64,000 nt of DNA from Antedon mediterranea. Lineage: Eukaryota > Echinodermata > Crinoidea > Comatulida > Antedonidae. The DNA is taken from assembly GCF_964355755.1 (NCBI RefSeq), contig NC_092679.1, positions 23,560,432 to 23,624,431 of the forward strand. The letters run 5' to 3'. Each line of letters starts with the position of its first letter. Position 1 is the stretch's first letter. A program made the translations under genes and the position numbers. Positions 1-64,000 of the stretch are shown here, in pieces. Under the pieces are notes generated by a model. The model was not told the DNA's origin, ran no database searches, and was given only the letters and a program-made list of their open reading frames with translations.

Positions 1-301
1 GGTTTTACATTCGCTTCAGATTTTATAATCGTTTTGGTTTCGTTATGTTAAAGTTTAATTTACAATTGTTTACAAAATTAATAATAACAAATTACGATCA
101 TACTTATTGACAGTTACGTATGTACAGTATGTAAACTACTTTCCCTCCAGATTGTTTGTTTGTTTTTGTTTTCTGTTTGAGAAAGTAGACACGTTTACGT
201 AGAGTGAAGCATGGACTTGTATGATATTGAGTAGGCATAATTGTGTACGTATATCCGCAATTTCAGCCTCGTCAAAAAGAAACTCCTTTTTCAAACATCA
301 T

Positions 302-2870
302 TTACAAAGCCAAGACGTAGTTTAATTTGAACGCATGTGGTTTGTGTGAGTCGTGGTCTCTGTTCATCTCTAGAACCAAACGGACTTCTCCGTCGTGTGA
401 ATTGAATTCAAAATTGTTCTGGCCTTGTCTCACGGGACTGTCTTTCATACGATGTCTGCTAGTGTTTTCCTTCATTGGTTGTTTACCGTCCACTATCATC
501 TCTTTACGATATCCTTTCAGTTGGTATATCTTAATTCCCATGTGTTGTGGATCAATGAAACATCTGTAATTAAATTTACTCATTGTAATTAAATGTATTT
601 AGTAATTTTATTTAAACATTTCTCCTACGCAAACAAATGTGTTGCTGGCTGTGAGCGTGTATAAATATAATCCTGGCGTACGGTACATCATATTCAAAAT
701 GCCTAAAATAAATACCGGTATCTTTTAAATAAATACGATTATTTCTTTTATGATATGTAGGAAGTTTAAAAAATATAATTGCTAGATATAGAGGCTGTAG
801 ACAAAGATAGTGGCATGCTACACAACCTCTGGCATCTTATAAAAAAGATTGTTTTGAACTTGGAATTTCAATTATAGAAACATTATTAGATACAAGCCAA
901 TTATCTGAAATTAATAAAAACACAATGTAATTTTACTATGATGATGATTTAATAGCTTGTGTGAACCATCATGGAACGCTAGTAATTATATAATATACTG
1001 TCTATTGAACGCCATGTGACCCACAATCGTCCAATCAAATGACATGAATCTATTTAGGAGTTATATAATAATCATTTTATACCACATCTTTCACCAACAC
1101 CAACATCATAACTATTGATTGCAATGAATGTTAGCCTTTTGACTTACTTGAAATCATCACCAGTTTTCCCATATTTGAATCTGACCTCGATTGACCCTCT
1201 GGGATTTGTCCAAAGTATGTATCCCCTATCAGCACTTAGTTCCACGTGATCACATGGGTTGAATCCACTGTGAAAACAATGATTATAGTTAATTTTTAGT
1301 TTCATTTACCATGTCAAACGCTACTATCGTAAATGGATTTTTAGGCAATAATATTCAAATAAATAGAATCAGTGTTGTTTATTGATATTAAAGAAATACA
1401 CTTTGTCGTCTCAGAAGGAGTATATATCAATGAGAGTTGCAATGAGACTTAACAAGCATTTTTCTTTATTTTAAAATCAGATAAATAAAAAAAAAAGAAG
1501 AAAAAAAAACAACAATATTTAGAATCAGTGTTCTATATTTATTGATATTAATAAAATTTATATCAACAGTTAACCTCTAAACAGACAATATCTGTATGAT
1601 AATTATTATGGATACAAGTGTCTATGGCTAAAATGAACCATTTTGACAACTATTAAATATATTGATTGTAAGATAGTTGAAATGTCAAGGGTTACTTGCG
1701 GTTAATATACATGTATACTTAGAACGAATCATAATGTCATGGCACATTCTTCTGATGAGCTCAAAGTACTTTTACTAACATGATCATAGCGGCTGCTTGT
1801 AGTTTAATTAGTTTTGTTAGCTTTGAAATAGTTAGTAGGGGATGAGCCAAATTGAGCCGATTTGATATTAATTACACACAGTTTAATAGAAAAACTAAAT
1901 AACATATAGTAAACAATAAACTCTCACAGAAAATAAGGGACATAAAGTTACAAACTCTTAGTGATCGGTTAATTTCTAATTGAAAGAAAAAAAGTTTTAT
2001 AGACAAACTATATAATAATTTTAATAATTTGCTTGTTAACCTGGACATAGTAGTCCTTAACTATGAGTCAGATTATCCCCACCGGTATCAGAACATTACA
2101 ATACTACGGTAACGGTAATAGGAAAAACAAATAAATCACAACATAAATAGAATATAAGGGAATGTCAAACTTGTAGTGATTTCTAGAAAAATAGTGTTTT
2201 TCTTTTTTCAAAATCCATGTAAAGTTTTATCAAATGTATATATATAAACCCCAGTTTAAAACAATTTAATCAAATCCATGTAAAGTTTAATAAAATATAT
2301 ATATATAAACCCCAGTTAAAAACAATTTCTGTAAACATTTATATAGGTTCACTCCGATTCGTTTTGTAATTGTCGATTCTGTACAAATGCTATATGCCTT
2401 GTAGGCTTTACCTTTTCTCTATATACTCAAATAGCATAATTAAAATAGTACAAATACTACAGACCTTTTATGAACCTGAGCAAATGGTAACCAAAGAAGA
2501 GTTTGTCTGTTAACTATATTGACTGTAGAGTGGTATATAAGAATGGATTTTGGTAAACTCACTTCTTCCGACTGGCAAACAAGTCGTTGCACTCATCCCC
2601 TCCCATACTCAAGCACAATTTCACTCTAAGCATCTAAAACTGCTCTATATAACACCATTTTCTTTTCTTCCTACCTTTCTTGAGCCAAAAATCTACTAGA
2701 AGATTTCATTAGTCGAATGGCAGGGTCATCGCCTGCCCGTAAAGTCAATACGGTATCTTTATCCCAAGAAGCATCCAGGCATCGCAAGTCGATAAAAAAC
2801 TTTGGCACATTTGGTGGAATAAACAGCCGACTCATACCTCTTCCAACTCTTAACACAGTTTTAATGCAAG
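302..2870 (-). CDS. 3' end of an unrecognised gene, possibly a secreted or CUB-like protein (three exons)
   Basis: Three minus-strand exons join in phase: about 2870-2675, 1267-1148 and 563-302, with donors GTAGGA and GTAAGT, CAG acceptors before the second and third exons, and a TAA stop at 302-304. The joined product has about 190 residues of ordinary composition. It contains the segment CDHVELSADRGYILWTNPRG, a Cys at the start of the last exon (CFIDPQHMGIKIY), and a charged stretch ending HKPHAFKLNYVLAL. Alternating hydrophobic strands and a few cysteines suggest an extracellular beta-sandwich, perhaps CUB- or meteorin-like, but I do not recognise the family and that suggestion is weak. 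The 5' boundary of the first listed exon is uncertain: GTTTAAG before 2870 is a possible acceptor, and an in-frame ATG lies at 2832. Upstream exons and any signal peptide were not found between 2.9 and 7.4 kb. The phase agreement across both introns is the main evidence that this is real coding sequence. Confidence 0.6.
2211..2328. repeat. imperfect two-copy tandem repeat of about 62 bp
   Basis: Two head-to-tail units begin with AATCCATGTAAAGTTT and contain a TATATA run and ATAAACCCCAGTT. They differ by a few substitutions. The repeat lies in the intron between the 1148-1267 and 2675-2870 exons. Confidence 0.75.
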
Positions 2871-2879
2871 CTTAAACCA

Positions 2880-5800
2880 GTTTGTAAAGTATGCCTAAAC
2901 TTGAGTAAATATGCTAAATGTCTTTTCCAATAGATATGTCATCTAAGTTTAAGAAAACTTCGTATTTAAATTTAGGTTCGGTATAGTTGTTTTAAAACTG
3001 ACATTGAATTTCTTGAAGCTTGTGATGTAATGGAGCAGCTGTTTAAAACATAAAAGGCGCTACCAAACGACCAAAGTTATTATGGACAAAATAATACAGA
3101 GGGAGGAACGGCAGTAAACGGAACTGTAACGGTACCATTTAAATACTTTGTTTGTAATTAATAGTAATAGAATTGTAATTTTATTAATGGTTCGATCGAT
3201 CTTCCATAATAATATGGATTTAATGTTATTTCATGTGTTTATTTTGTTATTTAATTTGTTTTGAAATAACTATTCAAGTAGCTTTGTGTGTCATAGGTCA
3301 ATTGGTCATACTGTACTTACAGTAGTAGGCCTATTAATATAAATTAGGCTTGCAAGACGTCAGAGTATGGCAAAGATCGGACCAATTAAAATAGTAGTTC
3401 ATATCCGTAGTATTTTAATAAAATTTAACAAATTATAGCAAACTGTCAATCCGTAGGTTAACATTATATTAACTAGAGTTTTATATCATCAACACCTGAA
3501 CATAAGCTATATAGGTCTATTCTAGTTATCCTATAACTGCAGTTAGGCAAGTTATGGATCAATGCCTTTTAATGACCATGAAAGATGAGGGGTACAAATT
3601 ATATTTACTGAATTAATTATTATGATCTGGTAAGGACATTCTATTCAAAAGTACCACTCCCACTGAACCATTTCTACCAATGGGCAAACTTGTTTTATAG
3701 TTTTCAGATTGACTAATCATATCTCTTGTTGTATAGAACTCATTAACATTTAATTAATCACTTTCTTTCACGTTTCTTATGGCGCGCTATTGAGGGGGCT
3801 CTTCATAAAAATAAATTGCAGGCAACCAAGTCGTTGAAAGAAATAATTTAGGTTAGAACTAGTTTGCTATACCATTTTAGAAAGGAGGCGCCATGCAGAT
3901 TACCTATGGTGGGGATCTGAGATGAGATACATTTCACCAGAGAAAAAATGGATAAACATATACTGGCAAAATGCACTAGCCTACCTCCCACCTCATAGTA
4001 TTATAAAACATCTAATGTGGACCCGCATAGCCTCCAATATTACGTTGTAACCGATAGTAAGTACTTTTTTCTCATTCATCGTCCGGAAGAATTAGTCTAG
4101 ATCAGTTTCAGATTTTTCGTATCGTATACTGCCTCTACTACTAGTAATACTAGGTCTAGCTTAGGTAATAGTTGTCTTGTAAAATCTTTTAACTTCAACT
4201 TCGGCTTCTGCATGAGAAAACTGAGAAATGAGAAATTAGCGCCCTCAATGGCTTATGATTTATAATACATGTCTCTCTCGCTCTTATATATATATTATAT
4301 TAAACATACATTTTCATTATTCAAACACTAACTGTAATGGTCTTCTCGGATAAGGACTATAAAAGCTAGTGATCATAACTGAGCCCTATGGGAGAACAGT
4401 CTTTGACTGAAGAAGAGGTCACCCAGTATAGAGAAAAACAACATTAAAATGGTCAGGGATTCCCTAATATGGTATTATAATTTCGGTTTTACAAACATTT
4501 AATCAATTATGTGTCTGAATGTTCTAATATTTATTATAATTTGATTGTGTTTACTGTAGGCCTACCCACGACTCCCAATACGAACTTTATGGAGGAAAAC
4601 AAAACGTTTCAAACGTTATATAAGGCTTTATATATAAAACATGAACGCATTCAAATTGAAATATTTTATTTTTAATGTTGGTCATACACATTGACAGGTA
4701 ATAGGCTAAGATATGCTAAGTTGTTACAAAATCAAACATCCATCGACTATCGCATCATTGATTGGCTGAGCCTTCTTTAAGCCGTGTTAATTGAATCAAT
4801 TCAATATCATTATATAGAACGTGTATCAATCATTATGACACGTTCATTACCAAAAACAGGTGCTAATTATAACAGCTATCGTCGATGTGAACGATTTATT
4901 ACCACACTGCAGAGGAACTGTATGCATCCATTATGCTAGGCCTACATCAACCTGAATCTTAGTTCACAGAATCACATTCATTTTAATAGTAATTTAAGTT
5001 AAACTCTTTTTTTCTTTAGTTTCTTCATTAAATTAACACTGAACACACCGCACCGCAGCCGTGTAAGTGCATTGTCAATAAATCACGCTGATAAATGTAT
5101 TACGGTACATCTATCAGCATACATTTGGGTTTCGCAGTACGCAAAGCAAGGACGACGACGTAAACGCAATCACGACGCTGTAAATCATAGCGTCGTCATA
5201 TTACTTTTTTTGTGTCGCATTTACGTCCTAATGGGAACCAAGTATTAACATTTCATAGGCCCATGTACTTTGATTAGCTTTTAAGAAACATTCCATCTAA
5301 TAATAAATGCGAGTAGGCCTATGTTTATGAACGCATGGAGAGGCTCTGATATTACGTTACACAACTCACAGTGGTTGTTCACAAGCTGTCAACATCTTAC
5401 ATACCTTAGGCCCAAAATATTTATTAAAATCACCAAGATGCGTCATTCATTCCTAATGTCAAAATATTGTTATGTATAAATTAGGTTTCATTTTTGTTTT
5501 CCTTTTTCATTATTTCATTTTTTTTTCTTTTTCATTATTTCATTTTTTGCTACGATACCGGGTACTGCATTCTAATCATCAGAACATATTTATAGGCATA
5601 AAGTAAAAGGACGTATGAAGGCATATAAATCAATTTGAAACGTTGCCGATCGCCAACTCGAAATAATTAAAGTTTTTTCAATAGCTACTAGTAGCTGTAT
5701 TAATTTGGTTCAATCGCCTCGAAATGTGTAATGTTATTAATTCGCCTAAATACAAATAAATAAAAAAAATAGTTACATTACAAACATACGATAAAATAAA

Positions 5801-6925
5801 ATAATATATCCCACGTGTGGATATTAGTAGTACACGTATTTATAATTGGCCTAAACATTAACGTTCTATTATTGTGATTTGTGCGATCGAATTTCGATAG
5901 TTTTATCGTATTCATTTGGAAGCATTCAGACGATATATTTATCAAGATAATATATAGCTTCATGCATAGGCCTATTATAAGCCTTGGTATGAAGGGGATT
6001 GTTTTAATTACCAATGTATACATCATACTGCGTGTACTATGTTGGCGTACATTAAATGGAACGTTGCCAATGTAAATGATAATGTAATATAATAATGAAT
6101 AGAACACCGTGCTAATAAACTAAACGGATTCCTTCTATTAATACAAATAATTCATTACATTACATTTGTATATAATAAAAACACTCATGAAAAACCTCTG
6201 ATTGTGGAACTGGCACTAATTAAGTAAATATAGACAAATGAACGGAGGATGAGTATATATTTTATCCAGTAATGATGGTAAATAAAAAAACCTCTTACCT
6301 GACGCTAAGCCTTCCTCTACCCTCATCCGATAAAATTTTTATACTCATTTTTGTTTATAATAAACCGTTTAAATCCACGTATAATGAAAAGTTGCTTCTC
6401 ATAGAAACTATGATGCAGTAAATCCAAATGTTGAATTAAATATGCTCACTATAATTCATGCACATGATTCACAAGCGGCGCATGTTTTACACTACAATCA
6501 TCGATTCGCGATTGGCAACAAGTCATACATCAAAATCCGAATACCTCAAATGCCTACGTCACTTCAATATTGTCTTCACGTATTGTGGTCGTCATCGTCC
6601 CTTAAGTTATCCGTCCAAACCAAAATTGACCAATTAACAATCAGAGCATCGTGGTTTTTCGTCATATTCTGCCCACAGTGTCTCCCGAACGAACAGCTAA
6701 GCAATCGGATGAACAATAACGTCGTGATCGGATCATTCCTACGAATTAATTAGGTTTTGCTAAATATAGTCATGGGCCATACCATAATAGAAACCCCCCG
6801 GGGAGACTTCCAGAAATTCCTAAACAATATTAATAACTTTTGCAAAGAGGGAGCACTTTTGATGCATCATACGAACGCCGTCAAATAGGTTTCTCGTTCC
6901 ATTCGTAAATTGCATAGATTTAGTT
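2880..6925. other. non-coding stretch with no supported gene
   Basis: AT-rich sequence with short ORFs only, none with coding composition or convincing splice sites. It holds scattered TAGGCCTA palindromes (for example near 3327, 4557 and 5317) and a small CpG-richer patch near 5140-5190. It may contain undetected 5' exons of the gene that ends at 302. Confidence 0.5.
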
Positions 6926-6927
6926 TT

Positions 6928-6970
6928 TTGACTCCACAGCTCACTATGTCGGTCGGTCGGTAAACACTAT
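6928..6970 (+). repeat. inverted-repeat partner, left of the calpain gene
   Basis: The sequence around TATGTCGGTCGGTCGGTAAA recurs in reverse complement at about 13246-13290. The match covers about 38 bp with few mismatches, and the two copies lie on either side of the calpain gene. Confidence 0.7.
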
Positions 6971-7331
6971 TAGAGTTGTGAATAGTGAAGAAATTGATCT
7001 GGTTAGGTGTATTCAAATTTCTACACCAAGTGGGAAAAAATCATTTGTTTTGTGCGTTTTTTGTGCCGTATAATTATATGGAATATTTATTCCGAAATAA
7101 AGTAAATATCAAATATGCGAGTGGCACAAAGACATATGCATACATAGGCTTAATAGTGCAACGGTAATTCCGTGATGTCTTAACTGAATTAATCAAGAGC
7201 TTAAAATGCTTTTGTATGTAATTTACATACCTCATAACTCATTTCTTCATAATTTGTTAATTTTCAGATTTTGTACTGAAGAGCGTAAGAATAATACAAA
7301 GTAAAGTGAGTTTGAAAAAACTTTCAATTAT

Positions 7332-7337
7332 TTTATT
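7332..7337 (-). promoter_or_regulatory. probable polyadenylation signal of the calpain-like gene
   Basis: TTTATT on the plus strand reads AATAAA on the minus strand, about 150 nt downstream of the calpain stop codon at 7488-7490. Confidence 0.5.
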
Positions 7338-7487
7338 TCCAATTACGATATTACAATTACAATATATAGCTGCCTAAATTCGTTTATATTATATGCGTTG
7401 TTCGGCTACTCAACTATATAGGTCAAATGAGTATTTTAATTCCGACCGATGACGTAATTTTAATCACGACCGATGACGGGATTCGTC

Positions 7488-10400
7488 TTAAAGCTTAACA
7501 CACATTTCCATCAGCTGAAAAGAAAAAAGATATCAAATTAGAAATTTTCGAAAAAGTATTGTCAATCATTTGACCCAAATCTCAGACATTTGATCTTGCG
7601 TCTGGCTGCGACAAATACTAACAGTACTGTGTACATACCGTGTCGCAGGCAAAGAAAAGCCCTTTGATTTCCGGAGCTCAGCATCTACTACAATGTGCTC
7701 CAGTGGAAGAACTATTTTGTATAGATAATTATTACGTATGAAAACATATACTTACATCTTCAATCGTAAGTGCCACAGATTTCTCATTCGACCCACCAAG
7801 CTTTTCAAATTTCTCTGCAATGAATATAGATTAACAATAAATTCAATGTATGAAGTGGAATACCAATCTACACACTGGTCGGGCTAATAGTGGAATCACC
7901 AAGCGCCACACATCGGTGGGGCTAATAGTGGAATAGCCAAGCGTTATATAATGGTCGGTTTAATAGTAACTTACTAATAACGTATCGAAGCTTTGAAACC
8001 ATGAGGAAAAATTCGTCGTATGTAATCTTATTGTCACTGCCAACGTACCGACTCACTAGGTGCTGCAATATGGTGTCACTGGTTTTAAGACCTGAAAGAG
8101 AAAGTAATATTTATTTCTTATGTGTGTTTTCATATCTTTATACTGTAAAACAATTGTATTAGGCCCTACAGTGCGCAGGCCTAGGAGTGGTTGAAGCCGT
8201 CGCCTAAAACATACCTGCTCGTGATAAAGCATCTCTCAACTCGCTCGCATCAAGAGATTTACTGTTGTCTTTATCCGATTGTAGAAACGTCATCTGGAAA
8301 AATCAATACGATTTGGTTTAAATAGAAGTTGTAGAACCCATTATAAATAAATAATGCATTATGTTGTATACTTACGTCACAATAGAATGACAACGCCCCA
8401 ATGGCCATGCCTTCATTGACGGAAAGTGTTCGAGAATCGTCGTCCTATTAAGAAGGTTAAGTTAATCTAATCTAGTATAATACATAAAAAGGTTTCCAAG
8501 TATATCTTGGCGACAGTTGCGCTTATGTCCCTTGCGTGGTGTCCCTATGTGTGAACCAAGGTTTAGGCTAATATGCATTTAGTACAAAAGGATACGTCAT
8601 ATAGAGCGGCGATAGCTGCGGATGTTTCGTGTGAAATATCAATAGGAATTATTTCTGAAAGAAAAAATAGAATATATATTCAAACTTTCCATTTAAATTA
8701 ATTAATGTAAAGTAATACATTGCATTAAAAAAAATGCTACATACGTTCCTTTTTCCAACCTGCGAAAAACGCATCTAGCTCCGAGTTGTCCATTAAGCCA
8801 TCCTATAAACAAAAGAGTAAAACGGTATAAACAGGCAAGAGTGAAATAATATAACAGTCTACTTTATTCTTTTCTACTTACCGCACCGGCTTTTTCTTTA
8901 AAGAAAGATTCAATAATCGATGACATCATAGGATCAAGATCGTCAAACTGAAATTAAAATTAACATTTACAATACAGTACAGAAGTATACACTATTAAGA
9001 AGTACGGTATAGGTTTTACTATTTATTTCGTTTCATTATAGTCCATAGCTTACATTTTTCGTTAGTGTTGGTGTGTAGACGGTTATGCAACTTGCCGATC
9101 TAAAAGAAATCACAATTTAGTAAAGACCATATAATATTAAAACAATAGGCCTATATATTCTTATGTGTGAACCGTAGCCCCCAATGTGAACGGACGCCTA
9201 CAGAGCTCAACCAAAGCTGTACGGATTATTTATTTGGTAGATGAAATCGCCCACCCACAGTCCTATATTAGTCTATACTTACGCAGTCTTGGAAGAATAT
9301 CCAGCGAAGAAACGCAACAAGAACGGAATTTCTTTGTTCTTATTAAACGTTGATGGAATGACGACGTAGTTCCCCGGATCTAGAGTCATGAACAGATTAA
9401 TTTCTCGTATTCCCTCTTTGTGTACAATTGAGTGAAGTGGTTTGTTGTTTTGAAGAAACTTGCTGTCGATTGGAGAGTCTTCAGTCTGTTAGCAAATTGG
9501 AAATTCATCAGTTGGGAAATGTGTAGTTTCGCAATATTCGTGTATGCATAATTAGCAATATTCAGTACGCAATTCGTTTTCAAGAGATCGCCATTACCTT
9601 GTATACATCGAGACCAATGTTATATCCATCCCACGAAGTTTCTTGTCTGCCTCTTCCAACTGCCATCAGAGAGACGACCACTAAATCACCATCATCGTCA
9701 ACCTTTATATTGTATTGGGGATTGTTATGGAAATCTACAAGACACAAATACAGATATATATTTTTCGGTAAGTCTACATTTTTGTTTTTTATATTGTAAT
9801 TTTATAAATAAAATCAAAAGTAATAAGCAACTGTTTTTGTAAATAAATTCCTGTTTTGTACAAATTTTCCAAAAGAATAATCATAATATCAGTCGAATAT
9901 TCCAAATTGTTTTATGACCTTTTGAAGCAAGCTTTTGAGCGTTCTTTTGTAACATAGCAAATTCGAATAGGATGGTATGGATCACTTACTTTCTTTGTTA
10001 GCCTCATAACGTCCCATTGCAGTCGAACCCTTCTGCCACTTATTGAAATGCTCGGTTACAGTCCAGTTTGACTCCTTTTCAGACAGCTCCGGTGGAACAT
10101 GGAGAATCCTTAGCTCTTTGAATCTTTTCAGAACATCTTTGATATCCATCCTTAACAAGTATTGGAACAATTTAAATGATACATGGAATATCATGATAAA
10201 AAACAGAAATTAGGCCTAAATGGTTTAATTAGTATACTATTTACCAAAAATCGCCATCTACTTTGCTTTTTATTTTAAACTCTTCCTTGATTTCAGCACT
10301 CAACGACTTCATCTCTTTCGACCTGAAATGTCCAATGAGGTTTTTTTTTTAAAATGGTACACTAGCTAGTTTTTTTTTAACCTTCCTTTTCGTGCGCAAG

Positions 10401-12002
10401 AAACATTGCGCGTTTAAGTCCGAATATTGTCGGAAAGACGCATACAGATATCTACTTACTCGTCGCCCCAAGGTCCAGTCCATTCACAACGTTCTGTACT
10501 GAGAACTCGAATGATATTTGCCCAACACATAATGTTATTGTCGTTGTACATTACCTGAAAGATGGTAACAAAATTGCAATAAGACATTATATAAAACAAG
10601 TACCCTGTCCATTTCATTTATTATTCAGTACAAAGATATTGCCATTTCTAAATAAATCTATTGAAACTGTATAGTGAGGATTTTGGATAAGCCAATACGT
10701 TTAGATGTAGATATGTTGCCAATGATTGGCTTAAATATGGTCAAGGCTATAACTTACTTTTTTTACGCTTCCATTTAGAATGTACAATGTTTTCGGTTTG
10801 AGACCACAATAATCCGAATGTCCGAAAGCTAAAGTAGCGGTCACGAGTGATCCGGTTTTTCTGCACATTTTCAATTTTGAAGAAAGTGTAGCCTCTGTAC
10901 AATCGGACACTTGTACTCTCTCAACAGTACCACCAGATAGATCGATCAACGCTTCAGGAATCTCAAAAGTACAATCCATCGCTTCGTAACGCATCAATAG
11001 CCTTTAGAAAACAAATATGATTATGTTATAGATTAAACAGTAATATAATCTAGGTTAAACTTATCTAATTGATACGGTAGCTTACTTGGCCAATGCCTTT
11101 TCCATGAGAGGGGCCCAGAATTCATCTTTTGATTGGCAGCGACCAAACATCAGTTTACCATCCAGTGTTGGCAGTCGATCGTCAATTACAATTTCATACC
11201 AAGATCCAAATCTCCAGAATCTGAACCTAAAGATGCCTTTATAGTTGTCTTTGAACGACTGTTCTGGACACACGTAGTTGAGTACGGACGGAACAAGCGT
11301 CATCCCTGCCAATGCGTTCATAAATGACGCGTTTGCTGTAGGAAAATTTAGGACAAACGTTACAATGTTGTTTGTTGCAAAGCGTTTCGCCTATAAATTG
11401 TAAAAGAACTTTATACTGAATTTATAAATTAAAGACACCAAATTCTTACCAAGGCCCTCGTCTCCTGCTAAAATAACCTCATTAAATGATGCTCCATCTT
11501 TAAAGAAGAATGCTTCCTGCTTGCCTTCTAAGATTTCCTAAGAGAAAACACAAGGTTTTGTGGATGGAACCCAAAATGTTAGACCTAGTTAAAAGGCAGC
11601 AGATTGAAAAATTCTAGCTAGCTTATATGCCCTAGGCCGTTGCAAATAAAAATCGTATGGGTTCATGGAGTAGTTATTTCTACATTTATATAGTTACCGC
11701 CTAATTAAAGTAAAGCGAATAATATTGCATACCCATGAATATGCCTAGTACAATTTATTAATGTTAGTTATTGTAAGTACTATTTATTGAATATAAAAAC
11801 TTACTTTTGGACGTAGCCACTTGATGTCATTTCGCCTCTCGTAGAAGTCAAACAAAAATGTATCTTCTTTCAAGAAGATAGACTCGTTACATGCCCCAAA
11901 CCGGGGATCTTCGAACAGGTTATCCTTACTGTACTGACTATCCGCTATCAAATCAGCATACGTTTGGTCCCAAAGCGTGTTTACTTGTGTCGACACAGCC
12001 AT
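7488..12002 (-). CDS. calpain-like protein with degenerate catalytic triad (18 exons, complete)
   Basis: Exons (high to low): 12002-11805, 11537-11450, 11335-11086, 11001-10758, 10554-10460, 10322-10245, 10150-9990, 9734-9598, 9485-9283, 9099-9054, 8947-8882, 8802-8745, 8654-8596, 8444-8376, 8293-8215, 8091-7975, 7814-7756, 7514-7488. All junctions are GT-AG and phases match; 2,034 nt give 677 residues plus stop, a normal size for a classical calpain. Domain order is protease core (LFEDP near the N-terminus; EFWAPLMEKALAK; EWTGPW), C2-like domain (GSTA, NPQYNIKV, PGNYVVIPSTF) and a penta-EF-hand domain. EF loops encoded around 8596-8376 and at 8293-8215 (DKDNSKSLDASE) keep canonical calcium ligands. 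The region equivalent to GDCW reads ANASF, so the catalytic Cys is absent (Ala by my alignment). The His of the KGHAY-type motif is replaced (KTLYI), and the Asn of NPWG is replaced (LSTER). Inferred role: non-proteolytic, Ca2+-responsive cytosolic calpain homologue. Confidence 0.93.
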
Positions 12003-13245
12003 GATAATAGACGTGAAACTCGAATAAGTCCGAATGAAATAGGTGGGTCTATAGTAAACCGGCAGAACGTGTTGTCTCGACGACAGCAGCGGTAAGACTA
12101 AATGTACAAACCAAAACCAGGTCTATACACCATGTTTCTGAAACTCCCGTGTTTTGATTGGATGAAATTGTACCATGTGACACATACCACACCTGCATAA
12201 TTATTACCAGGTGAATTAATACGCTGGCTGGCCAATGACTGAAGCTAAATTTAAATGCAAACTGTATGACTACATAGACATTTATGTGGGAATAATACAT
12301 GCCACATTTGGGACGCGTTACTATTAAGTCAATAACATACTTATTTCCACGTTACTGGTATTCGTAGTAATGAAATATCATGTTTGTTAACCCGTTCCTA
12401 TTGATATTCCATATGTGTTGACGCGTTATTATTAATTAGGCATTAGACAAACTTGTATTGTTGAGGTACACTTGTTTAGGCCTGAGCCTGATACTTTCTA
12501 ACCCCCAGACAGCACCAGCTTACGCCTCTGCGAGGCAGCAAGAACTTGCATTATTAGGCTACTATTTTTCGTAGCAATGGAATATTACAGACTCGCTTAT
12601 GTTTGTTATTGTGTATGGTTACCCACAAAAAGAAGCTTGGCTCAATAAGAAGAAGATGTTAATTTAATTCTATCGGAATAACACCAATGTAAGTAACCTC
12701 CACCTTTTTGTTGCAACGTTAGGTAGTATAAATAGTTTTATTGAACTAAGTATTACTTAGTTAATTTTAGAATCTCTGCTTTGAATAACCAGAATACCTT
12801 GATGTTCTTGTGTTCAACAAACCAAGTCTATTCAGCCCTTTATGTGAAACAATAGTTATTGCCTAGCCTAGTAGCATTGATTTAGAATGGTTGTTAATGA
12901 GTGTACAATGGATTAAGGTATAGAAAAATATCCATGAATACACACAAAAAACACAAAACCATTATTGAAAGGAAAAACGTGAATACACTACTGTATCAGT
13001 AATTTACTTATTTCATGCTTTTAAACGCCTACAGCAAACATTAAAATAGGATTCTCGACACAAAGTTAAACAATATATAATGTTATTTTTTACTCTGAAA
13101 TGTCTTTATAGTATTTTGGTAAGGAGATCATTAGGTGTTATGCGAGATGAAATAATATGAGTTAAAGAATTTAGGTTGTAATTGAAAGTAGTATTCATAC
13201 TGAATTAACAAGGCCAATACATGGCGGCTGTCGCGTGCGCAAATT

Positions 13246-13290
13246 TGAGTTAGTGTTTACCGACCGACCGACATACTGAGCTATAGAGTC
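13246..13290 (-). repeat. inverted-repeat partner, right of the calpain gene
   Basis: Reverse complement of the sequence at 6928-6970, containing ACCGACCGACCGACATA. It sits in a CpG-rich patch (13195-13430) that also holds GCACGCGAC and CCGCGG. The patch could be part of an old mobile element or a regulatory island; no gene was supported there. Confidence 0.65.
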
Positions 13291-13888
13291 GCGTTGCACG
13301 CGACTAAAAACGTTTGAAAATTCCGCGGCGTCTTCTGCCAGTTGTTGCTTCCTTGCCGGCAAACAATGACGTAATTCATAGCGTGTCCTTTGGATGCCAT
13401 TGTTGTAAGTGACGTCACACCCACACAACTACATTTTTTAAATGGAGCCAAAACAATAAAATGATCAGTAATAGGACAGAATTTTATTTATTGTTAAAGA
13501 AACAGTTTGTGAAGTTTACAACAAAACTAATAAACAATATAAAAGATATAAGAAACTTTATTTGTCTTCGTGACAGCAATTCCAATTAAAAAGAATCATA
13601 TAAATGTCTATAAAAATGGCAGTAATATTTAAAAAAAATTAGTTAAAACCGTAAGGTTACAAATTACAGTCTAGAGACACCGGTGTTAAAAATATTATTA
13701 GAATTTGGTAAAGACGAATTTCTAAAAAGACTATATAGATTCATGATTTGGAGTAGATTTACGGCAGTCTAAAATCATTTATTTTGTTTTACTGACATAC
13801 TGTATATTAATTACCATTCAACAAACCTATTTATTTCCTAACTTACATATTCCTGAGCATTGTCGCAAAGAAACACGTATAAAATTTA

Positions 13889-14050
13889 CACTCGTTCTTG
13901 GTTCAAATTAACACTCGTTCTTGGTTCAAATTAACACTCGTTCTTGGTTCAAATTAACACTCGTTCTTGGTTCAAATTAACACTCGTTCTTGGTTCAAAT
14001 TAACACTCGTTCTTGGTTCAAATTAACACTCGTTCTTGGTTCAAATTTCA
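13889..14050. repeat. 23-bp minisatellite, about 7 copies
   Basis: Near-identical tandem units of the form ACACTCGTTCTTGGTTCAAA plus TTA. The array ends with a diverged unit at about 14048. It lies downstream (minus sense) of the partial calpain duplicate. Confidence 0.92.
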
Positions 14051-14168
14051 CACCCAATAGACAATAAACTAAAGCAATTTTTTAAACTTAATTTTATTTT
14101 CAATTATGAAATATAACATAGTGTTGTGCGTTGTAGGAGTCTACACTGTTAATATATGTATGAATCTC

Positions 14169-15406
14169 CTAAAGCTTGACACACATTTCCAACAACTAAA
14201 AAAGAACAAAAAGAGAAATGTGTATTAAAGTAATGGACCCACACCAAAACATGTATTGACTTTCACCGTACGGTACAGTATTGTCACAATAAAGCAAGAA
14301 CAACAAGTAAACAATTGAAACACAGAACAAAAATAATAAATGGTTAAAAAAAAAGATATGAAAAGCATAAACCACCGAAATCATGGACCAGCTGAGACTT
14401 CATGCGTCTAAGAAACATGGATGCATTTGGTTGCTAATTATTGATGATGTTTGATGATGAGTACATGATACTTCCTGATATTAACAATATGGATGAAGGT
14501 CTTTTAACCATGGCGGTCATTTTAATTTCAATATGACGGCCACTAGGGTCTTGTTTTTTGGTCTCTATGTGTTGTGATCATTTGGTAGCTGTGGGAAGTT
14601 GACACAAGTACACGATTCTTCTCTAAAATCAAAATTAGCCACCCTGCAGTACTGTTATATAAATCCTAGTAGATCATAGAGTTTTGTTAGAACGTTTGTT
14701 ATAGTGAAAAATGTATCTATTTATTCCAAATTCGACACATTAATCGTTATTGGCTATGACGGGTCTAGAGTTTAGCATGGGCAAAGCCCAACATAGCATT
14801 AGTTATCTCTAAAGCCTGGTTCAATACAATTGCAATTGAAAATATAAATATATAAAAGATAATTATGAAATGTTATGTTGCACAAGCAAGTGAAAAGCAG
14901 TGTTGTAATAGTAGTCGTAACTTTTTTAATACACTTATCGTATTTTAATAATAGAATAATGAACAAAAGTGGACTTACACTCACGATAGAGAAAAAAATA
15001 GTAACGTGCTAAAAACTATTCTGAGTCAAAACAGAGGACGCTATAGGATATTCACTCATACATCTAAAATGATAATGTATTGTCCCCCACAAACATAAAA
15101 AATGAAGATCAATCTATAGGTAATTTCGCAGTTTTAATAAATTTATTAAAAAACTATCATAACAAAATATTTCATAAATAATAGAAAACAAAAAAATCCA
15201 TTACATTGTCTTTTTTCAGGTAAAGAAATTAGTTTGTCACATTAAAATGGCATGTTTTATATAACCTATAGGCTAAGTTATCGTCGATCGATATCGTCCC
15301 AGTATAAATGGGACTTAAGGTCTAAGTACACCGAATGATTTACTTACATCTTCAAGCGATAAGGTCACAGATTTCTTAGACGAACCACCATGCTTTTCAA
15401 ATTTCC
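14169..15406 (-). pseudogene. partial calpain duplicate: last two exons only
   Basis: Two exons match the last two exons of the neighbouring calpain-like gene in length, phase and sequence. The 59-nt exon at 15406-15348 encodes KFEKHGGSSKKSVTLSLED, and the 27-nt terminal exon at 14195-14169 encodes LLEMCVKL followed by TAG. Both keep good splice sites (a CAG acceptor before the 59-nt exon, a TAG acceptor before the terminal exon, a GTAAGT donor between them). No counterpart of the preceding 16 exons was found upstream to 16.3 kb. The intron sequence just upstream (about 15430-15590) still resembles the last-but-one intron of the first gene (short units with AATAGTGGAATCACCAAGC), so this looks like a truncated segmental duplication or the surviving 3' end of a deleted second calpain. 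Alternatively it is attached to distant exons by a long intron I could not see. Confidence 0.75.
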
Positions 15407-16317
15407 CTGTAAGAAATAGTTTAATATTATTTTCTGTATCACTTACGCTGGAATTACCAAGCACCATAAAGTGGTCCTGCTTATAGTGGTATCGTACGTT
15501 ACACGGTGGTCGTGTGAATAGAGAAATCAGTAAGTGTCATACGATGTTCGAAATAATGGTGGAATCATCAAGCGTGGTCGGACGAATATTTATTTGTAAC
15601 GTATTCGTTTCCGTTATCCTATTCGTAATGGTGAAAAACCTCCCTATTACTAAGTTAGCCGCGCGTATGAGTTACTGTATTATCAATTCAATTTCAGACA
15701 GGCAGTCCACATACAATAGTTACGATTGTTTTATTTTATTTTACTAACGCCTGTTTACATTAGTAAACATTCATTGTTTCTGATTGGTTGGACACTTTTT
15801 TATGTTAAAATGCCAATACGCTTGCGCAGTAGCGCCACTTATGCACGCATGCGTATTGATATTGACATCTTAAAAACTGCGACGAATTCTAGATCGTTGA
15901 GTTTATCCAATAGATGACCTATCTCAAGGTGGAAGCCTATAAGTTGAATCTTATCAACATCAGTGTCACTCTTATTCCTTTCTATGTCGTATAGTTAATT
16001 GTTTTTTTCCCCGTCGTATTAGTTCTTCATTTACTCTTTAATCATGCCTCATCGAAGAGGTCAGCAGATATGTTTCATTTCACCAACAACTAATTAATTC
16101 AACATTTTGTTTGAAGTCCTTTGTATATTTGTCTAATCGAACGAGGTGGTTTGAAATTGTATTACTGAAGTATTGCGACAGCTTATTTTCTGTAGTAACA
16201 TTTTACATACACGTATTGTCTATTATTTTGAGTCCTGTTTAGACATTTTAAAATTATACTCGAAATCGTTTTATACAGGTTTTTGTTATAGGTTGTAGGT
16301 GAATTGACTTTGCAGTT

Positions 16318-17190
16318 TTGGATGTGTGTAAAACACGATTTGATAGTAAAATGACAACTCCGTCAGTAACCCAAGACGTTTGGATGAATGAAGCATGCGA
16401 AATTCTCAATACGGAACGTTTCTATATTTACGCATTACCAATTCTTTACGGATTTTGTGTAATCGCTTTCTTTGCGAACATCTTCATTTTAATTCTGATT
16501 ATTTCTTCTAAAAGGCTCCGAAAGAAGCAAAACGTTTTTGTAAGTTTACTTGCTTCAACTGACGCAGTTAATCCGATGTTAACCATAGCATCGTACATTT
16601 TATTGTTGAACAAACATGATGGTTATAACTATCTATTCCGAGTATTTAATGGAACATATTTGGTATCTGCCTGTTCAATCGCTTGTATCGCAATTGATCG
16701 TTACATCGCACTTGTTTTGGCACCGATGAAATATCATCTTATTGTCACCAAGAAAACCTGCGCAATTGCCGTTTTAACAGTCCTAACAATTCAAATTGTT
16801 GTTACGATATACATCAACTCTATAAGTTTTTCAATTATTTTATTGGTATATTTGTTTATTAACACATTTTTATATGTAACGATTTACTTCAGTATTCGTA
16901 GACACAGCAAACGCAATCAATTACCAGGTATGAATTCTACAAAAATGTTGACGACTTTTTGTATCATTGTAGGCGTGTTCATTTTAACATGTGTACCTGT
17001 GTGTGTAAGCACTCTAGTTCTCGTAAAAGACAGTAGTAGTAATTACGTTAGCAAAGATGTATTTACAGTATATATATTTCATTGTTTGTTATTTTTAAAT
17101 TCTATTGTAAATCCTTTTATTTACTGGTTTCGACTTACAGAATTCAGAAAAGCGTTAGGCGATATTTGGTGCTTTAAACGGAACTACTAA
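16318..17190 (+). CDS. rhodopsin-like GPCR, intronless, intact
   Basis: A single open frame of 290 residues gives seven hydrophobic segments. Class-A landmarks are present: basic first intracellular loop (SSKRLRKKQNVF), IAIDRYIAL at the end of TM3 (DRY), a long second loop containing APMKYHLIVTKKTC, and NPFIYWFRL at TM7 (NPxxY). The first in-frame ATG is at 16318; a second at 16351 (residue 12) is an equally plausible start because the extra N-terminal residues are not distinctive. The ligand is unknown; receptors of this compact type occur as lineage-specific expansions in marine invertebrates, and I cannot assign it to a named aminergic or peptide group. Two pseudogene copies follow on the same strand and a further intact relative lies inverted at 21 kb. 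Expected location: plasma membrane, G-protein coupled. Confidence 0.85.
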   Translation: MDVCKTRFDSKMTTPSVTQDVWMNEACEILNTERFYIYALPILYGFCVIAFFANIFILILIISSKRLRKKQNVFVSLLASTDAVNPMLTIASYILLLNKHDGYNYLFRVFNGTYLVSACSIACIAIDRYIALVLAPMKYHLIVTKKTCAIAVLTVLTIQIVVTIYINSISFSIILLVYLFINTFLYVTIYFSIRRHSKRNQLPGMNSTKMLTTFCIIVGVFILTCVPVCVSTLVLVKDSSSNYVSKDVFTVYIFHCLLFLNSIVNPFIYWFRLTEFRKALGDIWCFKRNY

Positions 17191-17546
17191 TATATAAATA
17201 CTGAACTTAAGTTTCAAATTAACAACCCCTAATTTTTGCGATCGTTAAGGTCGCGTGGACATTTAGGGCTTTTACAGAATGCCGGAAATCACACTACTAA
17301 CTAAAGTTAATTAATATTATTAATAGTAACACGTAAATTGATTTATGAATCATAGTTTACTAATACATTTGGTTTACTCTTGTTGAAGTTCTCTGCATAT
17401 TTGTTGAATCAAACAATGCATCATCCTGACTATTGTGTGCAGGACGGGTGACATATATAAATATTGAATTCTATCATACCTATTTATTTCTTGCTATTAT
17501 AAATTATAAATTTCGCATGTAATAAGGAAGATTCTTTACTCTCATT

Positions 17547-17970
17547 GCCTTGTCCTTCATCAACATCTTTGTTTTAATTCTGATTATTTCCTCTAAAAGG
17601 CTTCGAAAGAAGCAAAACGTTTTTGTAAGTTTACTTGCATTAACGGACGCAATTAATCCTATGTCCAAACGCAATCAATTGCAAAGACCGACTTCTACAA
17701 AAATGTTGACGACTTTTTGTATCATTGTAGGCGCGCGTGTTCATGTTAACATGTGCACGTACCTTTATGTGTAAACAACATAATTGTCGTCTTAAAGGGC
17801 AGTAGTAATAATGATTTCGGGAACGCTGTATTTACAATATATATATATATATATTATTGTTTGTTATAAATTCTATTGCGAATCCTTTCATTTACTGGTT
17901 TCGACTTACTGATTTTAGAAAAGCGTTAGGGAATATTTGGTGCTTTAACAGGTGCTTTAACTACGCCTAA
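17547..17970 (+). pseudogene. GPCR pseudogene with TM2-TM5 deleted
   Basis: Begins inside TM1 (INIFVLILIISSKRLRKKQN), nearly identical to the receptor at 16318-17190. It then jumps from the start of TM2 (LTDAINPM) directly to the third intracellular loop (SKRNQLQ). A short insertion in GTAGGCGCGCGTG shifts the frame in TM6. The TM7/tail sequence (NPFIYWFRL equivalent, near 17880-17910) remains recognisable in another frame, and a tandem duplication of the GGTGCTTTAAC tail motif is seen near 17940-17960. Not functional. Confidence 0.88.
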
Positions 17971-18263
17971 TAAACAAACTTACGACTATTCTTAATTTTC
18001 CTTATCATTGTCATATCGCGAAAATTAAGGACTTAAAGTATTACCGCATCACATTACCTAAAGTGTATACATTCTGGGACGTGATTGAAATAATCTAAGT
18101 TAATTAGTTAATCCACCAATCACTATCGCTTATTCTTGTTGCAGTCTTTTCCATATTTGTTAGAGCAGGCAGGTTTTATCAATATTGCAGTATACTGTGA
18201 CTTGGAAGAAACTCTGTGGCTAAAAATCTTTCCAAAAAACTTGAACCAAAAGTAAACATAAAA

Positions 18264-19112
18264 ATGAGCCAGCAAAATACAAGTTCGTTGATAGATCAAG
18301 CATCGATCGGTTCTTCATTTACGCATTACCAATCCTCTATACATTTTGTACTTTCGCATTTGTCACCAACCGATTTGTCTTGACTTTGATTATAATTTCT
18401 AATATACAGAATGTCTTTATAAGTCTACTAGCTTTTTCTGATTCTACGGGATCTCTTCTGGTTCTGTTCTCTTACGTATTTGTATTACTAAAACAGCATG
18501 TTTATTGGATCCTATGGACTTATATGAATGTCGTAATGTTGATATCAATATGTTCAATCTCTTGTATCGCTATTGATCGCTACATCGCACACTTGTTTGG
18601 GCTCCGATGAAATACCATCTTATTGTCACCAAGAAGACATGCTCATTAGCCGTTATAGTTATAATAGTAAGCCAGATTGTTATTAGTATTTGTTTTGGGT
18701 TATGTCCTATATGCCTGACTATTGTCTACTTGTCCGTGTACTTGATAGTAAACGCAGCAATTTATATTCTAATTTACAAATCCATTCGAAAACACAAGAG
18801 AAATATTCCAGTTTCAACGCAAAGTGTAGACGCATCTCGGAAGATGTTAGCAACGTTTTGTGTAATAGTCGGTGTGCTAACTCTAACATGTGGACCAATT
18901 TGTTTACACAATATCATCAAGATTTTGCATGGGTATTCTAGTGAACCGAATATGGAAAATATTCTTACGCTTTATATATATAATTGTTTGTTAGTGATTA
19001 ACTCTCTTACTAACCCGATTATTTACTGGTTTCGCCTTTCTGAGTTTACTGTAGAAGAGCAGTGAAAGAAGTAACTCACGTTTGCAGAAGTGACAATTTG
19101 ACAAGAAGTTGA
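18264..19112 (+). pseudogene. GPCR pseudogene with several frameshifts
   Basis: A third family member. TM1 (from about 18305, DRFFIYALPILY) to TM3 (CIAIDRYIAH) lies in one frame. A two-base duplication (GCACACTTG against GCACTTG in the relatives) shifts the frame just after DRYIA, and the rest (MKYHLIVTKKTC through NPIIYWFRLSEF, 18607-19050) is open in the next frame. A five-base insertion after the SEF codons shifts the C-terminal tail again, ending at TGA 19110-19112. A further shift separates the upstream ATG at 18264 from the TM1 frame. Otherwise the copy is well preserved, so inactivation appears recent. Confidence 0.85.
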
Positions 19113-20060
19113 CTGTAAATAAGGATTCAATCTCTACTTATTTTTTAATTATAGGATACCTTACATTAGACAAATCATACCAATAACTGTTTTGTTTTCA
19201 TCTCATAATACTTTGCACTTGCGTTTTCTAGTGTCACGCTTGCGCGGTAACGTCGTGTCTTTCTGTTGTGTCATTATTATACTTCGTTGTAATTGAGATG
19301 TATTTGACAGAATGACAGATACTTTGAAAATTAACTTAGATGATATTAAAATCAGTGTGTTGATTATATATTGTGAATAATAATTAGCTGACAGTGGCAT
19401 GGTTGTCAATAATTAATGATTACATTAATTTGATGAGATTGCGTCGTACAATAACAATGAATGTTAATGAAAATTGACATTATGACGTGATAAGGAATTA
19501 AATATATTTCTTGTTCTTTGATAGGATAAGTTTAATTTTGTAATGTTTTTTTTAGGTGTAATCTAACTTTCCAGATTGTATATAAGGAAGTTTATGGTCA
19601 AGATACGTTTGTGTCTAACCTCAAGTCGTAAGATGTGTGTTCTTGTTTTAAAGGTGTAGGATGTGACGTAGTTAATGCGAAATGCAATATTATTTTAAAA
19701 TTCTAGTATTGTTTTTATGAAAATAAAAATAAAAAAGCATACATTTACACCACATGTTGTTCAAAGACGAACACGATTTTCTTCATTGCTTCTATAAATG
19801 GATGACTAGTAGACCAAACCTAGTAACCGTTTTGATATTACGATCACTCGGGAAATTCATAGACCATAATTATTAGGTTTGGGAACAAAATAAAGACATG
19901 TACTTGTCTATGTATTTTTGATTTTATACATAATAATTGTTTCAAAATAGTATTTTATTATATTCATAAACGTACTAGAAAATGAGCTACAAGTATAAAC
20001 CGATGTTCAAATTGTTATGTTTTAATTAATTACAGAATAAATATTTACAGAAAAGCAATG

Positions 20061-20289
20061 TATATTTTGATACACAAACAAGTTGGTTGTAGCCGAATGC
20101 TATTAGCCTTCCATATTGTTATTGTCAAAGTACAATAAGTCCTAATAACAAAATAGTAAAAACAACTTGATTTTGTTATTTGATGTTATTAAAATATCAA
20201 CGTTAAACAGGAATCACATATCATTAACCAACTGTTAATACGAACAAAAATATTCGGCTACAACCAACTTGTTTGTGTATCAAAATATA
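20061..20289. mobile_element. MITE-like element with 37-bp perfect terminal inverted repeats
   Basis: TATATTTTGATACACAAACA at 20061 begins a 37-bp arm that is exactly reverse-complemented at 20253-20289. The interior of about 155 bp has no ORF. No clear target duplication was seen. It is followed at once by a second copy of its interior. Confidence 0.8.
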
Positions 20290-20469
20290 CAAACAAGTTG
20301 GTTGTAGCCGAATGCTATTAGCCTTCCATATTGTTATTGTCAAAGTACAATAAGTCCTAATAACAAAATAGTAAAAACAACTTGATTTTGTTATTTGATG
20401 TTATTAAAATATCAACGTTAAACAGGAATCACATATCATTAACCAACTGTTAATACGAACAAAAATATT
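20290..20469. repeat. 180-bp identical direct duplication of 20075-20254
   Basis: By eye this repeats the left arm (minus its first 14 bases) and interior of the preceding element without differences, 215 bp away. It lacks the right inverted repeat. Confidence 0.85.
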
Positions 20470-20479
20470 ACATCGTTTT

Positions 20480-21080
20480 TAACCGCCTTTTAAATGTTCA
20501 GTGTCTTCCGCAACCAGTAAACATTTCTTCAATTTATTTTAAACCGGTCTGTTTCTTCAACCGATTTTTAAAATCTTAAAAATTCGGTTAGCCGAAACCG
20601 ATAAATTTTCCTTTCAACTAATATTAAAACAAATCGTTTCTTAAACAAACTTTTTAAATTCTGGAACCAGTAATTGTTTTTTCAACCTTATCTAAAAAAC
20701 GGTTCTTAAACCAAAGTTACAAATTCAGTAAGCCAAAACCAGTAACGTAACCAATATTTAAACAATTCGTTTCTTTAGAGTCTTTTTTTGAAATTGAATA
20801 AGTCAAAACCACGACAGTTAAAATGTTTCTTTCCAACCTATTTTTTAACTATGTGTTTCTATGTTTCTTTCAAATAATTTTGTTTATAGAACAAACCGTT
20901 TCTTTAAATCAGTAAATGTTTCTTCAACCCATCTAACACAAATTGTTTCTATGTTTCTTTCAACCATTTCTCCAAACGCATTTTCAAATTTAGTTACCAG
21001 TAAACGTTTCTGTCAAGCATTCTTTAATAACCCGTTCCTTTTTAAATTCAGTAGGCTGGCGAAATCAGTAAACGTTTCTT
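20480..21080 (-). repeat. degenerate tandem array derived from the GPCR TM7/tail coding sequence
   Basis: Read on the minus strand, the sequence after the stop codon of the 21 kb receptor repeatedly returns to TTTACTGGTTTCGGCTTACT, then GAATTTAAAA, then GTTTGAAGAAAC. These are the words that encode YWFRLTEFKRAFEE in the receptor itself. About eight decayed units, roughly 65-100 bp each, can be followed down to about 20480. They are not open reading frames. Confidence 0.7.
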
Positions 21081-21992
21081 TCAAGTAAGCTTTAAACAAA
21101 CTGTTTCTTCAAACGCCCTTTTAAATTCAGTAAGCCGGAACCAGTAAACTATAGGATTCGCAAGATAGTTTATGGTCAGCATGCAGTAAGTAAAATACAT
21201 TTGAAGCATAGACCCCAAGTTTACTTTAAAAATAGGCCATAAAAAGATATTTAAAATATTCACCAATGAAGCGAGTCCTACTGTGAAAATAAACACACAT
21301 ACTATAATAGAAAACGTCTTCAATATCATTTTGGACTCTTTTACTCGGTGTGTCGACCGAGAGATACTGTTTCTACAGTTGACAATACTTCTGTAAATTG
21401 TGATATACAGAAACGTGGTCAACATGATGTAAAAAAACATACCAAAAACAAAACATGGTTCACACAGAATGAATAAGCTCATCGTACTGACATAAACTAG
21501 GTGACTTACAAACAAAATAATAACGGTTATCGTACAAGTCTTCTTTGTGACAATAAGATGGTATTTCATCGGTGCCCAAACGAGTGCGATGTAGCGATCG
21601 ATAGCGATGAAAGCAACCGCACAAATTGATATAAAGATAAATGACTGCGATACTGCAAACACTAAACAGTAATATCTGATCTTGAGCGGTATCAGTGTAA
21701 AGACCAGAATGTTAAAAACAGAGCTCCATGCATCAGAGAACGCTAGCAAACTTATGAAAACATTCTGTTTCTTTCTCAGTTTTTTCTTAGCCATAATTAA
21801 CATCATTACAGTGATGTTCATTACACAAGCAAGCGCACAAAACACGTAATAAATTGGTAGCGCGTAAATGAAGACTTGTTCTTCTTGTATGATTTCTGTG
21901 GCATCATACATCCACTTAAGTGTAATATCACATCGTTTGTAAATCGAAGAATGTCTTTCGTCTGCTGTCGTTTCAGTTGTATTATTTACCAT
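21081..21992 (-). CDS. rhodopsin-like GPCR, intronless, intact (inverted paralogue)
   Basis: 303 residues in a single exon, starting ATG at 21992 and stopping TGA at 21081-21083. The N-terminus has potential N-glycosylation (VNNTTET). Seven hydrophobic segments follow, with KKKLRKKQNVFISLLAFSDA in loop 1/TM2, IAIDRYIALVWAPMKYHLIV at TM3/loop 2, and NPIVYWFRLTEF at TM7. Similarity to the receptor at 16318-17190 is strongest in the intracellular loops and weak in most transmembrane segments, suggesting shared G-protein coupling with a different ligand pocket. It is in opposite orientation to the other three family members. The C-terminal coding sequence merges into a decayed tandem array of itself. 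Ligand unknown. Confidence 0.86.
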   Translation of the reverse strand: MVNNTTETTADERHSSIYKRCDITLKWMYDATEIIQEEQVFIYALPIYYVFCALACVMNITVMMLIMAKKKLRKKQNVFISLLAFSDAWSSVFNILVFTLIPLKIRYYCLVFAVSQSFIFISICAVAFIAIDRYIALVWAPMKYHLIVTKKTCTITVIILFVSHLVYVSTMSLFILCEPCFVFGMFFYIMLTTFLYITIYRSIVNCRNSISRSTHRVKESKMILKTFSIIVCVFIFTVGLASLVNILNIFLWPIFKVNLGSMLQMYFTYCMLTINYLANPIVYWFRLTEFKRAFEETVCLKLT

Positions 21993-22322
21993 AATTGTTT
22001 TTACACCGACAATTTACAATTGTTGAAAACCTGTATAATAATATCAGCAATTAGTACTATTAGGTATTCCTGATTAATAATTAACTTCAATAGTAATATT
22101 ATATTCGCATAACAAGTTTTTCATCCATGCTTTCTTAAACCGTCGGAATAAGAAAACGTTGATCACAGGACTGTAGGCCTATATTTTAATGAATGACGAA
22201 AAGCAGTTTGATGTAAATTACAATAAGATATTGCCAAAATAATAATTCACATCAATCAATTTGACATGGTATAATTGAACTTAATTAATCGGTCGGATAG
22301 GTTTAAATATTTACTTAAGATA

Positions 22323-22420
22323 TTAAAGATGTATTGGCCCCCAAAACATGAAAATGATGAAACGAATTCACTTAAAAAAAAGTTCTTCACTTTATAGAAA
22401 AAAGAAAAAAATTAAATTAC
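22323..22420. mobile_element. solo terminal inverted repeat of the TTAA transposon family
   Basis: TTAA at 22323-22326 is followed by AGATGTATTGGCCCCC and AAAACATG, then a TTCACTT-type subterminal word. This matches the ends of the 2.85-kb element at 58361-61205. No partner end was found nearby. A weaker relative (TAATGTATTGTCCCCC) lies at about 15073. Confidence 0.65.
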
Positions 22421-22758
22421 ATTTGAATTTTACAAGTGAATAATTTTTAATTTAAAAAAAAATTCATATTCAACAACAATGAAAATATATTTTTTCAGGA
22501 CAATAGGCCTATATCTTTAATAGTAACAGCTAATTTAGCTTTAAAAGTAAATATCAAAACAGTGATTAGTTATTGAAATATACATTCTTGCTAAAAAAAT
22601 ATACTACCTTTTAGCGTTTAAAATGATATTTTCGCCAGGAATGATAATCTTAACTCATAAACATTGAGGAAAACTATGAATACACGTAGATAATTATTAG
22701 CGTGCCCATCGGTTATTATGATATTACATACTAATCAACTCGATGACTTGTTCGCAAT

Positions 22759-23625
22759 TTCCCTTTATTATAGAATGTGCTATGAGCCTTATCTACGCAA
22801 CCAATCTTATGGTTCTCTTTATTATAGAATGTGCTATGAGCCTTATCTACGCAACCAATCTTATGGTTCCCTTTATTATAGAATGTGCTATGAGCCTTAT
22901 CTACGCAACCAATCTTATGGTTCCCTTTATTATAGAATGTGCAATGAGCCTTATCTACGCAACCAATCTTATGGTTCCCTTTATTATAGAATGTGCAATG
23001 AGCCTTATCTACGCAACGAATCTTATGGTTCTCTTTATTATAGAATGTGCTATGAGCCTTATCTACGCAACCAATCTTATGGTTCTCTTTATTATAGAAT
23101 GTGCTATGAGCCTTATCTACGCAACGAATCTTATGGTTCTCTTTATTATAGAATGTGCTATGAGCCTTATCTACGCAACCAATCTTATGGTTCCCTTTAT
23201 TATAGAATGTGCAATGAGCCTTATCTACGCAACCAATCTTATGGTTCCCTTTATTATAGAATGTGCAATGAGCCTTATCTACGCAACGAATCTTATGGTT
23301 CTCTTTATTATAGAATGTGCTATGAGCCTTATCTACGCAACCAATCTTATGGTTCTCTTTATTATAGAATGTGCAATGAGCCTTATCTACGCAACCAATC
23401 TTATGGTTCTCTTTATTATAGAATGTGCTATGAGCCTTATCTACGCAACCAATCTTATGGTTCTCTTTATTATAGAATGTGCAATGAGCCTTATCTACGC
23501 AACCAATCTTATGGTTCTCTTTATTATAGAATGTGCTATGAGCCTTATCTACGCAACCAATCTTATGGTTCTCTTTATTATAGAATGTGCTATGAGCCTT
23601 ATCTACGCAACCAATCTTATAGAAA
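22759..23625. repeat. 54-bp minisatellite, 16 copies
   Basis: Sixteen head-to-tail units of 54 bp with few variable sites (GCTATG/GCAATG, CAACCAA/CAACGAA, TTCCC/TTCTC). Because 54 is a multiple of three and the unit has no stop in two plus-strand frames, long ORFs (22718-23629 and 22743-23633) run through it. Their translations are 18-residue repeats of the form RMCYEPYLRNQSYG. I treat the array as non-coding satellite: there is no signal peptide, splice context or coding sequence outside the repeat. Confidence 0.9.
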
Positions 23626-24075
23626 ATAACTAATTCTAAAACATTTTATTGTCATAACCACAACGGAAATAAACATGTTTAATTGGTGACTGTTTGTGGC
23701 CGGCTATCCTGGTCAAAATCTTTACGTCAATTGTCTAACATTTCTTCTTAAAAGCCTACTTGAATGATAATCTTTGATATCATGTTTTCTGCTATTAATT
23801 GAAGGGTTATATCACATTTATATTTCTAATTTTAATAATTAAATATAAATGTATTAAATATACAATATACTATTTCTATTGATAATTTCTTTAATTACTA
23901 TTTGTTACATTACCGTATGTCTACAGTCATATATGGAGTTTCCCCAGATACAATAATAACGTTAGGTACATTTTACAATATTGTTTAATAGTATGTAAAC
24001 TGCATATCTTGAGCGTTAACTAACAATTTGATCACAATGTCTAATAATACACAATCAAACACTTATGTTTTTTAT

Positions 24076-24216
24076 CTAAAGCATTGTCTACACTATCAAA
24101 CTTTATGTGCCCATATATGGTAGTGCTATGCTTAAATATGGTAGTAATACGACATCATCATGTCCATATATGGGCACATCACATAAAGTTTGATGATAGT
24201 GTAGACAGAGCTTTAG
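24076..24216. mobile_element. MITE with CTAAAGC...GCTTTAG inverted ends
   Basis: The left arm starts CTAAAGCATTGTCTACACTA and continues through CAAACTTTATG to CCATATATGG. The right arm is its imperfect reverse complement, ending GTGTAGACAGAGCTTTAG. Length is about 140 bp with no coding capacity. A diverged relative lies at 46780-46903. Confidence 0.8.
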
Positions 24217-24329
24217 AAAGTTAATGGTCAATAATTGTAAAAAAAAATTACAGTGATGCACAATTTGATTAAATTAAGTAACTATACAAGAGTGTAAAAT
24301 GTAAAAAGTAACAAATTTGATTAAACTTT

Positions 24330-24670
24330 CAACCGGTTTTCAGCTATTAAAAACAATTATCGTAGGAGGAGATAGGAAAATGCGAAGCGTCCTCGCATTT
24401 TTGTGGCGGGTATTTTTCAAGATGGACATCCATTAGACAGTGTATACCACGATCGGAAAACACCCCTATCTGGGGCAAATCGTTGAACCTAAATTCGTTT
24501 TAATCGTCAATAGCTAATTATCTAACTTAATTTAATTAGTAAACAGGGTTACATCAGGTGGTTAATATCAGTACCGAAAGTACGAACCAACTTTACATAC
24601 CATCGAGTAAAAATTCTAAAAGTAAGGCGCGATTTACCGAATTTTGCCCTTACGTAAATTTATATATAGA
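24330..24670 (-). mobile_element. Helitron-like element, 3'-truncated copy
   Basis: Shares the 5' 340 bp of the Helitron-like copies at 32108-33665 and 56894-58186, and on the minus strand begins A|TCTATATATAAATTTACG. It lacks the 3' hairpin end. Confidence 0.75.
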
Positions 24671-24905
24671 TAAACTAACTATACAAAATAAAAAAAATGA
24701 TAGTAAAAAGTGTAATGTAGGAACTACAGTTATTATTATTATAAATACTTGTAATGTTCACAATTTTCGTTTACATTCCTTCTTTCGATTACAACAATAT
24801 ATTCTTCATAACAACTACTTTTTAGTATATAGTTATGCAAACGATTACTGAAGTATTTACGTGTCTTTTAATGAGAACAAAAAATGTCAACAAAATGTTT
24901 AGGTT

Positions 24906-26025
24906 TTATCTGTCAGTATTTCTAGGTCTCATTTCCTGAAGCTGTATAACAACCACAGGTCGTGTTCGATTGGTATGGGCAACGTTTGGTTTCTTATCTT
25001 TGCTTAAACAAGTAAAGCAACAGTTGATAATTGTGTATAGATAGGGATTGACCGAGGAGTTAATTGGTATGATGAACATTGCAGAAAAAACATACATTTG
25101 CACAGGAGGTGTCCACCAATCCAGTTCAGCACCAATTGCCATCAATACAATAGGAAACCAGCAACAAAAATCTGTGAAAACTAGAAAGCCTATTTTCACT
25201 GCTAGTTTGATATCTTCTTTTCTTCTTCGATTTCTGTTAGCACCTGCTGATGTGCGTTTGATAGACACGAAAATGATTATATAACTTGCAGAGATGACGA
25301 TAAAACCTACACTGTTGAATCCGATACAGGTAGCAAAAGCATACTCCCAGCCTGGCCAATGGCTTTTTGATAACGGCAGTGCAAGGCACACACTCTTTAC
25401 TCCATAATAATTATACCCGAAATAATGCCACGCCACGTCGCGGTCGTAGTAATGGTTGTCTGTTATGGCGTTTGCTACTAGTGGAAGAAAACTGAGCATA
25501 ATCCAACATACCCATGCAATTCCGATAATAATCCTACAAGTTCTGCAACTAAGACGTTTGGTACTAAATGGATAAGCGATGTTTATAGCACGGTCGATGC
25601 TTAAAAGCATTAATGTAAAAACCGAAGACTGACCAGAGAGAGTGGCAATGGCACCAGCCAAACTGCAAAGAAAACTCCCCTTCCAATTCAATTCAAATTG
25701 TGCATATCGCCCTCTGTAATACATATCTACACTTAAAATGATAATCAAATAGATTACCATTAGCAGGTCCGACACGGCAAGGTTGGTGATGAGTGAGGTT
25801 TGCACTTTATTAATTTCGTTTTCATTACTTTTGTTGTTATCCTTTTTACACTGTCGTGATATGATAACGACTGAATTGCCACTAAGTGCTGAAATTACAA
25901 TGATCCACATCAATACCCGTATGTATTCACTTCCTAGTAAGTCTTCACATGAAGCAAATGGATCTACCTCATCGGGATAGCAATATTCAATGTCAATGGA
26001 ACAAAAACATGATACATCCGAGAAC
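24906..26025 (-). CDS. LGR/GRL101-type receptor: hinge plus seven-transmembrane exon
   Basis: A single large exon, acceptor TAATAG before 26025 and TAA at 24906-24908, about 372 codons. It opens with a cysteine-rich hinge (SCFCSIDIEYCYPDEVDPF, then SCEDLLGSEYIRVLMW). This hinge type joins leucine-rich repeats to the 7TM bundle in LGR, RXFP and GRL101 receptors. Seven membrane segments follow: NLAVSDLLMVIYL in TM2, LLSIDRAINIAYPF at the end of TM3 (DRA in place of DRY), and INSSVNPYLYTI in TM7. A cytoplasmic tail of about 45 residues ends RPRNTDR. The exon starts in the same phase (one base completing a codon) as every leucine-rich-repeat exon upstream at 34-46 kb, so it can splice directly to the last of them across about 8 kb. 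Expected role: plasma-membrane receptor for a hormone-like or other extracellular ligand, identity unknown. Confidence 0.92.
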
Positions 26026-27332
26026 CTATTAGAGGAAAGTTAAACATAATTTAATAATAAATATTTCATCTTTTAGAGGAAACATTGCAACTGGACTGGA
26101 ACTTTTTGTATCATGATAATGAGTAAATTATATAGTCTAATGAGAAAAGGAAATAATAAGATGTTTGTATCATTACCTTCTCAAATAATGTAAACAACTA
26201 CCTAAAACGTCGGACGGGACATTTATGAATTTTAAATGCATGTATGAAATTAATAAACAAAAACATTAAATACTAACGTAACTATATTAAGTTTAAACAA
26301 AAAATGTTTTCACATTTTGATGCAAGGTTTATGAAATAAATAGGATTTTTAAATTTCCCGTCCGTAACATCAAATATATGTTTTTTATAATTAATATTCA
26401 ATAATTTAAAAATCAGAAAAATTACAAAAATATTTATTAATAAACTTCAACATTTCTACTTTGAAAATGGCCAAGAGTTGTATCAAAATCAGTAAATGAG
26501 CATTTTCAACTCACGAACCAAATACTGTGGAATGCCCCTATGAAGGTTTTGCTGATGACCTGGATGCACTGTGCTACAAACGATTTCGAGAAATGGGCTT
26601 AACTAAGATTTCATGATACATGACTTTGAATCAATTCCGCCAACTCCAGTGGCAGTTTGTAATCACACAGTGCTCGTGTATAACAATGTATAGACAAAGG
26701 CATCAACTTATATTCGAAAAAATAGAGATGTATTCAAGCTAGATCATCTTGAACCCACCCCTCTCGACAGATTTTAATCGTCAACAAACCGATTGTAATA
26801 CATGTAACTTAAGTTAAGTCAAAATCTCTCTCTAAAATAGTTCATACATTTTTTTTCTAATGAATCATGTTTAAAAACTATGCATATTTCTCAAACCTTT
26901 CCTTTTGAGAAAATGGCGGCCATTTAGACCACTTATTTTTTGCTGACCAAATAAGCCTATACTTACAATGTTTTTAAGTTTGTCAATTCCTCAAAAGTAC
27001 TCAAACTGTAATACTGTAAGTTGTTATCTTGTAACCATCTACAGAATAATAGTTTTAGATAATTAAATCAAGCATAGGCATAAACATGATTAGTAAAATG
27101 TGTAACACAACAAACACTCCCCGCAAAAAAATCTTATTCGAAGCTTATTATACTCTGTAGTGTTTATTTCAACAGAATAAAAAATACTGTTAAATTGGTA
27201 TTGAAATTACAACAGTGTTTAACTTACAATGATGTCAGTGATGAAGCAAAAAAAGTAAATGCATTTCGATCTATTGTAGTTATTCTGTTGTTATCTAAAT
27301 GCCTTTAAAAGATAAATCAATTAGACATAAAA

Positions 27333-27590
27333 TTGTATATGTATATTACATTATGGAAGGGTACAACATATATGGGGAATAATCAGATTGTATTTAAAAG
27401 AAATTATAAATACTTTAAACACTGGATTGATTCCGGTTTTATGACAATTAGAGACGTAAATATGTTTTATAAATTCAGACACGTTATTAAGAAAATTAAA
27501 AAGAGAAAAGGGGTAGCAGAATTCTTGTTAATATACAAAACATTCAATTCTATTCAACTGGAAAATAAAGATATTTTTTTTTTATCTTTT
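27333..27590 (+). pseudogene. L1/Tx1-like LINE remnant, left part
   Basis: An open segment around NNQIVFKRNYKYFKHWIDSG and IRDV...VAEFLLIYKTFNSI resembles the post-RT region of L1/Tx1-like ORF2. It lacks the RT core. The same element seems to resume at 31767 after a 3.8-kb minisatellite. Confidence 0.6.
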
Positions 27591-27907
27591 GTGGCGTAAA
27601 CACCACTTTTATTCACATTCATATTATCTTTCATGTCATCACATAAAATCATATTATTTATCACATTTTTGTTAATTCCTAATGTCATTAGAATTTGATA
27701 AACTTCATCATTTTTAAATCTTTGTATTTTATTTTAATTTTATTTAAAACATATTTATGCCTTTACAGGATAAAAACATATCAGGTATAGATGTATCACC
27801 TGTTTTACATATGGTCATGTTTATAGTAAATAAAAGGTTAAAATATGCATACAGTTTATACAAAGACGCCGTTTGGTCTAAATAACCTAAAAATAATCTA
27901 AAAAATA

Positions 27908-30900
27908 AAGATAATCATCCAAATGCATGTGTCAATAATCATCCAAATGCATGTGTCAATAATCATCCAAATGCATTTGTCAATAATCATCCAAATGCAT
28001 GTGTCAATAATCATCCAAATGCATTTGTCAATAATCATCCAAATGCATGTGTCAATAATCATCCAAATGCATTTCTCAATAATCATCCAAATGCATGTGT
28101 CAATAATCATCCAAATGCATTTGTCAATAATCATCCAAATGCATGTGTCAATCATCAAAATGCATGTGTCAATAATCATCCAAATGCATGTGTCAATAAT
28201 CATCCAAATGCATGTGTCAATAATCATCCAAATGCATGTGTCAATAATCATCCAAATGCATGTGTCAATCATCATCCAAATGCATGTGTCAATCATCATC
28301 CAAATGCATGTGTCAATAATCATCCAAATGCATGTGTCAATAATCATCCAAATGCATGTGTCAATAATCATCCAAATGCATGTGTCAATAATCATCCAAA
28401 TGCATGTGTCAATAATCATCCAAATGCATGTGTCAATAATCATCCAAATGCATGTGTCAATAATCATCCAAATGCATGTGTCAATAATCATCCAAATGCA
28501 TGTGTCAATAATCATCCAAATGCATGTGTCAATAATCATCCAAATGCATGTGTCAATAATCATCCAAATGCATGTGTCAATAATCATCCAAATGCATGTG
28601 TCAATAATCATCCAAATGCATGTGTCAATAATCATCCAAATGCATGTGTCAATCATCCAAATGCATGTGTCAATAATCATCCAAATGCATGTGTCAATAA
28701 TCAGCCAAATGCATGTGTCAATAATCAGCCAAATGCATGTGTCAATAATCATCCAAATGCATGTGTCAATAATCATCCAAATGCATGTGTCAATAATCAT
28801 CCAAATGCATGTGTCAATAATCATCCAAATGCATGTGTCAATAATCATCCAAATGCATGTGTCAATCATCCAAATGCATGTGTCAATAATCATCCAAATG
28901 CATGTGTCAATAATCATCCAAATGCACGTGTCAATAATCATCCAAATGCATGTGTCAATAATCATCCAAATGCATGTGTCAATAATCATCCAAATGCATG
29001 TGTCAATAATCATCCAAATGCATGTGTCAATAATCATCCAAATGCATGTGTCAATAATCATCCAAATGCATGTGTCAATAATCATCCAAATGCATGTGTC
29101 AATAATCATCCAAATGCATGTGTCAATAATCATCCAAATGCATGTGTCAATAATCATCCAAATGCATGTGTCAATAATCATCCAAATGCATGTGTCAATA
29201 ATCATCCAAATGCATGTGTCAATAATCATCCAAATGCATGTGTCAATAATCATCCAAATGCATGTGTCAATAATCATCCAAATGCATGTGTCAATAATCA
29301 TCCAAATGCATGTGTCAATAATCATCCAAATGCATGTGTCAATAATCATCCAAATGCATGTGTCAATAATCATCCAAATGCATGTGTCAATAATCATCCA
29401 AATGCATGTGTCAATAATCATCCAAATGCATGTGTCAATAATCATCCAAATGCATGTGTCAATAATCATCCAAATGCATGTGTCAATAATCATCCAAATG
29501 CATGTGTCAATAATCATCCAAATGCATGTGTCAATAATCATCCAAATGCATGTGTCAATAATCATCCAAATGCATGTGTCAATAATCATCCAAATGCATG
29601 TGTCAATAATCATCCAAATGCATGTGTCAATAATCATCCAAATGCATGTGTCAATAATCATCCAAATGCATGTGTCAATAATCATCCAAATGCATGTGTC
29701 AATAATCATCCAAATGCATGTGTCAATAATCATCCAAATGCATGTGTCAATAATCATCCAAATGCATGTGTCAATAATCATCCAAATGCATGTGTCAATA
29801 ATCATCCAAATGCATGTGTCAATAATCATCCAAATGCATGTGTCAATAATCATCCAAATGCATGTGTCAATAATCATCCAAATGCATGTGTCAATAATCA
29901 TCCAAATGCATGTGTCAATAATCATCCAAATGCATGTGTCAATAATCATCCAAATGCATGTGTCAATAATCATCCAAATGCATGTGTCAATAATCATCCA
30001 AATGCATGTGTCAATAATCATCCAAATGCATGTGTCAATAATCATCCAAATGCATGTGTCAATCATCCAAATGCATGTGTCAATAATCATCCAAATGCAT
30101 GTGTCAATAATCAGCCAAATGCATGTGTCAATAATCAGCCAAATGCATGTGTCAATAATCATCCAAATGCATGTGTCAATAATCATCCAAATGCATGTGT
30201 CAATAATCATCCAAATGCATGTGTCAATAATCATCCAAATGCATGTGTCAATAATCATCCAAATGCATGTGTCAATCATCCAAATGCATGTGTCAATAAT
30301 CATCCAAATGCATGTGTCAATAATCATCCAAATGCACGTGTCAATAATCATCCAAATGCACGTGTCAATAATCATCCAAATGCATGTGTCAATAATCATC
30401 CAAATGCATGTGTCAATAATCATCCAAATGCATGTGTCAATAATCATCCAAATGCATGTGTCAATAATCATCCAAATGCATGTGTCAATAATCATCCAAA
30501 TGCATGTGTCAATAATCATCCAAATGCATGTGTCAATAATCATCCAAATGCATGTGTCAATAATCATCCAAATGCATGTGTCAATAATCATCCAAATGCA
30601 TGTGTCAATAATCATCCAAATGCATGTGTCAATAATCATCCAAATGCATGTGTCAATAATCATCCAAATGCATGTGTCAATAATCATCCAAATGCATGTG
30701 TCAATAATCATCCAAATGCATGTGTCAATAATCATCCAAATGCATGTGTCAATAATCATCCAAATGCATGTGTCAATAATCATCCAAATGCATGTGTCAA
30801 TAATCATCCAAATGCATGTGTCAATAATCATCCAAATGCATGTGTCAATAATCATCCAAATGCATGTGTCAATAATCATCCAAATGCATGTGTCAATAAT

Positions 30901-31733
30901 CATCCAAATGCATGTGTCAATAATCATCCAAATGCATGTGTCAATAATCATCCAAATGCATGTGTCAATAATCATCCAAATGCATGTGTCAATAATCATC
31001 CAAATGCATGTGTCAATAATCATCCAAATGCATGTGTCAATAATCATCCAAATGCATGTGTCAATAATCATCCAAATGCATGTGTCAATAATCATCCAAA
31101 TGCATGTGTCAATAATCATCCAAATGCATGTGTCAATAATCATCCAAATGCATGTGTCAATAATCATCCAAATGCATGTGTCAATAATCATCCAAATGCA
31201 TGTGTCAATAATCATCCAAATGCATGTGTCAATAATCATCCAAATGCATGTGTCAATAATCATCCAAATGCATGTGTCAATAATCATCCAAATGCATGTG
31301 TCAATAATCATCCAAATGCATGTGTCAATAATCATCCAAATGCATGTGTCAATAATCATCCAAATGCATGTGTCAATAATCATCCAAATGCATGTGTCAA
31401 TAATCATCCAAATGCATGTGTCAATAATCATCCAAATGCATGTGTCAATAATCATCCAAATGCATGTGTCAATAATCATCCAAATGCATGTGTCAATCAT
31501 CCAAATGCATGTGTCAATCATCCAAATGCATGTGTCAATAATCATCCAAATGCATGTGTCAATAATCATCCAAATGCATGTGTCAATAATCATCCAAATG
31601 CATGTGTCAATAATCATCTAAATGCATGTGTCAATAATCATCTAAATGCATGTGTCAATAATCATCTAAATGCATGTGTCAATCATCAAAATGCATGTGT
31701 CAATCATCAAAATGCATGTGTCAATCATCATGA
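27908..31733. repeat. 24-bp minisatellite, about 159 copies, with higher-order structure
   Basis: Unit AATCATCCAAATGCATGTGT plus CAAT, centred on the palindrome ATGCAT. The period is a multiple of three and the unit lacks stops, so ORFs of over 1,200 codons run on both strands (27923-31621 plus, 31617-27898 minus), with IIDTCIWM-type octapeptides. These are artefacts. The left edge (27913-28140) alternates GCATGTGTC and GCATTTGTC units. Both edges carry 21-bp units with ATCAAAATGC. A block with two 21-bp units, two CAGCC-variant units and GCACGTG variants occurs at about 28651-28930 and again at 30061-30370, exactly 1,410 bp apart. Confidence 0.97.
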
Positions 31734-31766
31734 AGTCATACAACTACCACAATTCAATTTAAACTA

Positions 31767-32063
31767 ATGATATTTATACAAATAAAAATTAACTCTCCGA
31801 ATAAATCTCAAATAAAATGGGATAGAGAACTTAACATAGATATTGAATGGGAAAAGGTATGGACACAAAAAAGTATGCAAGATAAAGGAAACAAAATATG
31901 GTGCACTTTAACTTTAAATTATTACACAAAATACTGCCAACAAACAAAAGGATTCATACATGGAAGGTCAATAGATTATAACATATGTCTAAAATGTCAT
32001 ACAATCGAAGAAGAAACACATGCGTATACGCCAAACAAGTATGGACTACGATACATGAAATAA
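31767..32063 (+). pseudogene. L1/Tx1-like LINE remnant, right part (zinc-knuckle region)
   Basis: An open segment with IKWDRELNIDIEWEKVWTQ, then TKGFIHGRSIDYNICLKCH and EEETHAY. This is the tryptophan/cysteine pattern of the C-terminal CxxC...H region found in L1/Tx1 ORF2 proteins. It matches the layout of the minus-strand remnant at 62381-62822. It probably belongs to the remnant at 27333-27590, split by the minisatellite. Confidence 0.6.
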
Positions 32064-32107
32064 CAGAGCAATATTATAAGCTTTGAGAATATCATAATTG
32101 TAACAGA

Positions 32108-33665
32108 CTAGATGGCACGCTCGCTTCGCTCGCGTACCATCTAGGTCGTGCCCACAGATGGTTCTCGAATACACAGTATTTCCAGCGAGAAAAAAATGGA
32201 GATTTCAAATGTACGTACTGCCGGACTATAATACATTGTCGTTTACAGAAACGAATAAATATACACAATGATTTATGTAGTCAGCTAAAATTAGCACCCT
32301 GGGAATTACTTCCGAGAGAGAAACAAAATGAGTCAATTTTTTTTATTTGGACTCATTTAAACAAACCCAATTTGTGTTTTGTATGTAACATTAAGGGTTG
32401 AGGGATGGGGGAAGAAGATAGGTACAAAGAGGAAACATTTTAAAATATATTCCTATCCACTCAGTAACGAAATATTGTTTTTAATGTTTTATAGGCCTAT
32501 AAATAATATACCACTAAATACAGTAAAACATTTACGATTTAATACGGTACTTTGTTAAAACTCTCACTGTCATAGTCGATTGAAATAGTAAAGTACATGT
32601 AACGATACACCACTACGACGTTTATATATTTTTTAATTATTAATTAATACAAACGTTGAGAAGCAACTGTCAGTAATAACGTTTATTTATTTGTATATTA
32701 TATGTTTATAATCTAACAGTAGGGCCTACCCACATTCACAGTAATAAAGTTTATTTGTATATATTTTTATATTACATCTAACAGTACCAACACTCACAGT
32801 AAGAAATTTGCGATTCAAATTGCGATCAAAAGTGGTTAATACCTTAACAGTATTGTACAGCATTGCAATACTATTTATGTTTATTCTCCAAGGGGGCCCA
32901 TAAATCTAAATCTATACCTCTATGGTTAAACCAAATAATTTGGAATGTTTATTTGTATATTATATGTTTATAATCTAACAGTAGGGCCTACCCACACTCA
33001 CAGTAATAAAGTTTATTTGTATATATTTTTATATTACATCTAACAGTACCAACACTCACAGTAAGAAATTTGCGATTCAAATTGCGATCAAAAGTGGTTA
33101 ATACCTTAACAGTATTGTACAGCATTGCAATACTATTTATGTTTATTCTCCAAGGGGGCCCATAAATCTAAATCTATACCTGTATGGTTAAACCAAATAA
33201 TTTGGAATGTTCCATTCATCACAAATCAATACATTTGTAAAAACGTATATTAAATGTATCAAAATAGTATTTTTTAAAGAAAATCGGCCTGTCTTCAACA
33301 TTATGATGGTGTACTCTAGCTGTTCAACCGGTTTTCAGCTATTAAAAACAATTATCGTAGGAGGAGATAGGAAAATGCGAAGCCTCCTCGCATTTTTGTG
33401 GCGGGTATTTTTCAAGATGGACATCCATTATACAGTGTATACCACGGTCGGAAAACACCCCTATTTGGGGCAAATCTTGGAACCTAAATTCGTTTTAACC
33501 GTCAATAACTTATTATCTAACTTAATTTAATTAGTAAACAGGGTTACATCAGGTGGTTAAAATCAGTACCGAAAGTACGAACCAACTTTATATACCATCG
33601 AGTAAAAATTCTAGAAGTAAGGCGCGATTTACCGAATTTTGCCCTTACGTAAATTTATATATAGA
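32108..33665 (-). mobile_element. Helitron-like non-autonomous element, full length
   Basis: On the minus strand the element begins TCTATATATAAATTTACG (5' TC) and ends in a hairpin whose last arm is GCGTGCCATCTAG (3' CTAG). It is flanked by A at its 5' end and T at its 3' end, as expected for Helitron insertion between A and T. The terminal hairpin pairs CTAGATGGTACGC with GCGTGCCATCTAG around a GAGCGAAGCGA core. A homologous copy at 56894-58186 has the same ends and a different flank. No Rep/helicase is encoded. Canonical Helitrons keep the hairpin some bases before CTRR; here CTAG is inside it, so this may be a related rolling-circle class. Confidence 0.75.
32685..33208. repeat. 262-bp internal tandem duplication in the Helitron-like element
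   Basis: The segment starting TTATTTGTATATTATATGTT and ending AATAATTTGGAATG occurs twice, 262 bp apart. The copy at 56894-58186 has it once. The two units are nearly identical, so the duplication is recent. Confidence 0.85.
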
Positions 33666-33727
33666 TAAACAGTTTAAAAAAACATATTTTCGGGTTAAAT
33701 TATTGTAAATGTCAATGGGCAAACTGT

Positions 33728-34030
33728 ATGGTATCAAATGAAAGCATACACAATATGCTACCCATTGCTACCCAACTTGTTTTGTAAATGTTTAATTATG
33801 AGGCTAATTTTATGGAAAATGTTCATAATTTGACTACTTTTATACATCAAAAATGAATATTTGGTAGCGTAATTGTTGTGTTTATTTATATAATATTAAA
33901 TAATTTAAGTGTTTGGAAGAACTATTTAGTATCAAATAAAAGCCCATACACTATTCTATCCATTGCTACCCAACTTGTAATAGAAATCTGTAATTATGAT
34001 GCTAATTTTGTGAAAAATGTGCATATTTTA
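33728..34030. repeat. imperfect direct repeat, about 200 bp spacing
   Basis: GTATCAAATGAAAGC through TATTGCTACCCAACTTGT-type sequence and GGCTAATTTTATGG near 33730-33815 recurs, diverged, near 33929-34025. Confidence 0.7.
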
Positions 34031-34143
34031 TTGATAATGCAACAAGAGAAGCGAGCATCGTCACTTGGTTGGTGTCGAATGGCACCAGGTGGGACCAAGG
34101 GACCGTTTTAACAATTAAAAAAAGGGTTACTTTATATACTCAC

Positions 34144-37100
34144 AGTATCTTCAATGCTGTCAAATCAGCAAATGCAGTGGCTGACAATGTAACTATTTGG
34201 TTATAGCTCAAATCCCTTTAAAAAAAGAATGCAAAGGTAAAAATTATAAATTAGCGGCGGCACCAGGATCGTCCCGACAGAGGGGGGGGGGGGATTGATA
34301 TGCAACAAGCGAAGAGAGCATCATCACTTGGTTGGTGCTAGGGCCACAGTTAGGGGATCCGGGGGAAGAATGACGTTCAGCGTATTTAATTTGAGGCCAT
34401 TTTAATGAATAAAATAAGTTAACTTAATGTACTTACAGTTCTTTCAATGCTGTCAAATCAGCAAATGCATTCGCTGGCAATGTACCTATTTGGTTATGGC
34501 TCAAATCCCTTTAAAGAAAGAATGCGAACGTAGAATACAATTATACATCATTATTATTGTGATAAATATTTACTACAAAATACAAACTATTTCAAAAAAT
34601 TACTTATTTCATTCAAGGGGGATATGCAACAAGCGAAGTGAGCATCACTTGGCTGGTGCATATCAAGGGGCCCAGGTGGGACCAAGGGGCCGTTTTAATA
34701 ATTAAACAAAAGGTTACTTAATATACTCACAGTTCTTCCAATGCTGTCAAATCAGCAAATGCATTGGCTGGCAATGTACCTATTTGGTTATTGGTCAAAT
34801 CCCTTTTAAAAAAGAATGCAAAAGTAAGAATTATAAATTAGCGGTGGCACCAGGATCGTACCGACAGGGGTGGGGAGGGGGGTGATATGCAACAAGCCAA
34901 GCGAGCATCGTCACTTGGTTGGTACATGTCAAATGGCACCAGGTGGGACCATGGGACCGTTTTAATAATTAAAAAAAGGGTTACTTTATATACTCACAGT
35001 TTCTTCAATGCTGTCAAACCAGCAAATTCATTGGCTGACAATGTAACTATTTGGCTATAGCTCAAATTCTTTCAAAGAATGCAAAGGTAAAAATTATAAA
35101 TTAGCGGCGGCACCAGGATCGTCCCGACAGAGGGGGGGGGGGGGATTGATATGCAACAAGCGAAGAGAGCATCATCACTTGGTTGGTGCTAGGGCCACAG
35201 TTAGGGGATCCAGGGGAAGAATGACGTTCAGCGTATTTAATTTGAGGCCATTTTAATGAATAAAATAAGTTAACTTTATATACTCACAGTAACGTCAATG
35301 CTGTCAAATCAGCAAATGCATTGGCTGGCAATGTAACTATTTGGTTAAACCTCAAATCCCTTTAAAGAAAGAATACAAACGTAGAATACAATTATACATT
35401 ATATTAATGTGATAAATATTTACTACAAAATACACATTAGGCCTACTACAAAAATTACTTAATTCATTATATTTCATTATATTATATTTTGTAATTTTAG
35501 CATGACCCGTCCTAGTTTACAAAATACCAAAAACGTCGGCCTCTAGAACTATAACTGCTGCTGCTTGCTTTAGCTTCTGAATGAGTAGACCTCTTGGAAC
35601 GTAGCTGGCTAAAGCTGCGGCGTGAAAAAAAGAGTTACTTAATATACTCACAGGATTTCCAATGCTGTCAAATCAGCAAATACATTGGCTGGCAATGTAA
35701 CTATTTGGTTATTGCCCAAAAACCTTTAAAGAAAGAATACAAACGTAGAATACAATTATACATTATATTAATGCGATAAATATTTACTACAAATTAATAC
35801 AAACAATTTACTTATTTCATTATATTTCCGCTGAACGACACGAAATGACAGAAAAACAGTTTTTTATGGAGTTTTTATGAATGTATCTCTGTGTTATTAT
35901 TTGAACAATTGTTATGGCTGTATTTTTTTTAATAGTTTTTGAAACATCGTCGGCATTGACATTTTAAAGTAAGATTTCAATTTTTCAATTTCAATTTCTA
36001 TTTAGATGATCTCAAAATCGTACTATGTTAAAGTAGACATGTTCGTAACATTGTTTTATTCTGAAAACGAAAACGTCTATAACCTTTGACCTGGTACACC
36101 ATGCTTCAAAATCCCAATCAGGCTTTCTAATGACCTAGTGTTAAATGCATTGGCTGGCAATGTAACTATTTGGTTATAGCTCAAACCCCTTTAAAGAAAG
36201 GGAGTTCAGGTTATTATTTGCCATTTCTTTTGTTTTCTCATGTTTTACTATTTTAAACCATTTTTACCATTCATCATTATTGTTGATACCAATATAATAA
36301 CCATTTGTAATTAGCGCGCCTACATAGGTGTGTAATGTTGGACAAATTGCTCTGCATACCATAGTCACAGCAACACATTTGAAATAATTATATCAATAGA
36401 CAACACATCGCTGATAATAAAACTGTCTGTTAATTAAATTGTAAACTGTAATTGTGGTTTGTCTAACAGAATCTTGACTTAAAATAGGACTATGGGGGAA
36501 AATGTCACCTTTTATTAGGCTATTACCTCAGTTTTCATAGTTAAAATATCAATTTTTAATACATTTATAATAACGTGAGAGTGCCATTTCCGACCATCTA
36601 GAGGTGTTATATTTTCAAAATCGCCTAAAACTCAGCCCAACATGGTTGGTGTGGACTCTACAGTTGCGCCCCCCCCCCCCGCCTTCACAAAATCCTGGAT
36701 CCGCCCCTGTGGCCGAATGACGTATTTTAAGGCCGTTTTAATGAATACAATAAGTTAACTTTATATACTTACAGTGCTTCCAATGCTGTCAAATCAGCAA
36801 ATATATTGGCTGGCAATGTAACTATTTTATTACCGTACAAATACCTTTGAAAAGAGAATACAAAAGTAAAATTTACAAATTAGCCGTGGTACCAAGGTGA
36901 TATGCAACAAGCGAAGCGAGCATCATCACTTGGTTGGTGCAGGGCCACAGTTGGGGATCCAGGGGAAGAATGACGTTCAGCGTATTTAATTAGAGTAGGC
37001 AGGAACCTAAAAGTGAACCTAATCACTATAACAAGAGTTCAGGTTCCGTACTCCCAAAGTAACAACAATGATATAAAATAAACTATATAAAAATATTTAA

Positions 37101-40100
37101 AAAACAAATAGACGAATCAACAGTGTCAATATAAAATAAACGGATAAAATACATAATAGTCGATTCAACAAAGTCAATATAAAACATGTGATTTAAGTGA
37201 ATTTAAAAATATTTGAAAACTGTCTAAAATTAAAGAATTTTTAATCATTTCCGGTAATTCTTCCCACAACCTAGGGAATATATTAATAGCGGAATGATGA
37301 AGACAATTGGTTCGAGCATAGTGATGAATGAACTTAAGTGTATCAAGGTGACGGCCATTAACAACTAAAGATTGACGAACACTACTACAATCAACCGTTC
37401 CAATAAGTGATTTACAAACAAAGGATAACAGAAGATAATTTCTTCGATTAGATAGTGTAGGCCAATTTAGCTTAGTGAGACGTTCCTCGTATTCCATTTC
37501 ACCTCTTGTTTGTTTAAGGACAAGTTAACTTTATATACTTACAGTGCTTCCAATGCTGTCAAATCAGCAAATATATTGGCTGGCAATGTAACTATTTTAT
37601 TACCGTACAAATACCTTTGAAAAAAGAATACAAAAGTAAAATTTACAAATTAGCCGTGGTACCAAGGTGATATGCAACAAGCGAAGCGAGCATCATCACT
37701 TGGTTGGTGCAGGGCCACAGTTGGGGATCCAGGGGAAGAATGACGTTCAGCGTATTTAATTTGAGGTAATTTTAATGAATAAAATAAGTTAACTTAATAT
37801 ACTCACAGATCTTCCAATGCTGTCAAATCAGCAAATGCATTGGCTGGCAATGTAACTATTTGGTTATAGCTCAAACCCCTTTAAAGAAAGGGAGTTCAGG
37901 TTATTATTTGCCATTTCTTTTGTTTTCTCATGTTTTACTATTTTAAACCATTTTTACCATTCATCATTATTGTTGATACCAATATAATAACCATTTGTAA
38001 TTAGCGCGCCTACATAGGTGTGTAATGTTGGACAAATTGCTCTGCATACCATAGTCACAGCAACACATTTGAAATAATTATATCAATAGACAACACATCG
38101 CTGATAATAAACTGTCTGTCAATTAAATTGTAAACTGTAATTGTGGTTTGTCTAACAGAATCTTGACTTAAAATAGGACTATGGGGGAAAATGTCACCTT
38201 TTATTAGGCTATTACCTCAGTTTTCATAGTTAAAATATCAATTTTTAATACATTTATAATAACGTGAGAGTGCCATTTCCGACCATGTAGAGGTGTTATA
38301 TTTTCAAAATCGCCTCAACTCAGCCCACCATGGTTGGTGGTGTGGACTCTACAGTTGCGCCCCCCCCCCCCCCCCCGCCTTCACAAAATCCTGGATCCGC
38401 CCCTGTGGACGAATGACGTATTTTAAGGCCGTTTTAATGAATACAATAAGTTAACTTTATATACTTACAGTATTTCCAATGCTATCAAATCAGCAAATAT
38501 ATTGGCTGGCAATGTAACTATTTTATTACCGCCCAAATACCTTTAAAAAAAGAATACAAAAGTAAAATTTACAAATTAGCCGTGGTACCAAGGTGATATG
38601 CAACAAGCGAAGCGAGCATCATCACTTGGTTGGTGCAGGGCCACGGTTGGGGATCCAGAGGAAGAATGACGTTCAGCGTATTTAATTTGAGGTAATTTTA
38701 ATGAATAAAATAAGTTAACTTTATATACTCACAGTTCTTCCAATGCTTTCAAATCAGCAAATATATTGGCTGGCAATGTAACTATTTGGTTATTGGTCAA
38801 ACGCCTTTAAAGAAAGAATACAAACGTAGAATACAATCATACATTATATTAATGTGATAAATATTTACTACGAAATACAAATTACTACAACAAATTACTT
38901 ATTTCATGATATTTCCGCGGAACGACATACAATAAGTTAACTTTATATACTTACAGTATTTCCAATGCTACCAAATCAGCAAATATATTGGCTGGCAATG
39001 TAACTATTATTATTATTATTATTTATTGCCAAAAACCAGTTACAAACAAACAAAACACAGAAACTAAGGGAGTAGGCAGGAACCTAAAAGTGAACCTAAT
39101 CACTATAACAAGAGTTCAGGTTCCGTACTCCCAAAGTAACAACAATGATATAAAATAAACTATATAAAAATATTTAAAAAACAAATAGACGAATCAACAG
39201 TGTCAATATAAAATAAACGGATAAAATACATAATAGTCGATTCAACAAAGTCAATATAAAACATGTGATTTAAGTGAATTTAAAAATATTTGAAAACTGT
39301 CTAAAATTAAAGAATTTTTAATCATTTCCGGTAATTCTTCCCACAACCTAGGGAATATATTAATAGCGGAATGATGAAGACAATTGGTTCGAGCATAGTG
39401 ATGAATGAACTTAAGTGTATCAAGGTGACGGCCATTAACAACTAAATATTGACGAACACTACTACAATCAACCGTTCCAATAAGTGATTTACAAACAAAG
39501 GATAACAGAAGATAATTTCTTCGATTAGATAGTGTAGGCCAATTTAGCTTAGTGAGACGTTCCTCGTATTCCATTTCACCTCTTGTTTGTTTAAGGACAA
39601 GCCTAGTAGCCCTTCGCTGGACTGCTTCGATACGTTCTGTAAGTTTTTTGGTTCGAGGCAACCACGCTGGAACACCATATTCAAGGATGGGGACAATGAG
39701 AGCTTTATAGAGTGAGAAAATAGCTGAAGGGGATGATCCTCCTGCAATACTAGTAATAAAACCCAATATTCGATTTGAACGAGAAATAATTAAGTTTACA
39801 TGGTCATCCCAAGTAAGTTCACTATTAATCGTGACCCCCAGATGACAATGACTAGATACGGATTTAATAGGCAAGTCATTTATACGATAAACAGGTCTAT
39901 ACTCTTTCCCTGATCTTGTAATGTGGAGAACCTTGGTTTTATTTAAGTTAAGCTCCATTTCATTTAGATCACACCAAGAGGAAAGCCTGATCAGATCGCA
40001 CTGAAGAACAACTTCATCGTCTACAGTAAATATATTTCTATAAATTATCGTGTCATCGGCAAACAATGCACATGGAGAAATAACAGATGAAGGAAGGTCA

Positions 40101-43100
40101 TTTATAAATAAGTTAAAAATAAGGGGTCCAAGTACGCTGCCCTGTGGTATGCCAGAGGTAACTGGGGATGATGGGCTAATGGATCCTTGATACAAGACTC
40201 TTTGGGAACGTCCCAATAGAAATGACTTGATCCATTTCCAGACATTGCCTCTGATATTAAAGTGGCTAGCCAGCTTATTAAAAATAATATGGTGAGGCAG
40301 TTTATCAAACGCTTTGGCATAGTGGAGAAAGATAACATCAATTCTGGGGGCTTTAGTTTTATCTAGCGAAGATGCCCAGGAATGAGTTAGGTTGGTAAGT
40401 TGGGTAACACAGGAACGTGAGGGGAAAAAACCGTGCTGGACATCAGTAATTGGACAATTATAAGCAACGTGATCAGATATACTTGAAAACAGTATTTTTT
40501 CAAGCAGTTTCGAACAAATAGGGGTAAGGGATATTGGTCTGTAATTACAAATTGCATTTTTATCACCAGATTTAAATATAGGAGTGATATGGGACATTTT
40601 CCACTTAGCGGGGATTTCCCCCATACGCAGGGACAAGTTAAACAAATTAAATAATGGTGGAGCAATAAATTCGGAAGCAGATTTCAATATGTATGGATGC
40701 ACGGAATCAGGACCTGGAGATTTATTAGATGAAAGTCCATTAATCACCTTCTCAACATTGTAGACGTTAAAGTTAAGTTGAGAAAGTTCAGGGATTGGGA
40801 CATTACAAACCGGAGGTTCACAGCTGGGAATTATGGGTGAGTTAAAAACAGAAACAAAAAAATCATTAAATGAACTAGCAATTACAGGGTGTGACGAAAC
40901 ATTCACACCATTTTATTACCGTCCAAATACCTTTAAAAAAAGAATACAAAAGTAAAATTTACAAATTAGCCGTGGTACCAAGGTGATATGCAACAAGCGA
41001 AGCGAGCATCATCACTTGGTTGGTGCAGGGCCACGGTTGGGGGATCCAGAGGAAGAATGACGTTCAGCGTATTTAATTTGAGGTAATTTTAATGAATAAA
41101 ATAAGTTAACTTTATATACTCACAGTTCTTCCAATGCTAAGAAAAACAGTTTTTTATGGAGTTTTTATGAATGTATCTCTGTGTTATTATTTGAACAATT
41201 GTTATGACTGTATTTTTTTTAATAGTTTTTGAAACATCGTCGGCATTGACATTTTAAAGTAAGATTTCAATTTTTCAATTTCAATTTCTATTTAGATGAT
41301 CTCAAAATCGTACTATGTTAAAGTAGACATGTTCGTAACATTGTTTTATTCTGAAAACAAAAACGTCTATAACCTTTGACCTGGTACACCATGCTTCAAA
41401 ATCCCAATCAGGATTTCTAATGACCTAGTGTTAAATGCATTGGCTGGCAATGTAACTATTTGGTTAAAGCTCAAATCCCCTTAAACATCGTCGGCATTGA
41501 CTTTTTAAAGTAAGATTTAAATTTTTCAATTTATATTTAGATTATCCCAAAGTCGTGCTATGTTAAAGTTGACATGTTATTAACATTTTTTATCCTGAAA
41601 ACAAAAACGTCTATAACCTTTGACCTGGTACATCACGCTACAAAGACCAATCAGGATTTTTAATGACCTAGTGTTAAAGGATAGGAGACAATTTGTGGAC
41701 TGGTAATAAGTCTTAACGTGACACGTAAACTGAAACTACTTTTCCAAAAATTGTATGTACAAGTGGGAAGAGTTATAATTGTAATGTGAAAACATAATTT
41801 GACTTTTAAAACTCAATTTCAAGAAGCGAGCATCATTTGGCTAGTGCATGTCAAGGGGCCCAGGTGGGACCAAGGGACCGTTTTAATAATTAAAAAAAAA
41901 GATTACTTAATATACTTACAGTATTTTTAATAATGTCAAATCAGCAAATATATTGGCTGGCAATGTACCTATTTCGTTAAGGAACAAATCTCTTTAAAAA
42001 GTAAAGTAAAAAATTACAAATTAGCGGTGGGGGATGGGAGATATGCAACAAGCGAGCATCATCACTTGTTTGTTGCTGGGTGTCCAGGGGAAGAATGACG
42101 TTTAGCGTATTTAATTTGAGGCCATTTTAATGAATAAAATAAGTTAACTTAATGTACTTACAGTTCTTTCAATGCTGTCAAATCAGCAAATGCATTCGCT
42201 GGCAATGTACCTATTTGGTTATGGCTCAAATCCCTTTAAAGAAAGAATACAAACTTACATTATGTGATAACAATTTACTACAAAATACAAATTACTCCAG
42301 CAAATTACTTAATTCATTATATTACATAGCCTATGTAAATACGCGAACGTGATTGGTTGAAACTGCATCACATGACTACCGATGCGAGGATCGTAAATCT
42401 TATATATCCTCGAGTACGATGATATTGACTGTGTAATTTTCGTGTGCAACACTCGCGTTTGCCGATAAATAAACAAAAGTCATCTACTGGGTCTTGAACT
42501 TGTGATGCGAATTGTCACTCCATCAGAAGACAACGCTCCAACCGCTGCGCCACGGAACTTGCTTGAAAAAATAAATCTTCTAAACTATTTAAGCTATGCA
42601 TACATAGCGCCCTCATTTCTTATTAGTCCACCCTAAATGTGGTGAAACACCGTTTGTGATTGGTCAATACTCACGGTAGTAACCTAGTAACTAGTACGCG
42701 CTGAACATCCGGTGATTCGGCTCCTCGAAGAGAAGAAGACGAATTATTTATTCGGCCTACCTGATTTAATTATTAATAGGCTTATTGATGGAAATTCTTC
42801 TGTTAATTTAAACGACCTAGGCCTAAGTGAATATTTTATTGCCAAGGAATCATTAATTAGTAATTATCTGTATATTATTCTTCGCAAGGTAAGGTGTCTA
42901 GGCAGGCTTGTTTAAATACAATACATAATACTATAGGAGGCCTAGCCTAGCTTCACCCAACCCAGCAGACTTGTTCTTGGCTATATAATATAACAGATAT
43001 TGCCTTTTATATCGGTTAAATATAAGATTTGACATCCCCTCGGGAATGATATTAAGTTCTCGGGGAATATATATTTCACTCAGCTGGCGCTTCGGGAAAT

Positions 43101-46100
43101 ATATATTCCCTCGAACTTAATATCATTCCCTCGGGGATGTCAAATCTTATATTTAACCTCTAAGCAGTCAATATCTGTATAATATTTCCGCTGGACGACA
43201 CGCGAAATCACAGAAAAACAGATTTTAAAATGTATCTCTGTGTTATTATTTGACCAATTTTTATGACTGTTCAGTATTATTATGCCTATATAATTATCTA
43301 CAGTGTAATGTTATTAGGTGATAATTTAGAATAAAATGATCACCTATTGTTATTGTATGAAATCTGTATTATTCAAATCAATTTCTGATTAAATTAGAGC
43401 ACGTTTCAGGTAATTTTAAGCGTTTAAAAAATTCCCACTGGTGCGCGCATTTTTACGCGCGCACGGCGCAGGGAACGCGTATGAGTCTTTCTTTTTTACA
43501 TAAATTGTTTTTTTTCAATCTTCGGTTAACAATTTTACGTTGTTTTATTCATTTTCCAAATTTGAAATGGTGTTCTACGAGTACGTTTAACATGACAGGT
43601 TGCGCAGGAAAAAGTCATTAAATCGTGAAACAATACAGTTCATCAGAATACAAGGTTACCCCCATTTTTTATTTTATTTTCTAACAGTCTATGAATCATA
43701 GGTGTGATTTAATATAGTGTTGAATGTTAAAGTGTGTTTGACGGCTACATTATTTGCATATTAAATATAATTTTTGAATTTTTTTTCATCGAACAAACAA
43801 AAATATTTTCAAAGAGCAAAACATAAAACGTAACGTTTACGTTTTTTCGTCACATGTCATTGTATAAAACTTGAAATTATGCACTTTCACAATATGTGAC
43901 TTTTTAAAATTCGTACGTGAAGATATCATCATAGTAAATATTATGATTTAGTTTGGTATGTAATACTCTATTTGCATCGAGGGGTTCACCACATACCGAA
44001 TGCATGAGAAATCTTTCTTAAGATGTTATTTCCGGTGTTCAGATGGCTCAATGTGTGCAACCGACTTTGCTATTAGAGTTACGGGAGCGAATTCCATCAT
44101 AGGAAAACAATTAAATAAAAGGATTTATTTTATTTATTTGAAAGGACAGTTTAATTTTGAGCTACTTTTTGGAAAAGTCATAACTGAAAAGATCTTGAAT
44201 GCGTTACGTTTTGTTGCGGTCGGATAACCAAACTCGTCCTAAGTGACGAGTTTAAATCTAGTTGTTGTTCGTCTTCTTTCTGTACACTATTTTGTGTAAC
44301 AAATATCTCACAAAGTAAAATGTGAACGATCACCAAAATTTCACAATATCTTTCAAATAATTTAACTTAATCCTAATAAGCTTTTCAGCGTGATCACTCA
44401 TACGAGACGTTAATTATACGCCATTTTGTGAAATTACATTATCAATCACATCTCCATAACTTGTCATCAAATATCAATACAATTCACTATAAAGTAAACT
44501 TCAGGTGAAGGGTAAAAATATAGCAAATAAAAACCGCCGCGTTCCAAGGTCATGCGCATGAAATTACGCGCTAAAAAAGCTCAAAAATAAGTTTTGATCA
44601 ATTTAGAGCATGAATTAAGCCATTTGCATATTTCAAAAAAAAATTCTGCGCAAAAACAAGTTTTTGAGCAGGCTAGGCTTTTTTTTACCTTTTGTCGTAG
44701 ATTATCACATTCAACAGAACGCATCATCTCGGTTATTTGAGCTCGAATTTCGCACACACTTTAGTATGTGCTTGCTTAATTGTATGTGCTCGTGAATTGT
44801 CAGCGTTAAATTGTGATGACGTCATCACGCGTACAAACTTGAATAACGTAGGTCGTGTAATTTCACCAACACCATATATTTGAATATCTTACAGCTCTTC
44901 GGAATTAAGGGGACCTTGAAGATTATAACTTATTATGAAAGCTGATGAAATGTAGATATGAATTCATATAAAAAAAGCCTATCGGATGTTGTGATGTTAT
45001 CTTATGGCCAGTTAAAAAGTAGTTTTTAAATTTCCTTAGTCAAAGTTATACACATTTTAAAGAGCACGCATTGCGTCTGTACGTGCCAAATTCTCTTCCA
45101 ATTATTATATTTTGTTTGCTCAATTCATTATAATAGGCACAACTCAGCACTATAAGCGTTTAATGTTGATGTATGCCATCCTGGCATCCGCCCCTGTAGA
45201 TGAATTCATTCAGCGTATTTTAAGTCCGTTTTAATGAATAAATTAAGTTAACTTTATATACTCACAGTATTTTCAATGCTGTCAAATCAGCAAATGCATT
45301 GGCTGGCAATGTAACTATTTGGTTACCGCTCAATTTCCTTTAAAAAAGAATACAAAAGTAAAAATTACAAATTATCAGTGGTACCAGGATTGTACCGCCA
45401 AGGTGATATGCAACAAGCGAAGCGAGCATCATCATTGGTATGGTTGGTGCAGGGCCACAGTTAAGGATCCAGGGGAAGAATGACGTTCAGTGTATTTAAT
45501 TTGAGGCCATTTTAATGAATAAAATAAGTTAACTTACTATACTCACAGTTCAGTACACTTTTTTTTCGATTTCCATTTTACAACCTTTCTTTGGAAATTT
45601 TATCCTATTTTATTCAATTTTCAACTTGAAATCGCTATATACGAGCATGCGAAAGTGACAGGCTACACACAGAAAAACTCGTGAAAATGTTATGAAATGT
45701 ACTGAATTTTAAAATTAAAGTTGAACCTCCGTGAGCGGCCACCTCCCGTATTTCAAAAGCCCGTGCATTTGGTGCCAAAATGATATCACTCTCACTGGGT
45801 TGTTACATTAGAAAATCTTTGTAATTCAATCTGTTTCCTCTTTTAATCACATTTTATTTTAAGGCTTTGGTACAACCAGTCGTGCAAACGCTGACTTACT
45901 ATACGCGCGAAGCGCTCTGTTGTGACGCTTTTACTCAAAATAGGCATACTGTATGGGGGAAAATGTCACCTTTTCATAGCCTATTACCGCAGTTTTCATA
46001 GTTTAAATATCAATTTTTAACACATTTATAATAACGAGAGTGCCATTTCCGACCATCTAGAGGTGTTATATTTGCAAAATTGGTTTTATTAAAGTGTTAT

Positions 46101-46529
46101 GTTGCTGTAATTTCTAACAAGAATTTATGAATCCTTGACTGTGATTGGCTACAGAGATAAATTACGCTCTCTGATTGAATTAATAAAATGATATCTTTAA
46201 AAAAATAGATTATCTTTATTTACTAAATCAAGGCATAATCTATAATTCCGTCACATTAAATCTTGTTATTTTTATTTATATTTTCTGAAGCACCTAATAA
46301 TGTTCTGTATTTTGATTAGGCTTACAAAGTAATTAATTGTTCTGATAATATCAACCAATCCCATGCACTTGACTAGCGGCATCACTTGGTTGGTACTAGG
46401 CCCGCTAGGTCCGTTATTCGACGACGCTATCATCGTTACTTAACTTAAGTAATATTTTATTACAAAAATAATGTTAAATCAGCAAATTCATTGGCTGACA
46501 ATGTAACTATTTCGTTATCGTACAAATAC
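34144..46529 (-). CDS. leucine-rich-repeat exon array of the LGR-type receptor
   Basis: Each exon encodes one 24-residue LRR and has the same symmetric phase (one base, 23 codons, two bases; CT|G joins restore Leu). Intact 72-nt exons: 45266-45337, 42162-42233, 41920-41991, 38733-38804, 38469-38540, 37807-37878, 37543-37614, 36773-36844, 35652-35723, 35288-35359, 34731-34802, 34437-34508, 34144-34215. A 66-nt variant (two codons shorter, weak GTAATA donor) is at 46464-46529. The typical product is DLSHNQIGTLPANAFADLTA followed by LKEL. The core QI-TLPAN-FADLTAL is nearly invariant, while the residues around the LxLxxN strand differ (DLSHN, YLYGN, DLRFN, FLGNN, DLFLN, RLTNN, KLSGN). Introns are also mutually similar, showing growth by exon-plus-intron duplication. 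The array feeds in phase into the 7TM exon at 26025. An N-terminal LRR cap or LDLa domain was not found. Confidence 0.85.
34998..35069 (-). pseudogene. LRR exon with destroyed splice acceptor
   Basis: Aligned with its neighbours, CTTTAAAG|GG has become CTTTGAAA|GA, so the AG of the acceptor is AA. The next AG is one base later and would shift the frame. The coding part otherwise remains readable as an LRR (NLSYS...SANEFAGLTALKK). Confidence 0.7.
36142..36188 (-). pseudogene. truncated LRR exon
   Basis: Only the 5' two-thirds of the exon (minus sense), up to the AATGCATT equivalent, is present. The donor half is replaced by a dispersed repeat that extends down to about 35850. A complete version with the same acceptor-side flank exists at 37807-37878. 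Confidence 0.75.
37007..37523 (-). pseudogene. LINE fragment duplicated into the LRR array
   Basis: Practically identical to 39069-39600 inside the LINE at 39009-40909, including the C-terminal coding part (RLTKLNWPTLSNRRNYLLLS). It lacks both the RT core and the (ATT)n tail. Both ends join LRR-intron sequence; the right junction reads ACAAG|TTAAC with short overlap. This suggests recombination rather than retrotransposition. Confidence 0.8.
38955..40930 (-). pseudogene. LRR exon split by a LINE insertion
   Basis: The 54-nt donor-side part (38955-39008) and the 18-nt acceptor-side part (40913-40930) together make a perfect 72-nt LRR exon of the YLxGN type. The LINE at 39009-40909 lies between them. 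The target duplication is minimal (ATT). Confidence 0.85.
39009..40909 (-). mobile_element. CR1/jockey-like LINE, 5'-truncated, reverse transcriptase mutated
   Basis: The minus-strand ORF 40906-39251 (about 550 codons) encodes an RT: NKSPGPDSVHPYILKSAS, NYRPISLTPICSKLLEK, GIPQGSVLGPLIFNLFINDL and FADDTIIY, followed by the C-terminal domain with GEMEYEERLTKLNWPTL. The motif-A aspartate expected in a DFAKAFD-type block reads HYAKAFD, so the first catalytic Asp is His and the enzyme should be inactive. The endonuclease and 5' end are missing. The 3' end carries an (ATT)n microsatellite tail at about 39009-39024, typical of CR1-like insertions. It lies inside an exon of the LRR array, so it postdates that exon. 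Confidence 0.9.
41124..41475 (-). pseudogene. LRR exon interrupted by a 295-bp repeat
   Basis: The exon starts (low side) at 41124 with a normal donor, reads to CCAATGCT at about 41138, is interrupted, and resumes at about 41434 with AATGCATTGGCTGGC. About 12 bases of exon are lost. The inserted sequence is also present at about 35850-36142. Confidence 0.75.
41230..41677. repeat. about 200-bp repeat, two tandem copies here and one at 35945-36142
   Basis: ACATCGTCGGCATTGAC through AACCTTTGACCTGGTACA to ATGACCTAGTGTTAAA occurs at 41230-41435 and 41483-41677 with divergence, and again at 35945-36142. The second copy extends without an LRR remnant at its end. Confidence 0.8.
42480..42562 (-). 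mobile_element. tRNA-derived SINE head
   Basis: On the minus strand GTTCCGTGGCGCAGCGGTTG (A-box like) and, about 50 nt later, AAGTTCAAGACCC (B-box like) are spaced as in a tRNA. The stems do not form a clean cloverleaf, so I call it a SINE head rather than a tRNA gene. Confidence 0.5.
42983..43190. mobile_element. foldback/MITE element with about 95-bp inverted arms
   Basis: Arms run from ACAGATATTG through TAAATATAAGATTTGACATC and GGAATGATATTAAGTTC to AATATATATTTC, repeated in reverse complement to CAATATCTGT. Flanks ATAATATA and ATAATATT match at 7 of 8 positions, compatible with an 8-bp target duplication. There is no ORF. Confidence 0.75.
43200..45240. other. non-coding stretch inside the LRR array
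   Basis: AT-rich sequence with no LRR exon or recognisable coding exon. A weak palindromic GCGCGC patch lies near 43440-43470. It separates the exon at 42162 from the one at 45266. Confidence 0.5.
45546..45560 (-). pseudogene. remnant of an LRR exon donor end
   Basis: The intron/donor motif ATACTCACAGTTC is present at the usual place after the conserved intron block (45425-45540), but the exon is cut off after about four exon bases by unrelated sequence. Confidence 0.5.
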
Positions 46530-46779
46530 CTTTAATGCAAAAGTAAAAATTACAAATAGGGAGATGATTCTGATCAGCTGATAAGAACACAACGCACTAT
46601 TATTAGGCCAACAAATTTTAATGTAGAATAAAAATAATGTTGAAACAGCTCATAAGTTCAACCACCCTACTAGGAGCATTTACCCACATAACAACAGGAT
46701 ATTTTACCAAAATACGTAAATGTTGAATAGTAAAATTCTTGTTTCCTGTGTTTGTAAATATATGCTTCTGTGGACTGTA

Positions 46780-46903
46780 ACCATATATGGACACAATGAT
46801 GTGATACCACTACCATATTTGGGCACATCACTACCATATGAGCACATCACACTTTTTTTGTCAAACTCTTTTTTTTTATACTGTAGTGTAGACAGAGCTT
46901 TAG
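46780..46903. mobile_element. diverged relative of the CTAAAGC MITE
   Basis: Contains ACCATATATGG, GGGCACATCAC and a right end GTAGTGTAGACAGAGCTTTAG, shared with the element at 24076-24216. The left end is eroded. Confidence 0.6.
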
Positions 46904-47479
46904 TTGTTAGACTTTTTAACTACCGGTACACCTTTCTCCCCTAAAGGCCACGTCCGTACTGTCCGTACTGCCAATACGGCGCGCGCTTTCGTCCACGATA
47001 GTGTAACCAGGGTAATTACTTCCTAGTCGACTCGAAAGATGTACTAGGTTATTTAAGGTACACACGAGCATTCTGTGTAAACTGGACCTACTGCTTAATA
47101 GTCCTTATATCTAAGAACCATATAGTCCACCAGGTTCGTCAGGTCAGTCAAACATCTGAACTGCTATCGTTCAAGCTGTATTCCGATACAACCTGTATCA
47201 GCTACAATACTACCAAAGGTCTAGTTGTCATCATGTCTGAAAGCTATACTGGCGAGGACACTTGTCCCTAGTAGGTTTAACCAAGTCAGGCAGGTTTCAG
47301 GCTCTTCAGGCCTATAGTAGTATGAGTCAGTCGGTTCCTCGGCGACTAATTATAATAATAATAAATAATATATTTATACAGGATAAACAATCAGATAACA
47401 GTGTATTTGTTTTATATTGTGGTCCTGTCTTAATCAAAATATACAAAAGAGAAACTTAATTAAATATAATACAGTGTTT

Positions 47480-50325
47480 ATGAAAAGAAGTGAGATCTGA
47501 GTCCCAGTGCACACTGGAATTTTCAGTGTGAGGAGGGGGAGTTGGACCTCCTGTCAGAATAAGATCAAGATGACTTAAAGGACTTCTTTAGATCGGGCTG
47601 GAGCCCAAGAAATCCATTTCAACCTCCACCAACACGCCTTGCCAGCGTGGTGCGAGTAGGCAAATTACCTTTACCAATTATGAAGAGAAGTAACACTAGA
47701 GCTCGTAATGCCCATGACCATAACGGGCCCTTCTCTGAGAAGACAATCACGAACAATGTGCTCAAATTTAAAACATATTCCGACAGAATACTGTACTGAA
47801 GCTACATATCAACAACAAACACACACTAAGACTAGTCCAAGCCTATGCTCCAACCACTAGCCACGATGACGAAACCATAGAATCATTTTACGAAGAACTA
47901 GACCAGGCACTAGAGGAGGATAAAACATACACACTTAATATGGGCGACTTTAACTCTAAAGTTGGAATAAGACAAACTAGGGAAGAAAAAGGCATAGGTC
48001 CTTTTGGCATTGGTGAAAGAAACGAGAGAGGTGAGAGACTGCTGGAATATGTTGCCAGCAGGAACCTTGTTATTGGAAATACATTATTCCGAAAATCTAT
48101 CGACAGGTATTGGACATGGGAGAGCCCCAATGCCTCTTCGCATAACCTCATTGACTATATTGTAACCAATAGAAGAGATATACTGATGGATGTTACTACA
48201 GTCCCTAAAGTTGATATTGGAAGCGACCACCGACTTGTGAGATCAAAAGTTAGGATGGATACGAGATTGGAGCGACTTAGAATCTTGAAAAGACCTAAAA
48301 AGATAAGGATCAAGATCAATAAATTATCAGATCAAAGCATCGAATTCAGATTAGAAATGAAAAACAGATTTGCATCATTACACGATCAGATGAATTACCA
48401 AACAGTAACTGAAAGTTACGATTAAATCGTCCAGACTACACTTGAAGCTGCTGAGAATCTAGCAAAAGAAGAAACAACACATGTTAAAATAGATAACAAA
48501 GAGATGGCAGAAATCAGACAAATGAACCAGAAAAGGAAATACTCTGTTCGACACCAAGTAGAATATACAGAACTCAACAAAACTATAAGGAAGAAACGAA
48601 GGGAAGTAAGGAGAAGACATAGATCAAAGATGGTTCAAGAGATTCTTGAAAAGCAAAAAGGGACAAAGTTTATCAACAGAAAAATGCAAACTGGAAAACA
48701 AATCATAACTTGTTTGAAAGACTCAGATGGAAATGAAACAAAAGACAAACAGCAACTCAATAAAGTGTTAAGGGACTTCTATAAGACCCTTTATAATAGC
48801 AACCAATCAGACTGGAGAAGGAATGAAAATCAGAGCTGATGTGGTTCCCCCTCCTACCGAGTGAAGTGCGCCATGCCCTTAAGAAAATGAAAAATGGAAA
48901 GGCACCAGGTGAAGACCAGCTAACATCTGACATAATCAGCCTCGGAGATGAAGAGGCAATTACAATAGTCACAGATCTATTCAACAAGATCATACTAGAA
49001 GAGGAAATCCCTCACCAGTGGGATGAAGCCAAAGTCATTCTTAAATTCAAGAAAGGAGACAGAAAGGATGTTAAAAATTACAGACCAATCAGCTTGCTTC
49101 CGCACCTGTATACAATCTTTACCAGGGTGATACTTGCTCGTATGGAGTCACAGCTGGATGATAACCAACCAAGAGAGCAGACGGCTTTTAGAGCAGGGTT
49201 TGGTACATCAGACCACCTACACACACTCAGCCTAGTTATTGAGAAATCAATGGAATATAATTTCAACTTGTTCTTGGGTTTAGGACTACGAAAAGGCTTT
49301 TGATAGCCTTGATCATCAGTCACTTCTGAGAGCTTTGAAGCACCAAAACATTGACGAGAAGTACATCAAACTTATCAAAGCTATCTACAAGAATCCCATT
49401 TCCAGGATTCACCTTGATGATACCATTACAGAGTCAAGGAGATCCAATATCCCCTAAATTGTTCACAGCTGCTCTAGAGGAGGTATTTAAGAACACAAAC
49501 TGGTTCGACAAAGGTATCTTATCCTAGTAGATGGTGAACGATTAACACATCTTCGCTTTGCAGACGATATTTTCATCCTAAGCCACACATGTCAAGAACT
49601 TCAAGAAATGATGCAGGACCTTGACAAAGAAAGTAGGAAGGCAGGTCTCAAAATGAACATAAAGAAAACCAAAGTCATGTCAAATACCAAACATCAAAAC
49701 TTCAAAGTAACTGTACTTGGAAAGAATTTGGAAATCTACATCTATCTTGGAAAGAAAATAACCTTCATAACTAGCTCAGAAGAGGAGATCAAAAGAAGAA
49801 TTCAGCTAGGTTGGGCAAAGTTCGGTTCATTGGGATACATATTCCGCGACACATCATTACCTATCTCGTTGATAAGACAGGTCTTCAACCAATGCCTCAT
49901 ACCAACCCTTATCTACTGTTCGGAAACATGGACCATTACTAAGCGTCTCGAAAAATGGCTGAGGGTAACAGAAAGGGCAATGGGAAGAGTACTAATAGGT
50001 GTCACAAAAAAAGATAAAGTGTCAAATACAAATCTCAGATTTAGATCAGGACATAATAAGCAGCATAAAATCAAAGAAATGGAGGTGGGCAGGACATTAG
50101 GCCAGGAGATATGACAACAGATGGACAGTCAGACTGACAAATTGGACTCCAAGAACCTACAAAAGAGGCAGAGGGAGACAAAAGATGAGATGGAGGGATG
50201 AACTAACAACACATGGTGGCATTGCATGGCAAAGAGTAGCTAGAGACGTGAATGGTCAATTGGTGAAGAGGCCTTCGTCCTGCAGTGGAAAGAAATAGGT
50301 TAAGAAGAAGAAGAAGAAGATAGTC
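47480..50325 (+). mobile_element. RTE-like LINE, degenerate
   Basis: An apurinic-like endonuclease part is readable from about 47815 (LVQAYAPTTSHDDETIESF) through NMGDFNSKVG and GERNERGERLLEYV to IDYIVTNRRDI and GSDHRLVRSK, stopping at 48423. The RT follows in pieces: KNGKAPGEDQLTSDIISL (48890), NYRPISLLPHLYT (49077), DYEKAFDSLDHQ after a frameshift near 49285, and RFADDIFIL (49555). The remnant then runs through ERAMGRVLIGVTKKD and ends in an AAG-rich tail at about 50302-50320. Stops and frameshifts at 48423, 48837, near 49285 and near 49456 show it is inactive. It is oriented opposite to the receptor gene and lies between the LRR array and the signal-peptide exon. Confidence 0.88.
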
Positions 50326-50577
50326 TACCAGAACCATGATGGAGCGTGTGAGCCTTGCCTAGCCTATATTCACAATTTTTAGCGTTTTTACCGTTTTATC
50401 TTTCTTTTTATCATTATCATTATTGCCATTTTTACATTTGTTTTCTCATGTTTTACTATTTTAAACCATTTTTACCATTCATCATTATTGTTGATATCAG
50501 TAATAACCATTTTAATTACATAAGTGTCTAACAACAATTACAAACTGTGTTAACAATTACAGAATCTGTTATTTCAC

Positions 50578-50715
50578 TGATTCCTAGCTGCATTATTATG
50601 AGAGTATGTTTCCATACGTGTTAAATTGATCCAAAAAATGTCCGGGGTAATAATGTTCAGTGCATTGAGCGCTTGCTTATATGCGCTATATAAGAATGAA
50701 CTATTATTATAATAT
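50578..50715 (+). mobile_element. 3' fragment of the SINE seen at 55972
   Basis: Shares AGAGTATGTTTCCATACGTG, GGGGTAATAATG and TGCTTATATGCGCTATATAA with the SINE body at 56135-56250 and ends in an ATTATT run. The tRNA-like head is missing. Confidence 0.75.
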
Positions 50716-50719
50716 CAAC

Positions 50720-53500
50720 AGTCATACGTACAATTCTTTTACCGTATTATTTGTATTGAACTCAACGAGCTGTGAATGTACGGTTGTATTCCATCTATAA
50801 CATGGTATACGCCAACCACGCAAATAGGTGACATTATAGCAACGGCAATTTGTTGGGCATACACCTACGTTTAATAAAGAACAATAGAATTAGCAATAAT
50901 AAGAAAACGCCAAAATGACATTTTACATCAGTTTTTTTATTTTAGATCACAGACACGTGCACAGAAAGTACTCAGGAATTACACCGCCCTAGTCTAGGTT
51001 CAAGACTGTGTTTCGAATTAATAATAATATTAGCAACAAGGGTTAGGCTATATATTTTAGCACATATGGCGTTTCATACGTATACACTCTAGCTCAAAAC
51101 CAACATTCCAGTAAAAAAAAAATGTCTGATTTCTCCGAACTTTCGTTGTACAGCCGCCGACAAACGTACTCACTAATCAAACAATTATTCATCTACACAC
51201 ACCATGGAAGTGTGATTCACTCCTCCCCCTTCCCTGATGGATACACGCCATTCGCCAATATACTTATTACCATAGAGGAAGACTTTGACCATTATTCAAT
51301 GATAAATGCCTACGTTGACAGCCAAAACGTAAACATTGTTTATTGAATGTCTTATAGACTACTGTCCGCATACATCTCATAGACTCTCTTCTCCCAGACG
51401 TGTTTGGTATTTGAGCATGCCCAGTCTGAGTTTAAAATTTCCATTTTGTCAGCCTTAGTCAACTAAACTTCCGCGTGATACAGTTTCCTAATGCTTCCGT
51501 TCTCTTGATTAGTGAGCTTTCGAAGTGCCGACGCGGGGAAGTGTTTAAATAATAAATGATTGAGTTAAACTTAATTAGATACTTAACAGTTTTAGTATCT
51601 ATATTTGAATACAGAAAACAATGGATGGACACGAAAATCGTTGCCATCGCAACTGTTATTAGAACAAACTGGAAACCATGATTGTTTCGACAATAAAGGT
51701 AAATATTTTTTTAATAATTCAGTACTTCTAAACTGGAATTACATTAGTTCCATTACTTTTAGTTTTGAAGCAGATCTATCTTTATAATCTTTAGTTTATA
51801 CACAAGTAGCTTTTTATTACCAAGTCCAAGTGTTATAGCATATACAATTATTTAATTATATCCATACGGCGTCGATTTCAATTATCGATTCATGGAATAA
51901 AGTTATAATTATAAACTTTAGAGAATTTAATTAAATTATCAAGTATTTTTATGAGATGATATCTGAATGATATCAAATTTTATTTCAACTGGTAGATTGT
52001 TTGAACGTGTGTATTTTCATTATGTTTTATTTATTACTCACTTTACAACATGGTTTGAAATTGTAGGCGTTTGTTCAAGTTAAACTATGCCTACAATACA
52101 GATAAAATACAGAAAACAATTCCAAGAAAAAACAACTTCACAGTTAACATTACGGTAGTTAAAAGTTACAATTTAAAAGGATTGGTGTTTACAGTGTAGA
52201 GTTTCCATTACCGATTGAAATGCATCGTCACATACGGATGAAAAGAGTTCCTGACGTTTTCCATTTTGAATAAGCTAACCTAAAGAATTTGTTAAAAGAG
52301 TGCTGATCATCTAAACAAAATTGCTTTAACTTTCTTGCCAATGGATTTCATCAACCTTCTTACTACTTTTAATTACTAATATTCTATCGTAACTAATCCT
52401 GTCTATTCCACTGAATTCATAATATCATCATAAGTCTATTGAATAAAAAGACATATTAAAACATCTATGATTACATTCTTTGTAACATACATTGAGTTTT
52501 CTTTCAAATTTAGTTTATTATACAAAGATATATTTGTATAACGTTTGACAATTTCTACTTTATTCATAACAGTTAGGCCTAACTGACTAAATTTCCTAAA
52601 TTAATAATTATTTCTTTTTAGTTTTAATTACATTCAACTGTATTAATTGTTGTAGAACAACATTATCAAAGTATAGAACTGAGTAAAGTTACTGTAGATT
52701 TCACAAGTTCAAAATTCACAAAAAAATTGAAACTATTGTTTGTTATCGATATAACTTAAACTGCACGTGTTGCTATACGTTTTTCAAGAAAATGTAGTTC
52801 AAGCCAAATAGGTATGAGATCATCCCAATTTGCCTTCATGAATTTCTGTGTTTGTTTGTATATGTGTTAGCAAGATTACGTCAAAGCTACTAAAAGGATT
52901 TTGACCAAATAATCACCATAGATATCAATAGATACGTGATCTACGCGCGATTTTCTAAAATAACGTAATTAATCTTAAATCATAAATACACCATATTTAT
53001 AAAGACATTTATTAGGCCGGCATATGAACGGTTGACGGGTTGGGCTGTCGACAAGTTTAGCCGCCGGTGATTTATATGAAACGCCCAGTGCGTCTATTAC
53101 GACATTTCGCGTAGTCTAGTGATTACAGTAAGTACTATGTGTATGTAGTTCACCATGGTCTTTAGGTTTATTGTGTTATAAAAATAAATAATATATAATT
53201 ACATACTACAATTTTGTTGGTTAAACTACCATAACAACACAACAAAGGAAAGTAGGCCTAGTAATATTTAATAAATTAATTGTTTTTAATCTGTCAAGTT
53301 AAAAATTCAGTGCACTTCATAATATTTTTCTCGCGTGTACCACGTGAAGTCATGTTGTCTCTCAGGACTAATAAAGTATTGACATCCTTCGAATGAGGTT
53401 AAAGAAATATTATTTCTTAACTAATCATTTAATATCACATTTTATTGAATTTTACAATGTTAATACACAAAATATTTTACTATGATTAGATTTAAAAATG
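50720..53500. other. non-coding stretch with no supported gene
   Basis: AT-rich sequence with no exon of convincing composition on either strand. It would have to contain the N-terminal exons of the receptor if the signal-peptide exon at 53511 belongs to it, but none was recognised. Confidence 0.4.
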
Positions 53501-53510
53501 ACAGTCATAC

Positions 53511-53568
53511 CTGAAGAGATGGAAAACGGCAAAACGGCCAATATCACAAGGATTTGAAAGATGAACAT
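53511..53568 (-). CDS. candidate first exon encoding a signal peptide
   Basis: ATG at 53568 (context AAAAAGATGT, A at -3) opens MFIFQILVILAVLPFSISS, an almost ideal hydrophobic signal sequence. It runs straight into a good donor, CAG|GTATGA, after one base of the next codon (phase 1). It lies on the same strand as, and 7 kb upstream of, the LRR exon array, so it could be exon 1 of the LGR-type receptor, which needs a signal peptide. That link is inference: no connecting exon was found, and the LRR exons need a different phase, so at least one further exon must lie between. Confidence 0.45.
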
Positions 53569-53665
53569 CTTTTTACACAATTCTGTATAAACGCTAAACT
53601 TTACCTCCGACAGCTCGTACTGTGTCTGGTTAATGTTAATATAGCATGTTGTGTTGGCTTTATAA

Positions 53666-53681
53666 CAGGGAGAACTCCCTG
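53666..53681. mobile_element. 16-bp palindromic micro-insertion with 7-bp target duplication
   Basis: CAGGGAGAACTCCCTG lies between two exact copies of TTTATAA (53659-53665 and 53682-53688). Its ends match those of the 30-bp palindrome at 62642-62671. It sits about 100 bp upstream of the signal-peptide ATG. Confidence 0.7.
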
Positions 53682-53839
53682 TTTATAACATACCTGATTG
53701 TATTCTTGCAATGTGATTGGTCAACATATATTTACATTGGCTACATACTTATATCATAACAACGAACACACTAGCTTAGAAAAATACAAACATTGTATTT
53801 CACAATAATTGTTTTTTTCTCGTTATTACTTCTTCATTT

Positions 53840-54092
53840 TGACGTTTTTTGGTTTTTTATTGACCATATTTAAGGAGGGTGATCCAACCAGCAATCGCTG
53901 ATCCTTAGGAACCCTCAGAGGTTCACAAGACAAACATATACAAAAGATGCTATACATAAACAAAGTCGTATTACAAGAATTTGTGAGTGGAGTTGTAATT
54001 TTGTCCTTAGAAAAAAAAAGTGACGGGACTTGAACCCAGGACCCTTGGATTTGTAGCCAAGCATCATAACCACCAAGCCACTCCACAATAGG
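53840..54092 (-). mobile_element. tRNA-derived SINE, copy 1
   Basis: The minus strand reads a tRNA-like head (GTGGAGTGGCTTGGTGGTTA as A box, GGGTTCAAGTCCCG as B box) and a short T run. The body has CTTGTAATACGACTTTGTTT and GTCTTGTGAACC. The body matches the plus-strand copy at 63068-63290. The ORF across it (53826-54122) is not a gene. Confidence 0.75.
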
Positions 54093-54695
54093 TATTAGGT
54101 ACCGTAAATAAACGAAATCCAATTTAAATCCAGAATCCTCCTTTAATACAGGCCTACAGTATAAATGTGAATGAGAATGATTTAAATTAGTATTGCTAAT
54201 GACATTTCTCTAATTCCATTAAAGTTCCAACAAGTTATATACTTTGTCAATATCACATTTAATCTAAACATAATTATTCGATAGGATGCATATAATAATT
54301 ATTGTACACGTTTCTCTTTATTCTGGTTTCTCTAGACTAGTTTCACGCAAGTAAATATTTCGCCTTTTACTAAAGATTTCCGTGAATAGAAACAAACCTG
54401 TTTTTGTAAAATGAAGGCCTAATTATAATTATTATTAAAAGTAGAATAACTTTCCTTTTAAGTAAGTAACGATGAAATGAGGCGATTTAGCTATAAGAAT
54501 AATACCACACGTTGAGAAACTTCACATTGAATACAATTTGGTGAAGTTGGAATTGTCAGTGGAGACAATTGAAATAAATACTATCTTCCAGACTGTTTTT
54601 GAAACTGGTACGTCGATATAATCAATTGATCTGTCATTAGCGCTTAAATAGATATACTGCACTTTGTTTTGGGAATTTTGTTGACCGAATTGCCT

Positions 54696-55225
54696 GAATA
54701 GGCCTACTGTATTATGCCTTATACATAATAGGCCTACTGTATTATGCCTTATACATAATAGGCCTACTGTATTATGCCTTATATTAATAGGCCTACTGTA
54801 TTATGCCTTTTATTAATAGGCCTACTGTATTATGCCTTATACATAATAGGCCTACTGTATTATGCCTTATTTTAATAGGCCTACTGTATTATGCCTTATA
54901 TTAATAGGCCTACTGTATTATGCCTTATATTAATAGGCCTACTGTATTATGCCTTATATTAATAGGCCTACTGTATTATGCCTTATATTAATAGGCCTAC
55001 TGTATTATGCCTTATACATATTAATAGGCCTACTGTATTATGCCTTATATTAATAGGCCTACTGTATTATGCCTTATACATATTAATAGGCCTACTGTAT
55101 TATGCCTTATACATATTAATAGGCCTACTGTATTATGCCTTATACATATTAATAGGCCTACTGTATTATGCCTTATACATATTAATAGGTCTACTATTAT
55201 GCCTTATACATATTTAGCCCATTAA
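54696..55225. repeat. minisatellite A, 29-35-bp units containing TAGGCCTA
   Basis: About 17 units of TAATAGGCCTACTGTATTAT followed by GCCTTATAT or GCCTTATACATAT. Unit length varies with the ACATA insertion; longer units dominate the right half. Confidence 0.92.
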
Positions 55226-55522
55226 CACTGCACTTAATAGGCCTACTATATTTGGCCTTATACATATTTAGCCCATTAACACTGCACTTAATAGGCCTAC
55301 TATATTTGGCCTTATACATATTTAGCCCATTAACACTGCACTTAATAGGCCTACTATATTTGGCCTTATACATATTTAGCCCATTAACACTGCACTTAAT
55401 AGGCCTACTATATTTGGCCTTATACATATTTAGCCCATTAACACTGCACTTAATAGGCCTACTATATTTGGCCTTATACATATTTAGCCCATTAACACTG
55501 CACTTAATAGGTCTACTTTATT
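55226..55522. repeat. minisatellite B, 54-bp units, about 5.5 copies
   Basis: Unit TAATAGGCCTACTATATTTG, GCCTTATACATAT, then TTAGCCCATTAACACTGCAC plus T. The first part is the unit of the adjacent array A with a new 22-bp extension, so array B arose from an A-type unit. Confidence 0.92.
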
Positions 55523-55971
55523 ATGCATTATACATTATTTAGCCCATTGCACTATTTGGAATTACATTGTTTATTAAATATGGGCAACGACAGGAATAAC
55601 GAGAGAAAAATGAATAAATGAATGAATTAATGAATGAATGCATGTAAACAAAATCGGAAAATTTATTCCACGAGATATAAAATATATATTCGTGAGGTAA
55701 TTTCCCGCATGATCGCAATCAAAAAACGGTACTGGACTTGGTCTACTAGCGTTTTGCCTCATAAATATTCATGAAGTCATCATTGGTATTTACCCCATTG
55801 TTTTAGCGGTCATTGTTATTTATTAGTTACCATTATTGTAGTCGTTTTTAACTGTACGGTTGATGTGTCCTAAGAAGTGTAACAAGAAGGCAAAACAGGT
55901 ACATCACTGCTAATGTTGAAGTGGTGATCTCATAGTGAGTTATGTTGTGTTATTTAACTATTTATTAGAAT

Positions 55972-56345
55972 AGGGCGTGTGGCGCAGTGGCTTGAACGGT
56001 AGATTACTGATCGTGAGATCGTGGTTCGAATCCAACTCATGCCGCATTGCTTGTATTCTTAGGCACTTTACTTTACTACCTAAGTGTATGAGTGGGTAGG
56101 CCTACCGGTTAGATCCAGAGACAACCTTGCGCTAATTACTAGCTGCATTATAATGGGAGTATGTTTCCATACGTGTTTGATCCAAAAAATGACCGGGGTA
56201 ATAGACATAATATGCAGCGCATTAAGAGCTTGCTTATATGCGCTATATAATGAACTATTTGTTAAGCACCTTTGAGCATGTTTATTCATGAAAAGGGCGC
56301 TATATAAATGTGGTATATCATTATTATTATTATTATTATTAGAAT
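55972..56345 (+). mobile_element. tRNA-derived SINE, near full length
   Basis: The head GTGGCGCAGTGGCTTGAACG (A box) and GTGGTTCGAATCCAAC (B box) form a tRNA-like 5' part. Then come a conserved body (GGGAGTATGTTTCCATACGTG, GACCGGGGTAATA, TATATGCGCTATATAATGAA), a second GGGCGCTATATAAATGTGG, and an ATT-repeat tail at 56321-56340. The 3' body recurs at 50578-50715. Confidence 0.82.
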
Positions 56346-56893
56346 TTGGGTTTGTTCTTAATCTTAATCTTAGTCAGGCAAGTTCACGAATCGAACCATC
56401 TCGCTCTACACCATGTAACCTACATTTGATAGTGATCCAGTTTACTCGCATCATTGTCAGTAAAGTAAGCCTATAACAAACTCAAATAATACAAACAACA
56501 TCACAATTTTAACTAATTCTACTTTATTTTAATCGTTAAATTGCGCATCATGTCAGAGTAGTTATAATTAAAATCATAATTAATACAAACCAATTCTATA
56601 ATAATTTAAAACGAAGATCTACGATATCTTAATTATCTTTTAAAATGAAGGTTACTTAAAAGTATAAAACAAATCAATATACTTAGCAATTGCTTTTTTA
56701 TCAATTTGTATAATATAAACTAATATACCAATAGTAAGTTTTATCAGATGACAAAAACAAACAATGTTGGCCTAATGCATTGGCAAACACATTGATGTAG
56801 GCCTGTAAAGTGCACTTTATCTATACTTTTCTATTGAATAAGTTATTTATAATCTATACACATTCTTCACATAAATAACATTAATTATAATAA

Positions 56894-58186
56894 CTAGATG
56901 GCACGCTCGCTTCGCTCGCGTACCATCTAGGTCGTGCCCACAGATGGTTCTCGAATACACAGTATTTTCCAGCGAGAAAAAAATGGAGATTTCAAATGTA
57001 CGTACTGCAGGACTATAATACATTGTCGTTTACAGAAACGAATAAATATACACGATGATTTATGTAGTCAGCTAAAATTAGCACCCTGGGAATTACTTCC
57101 GAGAGACAACCAAAATGAGTCAATTTTTTTTATTTGGACTCATTTAAACAAACCCAATTTGTGTTTTGTATGTAACATTAAGGGTTGAGGGATGGGGGAA
57201 GAAGATAGGTACAAAGAGGAAACATTTTAAAATATATTTTTATCCACTAAGTAACGAAATATTGTTTTTAATGTTTTATAGGCCTATAAATAATATACCA
57301 CTAAATACAGTAAAACATTTACGATTTAATACTTTGTTAAAACTCTCACTGTCATAGTCGATTGAAATAGTAAAGTACATGTAACGATACACCACTACGT
57401 ACGTTTATATATTTTTAAATTATTAATTAATACAAACGTTGAGAAGCAACTGTCAGTAATAACGTTTATTTATTTGTATATTATATGTTTATAATCTAAC
57501 AGTAGGGCCTACCCACACTCACAGTAATAAAGTTTATTTGTATATTTGTTTATATTATATCTAACAGTACCAACACTCACAGTAAGAAATTTGCGATTCA
57601 AATTGCGATCAAAAGTGGTTAATACCTTAACAGTATTGTACAGCATTGCAATACTATTTATGTTTATTCTCCAAAGGGGCCCATAAATCTAAATCTATAC
57701 CTCTATGGTTAAACCAAATAATTTGGAATGTTCCATTCATCACAAATCAATACATTTGTAAAAACGTATATTACATGTATCAAAATAGCATTTTTTAAAG
57801 AAAATCGGCCTGTCTTCAACATTATGATGCTGTACTCGAACTGTTCAACCGGTTTTCAGCTATTAAAAACAATTATCGTAGGAGGAGATAGGAAAATGCG
57901 AAGTGTCCTCGTATTATTGTGTGCGGGTATTTTTCAAATTGACATCCATTAGACAGTGTATACCACGATCGGAAAACACCCCTATTTGGGGCAAATCGTT
58001 GAACCTAAATTCGTTTTAATCGTCAATAACTAATTATCGAACTCAATTTAATTAGTAAACAGGGTTACATCAGGTGGTTAAAATTAGTACCGAAAGTACG
58101 AACCAACTTTATATACCATCGAGTAAACATTCTAGAAAGAACGCACGATTTACCGATTTTTGCCCTTACGTAAATTTATATATAGA
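56894..58186 (-). mobile_element. Helitron-like non-autonomous element, full length (second copy)
   Basis: Same 5' TCTATATATAAATTTACG and 3' hairpin-CTAG ends as the copy at 32108-33665, again flanked by A and T. It lacks the 262-bp internal duplication. Near its 3' end it carries a plus-strand ORF (56934-57185, with FKCTYCRTIIHCRLQKRINI) that is almost identical in the other copy except for a one-base shift. This may be a captured gene fragment or chance. Confidence 0.78.
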
Positions 58187-58360
58187 TAATTGTATAAAGA
58201 AACGAATGTAGATAAAAAACAACTATGTAATAAAAAAGTGTTAATGGATTATATGTATAAAAAGAGGAAAGCAGTATTAGTAGAAATTATATATTAAAAC
58301 AAAATTATGAAAAATGTGATAAAATGTAACGAAATGAATACAACTTAAAAAAAAGCTTAA

Positions 58361-61205
58361 AGATGTATTGTCCCCCTGAACAAAAAAAAAATTTTTTTTT
58401 AAGGCCATTTTAATGATACATAAAAGTTATTCACTTTGAAAAAAAAATTGGATCAAAAAAAAAATTATTTACCTTAGAAAATCGTAATTTAAAGTAAAAA
58501 ATAGTCAACCGGAAGTCGGTTGGCTGGCAGCCAGCTGGCTTCCGGTTAAATTTAACCCTTGACCTGAATTAGCTTATGAATTATGCATATTGTATGATTC
58601 TTGTGCGTGTATGTGACCTCTAGGTCATCAGAAAAAAAATACGACGTGATATGGCGAGACGACGATGTGGGAAAGTTCTGTAGTTTAACAACAACAAAAA
58701 ACAACTCCTACTTGAAGAAAAGACTATGGCTAGGCCCTAACAGATTGGTAAGTAAGAACTGTAGTTTCTATGGTGCAGCTTTGTTAGTTAGTATAGGAAG
58801 CCTAGCTAGCCCATTACAGCTGTACTGGCTATCTAGTGTACTATCCCCTATCTATTGGCTAGGCCTAGAGTAGTAGCTAGTCTAGTAGTGGTAGTAGTAC
58901 TAGGCCTAGTTGTAGGCCTGAGTGAGGGTTCACCCTGAGTGAGTAGCAGGCCTAGCTAATACTAATAGATACAACTTGTAAGCCTTATTAATAGTTATTG
59001 CCAACCTAGCTTTAAATAGGATTAGGCCTATAACATTCATCTGTGAGCATGGAGTAAGGAATAAGGTTTTAGCATGGAGGTATAAAAATAAAATATTTTA
59101 TACCTCCGTGGTTTTATTGTGACTTGTGTGAATTTCGACACCACCAACTCGTCTTATTTTTAGTATAATATTATAATATTAATAATAGTCTTTAATTTAT
59201 CATTATTCATATCACTTTTCATTCATTTTAAAACATTTAATTTTTTTTTCTATGTAGAGTTTGTGATTTAAAAAAATTATACATAAGAGCAGCGAAACTC
59301 AAAAAGCGAAAACTTGTGAATGGCTGCCAAAAATAGAAAATAAGGTCACCACCAGGGCCAGGAGAGATTATGGTGCTTGGTTTTTCCTTCATGATTAATC
59401 AGATTTTAATGCTAATATAAATTTGTGAACATTGTAACTAGGCCTATACTGTACATCCAATAATGTAATTATTTTAGAGAAAATGACCAAATAATCTAAG
59501 TTGAATATTTTTTGGAATGTGTACTTTACAGTACTTAGTACCGTTATGTTGAAAATTCTTCCAAAGCAATAACGTTCAAACCAACATTCACACAATTAAA
59601 CTTTTTATGTACATATTTTAATAAATAATGTCTTTCTTTTAATAGGTATTAACACACTTGAATGAACAATATGAGCAAGTAGTGGAAAATGGTGAAGAAA
59701 TCAATACAAAATGTGGTAGCAACATTCACAATATTTATTTGAACGTTTCTTACTATGACACTTTAAAATGGATGAACAATCACAGAAGACAAGCTATTGC
59801 TGTAATGCCACAATCAACACATCAATTAATAGTTGAAAATAAATTGTCAACAATAATGCAGAAATTCAATGAAATATACTAGTAATTAACTCATTTTTTA
59901 CTGTACTGTACTGTACTGTAAATCTTCACACATTAAAATTATGGTGATTTTATCTCATGTACTGTAGTAGTATTTTTTATTTATTTAATGCTGTATACAA
60001 ATGTTATTGCTCTAATTATGAAAACTATACAAAATTTTAAAAGCTGGAAAACAACCAACACATTTGCCTAATGCTTTATGATAGTCATCCAATATTTATC
60101 TTGTGTTCCACTACCGAGTCTACTGCCAGTTGCCTTTAAAATGCTGTATGGGTGTAACTTCTGTTCCAGTCTTCATTAGCTTAAGTCTATAAATTGAAAA
60201 ACAATGATGTATAAATACAAAAGTCAAATAGAAAAGTTAAATATTTCACAATTTATTGCATACATATAATTATTATTTCTGTACATGAATCTGAAGTTTT
60301 CAATTTGGGGTACTAATGTACAGTAAGGAATCCCTGAAAAGTGCATCTCCTCCCTAAAAAAGGCCTAGTCTATTTTACTAGTGTTTTCGTTTTGGTTGCT
60401 ATCAACAACAATCTATTCTACCGTCAACTTCTTTGGTACTGTATGCTGATCATTTTCCAAATGTTCGTTTTTTGTCATCAGTTAGTCTTTTTTAGACTTT
60501 AAAATTAATTCGAGCTCCAAATGTATATCAGTGGTACATCAACATAGTAGGCCTATTTCCTGTAGCTAGTTGTGGAGTGATGGCTTAGCTAGGTGAGTAC
60601 GACATATAGGACCTAGCTAGGCCTCAAAGTGGGTTCCCGTCTACTTTTCTGACCCGATTATCTGCCTGCCTACAGCTGCCACTACACTACACAGTAGTAA
60701 ACTACAGTACTAACTAGGCCTAGGCCCTACTAGATAGTAGAAGTAGGCTTATATTATAGCCCTAGCCTAGATAGCTAAGCCTATAACTATACGCCAAAAA
60801 CTATTATAGGAGGATGTGTCATTCATCTAAAATAGAATTCTACTTACCAGCAAATTAACGGCAGAGCTTTTTACATCATACGATCAGGGAAACCCCAGCA
60901 CTTTCTTCTGTTCTTCGCACATGTTTGTTTACGTGGTGAACAGATCGGATCTCCCCTGTTTGGATACTCATTAACATATCATGCATATGTATGAGCTGTT
61001 AGCTAACCATCGTTATTTTGGCATTTCTGAACTTATGAGTTCGAAAAAATGGTAAACTTATTTTGATTTTTTATAAGCGAAATCAATATTTTTTTCGGAT
61101 TTTTTTTCGGCGAAAGTGAATAACTTTATTATAACTACAAAATGGTCTATTCAAAATTTGATTTTTTTCATCTTTATTTTTCATGTTTTGGGGGACAATA
61201 CAACT
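58361..61205. mobile_element. 2.85-kb DNA transposon with TTAA target duplication
   Basis: The left end TTAA|AGATGTATTGTCCCCC and the right end, read in reverse complement, TTAA|AGTTGTATTGTCCCCC, define inverted termini. A further shared subterminal GTTATTCACTTT lies about 80-100 bp inside both ends. TTAA duplications are typical of piggyBac and Kolobok families; I cannot tell which, as no transposase signature was recognised. The interior holds two exons of an unknown protein, CTAG/AGGCCT-rich stretches (58795-59010, 60560-60790) and several hairpins. Related solo ends are at 22323 and about 15073. Confidence 0.8.
58624..59882 (+). CDS. two 3' exons of an unrecognised gene inside the TTAA transposon
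   Basis: The exon at 58624-58747 follows a CTCTAG acceptor and ends at a TTG|GTAAGT donor. It encodes SSEKKYDVIWRDDDVGKFCS then LKKRLWLGPNRL. The exon at 59646-59882 follows TTTTAATAG and joins in phase 0, encoding VLTHLNEQYEQVVENGEEIN, LKWMNNHRRQAIAVMPQSTH and a C-terminus MQKFNEIY before TAG. About 119 residues are visible. There is no in-frame ATG in the first exon, so a 5' exon is missing or undetected. The protein is hydrophilic with no domain I recognise. Its position within the transposon suggests an element-encoded protein (transposase C-terminus or accessory) or a captured host fragment. Confidence 0.5.
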
Positions 61206-61879
61206 TTAAATGTAAGCAGATGATAAAACAAACATTATCAATAGAATAATAGGCAAAGTGTACTGAAATGAAAATGTTTTTAGAGAAAACTATATGTAAC
61301 GAGATAAGGAACTTATGTATGGAAAGATAAAAAAAAACATTAATTATAATAATGTACATTTTTATATATTTTTTACAATGATTTATTGGTCAAACTGTCT
61401 AATTATGAAGTTTAAACTGTAGTTCTAAAAACATTGACGGTTTATTTTAATCTACAAAATGTTTAATAATCAAGAAACCATGAAACTACTTAATGCAGAA
61501 TGTACAATTTAGATATACTTAAAATGATAAACAATTTAAAACTCCCAAATAACAATGATGATTTATTTCAATTTCATTTTTTTTTTCTTTTGTTTCATAA
61601 ACAACAATTACAGAATCTCTAAGCATTTTCTACATTTTTTTCGTTATTTTCTTATTTTTATCCTTTATAATATTTGGCCTATACGTAGTACCCAATGTTT
61701 TCTTAATGTATATATTTGTTTTTTTCTACTACATTTATAAAATATATATATGTTTACATTATTTTCTGCATATTTTTTGTTATGTTATCTATTACAAAAT
61801 ATATTGCATATTAATAAAAAAGTTGTTTACTTATGAAACGTTTGTTAACTTATTTAAATCATAATTTGTGTGTCTATCA

Positions 61880-61886
61880 GTTTATA

Positions 61887-61924
<38 letters not shown>

Positions 61925-61925
61925 C
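61880..61925. repeat. (TA)n microsatellite
   Basis: A pure TA run at about 61885-61922, followed by an extended region rich in ACAC/ATAT dinucleotides to about 62050 that produces spurious ORFs. Confidence 0.9.
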
Positions 61926-62380
61926 AACACATTCACACACACCGTATATACTGTATATATAGAAATACATATACTACTGTATATATCAAATATAATATAT
62001 ACATATACACACATATATATCCATACATATACCCATACAATACAGACACATATGCATACAATTAACATTAAAACCAAGAACGATAAAAAATATATACAAA
62101 TATAATACATTAGACCTATATACACGGGCATAAAAAACCTATAAAAACTGTAATATACGCATACATACAGACAATATACTTTATTTTCATTAAAGCTTAC
62201 TGAAAAAAATCTGACAGTTTTTCTTTGACGTTAGCCCATTTTTTTCTAGCATTGATAATGTTACATGCGTATTCATTCTTAATTAAATTTAAAAGTTCTA
62301 TTCTGTATAGGTTTCATCGTTTATTGTACATTTCGTTTTTCAACGTTATTTATATGTTATACATGATTTATATATTAAAA

Positions 62381-62822
62381 TCAAAAAACAGAAATTAATT
62401 CATTGATGAGTTTGCTATTTGTATTTCCAGTAACTATATTAGTCCAACTTGAAAAGTTGTGTTGTGTTTCGTTAACAGGAAAACACTTAACCATCATTGA
62501 ATCGAACTTTCTCCAGACTGGCTGAATTGTATTACATGTATAAAGCATATGTTTTTCCTTTTCTACTTCTATTTTACATTTTTGGCATTTATCACTATCA
62601 GCTAATTTCCATAGTTTCAATTTTTTTCTACATGCTATAATCAGGGAGTTGTAAAATAAGACAACTCCCTGCTATAATTATGTGTAGCAATTTAAAGTTG
62701 AATTGGGCAACTTTTACAATGTGTTTGGTGCTTTTTTTACACCATATTGTGTGCCAATTTAAATCGACACCAAATTCCTGTCCCCATTTCAATTTCAATT
62801 TTAATAAAATTATAGAACTCAC
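62381..62822 (-). pseudogene. L1/Tx1-like LINE remnant (zinc-knuckle region), minus strand
   Basis: Two open pieces, 62822-62680 (WGQEFGVDLNWHTIWCKKST, then VAQFNFKLLHIIIA) and 62635-62381 (KLWKLADSDKCQKCKIEVEK, EKHMLYTC). They join in frame if a 37-bp insertion at 62635-62671 is ignored. The pattern is the W...CxxC...H C-terminal region of L1/Tx1 ORF2, as at 31767-32063. Confidence 0.65.
62642..62671. mobile_element. 30-bp palindromic micro-insertion with 7-bp target duplication
   Basis: Arms CAGGGAGTTGT and ACAACTCCCTG (11 bp, perfect) flank AAAATAAG. The element lies between exact CTATAAT copies at 62635-62641 and 62672-62678. It interrupts a LINE reading frame that is restored when it and one duplication copy are disregarded. 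Confidence 0.75.
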
Positions 62823-63067
62823 TAAACTTATATAATCACAAAAAAAAAATCACGAAATGATAGTTTTTCATACTTCAAATCATTAACATGATAATAATAT
62901 ATAATAACATAAAAAATAATATACACAAGAATGTTTATTATTTTTTTTTAAAAACTTACACTGTTATAAACTAAACTTTTATTTAATGAATCCATATTTA
63001 ATCAATAGGGAGTTTTTGATTTCCGACGACCGATGACCAACCTAGGTCAATCGTGTCGGTCGTGGAC

Positions 63068-63290
63068 CTACTGTAGAGTTGTGGTTTGGTGGTTGTGATG
63101 CTCAGCTACCAATTCTAGTGGCTTGGGTTTAAGTCCTGTCATGTCAGTGTTTTTCTAATGACAATAAACAATTCCAAAAACTTGTAATAAGACTTTGTTT
63201 ATGTAGAGGATCTCGTGTGTATGCTTGTCTTAATTTATGTAGAGGATCTCGTGTGTATGCTTGTCTTGTCTTTCCGCTTCAACCTTGAAT
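63068..63290 (+). mobile_element. tRNA-derived SINE, copy 2
   Basis: Head GGTTTGGTGGTTGTGATGCT and GGGTTTAAGTCCTGTC, body CTTGTAATAAGACTTTGTTT; same family as the minus-strand copy at 53840-54092. A 33-35-bp segment (TTTATGTAGAGGATCTCGTG...) is tandemly duplicated at about 63203-63270. Confidence 0.75.
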
Positions 63291-63767
63291 TAAATAGCCA
63301 TGTAATAGTTTCATGTGATATGACGTATAGCAAAAAACAACAACCATAAAACAGAATGTTGCTATAATAGTAGTGATAGTAGTAATAGTATACACTTTTA
63401 AAATGATTTCAATCATGTGACAGTTCGTTGTGGAAGTCGAAAATAGACAGGAACAAAAATAGTTTCTTCAAATTTGATAAAAATATACATAAACAATAGA
63501 TACTGTAGACTAACTAAGATATTACAAAGAAACAAAATGATATTTAAAAAAATAAGTAAAACAATTAATTTTGAAGTAATTCTATCTTTTTCTATGAAAT
63601 GCATTCGATATGATGACATTCCTAAAGCGATTATAATGAATTCTACTTTTTTCCGAAACAAATCTTTGACAGATATGACGTGTTAAAATATTGCAAACTA
63701 ATGCTTACTAAAGGATTTACGCGCCTTTTTTTATAAGAAAAAATGGCAAAAGCTTTTCGTTTAGGTT

Positions 63768-64000
63768 TTATCTGTCAGTATTTCTAGGTCTCATTTCCTG
63801 AAGCTGTATAACAACCACAGGTCGTGTTCGATTGGTATAAGCAACGTTTGGTTTCTTATCTTTGCTTAAACAAGTAAAGCAATAGTCGATAATTGTGTAT
63901 AGATAGGGATTGACCGAGGAGTTAATTGGTATGATGAACATTGCAGAAAAAACATATATTTCCACAGGAGGTACCCACCAATCCAGTTCAGCACCAATTG
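63768..64000 (-). CDS. paralogous LGR/GRL101-type receptor, 3' end, cut by the window edge
   Basis: The frame is open from the window edge to TAA at 63768-63770. It encodes AIGAELDWWVPPVEIYVFSA, INSSVNPYLYTIIDYCFTCL and the tail ending RPRNTDR, nearly identical to the 3' end of the receptor at 24906-26025 (for example IDYC for INCC, PPVE for PPVQ, NVAY for NVAH). Similarity continues only a few bases past the stop. This shows a second gene in the same orientation about 39 kb away, so LGR-type receptors are tandemly duplicated here. Its LRR region lies outside the window. Confidence 0.9.
   Translation of the reverse strand, partial: IGAELDWWVPPVEIYVFSAMFIIPINSSVNPYLYTIIDYCFTCLSKDKKPNVAYTNRTRPVVVIQLQEMRPRNTDR

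Follow-up and report, generated by a model that had tools for sequence, protein, structure and literature searches.

The window, a 64,000-nucleotide stretch of DNA from Antedon mediterranea, contains on its minus strand a receptor gene which spans at least positions 24909-50864 and runs from an LRR-cap exon through an array of single-LRR exons (here called cassettes) to two fixed LRR exons and one exon encoding both hinge and 7TM domain (Table 1). The cap exon is the first exon of this gene that was found, an upstream signal-peptide exon not having been located, and the 7TM exon closes with a TAA stop at 24906-24908. The introns contain a LINE frame and a satellite. An earlier note on this DNA had placed the array at 34144-46529; the cassettes are indeed there, but 46529 is only the edge of a damaged copy that has no 5' splice site, and the gene extends beyond it.

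Table 1. Exons and damaged cassettes of the window gene, by position in the window.
Feature	Positions	Strand	Basis
LRR N-terminal cap exon, 133 bp, phase 2 at end, VCPTNCRC...WNTTVHSQLVEFN...	50732..50864	-	tblastn to paralogous cap exons; splice sites checked
Damaged cassette, without donor	46467..46529	-	
LRR cassette KLSGN	45266..45337	-	AG/72 bp/GT scan
LRR cassette DLSHN, base-identical to 34437-34508	42162..42233	-	AG/72 bp/GT scan
LRR cassette DLFLN	41920..41991	-	AG/72 bp/GT scan
Damaged cassette, without 3' part and donor	41431..41478	-	
Damaged cassette, without acceptor	38955..39008	-	
LRR cassette RLTNN	38733..38804	-	AG/72 bp/GT scan
LRR cassette YLGGN	38469..38540	-	AG/72 bp/GT scan
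LRR cassette GLSYN	37807..37878	-	AG/72 bp/GT scan
LRR cassette YLYGN, base-identical to 36773-36844	37543..37614	-	AG/72 bp/GT scan
LRR cassette YLYGN, base-identical to 37543-37614	36773..36844	-	AG/72 bp/GT scan
Damaged cassette, without 3' part and donor	36141..36188	-	
LRR cassette FLGNN	35652..35723	-	AG/72 bp/GT scan
LRR cassette DLRFN	35288..35359	-	AG/72 bp/GT scan
Damaged cassette, 71 bp, frame broken, both splice sites kept	34998..35068	-	
LRR cassette DLTNN	34731..34802	-	AG/72 bp/GT scan
LRR cassette DLSHN, base-identical to 42162-42233	34437..34508	-	AG/72 bp/GT scan
LRR cassette DLSYN	34144..34215	-	AG/72 bp/GT scan
Fixed 75-bp LRR exon, conserved across paralogues, HLDNNRITTIDRNAF...	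27228..27302	-	splice sites checked
Fixed 72-bp membrane-proximal LRR exon, WLQDNNLQYYSLSTFEELTNL	26967..27038	-	splice sites checked
Single exon: Cys-rich hinge, class A 7TM domain and C-tail	24909..26025	-	domain and structure matches

Between 34144 and 45337 lie 13 intact cassettes, all of phase 2 and each encoding one 24-residue LRR. A strict core test applied to 33001-47000 returned 13 cassettes on the minus strand and none on the plus strand, and 200 single-base shuffles of the same region yielded none. The thirteen one-repeat exons of identical symmetric phase that the earlier note had read from the sequence are thereby confirmed; the two exon pairs it called identical are so base for base, and the introns adjoining the cassettes are alike among themselves, as it had described. 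Since each cassette is 72 bp long and of phase 2, gain or loss of copies keeps the frame. Five damaged cassettes lie within 34144-46529, among them a splice-competent copy of 71 bp which would break the frame; the window gene may therefore be in decay, unless it leaves that exon out.

The 7TM exon carries a 7tm_1 domain (E 3.2e-27) and, against solved structures, is matched best by RXFP1 (E 1.4e-34), with TSHR, LHCGR and FSHR at 1.9e-26 to 8.8e-29 and LGR4 at 5e-14; no GRL101 entry appears among its 60 solved-structure matches. These structure matches identify a class A 7TM domain closest to the LGR receptors, and the top rank of RXFP1 puts it, on this comparison with solved structures, nearest to the RXFP/GRL101 (type C) group. 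When the exons are joined by predicted splicing, the product has LRR_8 repeats (E 4.4e-86) and its ectodomain finds its best solved-structure match in the LGR4 ectodomain (1.7e-61); on that predicted joining, an N-terminal LRR solenoid with its cap belongs to the same gene. Both the LGR-type 7TM body and the tandem paralogues proposed earlier thus hold, the latter as copies of the 7TM exon.

Across the genome there are 56 near-full-length copies of the 7TM exon at a minimum of 49% identity, the window copy included. The exon is under purifying selection, with dN/dS of 0.06-0.18 between distant paralogues and 0.42-0.52 among three close ones. Its AG/G acceptor is the same in five genes; the cap exon was identified in four (the window gene, gene3, C10 13.15M and C7 3.13M), and both fixed LRR exons are present beside seven of the nine arrays analysed. 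These arrays together comprise 95 intact cassettes, between 6 and 24 per array, at median spacings of 0.5-2.5 kb by array; the largest, C7_5.73, has 24 of them, without a single damaged copy in the stretch examined. Cassettes duplicate singly and in blocks, and the claim of cassette duplication is borne out by identical exons and duplicated cassettes. In the two recent gene duplicates at C7 4.08M and 4.20M, however, a search for gain or loss found the same exons throughout the matched 12.6 and 6.6 kb (99.95-99.98% identical), indicating no cassette turnover on that time scale.

Cassette positions 1, 3, 4, 22 and 23 we take, from general knowledge of the LxxLxLxxN repeat and not from a structure of this protein, to form the concave strand. 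Pooled over the arrays, none of the other positions, out of 23, varies as much as these five; positions 1, 3 and 4 are enriched in S, Y, D, G, N and R, and the structural core is conserved. For each array, with identical exons counted once, we ranked the concave codon set exactly against all 33,649 possible five-codon sets. It ranks third in the window gene (11 distinct exons), first in gene3 and C8, second in C5 and C7_5.73, third in C7_3.13 and 213th in C10_13.18. Seven of the nine arrays therefore show the excess of concave variation that the earlier note had proposed (rank p<0.007) and exclude uniform variation, but the excess is weak and borderline in C1 (rank 1822, p=0.054) and C2 (rank 1406, p=0.042).

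The contrast is sharpest among close relatives. Across 20 disjoint pairs of cassettes whose flanks are less than 5% diverged, 69 of 300 concave bases differ (23%) against 126 of 6750 flank bases (1.9%) and 28 of 1140 in the other exon positions (2.5%), an approximately twelve-fold rate over the flank (odds ratio 15.7); the concave rate falls below the flank rate in four of the 20 pairs and ties with it in another four. Within an array, then, introns and exon cores are alike, and in most arrays tested codons 22, 23, 1, 3 and 4 are far more divergent than the DNA around them. We consider it probable that these patterns reflect birth-and-death evolution of LRR exons in the germline, combined with concerted evolution and with diversifying selection on the ligand face, in an LGR-type family. 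The window gene would be one member of this large family, each ectodomain solenoid being built from a gene-specific array of single-LRR exons. Splicing would normally join all splice-competent cassettes, giving a single long LRR ectodomain. The cassettes would be homogenised by gene conversion and unequal crossing-over, and diversifying selection would maintain different ligand faces. If the ligand faces are kept different in this way, the family would combine a single signalling body with many binding specificities encoded in the germline.

Could the concave codons instead be rewritten by a directed process, whether by conversion of short tracts from donor cassettes or by local hypermutation? 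The pair C7:5738565/5741498 differs at none of 350 flank bases and at 10 of 72 exon bases (six in concave codons, four elsewhere), and a second pair with 0/352 flank differences carries four in the exon. In C7_5.73 concave divergence is flat against flank divergence (r=0.01), and in C5 the concave-identical exons 16236409/16238423 have one matching and one diverged flank (left 0/170, right 23/178 different). Concave divergence nevertheless tracks flank divergence in the other arrays (r=0.92 in C5, 0.87 in C7_3.13, 0.75 in C1, 0.67 in C10_13.18, 0.43 in C8, 0.33 in gene3, 0.30 in the window gene and 0.21 in C2), and homogenised flanks beside exons kept by selection would give the same pattern. 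Moreover, codon 2 is invariant in C7_5.73 and codon 5 changed once in 24, both lying between or beside variable codons, so that selection at the protein level is needed in any case; a directed process appears unlikely.

Alternative splicing, by skipping or choice of subsets, might be a main source of isoform diversity per individual. The scan admitted only symmetric exons as intact, hence any combination of the 95 intact cassettes stays in frame; the frame-breaking, splice-competent cassette in the otherwise intact window gene would need skipping, and skipping of LRR exons is described for human NLRP3 (PMC6642158). Against this, GTRAGT donors in 94 of the 95 fit constitutive inclusion at least as well, there is no sign here of mutually exclusive control, and a broken frame with both splice sites clearly kept occurs in only one of 30 damaged copies (three more are ambiguous), a comparison with the 95 intact cassettes which favours the frame-keeping argument by definition, the intact set having been defined by its open frame. 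Splicing in this role seems distinctly improbable. Bolder still, and very unlikely in our estimate, is the combination in which some 56 relaxin-receptor-like genes, with germline libraries of LRR cassettes, directed rewriting of the ligand face by conversion or mutation, and different splice subsets expressed per cell or individual, would constitute an anticipatory recognition repertoire signalling directly through G proteins.

The arrays might also belong to an ordinary LGR family with one LRR per exon, in which unequal crossing-over multiplied the cassettes and their divergence was neutral within structural limits, with no special diversity function. Human LRR families have LRR exons of fixed frame (PMC6642158), the structural core is conserved as in any LRR, and the weak excess in C1 and C2 fits this account. 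Neutral concave codons, however, should not exceed introns in divergence as they do in the 20 close pairs, where the remainder of the exon shows no such excess. Moreover, in the gene pair tested the proximal LRR exons are conserved at these positions: the two that C7_3.13 and C5 have in common show 0/15 concave differences, whereas each of the seven array cassettes of C7_3.13, among which are two identical ones, shows 3-8 of 15 relative to its best flank match (2-11% diverged). We give neutral divergence little credence.

Equally hard to sustain is the view of the window array as a decaying relic or assembly artefact: despite its five damaged cassettes, one of them frame-breaking with both splice sites, the LINE frame and satellite in its introns, a next upstream 7TM copy split over two frames and, on C10, a tenth block (13199001-13219000) with four damaged and no intact cassettes upstream of an open 7TM exon at 13241262, the gene retains 13 intact cassettes with intact cap, proximal LRR and 7TM exons, 7TM substitutions are purifying, and the cassette anatomy recurs in eight other arrays. 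In the broken gene2, no cassettes lie between the 7TM exon and a cap-like match; like the tenth block, this tells against the favoured reading.

The proposed germline diversification by selection can be set beside several known systems. The VLRs of lampreys and hagfish vary mainly along the concave surface of their LRR modules; they lack a 7TM body, and their genes are put together in somatic cells from cassettes that are joined without splicing. Concave-strand variability is found here too, weakly in two of nine arrays, but every intact cassette is bounded by AG and GT splice sites and lies upstream of a germline 7TM exon; VLR-A is 60th of 169 ectodomain matches. The likeness to variable LRR immune receptors drawn in the earlier note therefore extends to the logic of variation and not to the lamprey mechanism of DNA rearrangement, the cassettes being ordinary splice-flanked exons. 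PRDM9 is a DNA-binding protein whose units evolve in concert within a minisatellite in one exon. Its zinc-finger array is described as tandem coding units with positive selection at contact residues (PMC3890296). Near-identical units differing at contact codons likewise occur in the 20 disjoint pairs, but the units here are exon plus intron (spacing 0.5-2.5 kb), in a receptor ectodomain.

Among LGRs, the type C receptors RXFP1, RXFP2 and GRL101 have an N-terminal LRR solenoid, a Cys-rich hinge and a class A 7TM domain, as here. An LDLa module is held to set type C apart (PMC11863921); two regular expressions for LDLa found no match in the window and blocks L001-L025, in which the first exon was not located. 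The family differs in a cassette number that varies from gene to gene and a hypervariable concave face. Ciona has a lineage-specific expansion of relaxin-receptor-like 7TM genes, with 14 LDLRR-GPCRs described as having LDLa and no LRRs (PMC2396169), whereas the genes here have many LRRs and gave no LDLa match in the blocks scanned. The SudRes2 region of Biomphalaria is likewise a tandem LGR cluster, of GRL101-like genes with presence/absence differences, linked to schistosome resistance (PMC12297450); its proteins have LDL and C-type lectin domains, and expandable LRR exon arrays and concave hypervariability are absent from the part of that description available to us.

By analogy with such systems, the role of the family is most likely recognition of variable non-self or conspecific molecules, whether immune, allorecognition or chemosensory. 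Hypervariable LRR recognition is known from the VLRs of jawless vertebrates and from plant NLRs, and turnover of contact residues in homogenised arrays from PRDM9; here the same logic appears on an animal GPCR of hormone-receptor type, in the arrays of several genes within a family of dozens. A specifically immune role can only be inferred, and the reported link of SudRes2 GRL101-like genes to parasite resistance (PMC12297450) makes that reading testable. If confirmed, this would make the GPCR family a candidate for recognising non-self or kin, and its cassettes with identical introns beside different binding residues offer a natural experiment on the diversification of contact residues.

Searching for exons flanked by AG and GT recovered thirteen intact one-LRR exons (cassettes) in the window gene, an LGR-type receptor gene. 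They lie on the minus strand between 34144 and 45337, each of 72 bp, encoding 24 residues and all in phase 2; their number and repeat length agree with the earlier note, and both pairs of exons that it gave as identical are indeed so on comparison. A strict test for the repeat core over 33001-47000 returned 13 exons on the minus strand, none on the plus strand and none in 200 single-base shuffles, and the interval given by the earlier note (34144-46529) contains five more copies, which are damaged. The order in the gene is cap exon, thirteen cassettes, 75-bp LRR exon, 72-bp LRR exon and hinge/7TM exon, and the acceptor of the last is similar across five genes.

Features of the window gene (G000, the genome assembly; C10, the contig that carries the window)
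Feature	Position	Strand	Basis
Window	G000:C10:23560432-23624431		354-Mb animal assembly
LRR cap exon	50864-50732	minus	comparison with paralogous blocks
Fixed 75-bp LRR exon	27302-27228	minus	comparison with paralogous blocks
Fixed 72-bp LRR exon	27038-26967	minus	comparison with paralogous blocks
Single hinge and 7TM exon, then TAA	26025-24909	minus	comparison with paralogous blocks

The intron separating the array from the fixed LRR exons contains a 3.9-kb minisatellite of ~24-base units (27886-31764) in which both strands show long open frames, and two other tandem repeats with open frames (22694-23645 and 55189-55539) have units of ~51-54 bases. A LINE-type reverse transcriptase frame (RVT_1) lies within the array at 39254-40912 and 37177-37524 (minus), its end recurring next to cassette 37543-37614, and a second retroelement with endonuclease/reverse transcriptase frames (47772-50111, plus) separates the cap exon from the array. 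GPCR frames of another type adjoin the gene at 16303-17187, 18245-19062 and 21084-22013; the first and third match 7tm_1, and the second is split between frames.

A search with the 7TM exon identified 7tm_1 (E 3.2e-27), and among solved structures its best match is RXFP1 (1.4e-34), followed by TSHR, LHCGR and FSHR, with LGR4 weaker; the predicted joined ectodomain has that of LGR4 as its best match, the 24-residue register being kept with few gaps. LDLa modules are present in type C LGRs (PMC11863921). The window and fetched stretches L001-L025 yielded no LDLa motif, and the signal-peptide exon of the window gene was not located.

A 7TM protein search of the genome gave at least 107 matching places, a lower bound with scoring restricted to the best candidates. 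Fifty-six matches on ten contigs, the window's own included, are near full length (≥300 residues, identity ≥49%); nine of these have stops inside the matched stretch, some perhaps accounted for by a natural stop, and another 11 are full length at 39-43% identity. On C10, near LGR 7TM genes, lies a cluster of the strongest cassette DNA matches; weaker matches fall on C2, C5, C7 and C9. From 29 stretches in twelve blocks, past whose ends arrays may extend, nine arrays with 95 intact cassettes were counted, representing nine of the 56 genes in one genome and omitting fixed 72-bp exons, a lone C9 cassette and the exons of the C7 4.08M/4.20M pair. By scan, both fixed LRR exons stand next to seven of the nine arrays, with only the 72-bp exon at C1 and only the 75-bp exon at C8. 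Cap exons are present in four genes (window gene, the paralogue gene3, C10 13.15M and C7 3.13M) and partially in the tandem gene2; none was found in five further paralogous blocks examined.

In the next tandem LGR paralogue the 7TM exon (63771-64000, continuing into L001) is split between two frames, and no intact cassette was found from there to a partial cap match; this paralogue therefore looks broken. On C9, 7TM exons recur at 5.13-kb spacing (16723973, 16729101, 16734230, 16739358), the interval between the first two yielding no LRR exon. LGR genes at C7:4084546, 4204517 and 4344750 follow one another at distances of 120-140 kb and score equally in the 7TM search; the two compared (4.08M/4.20M) are 99.95-99.98% identical in matched stretches, reflecting either very recent duplication or assembly duplication.

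In the pool of 95 exons the greatest entropy falls at positions 23, 4, 3, 1 and 22, in that order, precisely the five that we take, from the general LRR fold, to be on the concave side. Within each array, with identical exons taken once, the concave codon set was ranked by nonsynonymous difference among 33,649 five-codon sets. In the window gene pN is 0.50 at concave codons versus 0.07 elsewhere, with pS 0.08; the ratio of concave pN to pS is just 1.2 in C1 and C2. Among the other positions that vary are 14 in the window gene and 6 and 8 in C7 5.73M.

Intact cassettes and concave-set rank by array (named by contig, with position in Mb)
Array	Intact cassettes	Concave-set rank
Window gene	13	3
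gene3	10	1
C10 13.18M	6	213
C7 3.13M	9	3
C7 5.73M	24	2
C5	9	2
C8	9	1
C2	8	1406 (p 0.042)
C1	7	1822 (p 0.054)

Because cassettes within one array are not independent, flanking DNA was compared in 20 disjoint pairs with flanks less than 5% diverged, ten of them from the single 24-cassette array. Differences numbered 69/300 in concave codons, 126/6750 in flanks and 28/1140 in the remaining exon (concave versus flank odds ratio 15.7), more concave change than neutral divergence would give, the concave rate exceeding the flank rate in 12 pairs, falling below it in four and tying in four. The most extreme pair, C7:5738565/5741498, has 0/350 flank differences and ten exon differences, of which the five concave codons account for six and the remaining codons for four. 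As an internal control, C7 3.13M and C5 share 92% identity over 3.4 kb adjoining the 7TM exon; concave differences are absent from two proximal LRR exons although their flanks are 6-14% different, whereas each of the seven C7 3.13M array cassettes carries 3-8 differences among its 15 concave bases when set against its best flank match (2-11% diverged). In this comparison the concave signal is a property of the distal array, not of LRR position generally.

The 7TM exon is constrained, with dN/dS among five genes of 0.06-0.18 between distant paralogues and 0.42-0.52 among three close C10 genes. The 95 splice-competent cassettes are in frame, an open frame being part of their definition; together with the damaged copies described next, this fits normal inclusion of splice-competent cassettes. 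Among 30 damaged cassettes from the window and most fetched blocks, with splice sites judged by reading the sequences, one clearly combines both splice sites with a broken frame (34998-35068); the window gene may therefore be decaying or skip that exon. Three are ambiguous: C10:13209482, with an AG near the expected place, and C7:3130919 and C7:3139882, which may be open exons of 84 and 24 bp respectively. Four full-length C1 copies with donor GT changed to TT (L020, C1:24276883-24278610) are a dead exon, itself amplified. C10:13199001-13219000, a stretch covered up to 13219000 whose downstream neighbour is the open LGR 7TM exon at 13241262, has four damaged cassettes (L011/L012, 13201909-13209998) and none intact.

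Symmetric single-LRR exons, introns that are alike, a concave excess and a conserved 7TM exon are all observed. Cassettes have duplicated one at a time and also as blocks: of the five exons in C7 5737528-5739959, four are found again at 5740460-5742019. Most likely, unequal crossing-over and conversion homogenise cassettes and alter their number, diversifying selection maintains differences at the ligand face, and splicing joins the cassettes in a single long ectodomain. Concave codons may also be diversified by directed conversion or mutation, because in the 24-cassette array concave divergence does not rise as flank divergence grows (r 0.01); however, it does rise in C5 (r 0.92), C7 3.13M (0.87), C1 (0.75) and C10 13.18M (0.67), and correlates weakly in the other arrays (r 0.21-0.43).

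Earlier papers describe modular LRR exons in human genes (PMC6642158), a relaxin-receptor-like expansion in Ciona with LDLa present and LRRs absent (PMC2396169), and PRDM9 as a coding array with positive selection at contact residues (PMC3890296). No description of hypervariable LRR exon arrays on GPCRs was found in the open-access literature searched. Starfish sensory tentacles express a GRL101-like receptor (PMC6267866), and in snails schistosome resistance has been linked to a cluster of GRL101-like LGRs (PMC12297450). This receptor family may function as a recognition system.
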